From Mya arenaria (taxonomy: Eukaryota; Mollusca; Bivalvia; Myida; Myidae), in NCBI RefSeq assembly GCF_026914265.1, contig NC_069130.1, positions 76,615,070 to 76,679,069 of the forward strand: a stretch of 64,000 nt of DNA. The letters run 5' to 3'. Shown here in pieces: positions 1-64,000 of this stretch. The translations under genes and the position numbers were made by a program. The notes under the pieces were generated by a model. It had not been told where the DNA came from, made no database searches, and saw only the letters and a list, made by a program, of their open reading frames with translations. Each line of letters starts with the position of its first letter. The stretch's first letter is position 1.

Positions 1-317
1 ACAAGGCTTGGAAATAGGCACACAACCAATGCCCGAAAATCCATCCTTAAAAGAACAAGGCTTGGAAATAGGCACACAACCAATGCCGAAAATCCATCCT
101 TAAAAGTACAAGGCTTGGAAATAGGCACACAACCAATGCCCGAAAATCCATCCTTAAGTACAAGGCTTGGAAATAGGCACACAACCAATGCCCGAAAATC
201 CATCCTTAAAAAATACAAGGCTTGGAAATAGGCACACAACCAATGCCCGAAAATCCATCCTTAATAATCCAAGGCTTGGAAATAGGCACACAACCAATGC
301 CCGAAAATCCATCCTTA
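1..317. repeat. Short-unit tandem repeat, 6 copies, open to the left
   Basis: Six near-identical units of about 51-57 bp begin with acaaggcttggaaatagg (near 1, 55, 109, 160, 217 and 271). They differ mainly in the length of the A-rich spacer after ccatcctta. The array starts at the window edge, so its full size is unknown. The short open frames across it are repeats of the unit and are not taken as genes. Confidence 0.9.
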
Positions 318-811
318 TCATAATAAGTATTTGACACAAAATGCCAAAAATGAAGCAAATAAAAATATTTGTATTCAAGTAAAATGTGCATCTGCACAAA
401 GTTTGGTTCGTATGACATCAATATGAAATGTCTACAAATATTTGTTCGGGTAAGCATTATTTCCCCAAAACTTGAATACAGAAGTCAAATAGAGTGTCAT
501 GCCATATTAACCGTGTACTCTATTATAGTTTATATAAGCGATAAATTTGACATATAAACAACTGCGTTGCAGAGAAACAGAAATGATAGTAATACTTGAA
601 ACCAGTTTTTTTTTTTTTTTAAATGGTGTCAGATGGGAAGAGCAACTGTTCTCTCATGGGCTGCTCACTGTCAACTGCAACTGCTCTGTTACAACACTGG
701 TTTCATCAGTGTCTGAAATATATATAGCTATGCAACAAAATGGTCATGATAGCAAATATATAAAAAGAAGACGGATTAACATGTTTATACATGTGATAGG
801 CAATTTATGTC
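318..811. other. AT-rich spacer, no gene recognised
   Basis: No ORF with recognisable content. It holds a T run near 606-620. Nothing else stands out between the tandem array and the SGNH-like ORF. Confidence 0.5.
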
Positions 812-1465
812 TTATTTGAAATGTGACACCCTTCTTTCTGCAAAAAGAAGCGCACTTCGTACAGAAAAATAGTATCTTGGCATTCCACACAAAGGGTGCA
901 CATGTATGCCATCATCAGCACAGAAATCCTGAGTAAAACGCAGATTAAAGTTATTTCTGCAGTGCGACCAAAACACAATGTCTGGGTTGTGATGGCATTG
1001 CGAACGAAGCAATGTATTGGTTTGTCTCGCCCGTGTATTGAAAGGGTGATTGCCACAGCGCTCTAAAATTTCGGAAACAACAACCTTTTTGCAACCTAAC
1101 TTAAGAAGGGTTGTTGTCAATTCAATCAGGGCATGAACTGTTTGGTCAACAGATAAATTCATATTACACAAGTCATTACTGCCTATGTCCAAAAATACCA
1201 CATCAATGTGAAGCTCAGATACAAGGTATGAAGCCTGCCAAAGCGATTTTGTGTTCGTGATTGGAAGCAGAGTCCCACCGCCCACGCCATGCCAGAATAT
1301 TTGCATTTTTTCTTCGGCCAGGCCCATGTTAATTTTATGGTTCGAAACACACCATGACTGCAAATGTTTTGTAAACGAATGTCCTAAAATTAAAACGGAC
1401 AATGGCATGTTATAATCTTGGAACTTTCTAGATAATAATAGAAAAACAAACTTCTCTTCAAACAA
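812..1465 (-). CDS. SGNH/GDSL-hydrolase-like domain protein (transposon-associated type)
   Basis: The frame encodes 217 aa on the minus strand. Three SGNH blocks are visible: a GHSF segment near residue 28 (block I, nucleophile serine), GSNDLC near residue 95 (block III, G-x-N-D) and DDGIHVHP near residue 185 (block V, D-x-x-H). Such single-domain SGNH proteins hydrolyse ester bonds, but the substrate here is unknown. A ttattatctag 3'-splice-site-like tract lies just upstream of the internal ATG that starts MPLSVLILGHSF. The conserved part may therefore be a last exon, with the first ~18 residues read from intron. Established context: free SGNH domains of this kind occur in retroelements and other mobile elements of marine invertebrates. 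It lies about 0.75 kb from the Polinton integrase on the same strand, but whether it belongs to that element cannot be shown. Confidence 0.6.
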   Translation of the reverse strand: MFEEKFVFLLLSRKFQDYNMPLSVLILGHSFTKHLQSWCVSNHKINMGLAEEKMQIFWHGVGGGTLLPITNTKSLWQASYLVSELHIDVVFLDIGSNDLCNMNLSVDQTVHALIELTTTLLKLGCKKVVVSEILERCGNHPFNTRARQTNTLLRSQCHHNPDIVFWSHCRNNFNLRFTQDFCADDGIHVHPLCGMPRYYFSVRSALLFAERRVSHFK

Positions 1466-2222
1466 AGGAAAAGACGCGGTGCAAGTAGGTCAAAGGATCC
1501 AGATGATGCTTTGCGAAATATGGCGAAAAACGCTCCGTTATGTTATCAATCTTGATTGCATATGTAAGAAAAAGATTAAAGGTATAAGATACAATTTACT
1601 GTAAACCCGAGAATCCACATCAGAATGCACAATTGAAAAAATATTCGACCGCGAAGCTGCTTGTTGATCATCTGCGTGGGCTTGGAAATTGCAATGACGT
1701 ACTGCGCAACTTCCGCCACGCTTCAAGTGTAAACAGGTTATGTTACACTAATTGAAATAAGAACATCCAGACACCACGCTGACCAGCTCCTGACTGCCTG
1801 CCGTTGAGCATTTAAATGTATAAGTGCTTAATATAAATCAATTTATAACTCCTTTGTCTTATAAATTATATTTTTTTTAATATAGTATTAAGTATATTAG
1901 TCGGTATTCGTTCAAACTTTAGTGATTTTTCAACAAATTATGATCCAGTTGTTCAATAAAATTGAATGTTCGACATTGTGTTCTTGATCAAGGTTTCAGT
2001 AACAATTAATAATAAACACCTCGTTTACAGAATTTATTTGCATATATCTACAAAGCATATAAAGGTAAACTTGTCTAATCTCACAATATATAATGTTAAA
2101 GAAATCATACACTTGCCTAATGAAAAATACATCATTCATTCATGTCACACAAAGTAAAAAAAGTTTTTTGACAAACATGCACCATGGTTCTTAACGCATT
2201 TGATTGCAACACTTGAAGTGTG
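1466..2222. other. Spacer between SGNH-like ORF and Polinton integrase
   Basis: No confident gene. A short minus-strand frame at 1538-1726 (62 aa) starts MKRGGSCAVRHC and has two closely spaced cysteines. It could be a first exon for the SGNH-like ORF, or the start of a zinc-binding domain, but it lacks the remaining ligands expected of a THAP finger. The rest is AT-rich and no Polinton terminal repeat was recognised. Confidence 0.35.
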
Positions 2223-3444
2223 TTATTCCATGTCACTCGCAGATATCCAGCTATTGAACTTTTTGGGGTAATATTTCCACTTTACAAAGTATTGCATATT
2301 GCGTCCTTTGCCCCGTCGTTTTAACACTTTTTCCACTTTCCACGTTTGATCAGCATTCACACGAACTTTCTGCAGTTCGCTTTCATAAAATGTTCCTTTG
2401 ATAGGTTCATCCTGCAAGTCATTGAGCCTGTAGATGGGTAGAATTCCTCTGTGGTAGCGTGTATGTACGCGAAATAACTCTCCCGAATATGTCTCATCGT
2501 ATGCTCGTGTAAATGCTGATTTTAAATGGCTAATGCGTACATAATCACCGACTCGAAATTTAAAAGGTTTCAGTTTAGGCAAAAGTTCCTTTCCTTTAGG
2601 ATTTTGTGCAAAGTATGTAGCTAATCTCACTTCTTCCTGGTTATTGCCTTTGACGTCGGCGGGTCGCATATCAATGGTTCTATGATAGGTATGATTGTAG
2701 CTTTCTGCAATATGTTGCAAAATTGACAGATACTGATGACTATCTTTGTGATTAAAGTAGCGGTAGAGTTTTCGTTTGATGGTTAAAATGGCCCGTTCCG
2801 AAGTGGAAGCCTTGGTTTCGTTCTGTGTTGGGAAATAATGCACGTCGAACTTGCGCATGCGGTCCTGAACACGCTTGGCTTTAAACTCTTGTCCTGAAAC
2901 ATAACATTGTATTAAATTACGCATTCAAAGCTTGTTTACGAAAGACATCCATGTACTCACTATTTTAAAAATGCCAAATCTTTCAGACATATATATTTGA
3001 CATTAACATACATTTATCCGTAATCATTTTTGCTGGATCTCGACCAGACGTTTGAAATATGTCTGTAAATGCCTCTGCCACTGCCTCACCAGTTTTTCGT
3101 CGTAAAGGGCGAAGCCATACGTACTTGGAAAACGTATCTATAACCAGCAGAATGTACTTGTAATCGTCGTTCCAGTTTGCAAACTTGACCATATCGATTA
3201 AGTCAGCCATCCATACATCATCTTTTCCCGCGCTAATAATATGATTGCGTTGAAAGCGCCTTCGCACGGGCTTGTGAAGACTGTACGATTCTTGATCATG
3301 CAAAAATTGCCGTATCCTGTGCATACCAAGTTTGAATTTGCCTTCTTTTTGTACCGCTTTGTACAATTTTTGAGGACCGGCAAAACTGGCAGGGTGTGAT
3401 GGATCGTAATAAATGGTCTTTAAATACTCCTTCCAAGAAGCCAT
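2223..3444 (-). CDS. Polinton integrase (rve DDE core plus C-terminal chromodomain), split by an intron-like gap
   Basis: The upstream part (3444 down to about 3012) encodes an integrase N-terminal zone, then the rve core with WMADLIDM (first catalytic Asp, near residue 82) and a TDK segment (second Asp, near residue 144). The downstream part (from 2893 to 2223) carries the catalytic Glu region and, in its last ~45 residues, a chromodomain (VEKVLKRRGKG...YFVKWKYYP). Enzymes of this type insert the element DNA and leave a 6-bp target duplication. Between the parts is a ~118-bp stretch bounded by gtatgt on the minus strand at 3011 and tttcag at 2894, as expected for an intron. Joining at those sites would place TGA at the junction, inside the conserved block after the second Asp. 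This copy therefore looks defective, unless splicing differs or the base is an error. Ty3/gypsy chromoviral integrase is the alternative, but the adjacent ATPase and polymerase favour Polinton. Confidence 0.8.
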
Positions 3445-3502
3445 GTCTGTACTTGTTGAGTCCGCAAGTACAACTGAAGTAAAATGTTTTTACACTTTAT
3501 AT

Positions 3503-5294
3503 TTATTGGTCCTCGCTGCCACTACTTTCATCGTCACTCTCTTCTCCACTGTCTTCCGAAAGTTCGAATAAGTCTTGAAATTGATGCTGATGTTTTTTAA
3601 TGACTCTTTTTATTGCAGAAGGTAAACTAACGCCTTTTTGTCGTAGTTTATCAATCTGCTCAACTATTACCCTATGGGATGCATTTGTCACCAACGGCAG
3701 CCAGTACATTTCCAAAAGGCGTTGATAATTGGCAAAGAAAATCCTTTCTTTAAACGGCTGTGTACGCTCTGTGGCCATTTCGTACGAATCTTCTTCATTA
3801 TATCCATCATCGATGTACTGGTCGTATAACTTGTTGAATTTAACTTTATTTTCTTTGTGAGCAATTTCCCAGATATGACGAAAACCATCATTTTCTTCTA
3901 TATCTACGTCCATTGTATCATCACTATGTTTGTCAGTCATGGGTCGTTTCGCCGGCGGCTCACCCATGGTTTCCCTTGTTTCCGGACACCAACCATGTTT
4001 AACGTGCCTTTGCACATCGTGCGCAGAATCGAATAACAGTCCGCAATCGTCACAGGGTTGCCCCTTTTCAGCCATTGCTTCTCCTTGATCGTCGATGTGA
4101 ACAGTTTGAACTCCGACCGAATAATGATTTGTTTCTAACAACTTATTCTCTTTTATAACAGTACATGGACTTTCTAGTTGGTGATTGGTCGAATTTGGCA
4201 ACTCGCTTTCCTGGTAGAATCGTTTAGGTTTCGAGACATATTTTAATCTGTCATTTTCCGCAGTAAATGGTTTTAAGTCCACCAGCAAATACCCGTAGGG
4301 GTACTTTGTGGCTTTTGCAAACGTGTGCATAAACTTATCCGTGTGTCCCGGGTACATTTGGCGCGCCAAAACCATCACCGATTGGCGATCTACAGGATTG
4401 TTGAACAGTACCAGATAATGACAGTTGCGCCTTTGCGTCGGATCTTTCGTGCCAAATAAGTTCTGATTGATAGAAACCACAGATAAAGATCTATGATGCG
4501 AGCCATTCGTAAATAGATCATTGATACGTTTGTCTTTGCCAGCGTCAGAAAATAAGTCATCCAAAATAAGTAAATTGTTGAATCTGGGATCGAAAAAGTC
4601 GTCATCCGCCAAATCCGTAGGAATGCCTTGCACAAATTCCACTCTCGGTAACACAGACTCCCTGATTATTGAGTACAGCGGTTGCCATCTTTTGTAAAGC
4701 CATAGTATTCTTTGCACAGTAGGTTGGATCCTAGACTTATGATTCTGTAGTACATCCTTTACAAAGGTCGTCTTTCCGCATGCTGAATTGAGTAAAGAAT
4801 GGTATGTTATTGACCTTAGTTCATCTTAAAAATAATAGAATAGTGTGTATATAATTTAAGTAGAAATACATGTATTTGAACAAACCAATACCTGTCGGCC
4901 CAGATATCATCATTGTAAACGGGTGTTGAAACGTCATATTTTGTGAATTTATTTCGTCTGATGTTCGCGCTCCCTGTGGTGGTGGTGGTGGTGGTGGTGG
5001 TGGTGGATGTGACTCTCTCTGTGGCGGTGGTGGTGGTGGTGGTGGTGGTGGTTGTGACTCTCTCTGTGGCGGTGGTGGTGGTGGTGGTGGTGGTTGTGAC
5101 TCTCTCCGTGGTGGTGGTGGTGGTGGCACTTCCAGTGGTGGTGGTGGTGGTGGTGGTGGTGGTGGTGGATACGCTTCATTGAACACCATCTCCATTTCAT
5201 GATTGACGGCCTTATGCTTGTGCTTTTGATGTCTCAGCATAGCATCCCTTCTTGAAAACTGCTGGTCACACTTTGGACACTTGGGATATTCCAT
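3503..5294 (-). CDS. Polinton packaging ATPase (FtsK/HerA, A32-like) with N-terminal C2H2 finger
   Basis: Two exons, 5294-4892 and 4782-3503, join in frame to 560 aa. The 109-bp intron has GT at 4891-4890 and AG at 4784-4783 and splits the P-loop: exon 1 ends in ISGPT plus one base, and exon 2 opens with CGKTTF. Walker B is LLILDDL near residue 205, followed by an IND...SHHRSLSVVSINQN stretch typical of genome-packaging ATPases. Residues 5-27 form a C2H2 finger (CPKC...HQKHKH). Residues ~43-110 are nearly pure proline runs separated by short RES/QRES spacers. A second Cys/His cluster (CDDC...HVKHGWC) lies near residue 378, and the C-terminus is acidic. In virus-like elements this enzyme pumps DNA into capsids. 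The stop codon overlaps an AATAAA (minus strand, 3507-3502), so termination is compact. The start is the only ATG ahead of the finger. Confidence 0.82.
4974..5170. repeat. GGT/CCA microsatellite coding for polyproline in the ATPase
   Basis: Runs of (GGT)n on the plus strand are punctuated four times by a gactctctctg-like spacer. On the minus strand in the ATPase frame this gives Pro9-11 blocks separated by RES(Q/H). The other frames give poly-His or poly-Val and are shadows. The spacer plus tract forms a ~55-bp higher-order unit. Confidence 0.85.
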
Positions 5295-5742
5295 GTTATT
5301 CCTCCGATGTCTTTATTCAGAATGATTGCTTGTTACCTTTTCTTAAGTATTAAAGTGAACGGTGTTTTTATTCAGCCAATCATATTCCTTTTAAAAACCA
5401 GCACTTGCGCATGCGCAAATTATTTTAGCTTATAAGTACAACTCTTCTCACGCTGTATTATTATTTTGCAGATAGCAGTTAAACGTCTCGGATTAAAAAG
5501 CAGTGGACAACATAGCAGCGAGCAAAAGGTAAGCACACATTTAGTCTTAACTGGACTTTGTTGTCTCGCCTGGCTTTTCTGTTGTCTCGCCTGGCTTTTT
5601 AGCTGCATTCTAAACGTTATTTGTAATTTATAATACAATTTTACTCACATCTAGAATGAGTAAATTTTGAAATTATATTTTCCTTATTCATCTTATTAAG
5701 ACCACTGAATGACTAATTCTGTACATTTTCAGAGCGACAGTC
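5295..5742. promoter_or_regulatory. Divergent promoter region between ATPase and pPolB, with 5'UTR intron of pPolB
   Basis: The 448-bp gap separates the two divergent Polinton genes. At 5405-5418 is a perfect 14-bp palindrome, ttgcgcatgcgcaa, containing the GCGCATGCGC core known as the NRF1 site in animals. A TATA-like tataag lies at 5431-5436, oriented for the polymerase gene. A consensus donor (aaag|gtaagc, GT at 5529-5530) and an acceptor (cattttcag ending at 5732) lie ten bases ahead of the pPolB ATG, so the polymerase transcript probably has a ~200-nt 5'UTR intron. Inside it, a 20-bp sequence tgttgtctcgcctggctttt occurs twice in tandem (5560-5600). Confidence 0.5.
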
Positions 5743-8700
5743 ATGACGTACCAATGCGAGGTCTGCAATGTTACTTTCTCCAAACTGAGTCAGCTATTAC
5801 AACATAGAAGAACCGAGAATCATTGGCCAAAATATACATGCCCGACCTGCAAGAAAGACTTCACTAGGAAGAATAACTTAAAGCAACATATGAAAAAACA
5901 TGAGGACGAAAATAATCACCACTGCCCCGAGTGCCTTCGGGTATTTACGAGAAGTGATGCACTTGAGGAGCATTTCTTGCAACATCAAAACCAAAGTGGT
6001 GGCGGAAGAAAGAGGACTAGTGATGATGACACAAATTCTAACGGAACTCGGAAGAGACAAAAATTAACTGCAAAAGACGATGCGATGAAATATTATCAAG
6101 TAGAACAAATTAGTGAAAGAAGGATAGAAAAATTCAACACAACTGCATCATATTACAAAATAACAGTACAAGATATGGAAATCAGGGAACTTCCAAACAT
6201 AATTAAAACTTTAAAACAAATTTTTCAATCAATCATTGAAACCATTGCAGGCAACATACCATCGTCCGACAAAGTAAGAGTTACGATGGATAATCCGCAA
6301 TTGGACTTTCCCATTGTCCTTCCGTTTATGCGAAGGTCTGAACTTACAGTCGACAGACTTTTGTCAGAAATAGAGAGAGTGCTTCAGTCGTATGAACAGT
6401 TTGTGCTTGACGAAACGTTCGGGTTGGAATTCGTTCACGTGCATTTGCCTACTGGAAGTGGATTTCGGGGGAAACCTTTTGTGGACATATCAAAGTTATT
6501 AAATAATAAAGGAAGTGTCATTCAAATAAGAAATACGGATGAGGTTTGTTGTGCACGCGCCATAGTTACAGCGATAGCGCGCATAGAAAAACACCCACAG
6601 TGGAATAATATACGCCAAGGCCACCATGCACAGAAACAACTGGCACTTAACTTGCACGACAAGGCCGGGGTGCCTCTGAAACGCTGCGGTATTGAAGAAG
6701 TAAAACTGTTTCAAACAGTACTTCCTAAATATAGAATCATTGTTTTATCGAAGGAACACTTCAATGCTATCATCTATGATGGACTGGATGACGGCGTGCC
6801 CATTTATTTGTACTCGCACAATAATCACTTTGATGTCATCACGACAGTCGCAGGATTTTTGAATAGAAGTTACTTCTGTCTACAATGTAAGAAAGGTTAC
6901 AGTAACAAAGAGCAACATGCCTGTAACCATCCTTGCGTCCACTGTCATCGTCTACACGAGGACGACTCTCTTAACTGGGAACATTGTACCGGCTGCAATC
7001 GCAATTTTATAAACGAAACGTGTTTTGCAATGCACAAGCTTAACCACGACATTGGCTCATCAACCTGCAGTATGTATTACAAATGTAAGGATTGCGGACA
7101 AGCAATTAATGTGCGGAAACATAAGAAGCCTCACGTATGTAATGAAAAATACTGCAAAACATGTAAGGAATTCGTGACAGAAGATCACCAGTGCTTTATG
7201 CAGCCAATCGAGGTAACTAAATCCGAGGGAGGAACTATTAAAAAGAAAACAAACGGCACAAAATATATATTTTTTGACTTTGAGTGCACACAAGATCAGC
7301 AGCTTCATTGCGAAAAAGGATATCTATCTGGGGTAAACGGAAAGTGTGTCAATTGTAATAAAGCAACCTGTGGTTCTTATAAACATGAACCGAACTTGTG
7401 TGTCGCGCAAAGAGTATGCCATCATTGCCTAAAGTACGACTTGTCAAGCGATTCGGAGTGTGAATATTGCGGCAAAAATGAACTGATTTTCAAAGGCGAT
7501 CAGACCACTCGGCGGTTTTGTAATTGGTTATTTTCTGAAGAAAATGTTGGTGCCACCGTAATTTGTCATAATTTCAAGGGTTATGACAGTTATCCTGTTC
7601 TGCAATACCTGCATGAAAATGCCATATTACCAGAGGTCATAACAAACGGAACAAAATTTATGTCCATTAAAGTTCCTGTTTGCAAAATACGCTTCATCGA
7701 CTCCATAAATTTTATTCCAATGGCATTAGCGGATATGCCCAAATCATTTGGAATTGCGGAACTCGCAAAGGGCTACTTTCCGCATCTATTTAATCGACAA
7801 GAATACCAAACCGCGATACTCACGAAGTTACCAGACATGAAGTACTACTACCCAGATGGTATGAAAATAGACAAACGAATGGAGTTCATGGCATGGTATG
7901 ACATTCACAAAAACGACGCGTTTGATTTTCAATATGAACTGTTAAAATACTGCCGATCAGATGTGGACATTTTGAGGAAATGCTGTCTGAAGTTTCGCGA
8001 GCTGTTTCAGGAAATAACACAAAAGAGTAAAGTTCCTGGCATTGATCCGTTTGAAAATTGTTTGACCATTGCCTCGGCATGTAATCTGGTGTTCCGGCGA
8101 AATTTTCTGGAACACGAAAGTATTGGCATTATTCCATCTCACGGTTACAGACCAGAAGAAAAACAGTCAATTATGGCCTATCAATGGATGTCATATCTAG
8201 CGCACGAAAATCAAATCAACATCCAACATGGCAGGAACTACGGCGAAAAGCAAATTGGGCCGTATAAAGTGGATGGGTATTACGAACGCGACGGTGAAAA
8301 GGTGGTATTGGAATTCCATGGCTGTTTTTGGCACGGATGCCAGAAATGTTTTTCAACGACAACAATTAATCCTGTCAATGACACGAGTATGGGCGAATTA
8401 TATGCGAGAACCATGGCAAAAAAAGCTTTTATAAAATCTGAAGGTTATTCCTATGAATCTAAATGGGAATGCGACTTCAAAAACGACATGGAGATCAACC
8501 TAGACATGAAACAATACATACACAACCTTGAATATGTCTGCCCTCTTGAACCAAGAGATGCTTTCTTCGGGGGTCGCACAGAAGGGTTCAAATTGTATGA
8601 AGAAGCGTCAAGTGAACAAGAAATAAACTATTATGACGTGACATCATTGTATCCATATGTGAACAAAACTGGGAAAATACCTTTGGGGCACCCCGAAATT

Positions 8701-9912
8701 GTCACCGAAAATTTCGAAAACATAACCGAATACGAAGGACTGATCAAGTGTAAAATCGTACCTCCTCACGGACTCTACATACCCGTTTTACCCGTGAAAT
8801 CGAATAAAAAGCTACTTTTTAGCCTGTGTAGAACATGCGCAGACCAGTACCAGCAGTCGCCATGTCAGCATACTGATAATGAAAGAGCTTTCCTGGGTAC
8901 TTGGGTTACAGACGAGGTAAAACTGGCAATATCGCAGGGTTACAAAATTGTGAAAATCTACGAAGTTTGGCATTTTGAAAATATTTCGCAGTATGACCCA
9001 GACTCCAAATGTGGCGGTTTATTCACTGAATACGTGAATACCTTCCTGAAACTAAAGCAGGAAGCAAGCGGTTGGCCAGAATGGTGCAAAACAGAAGAAG
9101 ACAAGCAATGGTATATTAAAAGATTCTATGACAAGGAGGGTATACTTTTAGACTATAACATGATTCTCAAAAATTCAGGTCTTCGATCCTTGGCTAAGCT
9201 GATGCTGAATTCTTTCTGGGGCAAATTTGGCCAACGTTCAAATCTAGCACAAACGTCTTACGTAACAGACACCAAGGAGTTTTTTGAATTTATGACAAAT
9301 GACCAACAAACAATCAAGAACATCCATTTTGTAAATGAGGAAACAGTACAACTTGACTGGGCATACAGTGAAGATTTCATTTCGGATTCCTCTAGGACAA
9401 ACGTTGTGATAGCTGCATACACAACGGCACAGGCCCGCCTTAAACTCTACAGCTATCTACAGGGTCTGGGTCAACGCTGTCTATATACGGACACAGATTC
9501 GATATTCTTTATTTCAAAGCTTGGGCAGTGGAAGCCGCCACTCGGAGATTTTCTTGGAGATCTCACAGATGAGGTTCCGGAAAATAAAATAACAAAATTT
9601 GTCACCGGTGGTCCCAAAAATTATGCGTACAAAACAGAACGATGTGACAAAAACGGTTACTTTTCGCTTTGCAAAGTCAAAGGGATCACGATGAATTTTA
9701 AAAACTCACTCCAAATCAATTACAATACAGTGGTCGATATGGTTAGGGGATCATCCCAAAGCCCATCAGCTATTCAAGTTCAGGACATGAAAATATGCAG
9801 GGACATAACACAAACTAGTGTAATCACAAGACAAGAAACAAAAGACTATAGACTTGTGTTTGACAAAAGAGTAATCAATGAGAATTACCTTACCTATCCT
9901 TACGGATACTAA
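5743..9912 (+). CDS. Polinton protein-primed family-B DNA polymerase (pPolB), intact
   Basis: A 1389-aa single exon. Three C2H2 fingers occupy residues 5-27, 33-53 and 61-81. A Cys/His-rich region follows at ~378-500. The exonuclease motifs are FFDFEC (Exo I, ~510), CHNFKGYDS (Exo II, ~607) and YCRSDVDIL (Exo III, ~736). EFHGCFWHGCQKC (~856) matches the Vsr-like endonuclease segment often embedded in these polymerases. Polymerase motif A is YDVTSLYPYV (~964), motif B region LNSFWGKFGQ (~1154) and motif C YTDTDSIFF (~1247). All catalytic Asp/Glu residues are present. This enzyme replicates the element using a terminal protein as primer. The ATG at 5743 is chosen because it immediately precedes the first finger and follows a 3' splice site. 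The open frame over 4.2 kb implies recent activity or selection. Confidence 0.93.
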   Translation: MTYQCEVCNVTFSKLSQLLQHRRTENHWPKYTCPTCKKDFTRKNNLKQHMKKHEDENNHHCPECLRVFTRSDALEEHFLQHQNQSGGGRKRTSDDDTNSNGTRKRQKLTAKDDAMKYYQVEQISERRIEKFNTTASYYKITVQDMEIRELPNIIKTLKQIFQSIIETIAGNIPSSDKVRVTMDNPQLDFPIVLPFMRRSELTVDRLLSEIERVLQSYEQFVLDETFGLEFVHVHLPTGSGFRGKPFVDISKLLNNKGSVIQIRNTDEVCCARAIVTAIARIEKHPQWNNIRQGHHAQKQLALNLHDKAGVPLKRCGIEEVKLFQTVLPKYRIIVLSKEHFNAIIYDGLDDGVPIYLYSHNNHFDVITTVAGFLNRSYFCLQCKKGYSNKEQHACNHPCVHCHRLHEDDSLNWEHCTGCNRNFINETCFAMHKLNHDIGSSTCSMYYKCKDCGQAINVRKHKKPHVCNEKYCKTCKEFVTEDHQCFMQPIEVTKSEGGTIKKKTNGTKYIFFDFECTQDQQLHCEKGYLSGVNGKCVNCNKATCGSYKHEPNLCVAQRVCHHCLKYDLSSDSECEYCGKNELIFKGDQTTRRFCNWLFSEENVGATVICHNFKGYDSYPVLQYLHENAILPEVITNGTKFMSIKVPVCKIRFIDSINFIPMALADMPKSFGIAELAKGYFPHLFNRQEYQTAILTKLPDMKYYYPDGMKIDKRMEFMAWYDIHKNDAFDFQYELLKYCRSDVDILRKCCLKFRELFQEITQKSKVPGIDPFENCLTIASACNLVFRRNFLEHESIGIIPSHGYRPEEKQSIMAYQWMSYLAHENQINIQHGRNYGEKQIGPYKVDGYYERDGEKVVLEFHGCFWHGCQKCFSTTTINPVNDTSMGELYARTMAKKAFIKSEGYSYESKWECDFKNDMEINLDMKQYIHNLEYVCPLEPRDAFFGGRTEGFKLYEEASSEQEINYYDVTSLYPYVNKTGKIPLGHPEIVTENFENITEYEGLIKCKIVPPHGLYIPVLPVKSNKKLLFSLCRTCADQYQQSPCQHTDNERAFLGTWVTDEVKLAISQGYKIVKIYEVWHFENISQYDPDSKCGGLFTEYVNTFLKLKQEASGWPEWCKTEEDKQWYIKRFYDKEGILLDYNMILKNSGLRSLAKLMLNSFWGKFGQRSNLAQTSYVTDTKEFFEFMTNDQQTIKNIHFVNEETVQLDWAYSEDFISDSSRTNVVIAAYTTAQARLKLYSYLQGLGQRCLYTDTDSIFFISKLGQWKPPLGDFLGDLTDEVPENKITKFVTGGPKNYAYKTERCDKNGYFSLCKVKGITMNFKNSLQINYNTVVDMVRGSSQSPSAIQVQDMKICRDITQTSVITRQETKDYRLVFDKRVINENYLTYPYGY

Positions 9913-11359
9913 TGCATTTGTGTATACTTTTTACATGTTGTTTATAGCTGTTATAATATTCTATTGATTTTGTTTCAAGTGTACATGCATCGAATATTGA
10001 CATGTTAATACATCAACAATGTTGCAATTCCGTTTTGTTTTCTCATTTTGTTTTTATTTACTAAATATGTTGTTAATAATTCATGCATATAGTGAATGTA
10101 ATATGTTAACATCATCTGTATGCCCCTATGCCCTATGGACATTAATGTACTCTTTTTCTTTTTGTATGCCTTTGTTTGTTGTATACAACTTGCTGAAAAT
10201 TTAAATATTCATTTTATTTCATATGTCGTATACATGTATTGGAATGCTGTAAATAAAATATAAATGTTATCGAGATTTAGTCTTCATATGTGTATCTATT
10301 CAGTTAAAAGACAATAGTACACGAAACACTGAGACTATTATCCCATCGTAAATTTAATGACTGACTTTTGGATTCCGCATTGCCCCGAATTATACACTGA
10401 TGATAACACTGCTAACCGACCGTTTGACGTACTTGATTTTCCTTCTGAAGAAGTCCATTTTAATTAATACTGATGATATTGTCTTTCTTAATGCTAAATT
10501 CCGAACATGGCTCATATAACATTGTATTGAAGAAACCCCCAAAATGCCACTGGTTTACATATCACTTTCATGTCTATACAAGTTATTATTACACATTGGT
10601 TCCCTTCTACCAAAAGTCTGTGTCGAAAGCGGAGGAATTACGTCACACTTGACTGAGCTTGAAAATTGACTTCGAACGCGATTGCATCATTTATATAGAA
10701 TAAGAAGGGGTCACCGGGTGCTTTGTAGTCTACTTAGGCATGATTGACTACTCAAGGAACTTGCCCTCTTTCGTGTTAATGAATTAAATAGAGAAATGAC
10801 GGCAATAACTCAGGATAATGACACTCTTCACGCTGAAATCAAAACATTAACATCGTGCAACACATTACTAGCAAATGATAATTCAAGGCTACAGTCATCT
10901 CTCAGGGACCTCAACTTCAAACAGGAGCACCAGATACAGCAAAATCAACATTTTGAGCAATTCCATCCTTGCGGTCCGAATAACCATCCGCCTGATGCAT
11001 ATAACACATACGGACACTACAACAATCATTACAACTATTAACACTAACCTCATTTATGTGTGTATTAAAGTAAATTTCTTCGAAGTAATACAACTATGAT
11101 TTTATAATATAATTCATGCACTGTATTTATCATTATTTTAACTAACAGATTTTACGAATAATTTTAGCTTGTTCGAATTCGGTTAACACATTTAAATTTT
11201 ATACTTATGATAAACATTTGTTTTGATTACAACTGCATATATCACTTATTATCATGTTGTTTTCAGTTTATGATCACGAGGACGTGATCTTATCCGGACG
11301 GTGGATTACTTTTACTACTACTACTTTTAAAACTCGTGACACGACCAGTTTTTCATCTT
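9913..11359. other. Region downstream of pPolB; one weak coiled-coil ORF
   Basis: A plus-strand frame at 10796-11041 encodes 81 aa. Its first ~50 residues have heptad-like spacing of hydrophobics (TLHAEIKTL...LLANDNSRL) and its tail is rich in Gln, His, Asn and Tyr. The frame stays open about 40 bases upstream of the ATG (reading ELALFRVNELNRE) after a TGA, so it could be the 3' part of a spliced or broken gene. No family recognised. The rest is AT-rich with no feature seen. No Polinton terminal repeat or capsid gene was found here. Confidence 0.35.
10252..10257 (+). terminator. Candidate polyadenylation signal of pPolB
   Basis: An aataaa hexamer lies 340 bp after the pPolB stop on the same strand, the first clear one downstream. 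Confidence 0.4.
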
Positions 11360-12536
11360 GTCATCATTATCATCAGGCTCTAACTGACAAAGGGGCGTAC
11401 AAGTATTTTAGAGCAAAGTGGTGGGACTTACAAATTGTTACGCTTTTTCATTTCATAAACATTGCGTCATTTCAAAGTGAATATCAAAAATGTGTTTTTA
11501 ATAAATTATACTTGTAAAAATAAAAATGTCGGATCCAGGGGGTGGGGCACCTGGCGCGCGCACCCTAAAATCGTCCAAGTTTTCTTTTAATTTCAATAAT
11601 GGAGAAAAAGTAATAAAATACGCCCAATATGTACTTTCGGACTAGAAATGTTAAAAAATAACGTCAGATACTGAAGCCGCCCTGCTATAGGCTTTCAAAT
11701 TCCTCTTCAACACCAGGGGTGGTGGTGTACTGAGTGTAAGTACCAAGAAATGTATGGTGGAGTGTTACATTACTAGTAACACTACAATGGGGATGCGGTT
11801 GGGTCAAACTATATTGCAGCCAATGGGTGCAGGCAGACCGTATTCTAAAACCACCATATTAGCAGTTTTAAAACAACCAGCTGAAATTCATTTCAACTAG
11901 CACCAACAAATAACACTCGTATTAAAACAAAAGAGGTCAGTAAATCATGAACACATTTATTACAAAATAAAACATTTTCCATACATATATACAGAAAAAA
12001 ATGGATGCCTTTTAAATGCTATGAAATGTACATGATTCATTGCGATTTTTCTACAGATCTCTTTTCACTGGATCAATAAAGATACGTCACTTAATGGTTA
12101 CGTCAATGGGGACCAGTTACACTGGCATTTCGTGAAACAAACATAGAAAATAAACAGAACAAATCTTAAATGTATCTTTATACAACGCACTATTGTAAGT
12201 GGTCAGAACTAGCACAAGTCAGTTATCCCTACACTGGTAAAATGTATTCAAGGCTTATCAAATTCTGGATTCTATACAGAATGGGGTGTTGAAAGATGCT
12301 GATGCCAACACCTCAGTTAGGATGTGTGGTGGTACATCAGAAAGTCTAACTTTGATGATTTGTTATGAACATGTGAACTTCTACTACTGGATTGTGTTTT
12401 GTAACATGATTGTTGGATTCATATCTTTTCATCCGAGTTGTCGTCACAATGAAGGTGTTGTGAAATTAACCTTATTATAAAGATGATGTTCTTAGAGTTC
12501 AATCTTATATCTATGAATTAATTTTAGCAGAGTTAA
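11360..12536. repeat. Segmental duplication, copy 0 (partial)
   Basis: It matches 14100-14813 and 21830-23050 at high identity, starting in the tatcatcaggctctaactgac stretch and stopping abruptly after agcagagttaaa. It retains the internal block with ggatccagggggtggggcacc (11530) that copy 2 also has and copy 1 lacks. A 64-aa frame at 12286-12480 recurs in every copy but has no recognisable content. Confidence 0.85.
11700..11862 (+). mobile_element. SINE-tail-like fragment in duplication copy 0
   Basis: The segment gggtcaaactatattgcagccaatgggtgcaggcagacc resembles the tail of the full SINE at 19405-19867 (gtcaagccataatgcagccaatgggcgcgggcagacc). Only the 3' portion is present. The same fragment is at 22210-22370. 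Confidence 0.5.
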
Positions 12537-13174
12537 AGTGTCGTTCGGGCCCTTGTCGAGTGCCTCTGAACAGGGTTGATATTTAATTGTAAACTACTGG
12601 GCTTGACCCTGTAGTTTACATTGTATAATTGAGATCCCACTGTTTAGTTGCAAGGCTAGTTCCTGTTGTATCATTTTATTTAGGTACTTTATAGTTGCTC
12701 TCAGATTTATCTCAAATCACTTGCTATCAATATACTCCAAGGAATGTTCAGTAGCAATACTACCCCTAGCACTATTAGAAAGTAGAAAAATAAATTATTT
12801 GTGACCACAGGAATTGAAAATGAAAGTAGAAAAAAGAAAGGACTTGTGACCACAGAAATTGAAAATGAAAGTAGAAAAAAGTAATGTCTTGCGACCACAG
12901 GAATTGAAGACGTAAACATGATTAAACAGGATTAATTATAAAGCAAATTAAACGTTTTCAGAAGTACACTTCAAACATTAAAATTAGAAACAAACCTGGT
13001 GTTTTGTCGTAGTTCACCTTTACTGATTTCGTGGAGCTGGACAATAAAAAGCATATATATAGAGAAAGATAAGAGAGAATGTGAAGGTCATATAATATCG
13101 ACTGCCAGAAGTGAGTACCACATACTTAACAACTATTATCAATTTGATAAAATTCAAGTTCATTATACCAATAG

Positions 13175-13179
<5 letters not shown>
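12537..13179. other. Spacer with a three-copy 45-bp repeat
   Basis: At about 12775-12910 a 45-bp unit (g[tc]gaccacagraattgaaaatgaaagtag) occurs three times, with gaccacag at 12802, 12847 and 12892. No gene recognised in the remainder. Confidence 0.55.

Positions 13180-13231
<52 letters not shown>
13178..13231. repeat. (CT)n microsatellite at left edge of duplication copy 1
   Basis: Uninterrupted CT repeat of about 50 bp. A similar CT-rich tract (20877-20941) borders copy 2 of the segmental duplication. Confidence 0.95.
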
Positions 13232-13233
<2 letters not shown>

Positions 13234-13547
13234 ATAAATGGTACAAAACATATTTATTCAATTGTTTTTTGACAAAAGATGCGTAAAAATGTAAAAACGA
13301 GTTATTTGTAACATGTTAAGTATTTATTACTATTATTACTCGTCTAAAAGAGATTCTACAATAAACTTAAAAGTCGTAATTATGAATCTTTTGTCTCTAA
13401 ATTACACTAAAGACGTTAGTGAACAGGGCCCCGGGATATTCAATAAGTATAGAGGTATTCAACGCCTACGGAAGTATTATGACAGGGTGTATTTTCTTTT
13501 CCCAACAGCACAAGTACCAGTTGATTGATGATCAACGTACAAAAGGG

Positions 13548-13790
13548 GTAGCATGTAAACACATAAAGTGACAGGGCACGCACTTGTCACTGGCAGTAGC
13601 ATATAAACACATGAAGTGATAGGGCACGCACTTGTCACTGGCAGTAGCATGTAAACACATGAAGTGACAGGGCACGCACTTGTCACTGGCAGTAGCATGT
13701 AAACAGATGAAGTGACAGGGCACGCACTTGTCACTGGCAGTAGCATGTAAACACATGAAGTGACAGGGCACGCACTTGTCACTGGCAGTA
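13548..13790. repeat. 48-bp minisatellite, 5 units
   Basis: The unit gtagcatgtaaacacatgaa... contains the inverted pair gtgaca / tgtcac around gggcacgcact. Since 48 is divisible by three, an open 16-residue periodic frame runs through it on the minus strand. This is not evidence of coding. Confidence 0.9.
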
Positions 13791-15472
13791 ATGAATTATT
13801 AATTATTAATACATATGTTTTCCCTCTTTTTTTCAGGTTCACGATATTGTTTTAAGCGTTTACCTGCACTCCGTGTGTTTTCTTATAAACATCATGCTCT
13901 AGTCAACTTACTCTCGGGGATGTCATGAGACACTCTGGCCAATTATGAAGCAACGGCCCGGCTTTGCAATGTATTAACCTCTAAAAACTGCTAAAACAGC
14001 ATCATTAACAGCGAAATTGGTGGAGACAAGTGATCTCTTTGAACAGAACATGTATACAAAGAAGAAAATCACAAGATTTAAGTGTTTTGCACCTAGTCTA
14101 TTATCATCAGGCTCTAACTGACCAAGGGGCGTACAAATATTTAGGGCAAAGTGGTGGGACTTACAAAATGTTACGCTTTATGATTTCATAAACATTGCGT
14201 CATTTCAAAGTGAATATCAAAAATGTGTTTACTTGTAAAAATAAAAATGGCGAAGGTAGATATATACAGAAAAAAATGGATGCCTTTTAAATGCTATGAA
14301 ATGTACATGATTCATTGTGGTTTTTCTACAGATCTCTTTTCACTGGATCAATAAAGATACGTCACTTAACGTGTGAGGAGTCATTGGGGACCAGTTACAC
14401 TGGCATTTCGTGAAACAAACAGAAAATAAACAGAACAAATCTTAAATGTATCTTTATACAACGCACTATTGTAAGTGGTCAGAACTAGCACATGTCAGTT
14501 ATCCCTACACTGGTAAAATGTATTCAAGGCTTATCAAATTCTGGATTCTATACAGCATGGGGTGTTGAAAGATGCTGATGCCAGCACCTCAGTTAGGATG
14601 TGTGCTGGTACATCAGAAAGTCTAACTTTGATGATTTGTTATGAACATGTGAACTTCTACTATTGGATTGTGTTTTGTAACATGATTGTTGGATTCATAT
14701 CTTTTCATCCGAGTTGTCGTCACAATGAAGGTGTTGTGAAATTAACCTTATTATAAACATGATGTTCTTAGAGTTCAATCTTTTATCTATGAATTAATTT
14801 TAGCAGAGTTAAAACTCAAACATTCTCTTGAATCTGCTTCATGAGAGATTCATCACCAGCAAATAAAGTGTACATACGTTGAAAAAACAACACAATTGGC
14901 TTCAAGTCTTCTATCTTCCAAGTCTGTATAACCAATTTCCCGAATGCCACAGTTCTTGGTAAAAACCCCCACAGATTTATTGCAATAACAGAGCCTGAAT
15001 AAAATAAGAGCAATACCAAGTGAACGCAAAAGCTTGTCTTTTTTCAGTTGAAAAAGGGGCATAATTAAGAGATTTTAAAGGCAGCGTTATGGACCTTGTG
15101 TACTGTCTCTGGCAACACGTGTACCAAGTTTCAGTAGAATAACTTGAGAAAGGTTAAAGTTTTGGAATACTTCGCCTTCTTTTCTTAGAAAAAACAGAAA
15201 AGTTGAAAAAATGGCTATTGCCATGTTTATATAATCGGGCATGTGGTTATAATAGTATAATAATGTCAGAATAAACTATTTATTTTGTTTTCAATGAGTG
15301 CAGTTAACAAATATTGGCCAGCGTCCCCCTACTCCTTTATCCCTAAAACTGTCCGCATTCCCAGTTAAATAACCCTTAACAGACAAATTGCAGTGAAATC
15401 AACTTTGACCACATTATCTTTAAATCCTTCAAACTGCCTTTGTATCACAATCATAGTCTCTTTTCAAAGTCT

Positions 15473-15666
15473 TCAAAGTCTTAGCCCTTCGTTGTACCCT
15501 TCATACCCCCCTCCCCCTTGTGGTGGGGGCGGGGGCGGGGGTGGGGGACCTCGCATTCCAGGGGGTGGAGGTCTCATACCCCGTGGGGGTGGTGGGCCCC
15601 GCATAGGACCTCTGGGGCCCATTCCTGGGGGTGGTGGTCTCATCCCTGGGGGTGTGGGACGCATAC
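15473..15666 (-). pseudogene. Duplicated SF3B4 terminal exon (extra copy)
   Basis: Minus-strand frame encoding [20 protein letters not shown]... ending in GGGGYEGYNEGLRL. It parallels the true last exon at 23898-23714, which ends [11 protein letters not shown] 3' splice site (cttttttcag-like tract, AG at 15668-15667) is retained. Differences are one Pro-to-Thr change, two extra prolines, and a different C-terminus caused by local sequence change (a repeated cttcaaagt). No RRM exons accompany it, and the broken TRIM-like gene separates it from SF3B4. It is most likely a non-functional duplicate. Use as a distant alternative last exon is possible but unlikely. Confidence 0.75.
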
Positions 15667-16054
15667 CTGAAAAAGGGAGAATAACACAATGTAATAAACA
15701 ACAAAGGAGCATACTTGGTTTAGTTTATACACAATTATTTGAGCTTTATTGTAAAGATAGCTGAAAGTTTATATGAATCTCTTGAGTCTGTTTCCTGGAT
15801 TGAAGCCAATACTGATGTTCCTTTGTAAGAGGCCATGAGAAAGTACCCCTAGTGGGGTTTAACCACCAACCTCTTGGGTGAAAGGCTGACAACAAATAGA
15901 GATAATCTAAACCAATAAACCACTCTCAGCCATAGTTTCATGATACACACTGTAAGACAGGGTTTGAGTCATGTGTCTTTATGTTCAATGAAACTGTAAA
16001 GCAAGGGATATCAGTAAGTTGATCTAGGTGACATTAGATGAAGAGACACTGCCC

Positions 16055-18137
16055 CAGATAAACGTTACTAGTTTTTTCTATCTCCAGGATTTGAATTAGC
16101 AGCATTTCAAAAAAGAGCCAGACACTTAAATCTTGTTAAACAAAGTGTAAAGTCACAAGCACTGTAGGTGCACAATTTCTATTGCTGGCCTGAACATTCC
16201 TCTGAAGTTTCATAGGTGTATTTGCAATATTTTTGGATCCAATGCGTCAAGGGCCATGACATTTGTCAGACTAAATGAAATGCTACAAAACTTTCAGGTG
16301 CACAATTTCCAATGTTGAACAACATACCCATTACGATTGATAATTGTTTATGAAAGGCCCATGCTGATCAATAGTCCTATGAAGTTTCATGTGTGTAGAT
16401 ACAATACCTTTGGAGCTACATCACGAAATTCCGACATTTTTTTAGAACGTAAAGCGCCATGACTCTTTCTAGTTGAAGTGAAATTTCACCGAAATTGCAT
16501 ATGCACAAATACCCATTATGACAAACATTCATATGAAGTTTCAATTGGGTAGTCGCAATATTTTTGAAGTTAATTGCACCAAGTCAAGGGAAATAACACT
16601 TGGTAACCGAAGTGAAATGTCACACAAATTGCAAGTGCACAATTTCTAATGCTGCCCAACATTCCTCTGAAATGTCATGTGTGTAGGTGCAAACTTCTGA
16701 TGCTACATTTATCGCAAGATTTTGTGACGTGACGCGACGTGATGTGTATAAAGCCCAAGCTACCTGGGGGTATAATTATTTAACCTGTCGAGATCATTTG
16801 GTAGAGGTGTTCCACCGGATAATTTAATTATGTGCTATTACGTATTTACAATAATACTATTTTTGGAGCATAAAGCTGTGGAATATTGTTTTCCACCGTT
16901 TAGGCAGAAATTTCTATGTTGGAATTTCTTTTGATGGCAGTTACATATCCGGTAGACAAAAATGAGTAGTTATCATAAGCCAATTCGAAGATAAGAAATG
17001 CCGAAGGTCAAGTTAAACTGGCCACAATGTTCTCATAATGCTGTATTATGCTCAGAATAAGAATCATTCACAAAACAGAAGTGGGCTGCATAACCCAAAA
17101 ACAATTTGTAGATAATTGGAAACTTCCTGTACTTTGAGGTAGTATCTTTATGGAAGTGAGACATGTGACAGATATTGATATTCAGTATTGTTGCAAAAGA
17201 GTGTACCCAAAGTTTCATGAATGTATGAGAAATGGAGCAGACACGGAATGCAAGGTTCAAATCCTCGACAAAGTAAAGCGACCTTGACCTTGAACCGGCG
17301 CAGTTTCAATATGCAGACTATACATCGTCTTAAACGGTAAAACATGACTTAGTTTCATAAAGATAATTCCATACGTGTAATAGACAAGGAGCGGACAAAA
17401 ATTGCAATATTTCACCTTATATCGTAAACATTTGTACGAACATTTAATTTCCAATCTTTCCATGTACTTGGAGAATTGTGACCTTAAACATGATGGCATG
17501 TGGCTGGGACATGTTTTGTGCACTTTAGCTCAAAATCAATCCGTCGGTTGAGGAGTTATGGAGTAGACATGATAAAGTCTTCTGGTACGGGAATAATGTA
17601 ATATAAGAAACATTAGGTCTTATTTTATTAAGTTAAAAGCGTAGACATAAAAAACATTTACTTCTATATTCAAGCTGAAATTCCACAAACTGTGAGTGAA
17701 GTGAATTTCTTCAACGTATTGTGACTCTTATTTGAAATTGAAAATCCTTACACAACGCATGCAAATATTTCTGATCTATCAGCAATATTATATTATGATG
17801 TCTATGTCTATATTATTATAAAACAGTACATTCATTAAAACAGTACATACATCATTCAATAGCACAGGAAAAACAACTCTGAAAACAACACATATATGAA
17901 TATATATATAAATACCGGTATATGTACACTGAAAATTGACCATATTTTCAAGATTCAAATTCCACCAAAATTGCAGAAAAATGCTTGACAGTACATGTGA
18001 CTGAATAAATATGATATATAAACAATAATTACTGAATATGAATGCTAAACAGCATGCTAAAACAGTAATAGTAATATTTTACAACAAAGTAATCTTTCAG
18101 TTTTCAGTAAGTCAGTAAAAAAAAACCTATTGTCAGG
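16055..18137. other. Gene-poor stretch with decayed repeats
   Basis: 16190-16720 holds about four degenerate units around ttgcaagtgcacaatttctaatgctg and gaagtttcatgtgtgtag, at roughly 120-150 bp spacing. 17030-17560 contains similarly decayed repeat-like text (accttgaccttgaa, agtttcat). No coding region recognised, and the short frames here are not convincing. Confidence 0.45.
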
Positions 18138-20877
18138 TTATTTTGGCATCTTATAGACGAATACAGTATTGTTCAAATCAGCATTGCCAAACATATAGCA
18201 GATGACATAAAGTTTCTTCAAATGCAGACAGTAGCAGACACTGCATAGCTGTAATATTTCCTTCTCGTCTATAAGCAGCTGTTTCATCTGGCCTGTGGAC
18301 ATGTCCAAACTCATGATGTTGTTACTCGTATAGCCACAGATAAGCAGCTGGTTTCCTATTGCACTCATGCCAGTTGGTTGTCTCAGCGCATGCTCTTTAA
18401 ATGTCTGGATGATTCTCAGATCTGTGTCAAACTTGGTTATCGTATGCATTTTGCTGTCTGACACATAAATAACTGCGTTATGACCTTCGCCAATAATTTC
18501 CACGAAACAAGGATCCTCAAATGCCGGTCTTCCACTGCAAGTACTATCTATCATCTTGATTGTCTTTCCATTCAGGTCTATCATTTCTACTCTGCCACCA
18601 TTGTAGGAAACAACAATCCGGCCATTAAGGTAGCCAATACCATAACATTCATCTCTGACCTTGATGCTGTTTCCCAGAGAGAGAGGTGTCCCTCTGTTTC
18701 CATGTACTGAATGCTTTTAATATTGGGCATTGTAACTGCAACCATGGCCCTTGGAAGGAGACAGAGGTCCCATGGTGTGCCCGGCATACTGATCTGGGAC
18801 ACCAGACTGCTTGTCTGTAGGGCCATCATCATTACGGTGTCATTATTGCAGTCTACTAAGAGTAGCCTCTCCCCTGGCAGGAGCAGCATGCTAGTCAGGT
18901 AACAATCCTCAGTGTCAGATGGTGGCTTGACTTTGATGGCTGCGTCTAGCATGCTGGTCAGGTGGATGTCCTCAGTGTCAGCTGATGGCTTGAATGTTAA
19001 GGCTGCACCTAGCATACTGGTCCGGTAGGAGTCCTCCGTGTTAGATGGTGGCTTGAATTTGATTGATGCAACTGGGTCGACATGCGGTTCAGTCTGGCGA
19101 TTTTTAGCTGACACCGACCTTCCTACAATTTTCAAAAACATGTCTTATGCAAATGCTACAACATGGACGTGTCTTTGTTGTGTATAATTTATGACCATCA
19201 GCCAAACAAACAAGAATAAGACATGGCAGTAATTCTTGACTAGGGTCAATATTGTTTTACGGCAAGAAACGCACTTTAGGTTGTAACAACGCTATCGCTA
19301 GAATTTAGTTATTGAACAGCCAAACATGCAAGCATTTCCACATGAGACCAACATGAACGTGTTGACATATTTATAAGCTTACTTTCTTTTTGTCTAGATT
19401 TTATCACCGTCTCCGTGGCCTTGTGGTTAAGCGTCCGCCTACGGAGCGGGAGGTCGTGGGTTCGATCCCGGGCCGCGTCATACCGAAAGACGTTAAAAGC
19501 TGGTACAAGTAGCTCCCTTGCCTGGCGCTTGGCATTTAAAGGGTAGTGCTTGGGAAAGTGGTGTACTCAGTACTGGTTCTACCCAGGAAAGTTGTATCCC
19601 GTGTATCGGTGCTTTACACCGAGCACGTTAAAGAACCAAGAGGTCTCTTCGCAAAAGAGCTAGGGTATCGCACCCGGATTTCTTGTATCTCACTCTGTTT
19701 CTTCAAGTCTTCCAATGTCTGGATTTGACTGCGAATTGCTGTCACTTCTATCTCATGTCACTTATGGCATTTAAACACAATTTAAGTCGTGATGGCGTCA
19801 CGGCGGGGTCAAGCCATAATGCAGCCAATGGGCGCGGGCAGACCTTGATAAACTCAAATAAACAAACAATTGTCTAGATTTATTCTGGTCGCACCGTGCA
19901 GGGACACCTGTGTCTGCTTTTGTTGCAGTTGTTCTCGTGTTACTCGTTGATGTATAGTAGGGCGTACTTTCTACAATGATGAAAAGTTAAAAAAAACCCC
20001 AACTTATTCTAATGCATGACATTTTGATTTTATGAAGTGATGTAGTAGTGTGATATTGTACAGATATGATAATAATTTAGGTTTAACCAATATATCACGA
20101 TAGCGAAACAAATAATCACAAGGTATTAATCAATCTCATAGAGCGCACATTTTATGCGGGTGTGATTTTATACTGTGAAAGAAACCAGAGCACCTGTAGG
20201 TTAACCAACTTGCCCCACTTGGTGAACACCAACTAAACTCACATGCGCTTGGACAGGGAATCAAACACTCGGCGCCTTGGTGAGAAGTAAGCGTGGTATC
20301 CACTGCACTACCCGAACAAGTATATTGATGTATCATCTTACCTGCGGTTTTTAATTCACTAGTCTTTTCTACAATGCCAAGTCCGGTGGTAGATGCAAGC
20401 AGCTTTTCTGTTAATGGATCTTTTATAAACAGGTACTGTTGGACACAAGTCTCCTTTTTAATGTCGACCAAAGCAGACTGCAGACTTTTTAGATGTGGCA
20501 GGGCTCTCCTTCCTTTGATAAAGAACTGTGAATTATTCCCTTCTAGTTCTTTCAGTTGGGACAAAATAGTTTCTACCTTGGACTTTAGGTTGTTGCACTT
20601 GGTGTGAGGGAGTCCAACATTGTTTCGTCATTTGCTTTCAGCTGTCTTACTTTCTTCAAAAGAGATTTTTCTCTTTCCTCAAAGTATTGATTAACTTCAT
20701 CTCGATACATTCTCAGTTTATTAATCTCATTTGTGCCCAGCTTTTTTACCAGCTCAATCCTGTTTTCAACATTAGAAACACAGGCATCAATGTCCTTTAT
20801 TAACCTGTCAATGACTCTGTAAACATATCCATGCTCCAATCCATCTTTGAAATCTTTAGAAATTTCTCTCTCCTCTC
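18138..20877 (-). pseudogene. TRIM-like gene remnant: coiled coil plus C-terminal beta-propeller-like region
   Basis: Exon A (about 20877-20342) encodes a long coiled coil (FKDGLEHGYVYRVIDRL..., then KCNNLKSKVETILSQL) like the region after the B-box in molluscan TRIM proteins. Exon B (19122-18138) encodes a C-terminal region with NHL-like propeller strands (LLLPGERLLLVDCNNDTV, AVIYVSDSKMHTITKFD, ending FVYKMPK). Splice sites agree in phase (exon A ends at 20342, exon B starts at 19122). Two frame breaks are visible: one near 20613, and one in a (CT)4 run near 18685. RING and B-box exons are missing, because the 5' side ends in a CT-rich tract followed at once by duplication copy 2. TRIM proteins are usually E3 ubiquitin ligases. 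This copy appears dead unless the breaks are assembly errors. Confidence 0.7.
19405..19867 (+). mobile_element. tRNA-derived SINE in the intron of the TRIM-like gene
   Basis: The head (from about 19410) has a pol III A box (tggccttgtgg) and B box (ggttcgatccc) in tRNA-like spacing. A conserved-looking central part follows (ggtgctttacaccgagcacgttaaagaacc), then a tail with gcagccaatgggcgcgggcagacc and a short A-rich end (aactcaaataaacaaac). Head plus unrelated body plus tail is the standard SINE plan. The family name cannot be assigned with certainty. Confidence 0.8.
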
Positions 20878-20902
20878 CTCTCCTCTCCTCTCCTCTCCTC
20901 TC

Positions 20903-20941
<39 letters not shown>
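20877..20941. repeat. CT/CCTCT microsatellite at the breakpoint of duplication copy 2
   Basis: A (tctcc)n stretch passes into pure (CT)n and directly abuts the first base shared with copy 1. It truncates the TRIM-like coiled-coil frame. Confidence 0.9.
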
Positions 20942-20946
<5 letters not shown>

Positions 20947-21226
20947 TTGACAAAAGATGCGTAAAAATGTAAAAACGAGTTATTTGTAACATGTTAAGTA
21001 TTTATTACTATTATTACTCGTCTAAAAGAGATTCTACAATAAACTTAAAAGTCGTAATTATGAATCTTTTGTCTCTAAATTACACTAAAGACGTTAGTGA
21101 ACAGGGGCCCGGGAAATTCAATAAGTATAGAGGTATTCAACGCCTACAGAAGTATTATGACAGGGTGTATTTTCTTTTCCCAACAGCAGAAGTACCAGTT
21201 GATTGATGATCAACGTACAAAAGGGG

Positions 21227-21515
21227 TAGCATGTAAACACATAAAGTGACAGGGCACGCACTTGTCACTGGCAGTAGCATATAAACACATGAAGTGATAG
21301 GGCACGCACTTGTTACTGGCAGTAGCATGTAAACACATGAAGTGACAGGGCACGCACTTGTCACTGGCAATAGCATGTAAACACATGAAGTGACAGGGCA
21401 CGCACTTGTCACTGGCAGTAGCATGTAAACACATGAAGTGACAGGGCACGCACTTGTCACTGGCAGTAGCATGTAAACACATGAAGTGACAGGGCACGCA
21501 CTTGTCACTGGCAGT
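21227..21515. repeat. 48-bp minisatellite, 6 units
   Basis: Same unit as at 13548-13790, with one more copy, showing that the array has changed length since the duplication. Confidence 0.9.
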
Positions 21516-22209
21516 AATGAATTATTAATTATTAATACATATGTTTTCCCTCTTTTTTTCAGGTTCACGATATTGTTTTAAACGTTTACCTGCACTCCGT
21601 GTGTTTTCTTATAAACATCATGCTTCAGTCAACTTACTCTCGGGGCTGTCATGAGACACTCTGGCCAATTATCAAGCAACGGCCCGGCTTTGCCATGTAT
21701 TAACCTCTAAAAACTGCTAAAACAGCATCATTAACAGCGAAATTGGTGGAGACAAGTGATCTCTTTGAACAGAACATGTATACAAAGAAGAAAATCACAA
21801 GATTTAAGTGTGTTGCACCTAGTCTATTATCATCAGGCTCTAACTGACCAAGGGGCGTACAAATATTTTAGGGCAAAGTGGTGGGACTTACAAAATGTTA
21901 CGCTTTATGATTTCATAAACATTGCGTCATTTCAAAGTGAATATCAAAAATGTGTTTACTCGTAAAAATAAAAATGGCGAAGGTAGATTTACCCCGTTCC
22001 ACAAGCGGATCCAGGGGGTGGGGCACCTGGCGCGCGCACCCCTAAAATCGTCCAAGTTTTCTTTTAATTTCAATATGGTCCTAGGGGCTAATGTCTGGGG
22101 GGGGGGGCAATCATCCGGGGGGGGGATATCATCCTACACTCGTACTTTCGGACTAGAAATGTTAAAAAATAACGTCAGATCCTGAAGCCGCCCTGCTATA
22201 GGCTTTCAA

Positions 22210-22370
22210 ATTCCTCTTCAACACCAGGGGTGGTGGTGTGCTGAGTGTAAGTACCAAGAAATGTATGGTGGAGTGTTACATTACTAGTAATACTACAATG
22301 GGGATGCGGTTGGGTCAAACTATATTGCAGCCAATGGGTGCAGGCAGACCGTATTCTAAAACCACCATAT
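22210..22370 (+). mobile_element. SINE-tail-like fragment in duplication copy 2
   Basis: Same fragment as at 11700-11862. It pre-dates the duplication and is missing from copy 1 because of that copy's internal ~500-bp loss. Confidence 0.5.
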
Positions 22371-23515
22371 TAGCAGTTTTAAAACAACCAGCTGAAATTC
22401 ATTTCAACTAGCACCAACAAATAACACTCATATTAAAACAAAATAGGTCAGTAAATCATGAACACATTTATTACAAAATAAAACATTTTTCATACATATA
22501 TACAGAAAAAAATGGATGCCTTTTAAATGCTATGAAATGTACATGATTCATTGTGGTTTTTCTACAGATCTCTTTTCACTGGATCAATAAAGATACGTCA
22601 CTTAACAGTGTGAGGAGTCATTGGGGACCAGTTACACTGGCATTTCGTGAAACAAACAGAAAATAAACAGAACAAATCTTAAATGTATCTTTATACAACG
22701 CACTATTGTAAGTGGTCAGAACTAGCACATGTCAGTTATCCCTACACTGGTAAAATGTATTCAAGGCTTATCAAATTCTGGATTCTATACAGCATGGGGT
22801 GTTGAAAGATGCTGATGCCAGCACCTCAGTTAGGATGTGTGGTGGTACATCAGAAAGTCTAACTTTGATGATTTGTTATGAACATGTGAACTTCTACTAC
22901 TGGATTGTGTTTTGTAACATGATTGTTGGATTCATATCTTTTCATCCGAGTTGTCGTCACAATGAAGGTGTTGTGAAATTAACCTTATTATAAACATGAT
23001 GTTCTTAGAGTTCAATCTTTTATCTATGAATTAATTTTAGCAGAGTTAAAACTCAAACATTCTCTTGAATCTGCTTCATGAGAGATTCATCACCAGCAAA
23101 TAAAGTGTACATACGTTGAAAAAACAACACAATTGGCTTCAAGTCTTCTATCTTCCAAGTCTGTATAACCAATTTCCCGAATGCCACAGTTCTTGGTAAA
23201 AACCCCCACAGATTTATTGCAATAACAGAGCCTGAATAAAATAAGAGCAATACCAAGTGAACGCAAAAGCTTGTCTTTTTTCAGTTGAAAAAGGGGCATA
23301 ATAAAGAGTTTTTAAAGGCAGCGTTATGGGCCTTGTGTACTGTCTCTGGCAGCACGTGTACCAAGTTTAAGTAGAATAACTTGAGAAAGGTTAAAGTTTT
23401 GGAATACTTCGCCTTCTTTTCTTAGAAAAAACAGAAAAGTTGAAAAAATGGCTATTGCCATGTTTATATAATCGGGCATGTGGTTATAATAGTATAATAA
23501 TGTCAGAATAAACTA

Positions 23516-23521
23516 TTTATT
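23516..23521 (-). terminator. Candidate SF3B4 polyadenylation signal
   Basis: AATAAA on the minus strand about 190 bp after the SF3B4 stop codon. The same hexamer is kept in the duplicate at about 15277. Confidence 0.45.
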
Positions 23522-23713
23522 TTGTTTTCAATGACTGCAGTTAACAAATATTGGCCAGCGTTTCCCTACTCCTTTATCCCTAAAACTGTCCGCATTCCCA
23601 GTTAAATAACCCTTAACAGACAAATTGCAGTGAAATCACCTTTGACCACATTATCTTTAAATCCTTCAAACTGCCTTTGTATCACAATCAAAATCTCTTT
23701 TTAAAGTCTTAGC

Positions 23714-26700
23714 TCAGTAACCCCCTTCGTTGTACCCGTCATACCCCCCTCCCCCTTGTGGTGGGGGCGGGGGTGGGGGACCTCGCATTCCAGGGGGTGG
23801 AGGTCTCATACCCCGTGGGGGTGGTGGGCCCCTCATAGGACCTCTGGGGCCCATTCCTGGGGGTGGTGGTCTCATCCCTGGGGGTGGGGGACGCATACCT
23901 GAAAAAGGGAGAATAAAACATTGTAATAAACAACAAAGGAGCATACTTGGCTTAGTTTATACACAATTATTTGAGCTTTATTGTAAAGATAGCTGAAAGC
24001 TTATATGAATCTCTTGAGTCTGTTTCCTGGATTGAAGCCAATACTGATGTTCCTTAGTAAGAGGCCATGAGAAAGTACCCCTAGTGGGGTTTAACCACCA
24101 ACCTCTTGGGTGAAAAGCTGACAACAAATAGAGATAATCTAAACCAATAAACCACTCTCAGCCATAGTTTCATGATACACACTGTAAGACAGGGTTTGAG
24201 TCAGCGCAATCATCGGATATTACAATGTTAATCACTAATTGTGCAATCCCTTGTTCTGCGGTACACATTTCAAGTCAGAGTCATGTGTCTTTATGTTCAA
24301 TGAAACTGTAAAGGAAGGGATGTCAGTAAGTTGATCTAGGTGACATTAGATGAAGAGACACTGCTCCAGAACCTTTTTCACCCCTTGAAACAAAGTTGAA
24401 ACATTTTCATAAGACAAGAAATGTCTAGTGCACAGAGAATGAACCAATGTTCACCAGGGCTGAAGAAGTTATTACTTTGATCATTTTCGAAAAAAAAATC
24501 TCCTTCAGGTTGTCCACTTTGTGATAAAAATGGACCAAAATCGGACAAGAAATACCAAAAATAGCGGCATTTTTAATCTAGATTATTTTGTCAATAGAAT
24601 CTAATAATATTTACATGATGCCCTTTCTGATATGACACAGAAATGAATTTATACATAGATTTTATTACAGAATAAGTTTTTTTTTTGTGTTAAATTACGT
24701 TTATTCGAAATTCCCTTTAGGCACATTTCCCCTTTCGAATGGCTCCAGGCCCCTTTCCCAAAGTGCCGAGAGAAAGCCCTGTTTTAAATGATTGTTAATT
24801 CAAATCACATTAAGGTCAACAATCCATGTTGCAACATGCTATTTATTTACCATATTCAAACATTCTTACCAAATGGTGGATGTGGAGGTCCCCGGGGTGG
24901 TGGCCCCCTCCAGTTTGGGGGTGGGGGTCGCATGCCTGGGGGTGGAGGCATATTGGGCATGACAGACTGGTTGTATGTAGGGTTGGGTGCCATCTGTTGG
25001 TTGGGCCCAGCCGATGACATGGGTGGGGCAGGAGGTGGAGGCATCCCTGAAATAAACAGAAATAGAAATAAGCATGAATAAGTTAAGTCTAAGGAAAAAA
25101 ATAATTTTGATTTAGTCTGTTTTATAATTATAAAATTGAATCCAACGTCATTGGGAGAGATGTCTGACCACAATCACCAAGTTTTTTATAATATTGTTTT
25201 AGCTATATTTAAAAAACAAAGGCTACACAAACAGATCTTTGATAATGCTTACAAATTTTCTCTTAGCTGATAAAGGGGCAGAACTCTTACTCAACAAATA
25301 TCAAAGGCAGAGTTCTGAGCCTTGAGTTCTGAGCCTTGCTACACATAATTATAATTATTGTCACTGATTTGAACAATTTTTCAGTCATGGTCAAGATTAA
25401 AGATTTTGCACCAAGAAGTTGTAAACACAAAGGGTGTCAAAGACTATGATAATACTGAACCTTTTTTTGTTGAAAACAGATCAGACAGCTCAAAACTGCT
25501 CACAAAATGTGATTTACACATTAGCTGCAGTTGTTGAATTCATGATAATACTGCTGCCTTTGAACATAAAGCTGCACTTTCATAGAATGACCGTTTTGAC
25601 ATTATTTTTAATTTTTGTTTTGGAACCAGCCAATTTTTTAGTAAATGTCTGGAAATCAGTGATACAAGACTGCAGACAAAAGATAAGATCACAGTTTTTC
25701 ATATTTACATTACTAACGCTTAAAGAAAAATGAAATTTTCATTATGTTTCTAAATAACTGAGATCTGTTCTATTGTGAGGTATCTTAAATGACTGAATTG
25801 AAGGCATTGATACCAAAATAAGCTAAATTTTAGACAAAAACTGAAAGTGTTTAAACAGTCAATCTGTTAGAGTGCATCTTTAAGACAAAGACATCAGTCA
25901 TCAAAACAAACAAGGCCAAATCCAAATACTATTCTCCAGTTGAAAATTGAAACCAGCCAGCTATGTAAACATCTTATATTGAACAAGCCCGACAGCCATG
26001 TTACTACTGTACAGTTTGTGGGCTTGATCTAGTTTCCACCACTGTGACATACCGTGTCTGGGTGGCTGCATACCCATGTTGCCCATGGAGTTTGGTGGGG
26101 GTCCTGGCGGGGGACGCATGTTTGGGGGAAACGGGGGTGCTGGCATCTGACCTGGAATAAAAATGACAGTAGTTAGAGCTATGTAGGGGTATGCCTTTTG
26201 TGACTCATTTATTTCAGTTTGTTTTCAAAGTTTAATCATCAAAATAAGATTTGTTTAACAAGCCAAAATACTATATGTATATGTTTGTATAAATATAAGA
26301 TTACTGGGGTATAGCAAAAAAGCCTGAATATATAAATAAAACAAAACCCAGATTATTTTACAACCCTTGATTTAGGTTTGTGAACATGTGATAATTTCAA
26401 TCCAAAAAAACACCTTAATCAGCGATCAGGTTCACACACCAACACTACAGTCATTTTAAGGGAATCTATTCCCGGTCAGGAGTACAGTCCCTTTTATCTG
26501 TACATAGTGTTGATCAGTGAACCGGATCATGTGTTCAGATTTTTGGTGAAAACATTCAGAAACTTGAACAAATTTGTTCAACTAAATGAATCCAGATAAA
26601 ACCCACTTGTCCGACTTGGTGACCACAAACCATTGGTGGGTAATGTGCATATAGGCTGCATGTTTTTGTTGCAAATTTTTGTTTGGGTACCTTTTCTCGA

Positions 26701-29700
26701 CTTGTTTTTCGTACTCAAAACGTTTCAAACAAATTCAAGTTGTTTTACTTTCCGATATAAAGTTCAAGATTTTCTGACATTGTTAAACTGCAGTAATTCA
26801 CAGTTATTACATGCTAGATATATTGTAAAAGTGCCCCCCTAAAGAAAAAATAGATATTTGAGGCTAAATGTCACCAAGTTGTTTAAAGGTCATATGGCAC
26901 CAAAGCAGGAGTTCATTCCAATAAAACTATTGGGGACTAACCTTGATGGAGCCCTTGATGATAGTGGGGCATTCCTGAGGGTGGCACAGGCGGGGGCATC
27001 ATTGGGGGAGCTCCACCCATCCCTGGGGCTCCCATGGGTGGAGGGACAGGAGGGGGCAGGCTTGAAGGCTGGGAGGATGGCATCCCTGCAAACACAATCA
27101 AACAATTTTTTTAGGCAAAAACACATATTTTGAGGTATGAAGGTGTGTCAATGCCCACAAAATGTAGAAATACCTGAGTAAAATGTCCTTTGATTATTGA
27201 TAGGCATTTAGAAACAACTTGTTGCAATTAGGAAAACCACATATTTTTTTAAATAATTAAATTTAATAAATGTATACCTGTATATTAAATTTGTTTACAT
27301 CAATATTATTTACCTGAGACTGACCATAAGCATGCTTATTAAAGGACACAATAAATAAAGTTTGTACAATTAATTAGAAATCATGAAAAAGACCATTTTC
27401 TATTCATCTGAAACTTACCTGGCATTGGCATCTGTTGTGAGGGAGGGGGTGGTGGGGGTGCGACACCCCCTGGAGCAGGGGCTGAGGGAGGAGGGGCATC
27501 TGCAAACAGCTGATGTGGCCTGTCTGTCAGGGATAGAGGATTCTTTGCTGCCATCATTCGCTCTGCAATAATGAAAAAACATCTGGTACTATCAACCTTG
27601 TCTAGGTACATGTAATAGGTAATCTTGTAAAACTTACTTATTATCTGTGACATTTTTTAGATCATATAAAAGGACCAGTGTTTTATCATGTACTTCCCAG
27701 ATATAAGTTTCAGCAATAAAGTCATCTTATTTAGAGTTCAGACCTTAAAACAACAAAAGTGCTGCACAGTGAGCACTAATGCTCTTGTTTAGTGGAAAAA
27801 GGAAATAACTCCATAATTAATAAAGCCAGAGTTGGGTCATTTTGAGTCATGACCAAGGTTAAGATTTTTCAAGCCAACACCATCAATAACACAAAGACTA
27901 TCACAATACCTCAACTTTTTACTACAGAGGAGACATTAAATGAATTAACTTAACACATCAGAAACATATCCCTACCAGCAGCACTTCCGTGCCTCTCTCC
28001 TTTCGAGTCCTTCCTGAATGCGTAGGAGATAGTGATAGCTCTATTGCACAGGTATTGACCGTTCATCGCCTCTATGGCAGAATCTGCAGCCTCAAAACTC
28101 GCAAAGTTGATGAATGCATAGCCTTTTGAGTTGCCCGAGTCCGGGTCTCTCATGATCTGGAATTTGTGTGACGAGTAGAATTTAAAATAAACAATTTTTA
28201 TAGGCATACTTGCTATTTTGATGGTACAAAAACATTAAGATAAAAATAAAATACAACCCCCCCCCTTTTTGCCAAAACAATGTTATTCCCCCCTACCCCC
28301 CCAAAAAAATTGAAAACACTGCCATTCAACATACTTCACACTATTGTTTATACAAATGTCAGTGCAAAGCAAAAAATACAATCTCCACAACTGAACATTT
28401 ACATTATGCAATATAAAAGCTCTAAATATTTTTTATTTCAGGATTAACAGGAGCTTTAGAAGCCCTAAAAAAGCATAGCTTTGAGCATTCCAACCTTTGG
28501 GGTCTGTAAAATCACGCCAAAAGCACTGAATGTATCATAGAGCAGCTTTTCGTCGACCTCAGGATCCAAATTCCCAATAAATATGTTCGCTCCTACGTCC
28601 AGGTTACGTTGGTTTGCAGACGCCTAAAAAAATAAATGTTAATAGATGTTTTTATTCATAATTGTACAATATGTTTTGCTGTTTGAGTTAAAGATGCAGA
28701 TTTCCATTTTATATGTTAATTTCAGAAGTTTTGTTTCTTTACAATGTCGTCTTCTATTTCTATTCATAGAAAAGAATACAATGATAGTTTGCCTCTATGT
28801 TAACAAGAAATGCTCCTGTTTCAGTATTTCAGACAGCTTATTCATGATTGAAAGGCATAAATTTGTATCAAACAATTTTGTTTCTAAAGTAATATTTACC
28901 AATTAAATATCACAAAAATGTTGTTGTTGCTGATTTTCAAAACACAATAACATGTAAAATGTACAAAGCAATCATTTTTATAGGCCTGCGATATCTTATA
29001 ACCAATATCATGATTGTAATGATTTGAGTAATAATCCTATCTATAATCAAGGCAAATGTTTACATACACAGCAAGCCACACCATACCTTATTCACTCTGA
29101 TGGGTTTGCCGTACATTTTGATCATATTCATTATTTTAATGGCGTAATCTGCATCTTCCTCTCCCATAAACTCCACAAAGCCATACCCCTGGTGTGTCTG
29201 TGTCACACGATCTTTGGGCATGTGAACGTTCACTGAAATCAGAAGGTTATATTAGTACTGGACTGGTAAGACAAATTAAAGTGATTTAAAAAATAATGCC
29301 ATTTAAAAAAAAAGTATTCAATCTGTTCTGTTTAATACTTAAGAGTCTAACTCAAAGATCTTATGCTTGAAACATTAATTATTTTTTTGGGCTTTGCTCA
29401 AACTGAGTTTGCTTAAAAGAACAAACAACAACTGGCAGATACTTATCAAGCACACTTTTGTGAATCCAAGCCATTAAAGCCATTCAATATTCTGTAGAGT
29501 TACTAATGCTTTGCGGGAAAATGAGCACTTTCTGTCACTTTTTTTTAAATAGCTGTTTAAAATAGAGCTTTCATTGTTGCAAGTATATTGTTCAAATTTC
29601 ACACAAGATTAATTTTTCAATTTCTGGACGAATAAGGCATAAGCAAGCCCCTTTCAGCCAGTGAATACCAAAACAAGATTATTTCAAGAATGTCAAACAC

Positions 29701-31845
29701 ATGAGTGTAAATATGTACGAATATTCAATTTAATTGGTAAATTACTTTGTATTCATAAATAGACTGATTCTTTTATTACAGTGAAAAACTGTAATTGAGT
29801 AAAAGTGACTGATTTTTGTTATTTATTTAAAACTTGCTCTTAGAGTCATACCAACAGGTCCAGCCTGCAGGAACAGCTCCCAGAGGACGGCTTCTGTAAC
29901 TTTCTCATCCAGGCCTCCAACATACACAGTAGCATCTGAAATATAAAACAATTAATTCAGATAATTTATCTAGGAATTTTTCCTGTTTTGCAGGTAAAAT
30001 GTAAAAGACAATAAGTTGAATTTTGATGTATTTTATAATTGCCTGATTACGCAATGTTCCCAAGCCTGTACAATGGTACAGTGATCCAGCAACAAGAGGT
30101 TAACTTTTCCTGACAACTCAGGTAAAGATGACCAATGGAAATAATATAAAAAGGTGATTCTAGAAGAAATAAGTCACTTCGTTTTGAAGACGAACCACTC
30201 TATTGTCTCAGTAATTTAAGGAGCATCACAAATGCGCATAAATTTATGAATTTATACCTTAAAAATGTTAAATTATATACTATGATATATACCTGCTACC
30301 AAGCCTTACCAGAGGCTTGGCAGCCAATCAAGGCTAACATTAGGAAGAATAGGTATTAAACATGTCAGGCTTAACATTGATGAGGCCTAAAAAAAAAAAA
30401 TTGTTTGGTTAGGGTTACATTCTTAAAAAAATAGGTAGGGTAGGTAGGCTTTTTTTTTTTTTTTTATTTTTTTTTTATTAGGTTTTATATAAGAATATAA
30501 TTTTTTTTAATAATATAATTTTCATCATTGGAGAATGGTGTTAAAGCTATCTTCTGTATAAGCATTTAAGGTTTAAACTTAATATTAAAAAGCAATTTAA
30601 AAAAAAAAACGAGATTTTTTTTTATTTTTTTTTAATTTTTCATTTTTTTTTTTCAAATTGACTATAAAAACGGTAGGGTCGGCGCCTATTCCGTAGGTAG
30701 GGTCGGGTAACCCGAACCAAATGTATTTTTTTTTTAGGCCTGAGAGAAAGAGCACAAATGAAGGGCCATGTCCCGGGATTTAACACAGGATATCTAGGTC
30801 TGCAGGCAGTCATTGAAGAGCTGGCCCAACATCATCATAAAAATCATTCACAAGATTAGACTGTACTTAAGTACATCAAGTCCAAAGACAGTATCGTCAA
30901 AAATAATTGATACCGACTAAGCTAACAGGCCACTTACACACTTTCTGTACACTTGTAAATTTCACCAGCATGCTCAGAGCTTCTGTGAAATAATATCCAA
31001 TGCGAGGAGTTTATCTGCTAAGGAGCATTACTTGATGTCAGTACATTAAATCAAGCTACGATGACAAAAGTTCAAATAGTTCAGACAGCATACAGACAAC
31101 TGCTGTGACACATGTAAAATACCAGAAACAGCAGATCACTACATTTCCCATTGCTTATAGTACTCAGACGCCAGAAAAAAACTACAACAGTGCACGGAAT
31201 AAATTTTCCGTAGGCACGATGTTTCGTGCTCAGTCGTCACAATAGGAATACTGGCAGGAGAAGTGCATGACATTTCTACTGGAGCCAAGCAAGAAATGGT
31301 GACTTCATTGAGTGACTTCCTGAGCGATACAAACAGACTGTAATTTAAGCCTTCAAGAACAAAATAAGAATAACAACAATTAAACTTATTGGCAACTTTC
31401 CGTTTTTCTACAAAAAGTAAAAAGAGTTTAAGTACACAGAGAATTATAGCACTGAGACGATAACGACAAATGAAGTCGACAGCAGCCATAATTCGATATA
31501 CTGTACCATCAAATTTGTTATTGAGCAACAATATAACAGTTCCTCCGATTCTTGGAAACTGCTTCACTACAAGTTTCTCTTAAAAGCATGTGTGGTAAAC
31601 AAAAAATGCTCAATTTTTCTTTAATTTTTAAAAAATAGCAGTCACATTTTTGGCAAACTATACCAACATTCGGATGAAATAATATCCGAACAATGTTGAC
31701 ATAAATTCGCCAAACTATGGCAATCAGTCAATCTGAAATAAAATATTCGGATATAAAAAGTTAAATTATTTAAATTTTTATTGATTGCAGTACTCAAATC
31801 TAAGTAATTACCTTGATTTCTTTCTGCTACTGGTCCGGCTACCAT
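23714..31845 (-). CDS. SF3B4: Splicing factor 3B subunit 4 (SF3b49), complete, 10 exons
   Basis: Exons 31845-31812, 29935-29852, 29232-29087, 28623-28495, 28156-27976, 27562-27419, 27085-26942, 26151-26053, 25046-24870 and 23898-23714 join in one frame to 440 aa (human about 424). All introns are GT-AG. RRM1 (residues ~13-90) has VYVGGL and GYGFVEF. RRM2 (~100-178) has IFIGNL and GYAFINF, followed by [18 protein letters not shown] and [12 protein letters not shown], as in animal SF3B4. The rest is Pro/Met/Gly-rich (repeats of PPPPGM) and ends GYNEGGY. The protein belongs to the SF3b complex of U2 snRNP and helps tether it to the branch-site region in the nucleus. The start ATG opens [11 protein letters not shown], matching the family N-terminus. 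The last exon lies inside a segmental duplication. Confidence 0.96.
30384..30740. mobile_element. MITE with ~35-bp terminal inverted repeats in SF3B4 intron 1
   Basis: The left end ggcctaaaaaaaaaaaattg...ggttagggttac mirrors the right end gtaacccgaacc...tttttttttaggcc. It is flanked by TGA on both sides (30381-30383 and 30741-30743), a possible 3-bp target duplication. The interior is low-complexity A/T with ggtagggt motifs and has no ORF. The 3-bp duplication and GG start recall PIF/Harbinger elements, though their usual target is TWA. Confidence 0.65.
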
Positions 31846-32118
31846 TTTGACGCCGTGAAACGAAATTTCACGACTCTGCTTGTCGTTACAAACTTGCTGA
31901 ACAGTCAAGTCGGCTTTTATTAAAACCGGTCAAAAAAATAAATAATGATAATACTCCTAATAATGCTTATAATAATGCTGCTGCTGCTGCTGCTGCTGCT
32001 ACTGCTACTGCTACTGCTACTGCTACTGCTACTGCTACTGCTACTGCTACTGCTACTGCTACTGCTACTGCTACTGCTACTGCTACTGCTACTACTACTA
32101 CTACTACTACTACTACTA

Positions 32119-32182
<64 letters not shown>

Positions 32183-32908
32183 CGGACCTATAAACCCATA
32201 GGTTATAGGTCCATGTCATTGTGTTGCAAAACGTGATGTTTGGCCTGAAGTAAGCCGCCTTGACTTGGAACTAATTGAAGTTCATGTACATGGATAATTA
32301 TAAGCATCTCCAAAAAAAAGGAGTCGGAGATCGCGCAATCTTTATTTATATTGCACAATCATAATGTATCACGTATCCATATATAGGTGGCATCATCGGT
32401 CATATCCGTTAACACTCTGTCCACCGTGGCGTTCGAGTAAAAAACAAAAAATACATGTACCTGCAATTGCATTGAAGAGCTTGTACAAACAGACACTTTC
32501 ACGAAAACAACTTTTAATTTGAATGTTTTTCTGAAATTAATTACTATGCACTTCAATTCTTTTAATGTCCTTGTTTTAGACTATTGTGTGTCGAACGCGT
32601 CGTCATGATATTTAAGTAGTATCACTCTCGCAAAAGGATCATAGGCAGTCATTTGTACCAAATATTAACTTCGTTTATGTTCAATTAATATAAATTTCAG
32701 GGATCTGATCATTAATGACCATAATTCATTTCATACAGTACACCATTTATTTCATTGACTTTTCCTGCTTAACAAACACATTTGCAAATGGGCAAAATAA
32801 TCTTCTTTTCAACAATACACCTAGAGCTATAACATTAATGAAATACCCTGACAAAAAATATATAATACATCAATAACAATGCAATCGTCAGCGTCATCAG
32901 CGACCGCG
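31846..32908. other. Intergenic region between SF3B4 and the DUF1838-like gene
   Basis: It contains the SF3B4 upstream region, the compound microsatellite at 31976-32180, and the 3' flank of the DUF1838-like gene. A minus-strand AATAAA at 32751-32746, about 160 bp after that gene's stop, is its likely polyA signal. Nothing else recognised. Confidence 0.5.
31976..32180. repeat. Compound trinucleotide microsatellite (CTG/CTA then AAT)
   Basis: About 110 bp of alternating ctg and cta triplets, then (cta)n, then about 60 bp of (aat)n. It produces long Leu/Ser/Asn homopolymer frames on both strands, which are not genes. It begins about 130 bp upstream of the SF3B4 start codon. Confidence 0.97.
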
Positions 32909-35900
32909 TCAAAAGTTTGCGTTACTGAATGTAAATTTTTCGACGATGTTTCCGGGAACGTTCGTCATCTCTGTCCAGTCTGGCCACGACGCGAATGTCG
33001 CAAACGTGCCATAAAACGTCGACGTGTTTTTGGCTAGCTCTTCCCAGGGGAATATTGCGTTGAGCATATTCACGGTCCAGTTTCCAGCACCGTCCAGCGC
33101 TCCGTCGTCTGTGCCCTGCGCTCCGATCAGACCAACGACCTCCGAGGAAAATATGTCCATGGAGTAGAACGAGTCTTTAGGGAAAATCAGGTCGACGCCC
33201 ACTTCCTGTATTATGTACTGGTTGTAGACTACCTAAAATCAGATAATGTTATTTGAGTCGGAAAACGTCATTGGCGCATTCCCTGGAATTCGAATACGCT
33301 TTACCAAAGACCAGTGTACTGTGTGCTTTACACAATTTTATAAGAATGCCGACGATATCATCTGTGACAATAGGTTTACCATAACACACTATTACGATTT
33401 GTAATAGTTATGACTTACCCGGCCGGTAATGGGGTTGAAGAACAGTATCAGCGGCTCGCCAGTTGTGTGGTTCAATAGGTAGATGAGGCCGTCCAGCTGG
33501 AGTCGCCAGCCGCCGCCTTCCGGTATGCGCTCCAGGTCCACATCCATGTTCCCCCGCATATCATAGAGTGGGACCGTCTGTTTCCCGGGGATCTCCGACC
33601 ACGCTGTGCCGTTAAATTTGACGTTCAACGGCCACTTGTTCAAGACACTCAGCACACGCTTATCGACATCGTACACCATGTCTCGAACGCCTGTGGACGC
33701 GTTCACTTGCGGAATAATTATGTCCGGTAAACCGGCTTCGCGTCTTTGGCCAATAACTTTCTTAAATACTGTCCACGAGGTTTCGTTTGGCTCTTCTTCC
33801 GTGATCGGCGCCCGTAGGTACTTCGTGTAATTCTCTTTAATTATGTTCATAATATCTTCCGCCACACACGCAAGACCGTCCATGCACTTCCAGGCGAGGG
33901 TGGTATAGTACAGCTCCCCCGGGCTGGTTCCCAGTTCCATCCACGGCAGGTACTCGGACTTCCGCATCCACGTCCCTGTCATCGGAACGCTATCGGTCGT
34001 GGACGCCATTAGCAGCGAGTAGTTGGCAAAGAAGGCGAATAGTTCCACAGAATCATACCTAGAATTGGCAATGGCACTATACAAACAAAATGTCAAGGTA
34101 CAATACGATATATTTAATCATGGTTGGATACAGTATGCGATATAGAACAATTACGGTCGTAAAATTGATTCTATGTTTAGCTTCTGGTACCTACATTTTG
34201 TATTTCAAAACCTACATAGCACAGTGGGACTAGATTGACTCTGGTTAGGCTTGAATGGAAACATATTGGGGTAGACATGTGTATTTGTTATCGAATAGAC
34301 TTTATAGTGTTGACATAATGCGATCGTTTTGGCACCATACTATAGCATCGTAATAATTAGACACTATGTTTTTTTAACGGTCACAACGATGATGTGAACA
34401 ATGTTGTTAACTTTAACAAAGTTCTGACCCAACGGTCCACTCATGATTCAATAGGAAATGAAACGAAATGCACCCAACCATAGGCGTACCATGGGTCGGC
34501 CGAGTAGCGGGGGTAGGCGTCCGGCTGTAGAGGGTTGCGGTACTCGAGGACGATGTCGGAGTTGTATATCCGGTACGCCGGGCGGTCGGCGGGGACGATG
34601 AAGCTGGGGGAGGGGCTGGACAGAAGGGCGTTCACCGGGTCGTTCATGACGGTAAACACCTCGTTAGGCTGACCGGATATAGGGTTGATCCACACCTGGG
34701 GGAAGTGAGGATCAGACCATTTTCAACTCGTCTATTATAAAACATAAAAAAACGTCATGTATTGCGTTCATGTTTGGACCAAATTGTTTTGGGGTTTTCA
34801 CGGTTATGCATCTGAAAATACTCATATTATAATTATGTTACTCTTTTATACCGACATTGAAGAACAAATATAGACTTTAAGTATAAATAAATGGTTGTAG
34901 TGGGGAGCGAACCCACGCAGTTATAGTCAAGGAATAATTGGAAAAGTGACACCAAATTTGCTCGACAAAAAGGACCAATAATGAAGCAGAGGAATAATTC
35001 AACCTTTCTGCTTTTTGTTGAATCGTGTTACTAACTTATTCAAAATCGTTGACTTATGTGAGCATATTTCCAACATTTGTTTTAGGGTTCGATTCGTCAG
35101 TATCTTGAACGAAGTTTGAAGGGGATATATTGGAGTCATCCGGAGTCATCCTGTTGTTGGTCGGTCGGTCAGTCCGTTGCAGTTTTCTTTGTTCGGGGGA
35201 TAACTTGAAAACTACGAGGTGGAATATAATTAGACTTCATACGATGATGGAACATAATGAGAGGTATAGTATTGCAGTGTACAAGTACCAAAACTATATT
35301 TTGGCTAAGTACAGAGTTTACGCCCTTTGTTTGTTTTTTGGTCCAGAGAATAAACTTAAAACAACCTGATGGAATCTAATAGAACTTCATACCGGTAAAG
35401 TACAATGAGAGAAAGTGTACTGTACAAGAACCATAACTATATTATAGCAAAGTACAGAGTTATCGCCCTTTGTTGTATTTTCTTTTGTGTCAAACGTGTG
35501 CGGACAATAACTTGCAAACTACTGGATGGATTGTACTGAAGCTACATACAGTGGTAAAGCACAATAAGAGGAGGTCCAGTGTACAATAACCGAAACTTTA
35601 TCAAGCTTATTAAAGAGTTATTGCACTTTGTATTGTTTTCTTATCCCCAGCATAACCTCAAAAACTACTGAATGGAATTTAAAAAATACAACAACACACC
35701 ATACAATGAGAGAGAGGGCACCGTGCAAGAATAATAACTATGTTCTAGCATAATACAGAGAAATTGTCTTTCATAACTTTTTCTTGTCCGGAGCATTTCT
35801 TGAAAACTACTGGATTGAAATTATTTAAACTTCATACAATGGTAAAATACAATAAGAGAAAGTGTAGTGTACAAACACGATAGCTCTATTCAAGCTTATA

Positions 35901-37222
35901 ACAAAGTTGTTGCCCTTTGTTGCATTTTCATGTCCGAAGCATTACTTGAAAACTTTTAATGGAATTTAATTAAACTTCATGCTATGGTAAATAATTAAAC
36001 TTCATGCTATGGTAAATCACGTTCAGAGAAAGTGCAGTAAACAAAAATCATAACACGTAAGCAAATTACAGAGTTATTGCCGTCCGTTGTGTTTTTGTTT
36101 CTGTTTCAAACTTTTGCCGGTACAATAACTTGCAAACTACTTGATGGAATTTATTAAATCTTTATACATATGTAAAGCACAATAGAAGAAGTGCAGTGCA
36201 CAGAATCACAACGCTATATTATCAATTTACAGAATTATGTATTGCCCTTGCATGGTTACTTTTTTCTTGTCCAGCGCATAACTTATAAATAAAAAATAAT
36301 GGATGGAATTTAACTAAACTTCATACAATGTTTAAGCACAATGACAGAAAGTGTAATTTATGAGAACCATAACTATATCTTCATTAATTACAGCGTTATT
36401 GCCTTTTGTTACTTTTTCCAGTCTGCAGGGTAACTTCTAAATTGCTCAGTCGATTTTAATTGAACAACACACGTTGGTTAAGCATTGCAAGTGGAAAATG
36501 CAGTGCACAATAACCTTGGAGTTATGTTTGCCATTCGGGGGTATTCGTCACTCCTGTGACAGCTGTTGTTTTTGTTTTGTATTTAAATTAAAATATATTA
36601 GGTAATAGTTTATGTAACTGGTTATATACACGTGTAGTGAGCTTGCGTGTGTTTAATGGGTCTATATGTGTGTTTGTATGACGATGACTTTGTAATGCAC
36701 AATTTATATGAGCATTAATGGCTTAATAAGTTTTGAAAGATTCAAAGAAATATGTTTCAATAAAACTATTCGGCGTCAATGATAGCATAGCAATGCTGTA
36801 TTGTTCGAATATTGTGTGTCTCTGTGGTGTTAAAAAGCTATAGCGGTTATGCAATATATTTCCAAAAATATTTCGTAAATAAAAAGGAAATTGAATGCAC
36901 AAACAATGATTGATGGTTGATGCTTAACCTGTATTATCTGTGAAGTGTTAGGATGACGGTAGACGACAAACTCCCGGGAGAGCGATAGGAAGCTCCCGTC
37001 AGACTGTCGCTGCTTCCGGTTAATGTTGTAGCCCTCGTAGTTGAACGCCTTTACGAGAGGCGAGCCAGGCTGCCGGAAGTAAACGGAACCGTTCAAGTAG
37101 TTCACGGAGGAAGTGTTGGGGTCCAGGGATCCTAAGACGCGCATAAAGTTTTCCAGGTCAGTGAATCCCCCACGCGCCACGACCATAGTGGTGCAGAAGG
37201 CCAGACCTAGTTGGGCCACCAT
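32909..37222 (-). CDS. DUF1838-like protein, probably secreted, 4 exons
   Basis: Exons 37222-36929, 34695-34490, 34058-33419 and 33232-32909 join in phase to 487 aa. Conserved-looking stretches are WINPISGQPNEVFTVMNDPVN, a DPW|YDSVELFAFF junction, and SVPMTGTWMRKSEYLPWMELG. These fit the pattern I recall for the DUF1838 family, known mainly from bacteria; the function is unknown. At least ten N-x-S/T sequons (e.g. NTS, NGS, NYS, NET, NAS, NGT, NHT, NWT) suggest passage through the secretory pathway. The first ~16 residues (MVAQLGLAFCTTMVVA) are hydrophobic and could be a signal peptide, although an acceptor-like cag just upstream leaves room for an extra 5' exon. The stop follows FTFSNANF. 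Family assignment is moderate; the gene model is good. Confidence 0.72.
35130..36560. repeat. Degenerate ~150-190-bp tandem repeat in intron 1 of the DUF1838-like gene
   Basis: About eight diverged units share ...aactactggatggaatttaa...cttcatacaatgg, tacagagttattgccctttgtt and cttgtccggagcataacttg. The array ends near a small hairpin tcactcctgtga followed by cagctgttg (about 36548-36569). The unit style resembles the arrays inside the Helitron-like elements further right, particularly 59815-61197. Confidence 0.65.
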
Positions 37223-39969
37223 AGTCCTGCCCTGGTAATGAAAAATATATTAAGGTTCAAGAATACCATACGAAGATTTTCCAGATTGACCTAGGACTAG
37301 GGGGAGCTTGACAGCTGTGATATTAATGTGAAATATAATTAACTACAGTATAGTTTAAAACTATATTTGTAATGGTTTTCATATCATGGGGGTAAGGGCA
37401 GCTCAATATTTTAAGGTCCGTGAATTCCCCGTGCCCCACGGCGATTGTGTCAAAAAATGCTAGCCGAGTTAGTTGGGATCCAAGGACTTGCATAAACTTT
37501 CAAGTATGATGTGTCATGTCGAAAAATTAGCGTTGCATTTGAAAAATAACCCCTGACGCAGATCACGTCTAAACGCAGAATTGCTGTAACAATATGCATA
37601 TGCGTCATAAAAATACTGATGTTTGTTTTGTTTTGTACGAGGACATCATACGTTCCGGACACAAATTAATGTCTTCTTCCGTCTATGTTCATTCATTCAT
37701 TCATGCCACATAAGTGAAAAAATGAGTTATTCCGATGAACATTTTACCAACATTTTGTACAACAGTTTATAAATATATAAACAGGCGTTAACACATCACT
37801 TACCATAACTTAGCCAAGTCAGAGTGCAAATTGTTCAACAGAAACTGAACAAACAGATAAGAATTTATCTCTTACATGTAGTAGGGGATGATTCAGTGGC
37901 ATCCTTAAACTTTTGTTAAGCATTATGTTTGAATGGAATATAAAACGTCTTTTTCGTAAATGAATGCTTGAGTGATTGAGTGATTGAGTGAGTGATTGAG
38001 TGAGTGAGTGAGTGAGTGAGTGAGTGAGTGAGTGAGTGAGTGAGTGAGTGAGTGAGAGTGAGTGAGTGAGTGAGTGAGTGAGTGAGTGAGTGAGTGAGTG
38101 AGTGAGTGAGTGAACAAACACATATTCCGATCAAGTTCTTAAATATTTAGTATGAAATATATGTTGTCATTTGTATAGCTCAAATATATCGTACAATTCA
38201 TCACCAAATTTTTCTTAACTGTGCCAGCGTCGGTTCGATCCCGTTTTAAACCAGATTTTCTCTTTATACTTCAATGATATATTTTTGTAAAATTTCGGTA
38301 TTAACAAGTTAAATAATTGTAAAGTAAGTGTTTTCATATGCCTTACCGAGTAAAATTATGTTTGGTCCATGAGCCATTCCCTTTCTACAGATGAAAATGA
38401 TCTTTATAAGCTTTTAGCTTCCGATCATCTTAAACATTCAGTTTGAAATATATGTTTTCAAGAAATAAATATGTTTGAACTCCGAAGTGTGTTCACCAGA
38501 GTGACGTTTAGAACCCATATGACATATTCTGCCATCTACTCTTTTTAAATTGGTAATTTATGATTACAAAATATATACTGACAAAAGGATAAACCGAACT
38601 TCGAAGAATTCAGTTTAAAATATCCATAATGAATACACTAACTGATAGAATGTGATTTTAATGCAATAATTGAATGTGGCTGTTTCTAATTAACAGTTTT
38701 TTTGAAAAAGAGAAAAACGTATGGAGAGGTGACAGACTTAAATCCTGACATTTTTTTCAGATTTACTAACAAAGTTGATAATTTACAAGTATGGACTTTT
38801 CACCAAATAATTCTGGCTTTTTAATTTTACTGTTTGGTAAAGCAAGAAAAAAATGAAAGAGTTCACACTTAACTTAGCCACAAAATTTGCTAGGCAACAG
38901 TGGCCATTTTAATGCAGAAGAGAAAATAATTATTCCGAACATTTATTTAAACAAGCATGTACAATTTCTTATCTGCAAGATTTTTTTTCCATTACAACAA
39001 GTTATATATGTACAAATGTAGAAATTCGAACCACCCTACATTAATTAGGGAGCCGTTTTGCGCAATCGGAACACCTCGGCCAGTATTCAACAGAATTGAC
39101 TATCACGAACCTTGACGGAGATGGCCGAGTTGTTACGTTTGCCGTATTCCCTCTCGGCTTGAGAAATACTGATATTAAAGTTTAACATGACGAAATATTA
39201 ACTCCTTAAAATGAACTTGCTGCAATCAATGTGGAGTGAATTCTTTCAAATCTTGACGTTGTTAAGTAACAGATCGATGATATAATTGTCCAGTGTCAAT
39301 ATGATTTTTCCCCATTTGCTTCGAATTAACTTTAGTTCAACTGAACCACTTTATCTATTATATGAAAATAACAGTGTAAACATTCTGAAACAATGATCGT
39401 TTTGTTTATTCATTTTTTTTAATGTTTTCGTTAATAAAAAAATAAATGGTATCTACAGCAGTATATAAATTGTTTCGGCAATATCTCGATTACTCCCGGA
39501 TTGAAACATCAACTTGGAAGATTCAAAATGGCTTTCTTTAATGCAAAATCAATCGGAACACCTTGGCCATCTCCGCATTACGACCAAGGCAACTCCGGTT
39601 GATGCAAAATATATAAGGACCGAGAAAATTGATAATTCTGATAGGTTTTAATTTTAAAAAATGGTACCCTTTATTGAATGTTGCTGTAAAATTACTTAGA
39701 TTTTCGATTTGTTGAGGCATTCCGGAATTATGCAACTGTCCAGTGATGGACCTGTAACAATTAAACAAAATATGTCAAGGGCGAATAATAAATGTTATTA
39801 ATGCCATAAATGCATACATTTCACCTATAGTTCAGAATTATACTTTCCGATAAAATAATATCAAAACAAAGATTTTGCTATCAATATTATAGAGGTATCA
39901 AAATGCCGCATGATCAGGGGAGGTCATCGCGTATGAATTATTGAGATGAAAGTAGTAGCATGCCGTTAT
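37223..39969. other. Intergenic region with exon-like fragments and a GAGT microsatellite
   Basis: 37400-37500 contains pieces similar to exon 1 of the DUF1838-like gene (ggtccgtgaattccccgtgccccac against ggtcagtgaatcccccacgcgccac, then ttagttggga and cttgcataaactttc) in changed order. The remainder has no gene recognised. Confidence 0.45.
37975..38113. repeat. (GAGT)n microsatellite
   Basis: About 34 tetranucleotide units with a single interruption (gagagtg near 38054). All six frames read Ser/Leu/Thr/His periodic peptides and are not genes. Confidence 0.97.
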
Positions 39970-39980
39970 GGCTAAATACT

Positions 39981-42900
39981 GGTACAGGGTGATACAGGAA
40001 TCCAGTGCATTTCACGTGACATCAAATCAAAACGTGAAATCCACTCAGAACTAAGTTATTTTAATTAATAATTATTATTTTTTGTATACATATTGGAAAG
40101 TGCCTCATAAAGAGTTATCATTTCAATTTTATTGAAATTGGTCAAAAAAATAAAGAAGTTAGAGCAATTTTTCATTTTTTTTCAAAAATAGATCGGAAAT
40201 CGAGGTGAAATCCAGATTTCGATAAGTGAAATCCACTCATAACTCATTAATTTTAATAAATAATTTTGTGTTTTTGAATACTTATTAGAAAGTGCCTCAT
40301 AAAGGGTTGATATTTCAAATTTTATTGAAATTGGTCAAAAAATGAAAAAGTTAGAGCAATTATTCGAAAATAGATCGGAAATCGAGGTGAAATCCAGTTT
40401 TCGAGAAGTGAAATCCACTCCTAACTCATTTATTTTTTACAAATTATTTGTTTTGTTAAACAAATAATTGAAAAGGCTTCATAATGGGTTTATATTTCAA
40501 ATTTTATTCAAATTGATCCAAAAATAAGAAAGTTGTAGACCTATTTTGAAAAAAGATCGGATATCGAAGTGAAATCCACATTTTGACAAGTGAAATCCAC
40601 TTTTTCAGACGTGAAATCCAATCATAACTCATTTATTTTTAACAAATTATTTTTTTGTTGAACAAATAATTGAAAAGGCATTATCATAGGTTTATTTTTT
40701 AAATATAAATGGAATTGGTCCAAAAAATGAAGAAGTTAGATTAATATATTGAAGATAGATCTGAAAGCGAAGTGAAATTCCCTTTTTGAGAAGTGAAATC
40801 CAATATTTGGGAAAGAAATCTACTAAGTGTAAAGAAATAATTTCAATCAAGTATCTTTATATTAATACAGTAGTAGTTTGTGTCCGATGATTATATTTTA
40901 ATGTTTTATTTACTTACATAATTAGTATCATTTAATCCGTTTTAGTCGTGATTTCTTATATAACATTAGATCTAATATCTGAATCAGTTGATGCAATATT
41001 TTGGTGTGTTTTTTACTTTAAGTAATCACTATCCAATATATTAGTTCTATAATTTCGTTTAATAATTACTCTTGTCTTTGATCTATATCTATCAAAGACG
41101 AGGATTACGACTCTCACGTGCCGATACCGTCGCGCCTATCGCACTTAGCGGTTAAGGTGATACATCAAATATCCGAGAAAGTTGACATAACATACTCGGC
41201 TGTAAAATTAAAGAAGTTTAGTACAATGGCAATAATTATTTTATGCCGAAAAAGAATTTGAGATGATATGGAAAGTATAAAATGTATCAGAAATGGCAAT
41301 TGTCATTGCTATGTTTTTATTTTTTATGCTATGAACATTTAGTGTTGGATATACGTATAATTTGATATTATTTTTATAAGCACATTTGCGAACTATTATT
41401 ACTACAACAATAAATATTACTTACATGTATTTTTTTATATAAATGTTATAATGTTAACAGCTAATCGTTTGAAATAACATATTTGAAATATGGATTGAAA
41501 TTAGTCCTGTAGCTTTTCGCATAAATATTGATAATATTACAGTTTTTGTAGAACAATTAACGTATCACTGTTGAAATATTTATTGAAATTTAATGTCATT
41601 TATTTGAATACATGGTCTAACTTTTTTATAAGCATATTTAAAATCAATTTAAAGCAAAATATTAATGAAAATATAAATCGACATGAAATTTATAATAACT
41701 AACATCACAATAATTGCTTTTAGCTCGTATTAATCTATGAAATTACGTAATATGTTTCCTGATGGCGTGAAAGTATTTAATGTGTCCTTTGTTGTTGTAA
41801 TGCACCATGTCACTGTGATAGTCCTTTTTAAATCTAATGTCCTTCATTTCAATGCATTGTACACTTTTTCGAACAAGATTATTGATGCGTTTTCTATGGG
41901 CATTGAAGCTTCCCCTTTCTGTTATGTATGTGAAATATACCTTTCCACATCCATTGTGTTTCAGTTGTTTAGAGATACTTATGATATGATAAGCGATCTT
42001 TTGTGCATATATTTCTCTTTGGGTGTCCGGTGATGGGTGTGCTCACGCCGAGAATCACTATTGAAGCCCAGCACGGGTGGCAGTGAACACCCTCACGAAT
42101 TATTCCATTTTAAATTTTTCACATGGGGCTATGTTCAAAGTTTATCTGTGTATATTTTTTCATATTTTGCCATTGTTTATTTTGTGTAATTATTTTCCTT
42201 CACTGTTGTGAACATACCTTTTCATTATCTCTCATTATTGTAAACCAAGTTAAACATATGATTTCACTTGGTGTAACTTTGTTCTGTTGTATTTGTTTGT
42301 TTCTTCTTCTTTTTTAAACTTTATGATTACGTATATCAACCAATGTGCATGTAAAAATAACCATAAATAAATGGCTGGCATAAACAAATAAAACAAAACA
42401 ATTTTCGGATTATTTATTAATTTTTTAATATTTTCAAAATTCGAAAGTAAAAAAGGGCCAAAATTGAGGGCGCCTCCACGTGGTATGGCCTGGATGTGTA
42501 TGGATATTGTGTTTATCATGAAAAAAAACAAAACAATTATGCATACACAACAAAACGCCCTCAAAATATAGCTTCAACTTTCTTATTTTTGGATCAATTT
42601 GAATAAAATTTGAAATATAAACCCATTATGAAGCCTTTTCAATTATTTGTTTAACAACAAAAAAAAATGTTAAAAATAAATGAGTTATGAGTGGATTTCA
42701 CGTCTCAAGAAGTGGATTTCACTTGTCAAAATGTGGATTTCGCTTCGATTTCCGAAAAATTGCTCTAACTTCTTCATTTATTTGATATATTTCAATAAAA
42801 TTTGAAATGTAAACCCTTTATTAGGCACTTTGCAAAATGTATACAAAAAATTAAAAATTACAAATTAATATAACTGAGTTAGGAGTGGATTTGACTTCTC

Positions 42901-43322
42901 GAAAACTGGATTTCACGTCGATTTCCGATCTATTTTCGAAAAATTGCTCTAACTTCTTCATTTTTTGACCAATTTCAATAAAATTTGAAATATCAACCCT
43001 TTATGAGGCACTTTCTAATAAGTATACAAAAACACAAAATTATTTATTAAAATTAATGAGTTTTAGTGGATTTCACTTATCGAAATCCAGATTTCACCTC
43101 GATTTCCGATCTATTTTTGAAAAAAAATGAAAAATTGCTCAAACTTCTTTATTTTTTGACCAATTTCAATAAAATTTGAAATGTAAACCCTTTATGACGC
43201 ACTTTCCAATATGTTTACAGAAAAATAATAATTATTAATTAAAATAACTGAGTTCTGAGTGGAATTCACGTTTTGATTTGATGTCACGTGAAATGCACTG
43301 GATTCCTGTATCACCCCGCACC
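39981..43322. mobile_element. 3.3-kb non-autonomous transposon with ~0.8-kb inverted arms and 10-bp target duplication
   Basis: The left end ggtacagggtgatacaggaa and the right end (minus strand ggtgcggggtgatacaggaa) are inverted and stay alike for about 0.8 kb inwards. Each arm consists of about four ~185-bp subrepeats that alternate gtgaaatccactc, gaaagtgcctcataaagggt and tttattgaaattggtcaaaaaa. Direct repeats ggctaaatac lie at 39970-39979 and 43323-43332. The central 40.83-42.54 kb has no convincing ORF. Long arms with a 9-10-bp duplication fit Mutator-like or foldback elements; no transposase is present. Confidence 0.85.
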
Positions 43323-43434
43323 GGCTAAATACCGAACAATTCGGTAAAAAACAATAATATGATTGACCCATATTAGGGCAACACGTGCATATTTTGTTTT
43401 GATCAAGTTAAAGAACTAGTAATCTTTAAATAAA

Positions 43435-46400
43435 ATGGCTGCAGACACAGGTACATTTTATTAACATTCATTTCTGTATTTGTATCAATGTAGATTTTTT
43501 TGTTACGAATATTTTGTACAGGCGAGTAGTTACTGGACAGCAGTAGTTCTCGGACAGTCGCGATTTTCACCTCATTTTTGAAGTTACATATGAAACGCTT
43601 CCAACTATAAATCGGGTGCTAAAAATGTCTTAGCAGATAACTGGGAGTAGGATTTGTTATTGGTCCCATCAGATAACAACAATTTTTATCAGGTAAGGAT
43701 TATACTCAGAAGTCTAATAACAAAAACAACAATAAAAATTGGACTTCTTGTGCAAGCAATTTTACATTTGTATCAAGAAAATCTAATTTCATAAATGATT
43801 TCAAAAACACGCCTTTGTAACCGTCGTGCGTTTATAGAATAACATTCCGTTATAGACAGAAGTACGTTAGAAGTACGTATGTTTACTTGGTTGGTAATAT
43901 GCAAGTTAGCAAAGCCTGAGCTCCGTGTGGATTGAGATAAACTGTATATAAAGACCAGTGGACACCTTCAGGGTTGAGCATGCTTTTTTTCTGAAGGGAT
44001 CTGTTGGCCTTGTTTGGCCTCACACGGTACACCTTTAACAAGGAGGTGGTGGTGTGTGTGTGTGTGTGTGTGGGGGGGGGTCGAAATCCCATGTAAATGA
44101 TCCATCAACCGGTCTCCAGGCAGGGGACAAATATCAGCTAGACTCTCAACAGTAAAAACAACAAAAATCCACCAAAAGATTCTTCATTTCCCCTAAAGGT
44201 ATAAATATAACCAGGCTTAAAAATAATGATAGGGGAACTTTTTTAAGTACTAAATCACCAGAAGTTTTAATTTGATTATTAATAATAAGGTCGCTGAAAT
44301 GGAGTTTTCTTTAAGCATTTTTGGGAAGAAGTAAAATATAATAACATAAACTTGCGAAAGGGCTCTCAAGCCTTTAGGAAGAGTTTGCACCGTTCGTTTT
44401 TAACACATTTTTATGGGAAGAGCAGAGGTTATTGTACGTTTTTATAAGTTTAAAACAAATGAAACAAAATTGAATTTGGTTTTCATTTAAAATGTTAGCA
44501 TTGCCCATAGTTCGTGTTTAAATATGATTTGTTATGTTTGTTTCTATTAAAAGATATTCCGAAAATCACAATTGAAAGTAACAGGTGTCAAACACATGTT
44601 CAAAGTTTAAAGCACATGGTTGAAAATCTCATGTTCGTGTGGAAAATTCCCATAAACGTCCCTAGCTATTTTTAAACACCTATAATAAATATCATATAAA
44701 TTAATTAAACGCTACGTTGAATACAATATATTATTTATTCACATTTACACACGTATAGAGGGCGTTCGAAATTTTGATTAGACTATGTGCGAATAAGGTG
44801 ACAATAGCATCTGACAACTTACACAATTGCAAAACATAATTTTCAGTGATCAAACTACGTTTTGAGTACGAACCGTGTGATTTGTAAGTTACAGAACGAG
44901 TTTCTACAAGTTTAATAAAATTGACTAGAATCTTTATAGGAAGGGACAAAGAAATAGCCGTTTGAAAATTGACAACTACTTAAATTACCTTAATTACAGT
45001 GAAGTAACATTTTTCAATGCTGCTTTTAGCGTTGACTCAACGGGGAGAAACGTGGGAAAAATTATAGAAATGAATGCCGTGGGCGATATGCTTATATTGC
45101 AGGGTATAGTGGAAACAAGATTAACAAGATAACGTTCGCGGGAAGGAAAAATCACGGCAATAAGTAAATTCTGAAAAAACCCTGTGGTTTGTACTGTGCC
45201 TTATTCCCTTCAATTTCAAATGGATGTTCATACATTAAATAAGTAATGTATGACGCCATGGAAAAAGTTCACTCATTCATGGCATGGCTCTACATATGCT
45301 GAAGAATTTATGCATAAAATCCAAAACATTATGAAAGAGATATATCGCATATGAGGAAATTAAAAACACAAACTGTTTTGTATATACAAAGTCAAGTAGC
45401 AGTACTAATGCCAAGAGCTCATTTTTTTTTCATTTCCTTTCTTTTGTAGTTATTAAATAAACTTCAAATGAGGTTTCAACTACTGACTTATTGACAAAAA
45501 TTGGATGCATATTCCCTAAGACCATATTCAAAATTCAACTTCTGGCTGAAAGAAAACGGACAGACAGATAATTGGATGGACGGACTGACAGACATCTTGC
45601 ATTCTCTGCTCATTTCTTACTAAAATAAATTATAACTAAGAAAATTAGCTCTGACCAAATGCAGATGATCTATTTCTGAAGGAAAAACAAAAAAAATAAT
45701 TTCTGTAATAGATTACATTGATGTATAATTGATGGACTTGTAAACAATGGATACTTATCCTTCTTTAAGGACTTGTGAATAATCTTTTGCTACTTTCACA
45801 ATCTTTTAATGGTCTTTATCTTCCTTTGGACTTCTTAAGTTTATGATAATCAATTGAAATTTTTATCAGTAAACAAAGTTAGTAGTTTAAAATTTAACCT
45901 AGTAACTGTAAGAAGTCAAAAGTCTGTGAAGTGGTAATGATATTTGTATAAATATATTTGTTGTCTTGCAGCATTATGTTAGTCTTCTTCAATGTTTGAA
46001 GACTTGTAGAGTTGCATGTCTTTTCCAATGTATTGTGTGTTGTCTTGTAGCGTTGTCAGTCATTTTTAATGTTTGTTGTCTTGTTTAATGTTTGTTGTCT
46101 TGCCGTGTTGTAAGTCTTGTTTAATGTTTGTTGTCTTGCCGTGTTGTAAGGCTTGTTTAATGTTTGTTGTCTTGCCGTGTTGTAAGTCTTGTTTAATGTT
46201 TGTTGTCTTGCAGTGTTTTAAGTTTTGTTTAATGTTTGTTGTGTTGCCGTGTTGTAAGTCTTGTTTAATGTTTGTTGTGTTGCCGTGTTGTAAGTCTTGT
46301 TTAATGTTTGTTGTGTTGCCGTGTTGTAAGTCTTGTTTAATGTTTGTTGTCTTGCAGTGTTGTAAGTCTTGTTTAATGTTTGTTGTGTTGCCGTGTTGTA

Positions 46401-49400
46401 AGTCTTGTTTAATGTTTGTTGTCTTGCCGTGTTGTAAGTCTTGTTTAATGTTTGTTGTGTTGCCGTGTTGTAAGTCTTGTTTAATGTTTGTTGTGTTGCC
46501 GTGTTGTAAGTCTTGTTTAATGTTTGTTGTCTTGCAGTGTTTAAAGTTTTGTTTAATGTTTGTTGTCTTGCCATGTTGTAAGCCTTGTTTAATGTTGTTG
46601 TCTTGCCGTGTTGTAAGTCTTGTTTAATGTTTGTTGTGTTGCAGTGTTTTAAGTCTTGTTTAATGTTTGTTGTGTTGCCGTGTTGTAAGTCTTGTTAAAT
46701 GTTTGTTGTGTTGCAGTGTTGTAAGTTTTGTTTAATGTTTGTTGTGTTACCGTGTTGTAAGACTTGTTAAATGTTTGTTGTGTTGCAGTGTTATAAGACT
46801 TGTTAAATGTTTGTTGTGTTGCTGTGTTGTAAGTCTTGTTTAATGTTTGTTGTCTTGCCGTGTTGTAAGTTTTGTTTAATGTTTGTTGTGTTGCAGTGTT
46901 ATAAGTTTTGTTTAATGTTTGTTGTGTTACCGTGTTGTAAGACTTGTTAAATGTTTGTTGTCTTGCTGTGTTGTAAGTTTTGTTTAATGTTTGTTGTGTT
47001 GCAGTGTTGTAAGTTTTGTTTAATGTTTGTTGTCTTGCCGTGTTGTAAGTTTTGTTTAATGTTTGTTGTGTTGCAGTGTTATAAGTTTTGTTTAATGTTT
47101 GTTGTGTTGCTGTGTTGTAAGTCTTGTTTAATGTTTGTTGTCTTGCCGTGTTGTAAGTTTTGTTTAATGTTTGTTGTGTTACCGTGTTGTAAGACTTGTT
47201 AAATGTTTGTTGTGTTGCAGTGTTGTAAGTCTTGTTAAATGTTTGTTGTGTTACCGTGTTGTAAGTTTTGTTTAATGTTTGTTGTCTTGCAGTGTTATAA
47301 GTTTTGTTTAATGTTTGTTGTCTTGCTGTGTTGTAAGTTTTGTTTAATGTTTGTTGTGTTACCGTGTTGTAAGACTTGTTAAATGTTTGTTGTGTTGCCG
47401 TGTTGTAAGACTTGTTAAATGTTTGTTGTGTTACCGTGTTGTAAGACTTGTTAAATGTTTGTTGTGTTACCGTGTTGTAAGACTTGTTAAATGTTTGTTG
47501 TGTTACCGTGTTGTAAGTTTTGTTTAATGTTTGTTGTCTTGCAGTGTTGTAAGTTTTGTTTAATGTTTGTTGTGTTGCAGTGTTGTAAGTTTTGTTTAAT
47601 GTTTGTTGTCTTGCCGTGTTGTAAGTTTTGTTTAATGTTTGTTGTGTTGCAGTGTTGTAAGTTTTGTTTAATGTTTGTTGTCTTGCAGTGTTGTAAGTTT
47701 TGTTTAATGTTTGTTGTCTTGCAGTGTTGTAAGTTTTGTTTAATGTTTGTTGTCTTGCAGTGTTATAAGTTTTGTTTAATGTTTGTTGTCTTGCCGTGTT
47801 GTAAGTTTTGTTTAATGTTTGTTGTGTTACCGTGTTGTAAGACTTGTTAAATGTTTGTTGTGTTGCCGTGTTGTAAGACTTGTTAAATGTTTGTTGTGTT
47901 ACCGTGTTGTAAGACTTGTTAAATGTTTGTTGTGTTACCGTGTTGTAAGACTTGTTAAATGTTTGTTGTGTTACCGTGTTGTAAGACTTGTTAAATGTTT
48001 GTTGTGTTACCGTGTTGTAAGTTTTGTTTAATGTTTGTTGTCTTGCAGTGTTGTAAGTTTTGTTTAATGTTTGTTGTGTTGCAGTGTTGTAAGTTTTGTT
48101 TAATGTTTGTTGTGTTGCAGTGTTATAAGTTTTGTTTAATGTTTGTTGTCTTGCTGTGTTGTAAGACTTGTTTAAAGTTTGTTGTCTTGCCGTGTTGTAA
48201 GTTTTGTTTAATGTTTGTTGTGTTGCAGTGTTATAAGTTTTGTTTAATGTTTGTTGTCTTGCTGTGTTGTAAGTTTTGTTTAATGTTTGTTGTGTTGCAG
48301 TGTTATAAGTTTTGTTTAATGTTTGTTGTGTTACCGTGTTGTAAGACTTGTTAAATGTTTGTTGTGTTGCCATGTTGTAAGTCTTGTTTAATGTTTGTTG
48401 TGTTACCGTGTTGTAAGACTTGTTAAATGTTTGTTGTGTTACCGTGTTGTAAGACTTGTTAAATGTTTGTCGTGTTGCTGTGTTGTAAGTCTTGTTTAAT
48501 GTTTGTTGTCTTGCCGTGTTGTAAGTTTTGTTTAATGTTTGTTGTCTTGCTGTGTTGTAAGTTTTGTTTAATGTTTGTTGTGTTGCAGTGTTATAAGTTT
48601 TGTTTAATGTTTGTTGTGTTGCTGTGTTGTAAGTCTTGTTTAATGTTTGTTTTCTTGCCGTGTTGTAAGTTTTGTTTAATGTTTGTTGTGTTACCGTGTT
48701 GTAAGACTTGTTAAATGTTTGTTGTGTTGCAGTGTTGTAAGTCTTGTTAAATGTTTGTTGTGTTACCGTGTTGTAAGTTTTGTTTAATGTTTGTTGTCTT
48801 GCAGTGTTATAAGTTTTGTTTAATGTTTGTTGTCTTGCTGTGTTGTAAGTTTTGTTTAATGTTTGTTGTGTTACCGTGTTGTAAGACTTGTTAAATGTTT
48901 GTTGTGTTACCGTGTTGTAAGACTTGTTAAATGTTTGTTGTGTTACCGTGTTGTAAGTTTTGTTTAATGTTTGTTGTCTTGCAGTGTTATAAGTTTTGTT
49001 TAATGTTTGTTGTCTTGCTGTGTTGTAAGTCTTGTTTAATGTTTGTTGTGTTGCAGTGTTGTAAGTTTTGTTTAATGTTTGTTGTGTTGCAGTGTTATAA
49101 GTTTTGTTTAAAGTTTGTTGTCTTGCTGTGTTGTAAGACTTGTTTAAAGTTTGTTGTCTTGCCGTGTTGTAAGTTTTGTTTAATGTTTGTTGTGTTGCAG
49201 TGTTATAAGTTTTGTTTAATGTTTGTTGTCTTGCTGTGTTGTAAGTCTTGTTTAATGTTTGTTGTCTTGCCGTGTTGTAAGTTTTGTTTAATGTTTGTTG
49301 TGTTGCAGTGTTATAAGTTTTGTTTAATGTTTGTTGTCTTGCCGTGTTGTAAGTTTTGTTTAATGTTTGTTGTGTTGCAGTGTTATAAGTTTTGTTTAAT

Positions 49401-52400
49401 GTTTGTTGTCTTGCTGTGTTGTAAGTTTTGTTTAATGTTTGTTGTGTTGCTGTGTTGTAAGTTTTGTTTAATGTTTGTTGTCTTGCCGTGTTGTAAGTTT
49501 TGTTTAATGTTTATTGTCTTGCAGTGTTATAAGTTTTGTTTAATGTTTGTTGTCTTGCTGTGTTGTAAGTCTTGTTTAATGTTTGTTGTCTTGCCGTGTT
49601 GTAAGTTTTGTTTAATGTTTGTTGTGTTGCAGTGTTATAAGTTTTGTTTAATGTTTGTTGTCTTGCTGTGTTGTTAGTTTTGTTTAATGTTTGTTGTGTT
49701 GCAGTGTTATAAGTTTTGTTTAATGTTTGTTGTCTTGCTGTGTTGTAAGTCTTGTTTAATGTTTGTTGTCTTGCAGTGTTGTAAGTTTTGTTTAATGTTT
49801 GTTGTGTTGCAGTGTTATAAGTTTTGTTTAATGTTTGTTGTCTTGCTGTGTTGTAAGTCTTGTTTAATGTTTGTTGTCTTGCAGTGTTGTAAGTCTTGTT
49901 TAATGTTTGTTGTCTTGAAGCATTGTGATTCTTGTTTTTTTTTAGCATTGTGTGTGTTGTCTGGTGTTGGTTGTCTTATTTGGTATTCTGATTGGTCATG
50001 GTCCATGCACCTTCAAAGAGGATTTTGGTTATGTTTTAGGCTAAGTAAAAGGCTTGTGCCTGAGTTTTTTATAGTTTACCCCAGAGGAAAATATGTGCAT
50101 GTTAATGCAAATACCGACAGTGGTAAATCAACCCATAAGGTAGGCAGAGTTTGGTAGTACATAGTTGACAAATGAACAAAAAGTAAAGAAAAGAAATTGT
50201 TATAAATATAACTTCATTTATTCTATTAACCTTTGTTTTTTTTAAAATGCACAGCTGACTGTTTCTACAAAATACTAAAATGTTTGAAATACCATGTTTA
50301 TGTCTGATAAATTATATTGTTTTGAGGTTAGGCTATTGTGTCTTTCTTTGAGACCTTTTTCTATCAATTTGAAATGTTAAACCTTTAAATACGTTACATT
50401 TAAAGCTATCACACTCCTATTTCAGCTGCTAATTTTGAAGTTATCAACCTTAAACTCATTCATGATTATTTATTTTTGGAATGAAACAGACACGTACAGT
50501 TTAAATGTGTTCTGTCAGTATGACAAAATATAGACATTTCATCCTATTAATTTCCGAAAACTACTACAACATGATATTGCCCTGTGAATAAGTGTGGTAT
50601 TAATTGCAGATATATAATATATATCTGACGTACATTTAAAGTAATATCAGCTTCATCATGATGTTTATTCATAATGTACTTTCAACTATTGACATTTTAT
50701 CAAAAATATATGTAATTCTCAATTGCCATAAAAAGACAACAGAAAATACTTTAGGGGCAAATTTGCCCAAATGAGTGTATTTGCCCCTGGGGTAAAATTT
50801 GCTCCATAAGCATATATATATTCAGCATATGAATGCTACAATAGGTTTAATATAATGTTTTGACTAAAGATAAATGATGATGTCTGCTATACATGTATTT
50901 GTGGAACATTTGATTACATTCAGCCGTCATCAAAAGTGAACCCATGAGTTGCCAAAATTGGAGCAGTAAAATGTAGTATGTTTTCATAAACATGTTGTCA
51001 TAAAACTATTCATTTTACTTCATGTTATAATGTAAGCCGTGACAGACAGAAAAAGGTCATTGTAGTATATTGCTTCAAGTCAATTCATTTTATTAAAGTA
51101 AACAAAGGCCAGTTTTGTTATGCCAGTTTTGGACGAAACAGTCAATTAACTGTTGTCTAAAAGTATATATAAATAGATCTAAATTTCCTACATCTTGAGC
51201 AATCCAAATGTATCCAAAACCGTATGTGAAGAACAAAGATTTAATATTGAATGCCCAACAATTCCACCCGACGTCATCTAGTGATTTTAACATTTTGTAG
51301 CAGTGTTTAGGTTATCTATGATTAGACATGGTTAATAGCTTACACCAGTGTTTAATGCAGTTGACTATATTGCTACTATATTTAAACACCTTTAATCGGA
51401 AGTCATGGGGAGCCTGATCAAAACTTCAGATTAACGATATTTCGGATAAACAATTATTAGAAAATTATAAAAAAAATGACAGCATTTGTAAATTATTGGT
51501 GAAGTAAATTATTTAGTTGTGAAAATTGCAATGTCAGCTACTCGTTGCCAACATGTTCAGTACGCCTGCACTAAAAATAAACTCAGTTTACGCAGTATCA
51601 TTTGGGTTATTTTTTAAAGAATGATGTGATGTCTCCCTGCACTTTGTTTTCATACTTCTCCCGGTAAGGTTTTGAATGGTGGCACCATTTAACACCCTTC
51701 CCTTTCACTTCTGATCTAGTTATCATCCTGGGTTTGTTAGCGGCCCTTCTGCAGATTGTTTGGCAGCGGTTTTAGATAGACACTTCAAATGATGTTCAGA
51801 TTGTGTAAATCAGCCATTATATACAAACTACACCACCCAAAATAAATCGCTTACTATCTGACATGTGTGTTGTTTTAGCTGTTTTGACGAAGCCTTTAAT
51901 GCTTGTGTGTGTTTTCAGATCTGAAGCGTCAGAGACCCCGTAATGTGAAGTTTGCGGCTGGACCTCCCCCTGTGGACCCCATGAAGAGTTACATCAACAC
52001 CGGAGATGAGGATCAGATGGTATATTATTGTTCATTGACCTTGTTTTATAAATGTGTTTTTAGCTCTACTGGCCAAAGGCCAGAAGAGCTTATGCGATGG
52101 TAATGTGTACGTAGTATGTTTGTCCGTGCGTCTGTAAACAATTGCTTGTGAACACGATACCAGCCAGATCCGCCCATGCATGCCTAGATTATGGCCCTTG
52201 AAAGTATAAAAAAAGCTATTGTGTAAACAATTGGTTGTGAACACGATACAGTCTTCAGTTTTGATTGTATCTCGATGAAACTTATACAGTATTTAGATAT
52301 CCATTAGAGCTCGATTCCTTTTGAAAACCAGCCAGATTTGCCCATGCATGCCTAGATTATGGCCCTTGATAGTATATAAAAATGCTATTGTGTAAACACT

Positions 52401-54041
52401 AGCTTGTGAACACGATACAGTCTTCAGTTTTGATTGTATCTCGATGAAACTTGTACAGTATGTAGATATCCATTAGAGCTCGGTTCCATTCGAAAACCAG
52501 CCAGATCCGACCATGCATGCCTAGATTATGGCCCTTGATAGTATAAAAAAAATGGTATTGTGTAAACACTAGCTTGTGAACGCGATACAGTCTTCAGTTT
52601 TGATTGTATCTCGATGAAACTTGTACAGTATTTAGATATCCATTAGAACTCGGTTCCTTTTGAAAACCAGCCAGATTTGCCCATGCATGCCTGGATTATG
52701 GGTGTCACAATTTTCTTAGAGACTTATTTAAGAAATATTTTCAAAATCTTCTTGTTTCAAACCACAAGGCCACATACCTTTGATATTTGTTGTGGAGCAT
52801 CATATGTTGCAATTGAAAACATTTGAAAAAATGCCCCTTGGGCAAAAGCTGGCCCCACCCCTTTTGACTTACTTATTAATTTTTAAAGCTACAGTAATGA
52901 AATTTTGACCATGTGAACGGTTTTGCAAACAAGCATTAATGTTGTTCTCGGATGTCCTTGACTTTGACCTTTGACCGACTTTTTATTTTCAAGGCTACAG
53001 AAATGAAATTTTGATGATGAGTACAGTTTTAAAAGCAAATATTTCTTACCCTCAGAATATCTTTACTTGGCAAATATTAAAATAGTTCATGCAACTAATC
53101 TGCTTACAACACTTCCTGTCCTCAGATGTTGAACGTGCAGCGTTTTCAGCTAACCCAAACACTAAAAGTGAACTATATATTTGTTGCCTATTACTCAAAC
53201 GTACATGCTCTGGATTGAAAATGACCACAAGAGCCATGCCAGTGGAGCATAGGCCCTTTTGGGCCTCTTGTTTTACAGTAGACTGGTTTAAAATAGACTG
53301 GTTTAAAAAAAAAAAAATCTACAGCAGACTGGTTTATGATTTATCTGAAATATAAATAATAATTATAAAAGTAATATAATCTTTGTTTTAAGAGGGTTAC
53401 ACATGAAGTTATACATTTATACAAACATAAGAACTTCAAACAATAATAAAGAATGCACATAATGAAATCTGAAAACAAAACAAACTACATGCATACTATT
53501 AATGACTCCCTATTACTAAAGCATCTTACTGCAACAATACAGAGACTTTATACTATATATATATATATATGCACACTTTAGGCAGCTTTTCACAGGTATA
53601 ACATATGTGCTTATATGTGCATACGTTCTTGTTGATACTAACAGGAACTGTGAGACCTGCTGTTAGAATAATAAATTTCCAAAAGTCATCAAATTAATAT
53701 ATAATATACAATGTTACAAAATTGATGCTATTTTTTGCACTGGATGGTCTGAATGTTTGTTTGTTCATTGCAGGAAGTGGAGTGCTTCACTGTGTCCCGG
53801 TTGAGACAATATCTCGTGTATTGCGCAATATTTGGGACTGTAGGGCTGCTCCGGCTGCTGTTTCATTGGCTGCCTCACTGGTACATCCGGGCAACACACA
53901 GGAAGTGCAGCATTGCAGAGGCAACTCATCTCCTGTTGAAGGTACTGAACAAATAATACACTCTCTTAACACGTCGTCTATTTTTAGCTCCACTGGCCGA
54001 AGGCCATGGAGCTTATGTCGTCACAGATTGTCCGTCGTGAG

Positions 54042-54101
<60 letters not shown>

Positions 54102-57100
54102 TAAACTTTTACTTTAAACGACATCTCCTCTGAAACTGATAAGCGGATTTTGACAAAACTTCACAGGAATGTTCCTTTGGTGGTCCTTTACCAAAATTGC
54201 TCAAATGGTTCCGGTTCATTGCACAATATGGCCGCCAGAGCTAAAAATAGCAAAATCTTTAAACGACATCTCCTCTGAAACGGTTCGGCAGATTTTGATG
54301 AAACTTGACAGTAATGTTCCTTGGGTGGTCCTTTATTAAAATTGCTCAATTGGTTCTGGTCCATTGCACAATATGGCCGCCACAGCTAAAAATAGCAAAA
54401 TCTTTAAACGACATCTCCTCTGAAACGGATAGGCAGATTTTGATGAAACTTGACAGAATTGTTCCTTGGGTGGTCCTTAACCAAAATTGCTCAAATGGTT
54501 CCGGTCCGCTGCACAACATGGCTGCCAGGGCAAAAAAATAGAAAAACCTTTAAAGAACATCTTCTCAGAAACCGATGATCAGATTTTGATGAAACTTAAT
54601 AGAAATGTTCCTTGGATGGTCCTTTATCAAATTTGCTTCAATGGTTTCGGTCCACTGCACAAGATGGCCCCCAGAGGTAAAAATAGAAAAACCTTTAAAC
54701 GACTTCTCCTCAGAAACCGATGATCGTATTGCAATGAAACTTGACAGAAATGTTACTTGGGTAGTCCTTAACCAAAATAGCCCAAACAGTTCTGGTCTGC
54801 TGCACAACATGGCAGCCAGAGCTAAAAATAGGAAAAACCTTTACACCACTTCTCCTCAGAAACCGATGATCAGATTTTGATGAAACTTGACAGAAATGTT
54901 CCTTGGGTGGTCATTAACCAAAATTTGTTAAATGGTTCCAGTCCACTGCACACCATGGCTGCCAGAGCTAAAAAATAAAAAAAACTTTATACGACTTGTC
55001 GTCGAAACCGATGACCTTTTTTCGATAAAACTTGACAGAAATGTTTGTTTGGTGCTCCTTTACTCAAATTGCCCAAATCATTTCGGTCCACTGCACAACA
55101 TGGCAGCCAGAGCTATTAAAGTAAAAAATTTTTTTAAATAACTTCTCCTCAAAAATTGATGATTGTATTTCTATGAAACTTGACGAAAATGTTCGTTAGG
55201 TGGTCTTTGCTTGAACCTTTTGGCCAGTGGAGCACAGGCACTGATGTGCCTCTTGTTTAAAGAAAACAACAACAATTATTGTGATAACCTTGGTTTAATT
55301 GTCAGCAATGTGCTTATGTTTAGCATGCCAATAGCTCTGGCTTCAATAGTTGTTGAGGTATGCTCCTTGATGGACAGATCGAGAGGTGAATGCGGAAAAG
55401 TTATAAGTGACATTTAATAAAGAAGAAGATAGGACCTTTTCGCTTTCACCCCTCGACTGATGATCGTTGGCATCTGATTGTGGTGCTTTGTTTAGCTCAC
55501 TTGAGGACTATGTTGTTATGATCTGGTTTTTTATTCTTCAGCTCTTTGCTTGTTAACTTAAGTTAAACATGAATTCAGGCATATTTTGAAGTACAATTGT
55601 CACTTGACTTTCTTTTTAAAAATCTCAAAACAAAAACTAAATAATTAATGATTGGGTTATTGTAGATCTTAGTGATATATATTATTTATTTCAGGATCAA
55701 TATGAACAGTGGTTTGTTGCTAAGGTACAGACTATCACCAAGGATGGAACCAGGTAGAGTCTCTGTTTCCTGTTATACATGCTGATCATAAAACTATGGA
55801 AACTATGGGGACAAGCTGAGGCTCCAGTTTCTTGAAATCTTAACATTAAAGTAGCTTATTTTACTTTTGTGTCTTTGTGATTATCATAAACAAGTGCCTA
55901 TTTTAAGTATAAAATCACTAAAAAAGTAAAAAAAATACACAAATTACAATAATATTGAGATTAGCTTAAGCCTGTTTCCTGTTATAAGGGACTGAATAAG
56001 TTTCAATAAATTGGGGCTCTAGTCAAAATTTAACCAAGATTTTTTAAATGCACAAAGATCAGAGCCAGAAAAACAATGTACCCAACAGCACAAATCCACA
56101 AACGATTTACACCTATAACACTGTTAGTAGCTGTTTGGGTAACTGCCTTGGCACGGTCAGTGTAAACTCACTGGAGAAATCATGGATAGTTTGTTGCCCA
56201 CCACCCTTTTTCTTAAATCTATGAGCACATAATGTTTGGTAGAAAGTTGCCCTTTCTACACCTGCTTTGGCCCCTCTAAATCAGTGATAGAAAAAGGAAC
56301 GCTTGAAAGCCTGATTCAAACATGGGCTTTAAAAAATTGTTCAGATTTTGTTTGGATTTTGTGATATGTTAATATATTCGGGCTGGTTCAAGAAATTTTA
56401 TTTTTGCTTAATTATGGAAGTCTTGCATTCTTTAACTATGCTACGACTTTGAATTATTTTTTATTTATTTTTTAAAATGCACAGTTAACACAATACATAC
56501 ATGTATCAGTGGCCCTATTGATTTATTAAATTAAATCTCTCCTGCCCATCCTAACTCTATTAGATTCTACTGTGTAATTCTTGCATGATATGAATGAGCT
56601 ATCGACTTAAACAATGAAAATAGATCTAAAATAATTTAATAAAAAAAAATCATGCTAAGATGTTCTATTTTCCAGAGTGACAGTGTTGAAGCCATCAGCA
56701 TCGTTCACACTGTCAGGAGCGTCAAAACGTAAACGAGCCCAGTTGCTTCTCAATACAGGACAGGTAGGAGCAGACAGAATAATGAATAACATACTGATAC
56801 AGTATGCTTAAAATAAGTAGATGATGAGAGATGATACAATGTCAATGAAACAGTTAAATGAGCTGCTGGTTATCATGCAAACGACAAGCTGAATAATTGT
56901 TTTAGCTGTATAAGTATGCAAATAGATTCTCTGTTATTCATGATTATTATTAGCATAATAATCCACTGTGTTGGATCTGCAAGTTATAGATAAAGAATGA
57001 TACCTTAATAAAGTTTAATAAGATCTAATATTATGGGATTGTGTATTCACAAAAAAACTTCATTACACAGTCCAGACTCGCTAAACTACTGTGCGTTTCA

Positions 57101-60100
57101 AAATAACAAACTGTCATAATTGGAGGGTATTTAATAATTTTGACAAATTAAAGTTGTTTGGTTTTGTTTTTGATTAAAGAGGCATTTATTGTACAAGAAA
57201 CATTTATTGAAACGCATGAGGACGCCGGTGATATCATGGGAAAATCGACAAAAGGGAAAGTTACGTGATGAAGTGATGAAGAAATTTCTCTACACTGCAT
57301 ATGGAAAGCAAACTTTTTTAAACCAATTAATTGAATTGAATTAAATAAATTTGACACAAATAAATCTCTTTTTTACTTTATTTTTGAATAATACGTTTGC
57401 TGTTATCACCAAGATAATAAGTAACAAGACCATTCAATTGCAGAAGTCCGACATCGGACATAGATCAAACTCAGATGTGTTGGGTTTGGTGATATCTTTT
57501 TCTTGTAATTCGGATGTGTCGAATGTTCGTTATGTCGACTTTTTTCCCTAGGTCCCAACAAAGTCGACATAACGAGTTTTGACTGAACGTGTATATGTAT
57601 TGTGAACAGTGTTAGTTATTATGATTCAGCAGCAGACAATAGTATAAAACTGGATAACTCTTTGGTTTGGTCCAAGTTAGCCAAAATGTTCATTGATTGG
57701 TCAATATTTGTCCGATAATTACTACCGACCAATCAAATAATTTATATGTGCAAACCAGCCAAAAGATAACCTGTGGACAACTTATCTAAGTTTTATTCAA
57801 CTAGCTGCAGAAATTTGTCTTCTATTTAAAAACAGGTTGATAAAAAAGATAACATTTATCTACAAGCATCAGTATGTATTACATTCTTGTCTCATTACCA
57901 GCTAGCCAAATGTTTCCCTTTGTGCACCTGTATACATTACAAAATGCAACAGAATCCACAATTCAAATGTATCCTCCCATATTATGAAAATTATCATACA
58001 CATGTAGTTATATTTGATTCCTTAAGCATTCCTGTTTCTGTAAACTTGTTAAATAGTTCGATATATAGGTATATATACCTGACCTTACAAGCACAGTAAT
58101 TCATTTTGATGGACCGTTTTTATCATCAGTATACATATCAAAAACTATATAAACCAGCTAGGCTACACCAAGTGAATTCTGTGTTGAGCATCTGGTTTCA
58201 ATTTCAAAAGACGATTTTTTTTAGATTTTTTTTGAGACAACAATAGAAAAAAACAAATATTTTCTTTGTAACAAGTGCCATTGAATGATTTGTACAATGA
58301 AAATCATACAGGAAGTTTAATTATTCCCTTATGCACCAGTCAATTGTAACAACGCGCCCCCTCATACCCCTGATGATAAGAGTGCCCCATATTTCAACAA
58401 TATCAGTGTATCAGATGATTTAATTTGCCTCAATCTTATACTTTATTTTGAAACATGAAAATTTATTGATACTGTTCCGGAAAAAGATACCTTCACACTG
58501 AAAGTAGATGTGTAGAAAAAAAAATTATTTGATTGCCAGTTGTTTCAAAAATGTCTGTTTGTTTAATTTTGATGCTAATGTGCTTGCAGAAAGATGAGAA
58601 CTTGATTCGCTACTTTGAGATCAAACGTGTGAAATATATCTGGAATTCTGATGAGGATCGGTACCAGAAACTTAGGTGGGTGTTCACATGAGGTTGCTGC
58701 TAGTTGAATTATTTTGTATAATTGTATGCTTTTTGGTTATTTCTTAAAATTAATCAGTGAAATAAAATGATATTTCACTGTATGTAAATGACGTTACATT
58801 CATGTTGATACAATATGGCATGTTTTTCAGAAAAACTACTATTAGCTGTCTTTATATATCCTTTCTAGAAAGAAAAAAATGGTTGCTTTAGTGTAAGATT
58901 GCAATATATTTCACCTTGTGAACACTTTTGGTGCTTGTTCGGTGAAATTTCTGAAGATCTTACATTCAAGCAAACAGTTATCCTCTATATATTCTTTATA
59001 ATTTTTCTCGGTTCCTTAGAAACAAGGTTTGAGGTACTGTAATAGCTGTATTCTTACTTGTTCAGTCAACTAACTGTGACAATGTCATGCCAAAGTTCAG
59101 TGTTCCGTGGTAAAATGAAAACATTAGATTTTAAAAATGCTAAATATAAAAAATGCCCATAGAAGTGTAGCATTTAGAGACACAAAACATTGAAATAACT
59201 TTGCTCACTATGGCTCCTCTAACTAATGTATTTTTGTACCCACTACCAATAAATGGTTTGGTTTGGCAGCATCATTTCTACAACGAAAAGATTTGGATTA
59301 TGGAACTTATTTGTCAGTCAGGTTTTTCATGTTGTAGCCATGGCAACAAAACTTTAAGAATACAACAAGAAAATCATTCATAAACAGTTATGTATGTTTT
59401 GTTCCAGAGGTCTGGAGGCCAACAGTACATGTTCATACTTACACGAGGCGCGAGGTCTGACCTTCGAACACCAAAGGAAAAGGTATGTAAAAGAGACTTG
59501 CTCATGTTTTTTTTTTAAATGCACTTTTTTGTATGACAATGAAGTGTTGCAATTGGAATTGTTAAAAACTAAGATACTTCTGCTGGAACCCTTCAACAAT
59601 TGTTGAAACATGTATATGCCCAAATATTGTCTTTGAAGTCGAAAGTAACGATTTTCAACAAATGGCTAAAGGTTAAGTTATCTTAATCTTTGTGTGTGAG
59701 TCTTTGTGGGCATGGGGATTTGTTTTTAGTTTTCTATTTTTTTCTTAACCGGCATCGGTTTCCTCCCCACTAAAACTTTTTTATACTTACAGTGTATTTT
59801 TTCCTGCATTTTTGTGTCGCCTGAAAAGATGACATATAGGGGTTACTTTTGTCGGCGGCGGCGGCGTCCGCGTCCCATTTTCGCTTGTCCGGGGTATATC
59901 TCCTAAACTATTAGTGGTATCAACTTGAAACTTCATTTAAGGAATGAATTGCGGGGTTGATGTCATTATCGGGGTATGAACGCAATTGGGTTGGTCAATG
60001 TGTGTGGAGTCCGAAGGACTCCACGCGTACTTTGACCAACCCAATTGCGTTCATATCCCCGATAATGACATCAACCCCGCAATTCATTCCTTATATTTAC

Positions 60101-63100
60101 ACCACTAGTTCATTATTTCATTCGAGAATTGTTAAAAAAATACTTTATCTCATTTAAGAAAACCTTTCAGTAATCTGTTCTTACCCATTCTGTAAATAGA
60201 ACGACTCGACTATAACCGGAAACTTTTTTCAAATGACGTCACAATAACGCGGGAAAAGATCAACCACTTGAAATCACTTTAAAACATAAAATTGAAACAC
60301 TTCTGGTACCAATATATTTAAAATATAATAAACTAACACTTTTAAAAATGTTGATCTATATTTTACGGGACCTGCAGACACAATACAACCAATAACAAGA
60401 TCAATAGCTTTCATATATATTGTTATGCAATGAATTACGATCCGAACATATCCGAAGATATTGCGTTCATCGATTGATGAACGCAATTGCCGAAAAGCAG
60501 TTCATTTAAGGAATGGAAGTTGAGGTGTAAATATATGTAGATAGATCTAATTGAGGGCAAGTGCAGTGCACAAGAACTGTTGCTCTTGCTTCCATATTTT
60601 TTAGAGTTATTGCCCTTTGGTATTTTTCATGCTTAAAGTTTTGTCCGGGGCATATCTTGTACAATATAAGAGTTATCAACTTGAAACTTCATATGTAGAT
60701 AGATCTCATGGAGGGCAAGTGCAGTGCACAATAACAGTAACTCTTGCTTTCTTAGTTTTAAAGTTATTACCCTTTGTTAATTTTCATGCTTAAAGTTTTG
60801 TCCGGGGCATATCTTGAAGAATATAAGAGGTATCAACTTGAAACTTCATAGCTAGATAGATCTCATTGAGGGCAAGTGCAGTGCACAATAACAGTAACTC
60901 TTGCTTTCTTAGTTTTAAAGTTATTGCCCTTTGTTAATTTTCATGCTTAAAGTTTTGTCCGGGGCATATCTTGAAGAATATAAGAGGTTTTGTCCGTGGC
61001 ATATCTCGTAAACTATAGGAGGTTTCAACCTGAAACTTATTCCGTAGGTATATCTGATTGAGGGTTCAAATGCCACCTACACTTGAAAGTTAAATGGCAA
61101 CATCATTGTCTATAAATGAATAAAATGCCAATCTAACAGCTATAATGTCGACAGTAAATAATTCGTCAGGCGACACATCCGACTCGCGGAGTTCTAGTTG
61201 GTATTAAAGAGTAAAAAAGTGATTTTATAAGTATTTCTTATGCATTACCGGGAAAGATGTAGAAACGAGTGCCTTTTAAAGTCAATCTTAACAAAAAATA
61301 AAAATAATTAACATTTGTTTATTTTTATCATTTAAATTGAAAAAAGATTACAAAATTATGTTGGAATTGATTTAAAACATTCTTATGTATATATTAAGCA
61401 AACACTTTGATCTTTAACGATCATCTGGCCATTTTACCAATGATTGTACAGCAAGATATTTTTAGATAAAAAAGATTCAATTGAATATTATGGTTAGCAA
61501 GTGTCAGAAATATAATTATTATGTTTTACTTATAAATCTTTATTAAATCTCTCCATTTTGTTTGTATTTTTGTTTAAAAATATACGGCTTTAAAAACATA
61601 TAATAAACAATTGGAATAATTTATCGTAAGAGGTGGGCGATGGTCAATGGCCCCCACATGTGTAATTTTATCTTTTTTATGTAGACTACCGGTATATCTC
61701 TTCCTTTTGTTATAGGTTTGATAAGTATGTACAATTGTTCACTGATTTTTAGCCAGATTTTACATAAAAATATTCACGTTCCTAGATTGGCAAAAACTTT
61801 TGGGATGGGAATGGGAGGCGGGAGGTCATCGTTAACAATTTTGTAGTGAATATTTTTTGTCTATTTCATAAATACATCAGTTTGTATCTGATCTTGTAAA
61901 TCAAGTGGGAAAATGGGTCTAAGTAAAATATTAAAACAACATTTTGGGTTGTTTTTTTTTATCTTCCTTTCATAAATTCAACAATGTTTATCTAATCTTC
62001 AAGATGCTCAGCAAGATATTTAGGACTGGTCAGTGTTGAAATGGTTGGACTGGTCAGTGTTGAAATGGGTCATTTGGGACAAAATCTAGGTCAGCAACAT
62101 TTACATTTTCATCTATTAACATACACGGTGCTGTAAAGTTGCATTTGTTAAAATAAATTAATCTGGCTTTAATGCAGTTTCTGCATTTACCCTTGTGTTT
62201 CGTATTATATTTTGAACTGTTTATTTGTCTGTTTTATGTTTGATTTTTTTCTAGTTTTCTACTATTTACATATCGTTTATGATAAATGATAAAAAAGAAA
62301 ACAAACTGAATATAAATAATTAATGACATTAAATTATAAGTTACTAGTATTCTGCTTATTTGCAATTGTTCAAGTGGCTCATAACACAATTAATTTGAGA
62401 TAAAAACTTAATGAGCACATGTTTATTATTTGTTAATATTTTTAGACTTATTTTTATGAATGTTTTCCAAGATACTTTTTGTTATAGCAGGAATAGCAAG
62501 TGGTGTAGGTGTGCACATTTAACCTAAGGTTGTGTACTCAAACCCCCATCAGGGGTACTTTCTCAGAGCTTAACAAAATGGACGTCAATATTGGTTTCTC
62601 ACCGAGAAACAGACTCTGTTCGATCTTCACAATCCATCTATCTAAAAGAAATTGGTATAAACGGTAATCACGACTTACTGAAGACTAATACTGCTTTTTC
62701 ATTGCCTTAACGCAAACTTTTAATCTAAATATACAGGTACAGCAAAATGTAATACATAATTAGTTGGTTCCATGAATAATGGCATTGAATATTTCAGGCG
62801 AGTCCTGTATGGCAGTAACGCTATTGATGTCCATGTATCCCCCGTCATATCTCTTCTGTATATTTCAGGCGAGTCCTGTATAGCAGTAACACTATTGATG
62901 TCCATGTATCCCCCTTCATTTCTCTTCTGTATATTTCAGGCGAGTCCTGTATAGCAGCAACGCTATTGATGTCCATGTATCCCCCGTCATATCTCTTCTG
63001 TATATTTCAGGCGAGTCCTGTATAGCAGTAACACTATTGATGTCCATGTATCCCCCTTCATTTCTCTTCTGTATATTTCAGGCGAGTCCTGTATGGCAGT

Positions 63101-64000
63101 AACACTATTGATGTCCATGTGTCCCGCGTCATATCTCTTCTGTATATTTCAGGCAAGTCCTGTATAGCAGTAACACTATTGATGTCCATGTATCCCCCGT
63201 CATATCTCTTCTGTATATTTCAGGCGAGTCCTGTATAGAAGTAACACTATTGATGTCCATGTATCCCCCGTCATATCTCTTCTGTATATTTAAGGCGAGT
63301 CCTGTATAGCAGTAACGCTATTGATGTCCATGTATCCCCCTTCATTTCTCTTCTGTATATTTCAGGCGAGTCCTGTATAGCAGTAACGCTATTGATGTCC
63401 ATGTATCCCCCGTCATATCTCTTCTGTATATTTCAGGCGAGTCCTGTATAGCAGTAACGCTATTGATGTCCATGTATCCCCCGTCATATCTCTTCTGTAT
63501 ATTTCAGGCGAGTCCTGTATAGCAGTAACACTATTGATGTCCATGTATCCCCCGTCATATCTCTTCTGTATATTTCAGGCGAGTCCTGTATAGCAGTAAC
63601 ACTATTGATGTCCATGTGTCCCCCGTCATATCTCTTCTGTATATTTCAGGCGAGTCCTGTATAGCAGTAACGCTATTGATGTCCATGTCTCCCCCATCAT
63701 ATCTCTTCTGTATATTTCAGGCGAGTCCTGTATAGCAGTAACACTATTGATGTCCATGTATCCCCCGTCATATCTCTTCTGTATATTTCAGGCGAATCCT
63801 GTATGGCAGTAACACTATTGATGTCCATGTATCCCCCGTCATATCTCTTCTGTATATTTCAGGCGAATCCTGTATGGCAGTAACGCTATTGATGTCCATG
63901 TATCCCCCGTCATATCTCTTCTGTATATTTCAGGCGAGTCCTGTATAGCAGTAACGCTTTTGATGTCCATGTATCCCCCGTCATATCTCTTCTGTATATT
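43435..64000 (+). CDS. P5B-type P-type ATPase, ATP13A2/3-like, 5' part (continues past window)
   Basis: Exons 51919-52019, 53774-53941, 55695-55753, 56676-56763, 58590-58675, 59408-59482 and one starting at 62798 join in one frame with GT-AG introns. A tiny first exon, 43435-43450 (ATG to cag|gtac), is in the right phase but is less certain. The protein has an acidic KSYINTGDEDQM segment. A hydrophobic stretch with LLRLLFHWLPHWYIRA follows (the N-terminal membrane-inserted cap of P5B pumps). Then come EQWFVAKVQTI, RYFEIKRVKYIWNSDED and the RRVLYGSNAIDVHV block that precedes the first core transmembrane helices in this family (YGxNxI). ATP13A2/A3 export polyamines from endolysosomes. The catalytic DKTGT lies beyond the window. 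Intron 1 (8.5 kb) carries a giant minisatellite, and introns 2, 3 and 7 carry mobile elements. Confidence 0.85.
43451..46063. other. Left part of ATP13A-like intron 1
   Basis: AT-rich with no gene recognised. It contains a (TG)n tract near 44048-44071 followed by a G run. If exon 1 at 43435 is wrong, this is simply upstream sequence. Confidence 0.4.
46064..49920. repeat. Giant 36-bp minisatellite (~107 units)
   Basis: The unit ttgtttaatgtttgttgtct + tgccgtgttgtaagtc varies at a few fixed places: ctt/gtt, gcc/gca/gct/acc, tgt/tat, gtc/gtt/gac, and ttgtttaatg/ttgttaaatg. Variants recur in blocks, indicating higher-order amplification. Because 36 is a multiple of three, long frames stay open on both strands (up to 574 codons of a 12-residue TQQTLNKTYNTA-type repeat on minus, LMFVVLPCCKSC-type on plus). 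These are not believed to be genes. Confidence 0.97.
49921..51918. other. Right part of ATP13A-like intron 1
   Basis: No gene or recognisable element seen. AT-rich sequence ending in the ttttcag acceptor of exon 2. Confidence 0.4.
52060..53274 (+). mobile_element. Helitron-like non-autonomous element A (pearl/HINE-like) in ATP13A-like intron 2
   Basis: It starts tagctctactggccaaaggcc. Near the end lies gccagtggagc (53238-53248), the inverse of gctctactggc with one mismatch. A terminal hairpin aggcccttttgggcct (53251-53266) and cttgttt follow. Inside are about three ~165-bp tandem units (gatacagtcttcagttttgattgtatctcgatgaaact). A subterminal inverted repeat, a 3' hairpin, internal arrays and no ORF match bivalve pearl elements / Helentron-associated elements (family knowledge). 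Confidence 0.7.
53985..55258 (+). mobile_element. Helitron-like non-autonomous element B in ATP13A-like intron 3
   Basis: It starts tagctccactggccgaaggcc. The 12-bp gctccactggcc (53987-53998) has its exact inverse ggccagtggagc at 55222-55233. A hairpin aggcactgatgtgcct (55236-55251) and cttgttt follow. About seven ~145-bp tandem units (ctcctctgaaacggat...gatgaaacttgacagaaatgttcc...cactgcacaacatggc) fill the body. The ends match element A, but the body repeats are unrelated. Confidence 0.75.
54036..54102. repeat. (GTGC)n microsatellite inside element B
   Basis: About 16 units of gtgc/tgcg lie just inside the 5' end of element B, before the first ~145-bp unit. Confidence 0.95.
57528..57574. 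repeat. 15-bp hairpin in ATP13A-like intron 5
   Basis: cgttatgtcgacttt (57528-57542) is inverted as aaagtcgacataacg (57560-57574) around a short loop. It may be the end of a small DNA transposon remnant; no partner or target duplication was found. Confidence 0.5.
59815..61197 (+). mobile_element. Helitron-like non-autonomous element C in ATP13A-like intron 7
   Basis: tgtcgcctga (59815-59824) is exactly inverted as tcaggcgaca (61166-61175). After it come a short hairpin gactcgcggagtt and the terminus ctag (61194-61197) followed by T, which meets the Helitron CTRR-T end rule. The body has about three ~153-bp units (agttttgtccggggcatatcttgaagaatataagaggtatcaacttgaaacttc). A palindromic insertion interrupts it at 59940-60515. 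Confidence 0.7.
59940..60515. mobile_element. Palindromic (foldback) insertion nested in element C
   Basis: ggaatgaattgcggggttga...gtgtggagtc is followed, after cgaag, by its near-perfect inverse (about 59941-60088, arms ~70 bp). The text ttcatttaaggaatg occurs at both edges (near 59932 and 60502), consistent with insertion into one body unit of element C. Confidence 0.6.
61198..62784. other. AT-rich intron 7 remainder
   Basis: No gene or clear element recognised. A partial duplication, ggactggtcagtgttgaaatgg, occurs twice near 62025-62070. The text at 62520-62600 (aaacccccatcaggggtactttctcag) resembles the 15840-15900 intronic flank of SF3B4 and may be a shared repeat. Confidence 0.4.
62791..64000 (+). 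repeat. 71-bp tandem array of a splice acceptor plus P5B ATPase exon start, at least 17 units
   Basis: The cag of the tatatttcag acceptor recurs every 71 bp from 62795 to 63931, with one unit at 63292 reading aag instead. After it each unit has gcgagtcctgtat[ag]gcagtaac[ga]ctattgatgtccatgtatcccccgtcatatctcttctg. Read from the first unit in the phase set by exon 7, this encodes RRVLYGSNAIDVHV, the conserved P5 ATPase block. The array runs off the window edge. Since 71 is not a multiple of three, read-through shifts frame at each unit and meets TAG in the third frame of most units. Confidence 0.93.

Follow-up and report, generated by a model that had tools for sequence, protein, structure and literature searches.

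A 71-bp minisatellite across an intron–exon boundary of an ATP13A3-like gene in Mya arenaria

The 3' end of an intron in an ATP13A3-like gene of Mya arenaria, together with the start of the exon that follows it, occurs as a 71-bp tandem array of at least 17 units. Arrays of this kind have already been described in amphioxus, so that the present one is unusual but not unprecedented. We consider it probable that this is a minisatellite of the 'mirage' type, placed where the intron ends, that its last acceptor is the one spliced, and that the array is largely neutral. All coordinates refer to the stretch of 64,000 nucleotides that was analysed (the window).

The array and its host gene

Six upstream exons and the 62 exon nucleotides of unit 1 (Table 1) together encode 212 residues, 211 of which are identical to the best full-length relative, P0002, the NCBI 'polyamine-transporting ATPase 13A3-like isoform X2 [Mya arenaria]'. 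The lone mismatch is a Gly in unit 1 where P0002 has Ser, and the corresponding block of P0002 is encoded exactly by units 3, 9 and 10. Family, structure and homologue searches used a 173-residue query that includes unit 1, with one exon absent and another shortened. This peptide matches PF12409, the P5-ATPase N-terminal family (E 4.2e-20, 72.6 bits, cut-off 22.7), and TIGR01657 (E 9.6e-11, 39.9 bits, under its full-length cut-off), as well as ATP13A2 structures; a 74-residue piece gave no match in Pfam. Judged by sequence, the host of the array is a gene for an ATP13A3-like P5B ATPase, a polyamine transporter, in keeping with the ATP13A-like identity proposed in an earlier sequence-only reading of this DNA. 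We note that P0002, by eye, is without the stretch around GDGANDCGALK that is present in P0003–P0005, and this isoform may be no active pump. Also, P0001, the 197-residue NCBI isoform X2 of Ruditapes philippinarum, stops exactly at the end of the exon (EHQRKR) that precedes the array junction in Mya.

Table 1. Positions of the ATP13A3-like exons, the array and two of its units in the window.
Feature	Position	Strand	Remarks
ATP13A3-like exon, first visible in window	51919..52019	+	identical to P0002
ATP13A3-like exon, first membrane segments	53774..53941	+	
ATP13A3-like exon	55695..55753	+	
ATP13A3-like exon	56676..56763	+	
ATP13A3-like exon	58590..58675	+	
ATP13A3-like exon, last before the array-terminated intron	59408..59482	+	donor AAG|gtatgt scores 9.5
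71-bp array	62789..64000	+	17 full units and 5 bases, continuing past the window
Unit 1	62789..62859	+	Tyr-Gly-Ser-Asn retained; acceptor score 4.58
Unit 8	63286..63356	+	acceptor TTTAAG replacing TTTCAG; score 4.47

TRF describes the array as 17.1 copies with 96% matches and 0% indels, and its autocorrelation at 71 is 0.96, compared with a maximum of 0.29 across 200 shuffles. Cutting it every 71 bases gives the full units listed in Table 1, the array running off the end of the window. The sequence-only reading had given its span as 62791..64000; the run past the window stands, and the start lies two bases earlier, at the point where similarity to the end of the unit stops. The array edges show no bases in common. 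Each unit joins the final 9 nt of the intron to 62 nt from the start of the exon, and the intron part reads ATATTTCAG except in unit 8, which has ATATTTAAG instead. The units read CTT CTG TAT, and since Phe is encoded by TTT or TTC, unit and exon diverge after CTTCTGT, which fixes the exon part at 62 nt. The acceptor AG is kept in 17/17 units, bearing out the proposal that a host splice acceptor and exon start have been amplified together. Fourteen of the 17 units are distinct in sequence, with 12 of 71 positions variable and a mean pairwise identity of 0.96. Some variants are linked, such as a pair common to units 2, 4 and 8, and the mean difference between units hardly grows with distance. 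The RNA structure of three units in tandem is no more stable than that of shuffled sequence (z 0.73, with 157 of 200 shuffles matching its stability), and Rfam at its gathering threshold and a tRNA scan returned 0 matches in the whole window.

Eighteen arrays, hand-picked from 47 TRF rows with simple repeats and several short arrays omitted, occupy 9946 of the 64,000 bases (15.5%), and where repeats are this abundant it is not very surprising that an array should lie across one exon boundary. Several other features of the window may be mentioned here. A segmental duplication (11631–15971 and 20941–24203) is made up of pieces of 528 to 1719 bases with 97.5–98.7% identity that include 48-bp arrays at 13548–13790 and 21226–21516. 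A 36-bp array of about 107 copies (46081–49917) has long open frames on both strands, and three copies of a 63-bp unit (18885–19070; 21 residues per unit) lie within a minus-strand open frame at 18587–19144, possibly as a coding repeat. An inverted pair at 39987–40737 and 42576–43316 (88% identity) contains arrays with periods of 182–203 and 191 bp. Long open frames are also present at 5713–9912 (plus strand, 1399 residues) and at 2223–2924, 2983–3489 and 3503–4825 (minus strand); by eye, those in 2223–9912 resemble frames for the DNA polymerase B, the integrase and the packaging ATPase found in a Polinton/Maverick element.

Acceptors, reading frame and the Gly/Ser residue

Splice sites were scored with Shapiro–Senapathy-like matrices, the scores being relative only, and the window backgrounds include the array's own sites. 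Fifteen of the 17 unit acceptors score 8.70, inside the range of the six native acceptors of the gene (5.37–11.04), and 67 of the 3179 AGs in the window (2.1%) score at least as high, 15 of these belonging to the array. The acceptors had been regarded as equivalent, but those of units 1 and 8 score well under the others (Table 1). Pyrimidines make up 0.47 of positions -20 to -4 in unit 1 and 0.76 to 0.82 in the other units; it is the pyrimidine-rich end of each unit's exon part that serves the next unit, and each added unit therefore has its own 3' splice site. Among acceptors 1, 2 and 6, which were examined for YTNAY within 60 nt, a TTGAT with its A at -42 is found in 2 and 6 and none in 1.

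Unit 1 is in correct phase with the exon that ends at 59482, as the sequence-only reading held, and the same junction puts the other units in phase too. With the cut 17th unit excluded, stops occur in one of 16 units in the exon phase (few had been noted before), in none of 16 in the next frame and in all 16 in the third. Read-through from acceptors 1 to 15 meets a stop in 15/15 cases, where the next unit begins (TTTAAG) for acceptor 7 and in the second unit after for the other 14; from acceptors 16 and 17 the reading passes the window end. The unit length, not being a multiple of three, thus does matter for the protein as had been argued, and because acceptors 1–15 all meet stops the final copy is required for the annotated protein. 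By eye, the repeated block occurs once in P0002 and is followed by FKEALTPFYVF, so that the NCBI model would imply use of the last acceptor, past the window; this was one of the outcomes envisaged by the sequence-only reading. Two others fare less well: the mini-exon donor ccat|gtatcc is weak (0.47) and the resulting 37-nt exon would shift the frame, and there is no indication that function is lost through splicing, since the NCBI model contains a single block in frame. We rejected the idea that the array is an expansion of the protein itself, as one frame has stops in 16/16 units and P0002 has a single block; a blastp search of 121 proteins with a 110-residue probe, which has little power when the block is this short, found no second match. 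Nonsynonymous changes account for 9 of the 13 coding changes among units, against an expected proportion of 0.73, and on this sequence comparison the coding changes look unselected.

The residue following Tyr in the block is Ser in 12 of the 17 units, confirming the Gly-to-Ser change reported for most of them, Gly in four (units 1, 5, 15 and 16) and Arg in unit 7. Homologues were drawn from a set of 121 proteins that includes isoforms and paralogues, with one contributing listing giving the best 120 of 927; P0001 ends before this column, and among the 120 scored there are 116 with Gly, two with Ser (P0002 and P0087) and two with Asp. Apart from P0002, the annotated Mya protein with its Ser, Gly is therefore present in 116 of 119. 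Gly is likewise the residue of two Mya paralogues, P0049 and P0010, and unit 1 agrees with Dreissena across RVLYGSNAIDVHVSP. The presence in the annotated exon of the Ser that is in the majority in the array would point to a mutation within the array or to exchange between array and exon: the Ser could either have arisen in the exon and then spread, or have arisen in the apparently unselected array and been copied into the exon. An error in the model is a possible source of the Ser in P0002.

Competing explanations

The origin that we favour is a tandem duplication of 9 nt from the intron together with 62 nt from the exon, after which the array would have expanded and become partly homogenised. 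Splicing would link the exon ending at 59482 to the acceptor of the final unit, past the window, the only unit that the rest of the exon would follow, and the units ahead of it would act as intron. We infer that RNA is spliced at the last acceptor, that this is due to exon definition and that the array is nearly neutral. Against this reading, earlier acceptors score as high and are transcribed first, so that some use of them is expected. Were upstream acceptors used frequently and the stop-bearing transcripts degraded, array length could set the amount of protein; the 15 of 17 well-scoring acceptors are compatible with this, as is the stop that every one of the 15 testable acceptors reaches within two further units, but the single block of the NCBI record argues otherwise, as do amphioxus mirages, reported without disturbance of splicing (PMC3087553, PMC3902484), and we regard such tuning of expression as unlikely. 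The array could also be much shorter in the animal, or absent from it, mis-assembly being frequent for tandem arrays, and one amphioxus mirage seems to be aberrantly assembled in the draft genome (PMC3087553). The number of distinct units and their linked variants speak against an artefact, and a published Mya genome, not necessarily the source of the window, used PacBio reads and Hi-C (PMC10663159); we think an artefact highly improbable.

A different fate for the repeats is suggested by the top donor-like site of the unit, the GC-type boundary CAG|GCGAGT, which scores 5.85 with the GC penalty included and falls inside the range of the six native donors (3.59–9.5). Only 15 of the 2174 GC sites in the window reach this score, and 14 of them are within the array. 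Any acceptor might then be used at the outset, with the boundary acting as a 5' splice site and GC–AG steps of 71 nt or its multiples leaving one copy in the mRNA regardless of array length, and a human UBC tandem array of dual-specific sites is spliced stochastically (PMC10809524). However, the hexamer may mean nothing, being largely dictated by the codons AGG-CGN-GTN; a 71-nt intron is short, with its branch-like site 42 nt ahead of the acceptor; units 15 and 16 carry GCGAAT (2.05); and the boundary is AGGC in 17/17 units rather than the AGGT of UBC, donor use in Mya being predicted only. Recursive removal of this sort thus seems quite unlikely, and we hold it to be very unlikely that such GC-type recursive boundaries form a self-correcting splice ratchet leaving one copy while exchange with array units also puts Ser in place of the conserved Gly in the functional exon. 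Splicing to the last acceptor across a largely neutral array is the reading that we retain.

Relation to known systems and significance

The closest parallels are the mirages of amphioxus, minisatellite-like tandem copies of intron–exon boundaries in Adh3, TnC and the globins BflGb6 and BflGb9, many of them with splice signals. Units are given as 10–72 bp for Adh3 and as 150–160 bp for BflGb6, one haplotype of which has 6 units and another 3, and RT-PCR suggests that regular splicing is undisturbed although many repeats hold AG/GT signals (PMC3087553); mirages are also named for Adh and TnC in a second source, where PGBD5 is likened to them (PMC3902484). The Mya array likewise comprises tandem copies across an intron–exon boundary. 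It differs in being in another phylum and another gene, in its at least 17 units as against the 6 and 3 of BflGb6, in its GC-type donor-like boundary, and in that the annotated exon bears the variant residue of the array. Other traits of mirages are inner units that are homogenised, with the edge units excepted, lengths that differ between haplotypes, and somatic instability. As to the edge units of the Mya array, unit 1 has a Gly that is also found in units 5, 15 and 16, and the 3' edge is beyond the window.

Human UBC resembles the Mya array as a tandem repeat whose boundary is potentially both acceptor and donor (PMC10809524), but UBC has 228-nt in-frame coding units with AGGT and the Mya units are 71 nt, out of frame, with AGGC. 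An intron gain in a potato RdRp gene similarly involves a duplication that spans an intron end and the beginning of the following exon and passes on the splice signals (PMC4974935); there one duplication gave a new intron, whereas Mya has many copies, with no new intron apparent. The literature searched, with most subscription journals outside it, yielded no report of this Mya arenaria ATP13A array.

The mirage reports that we found concern amphioxus, and an array of at least 17 units in a bivalve suggests that their occurrence is not confined to amphioxus. The Mya array lends itself to testing how one acceptor is selected by the spliceosome from many that are nearly identical, whether GC-type recursive splicing takes place, and whether exchange with repeat copies under no selection can alter a conserved coding residue.
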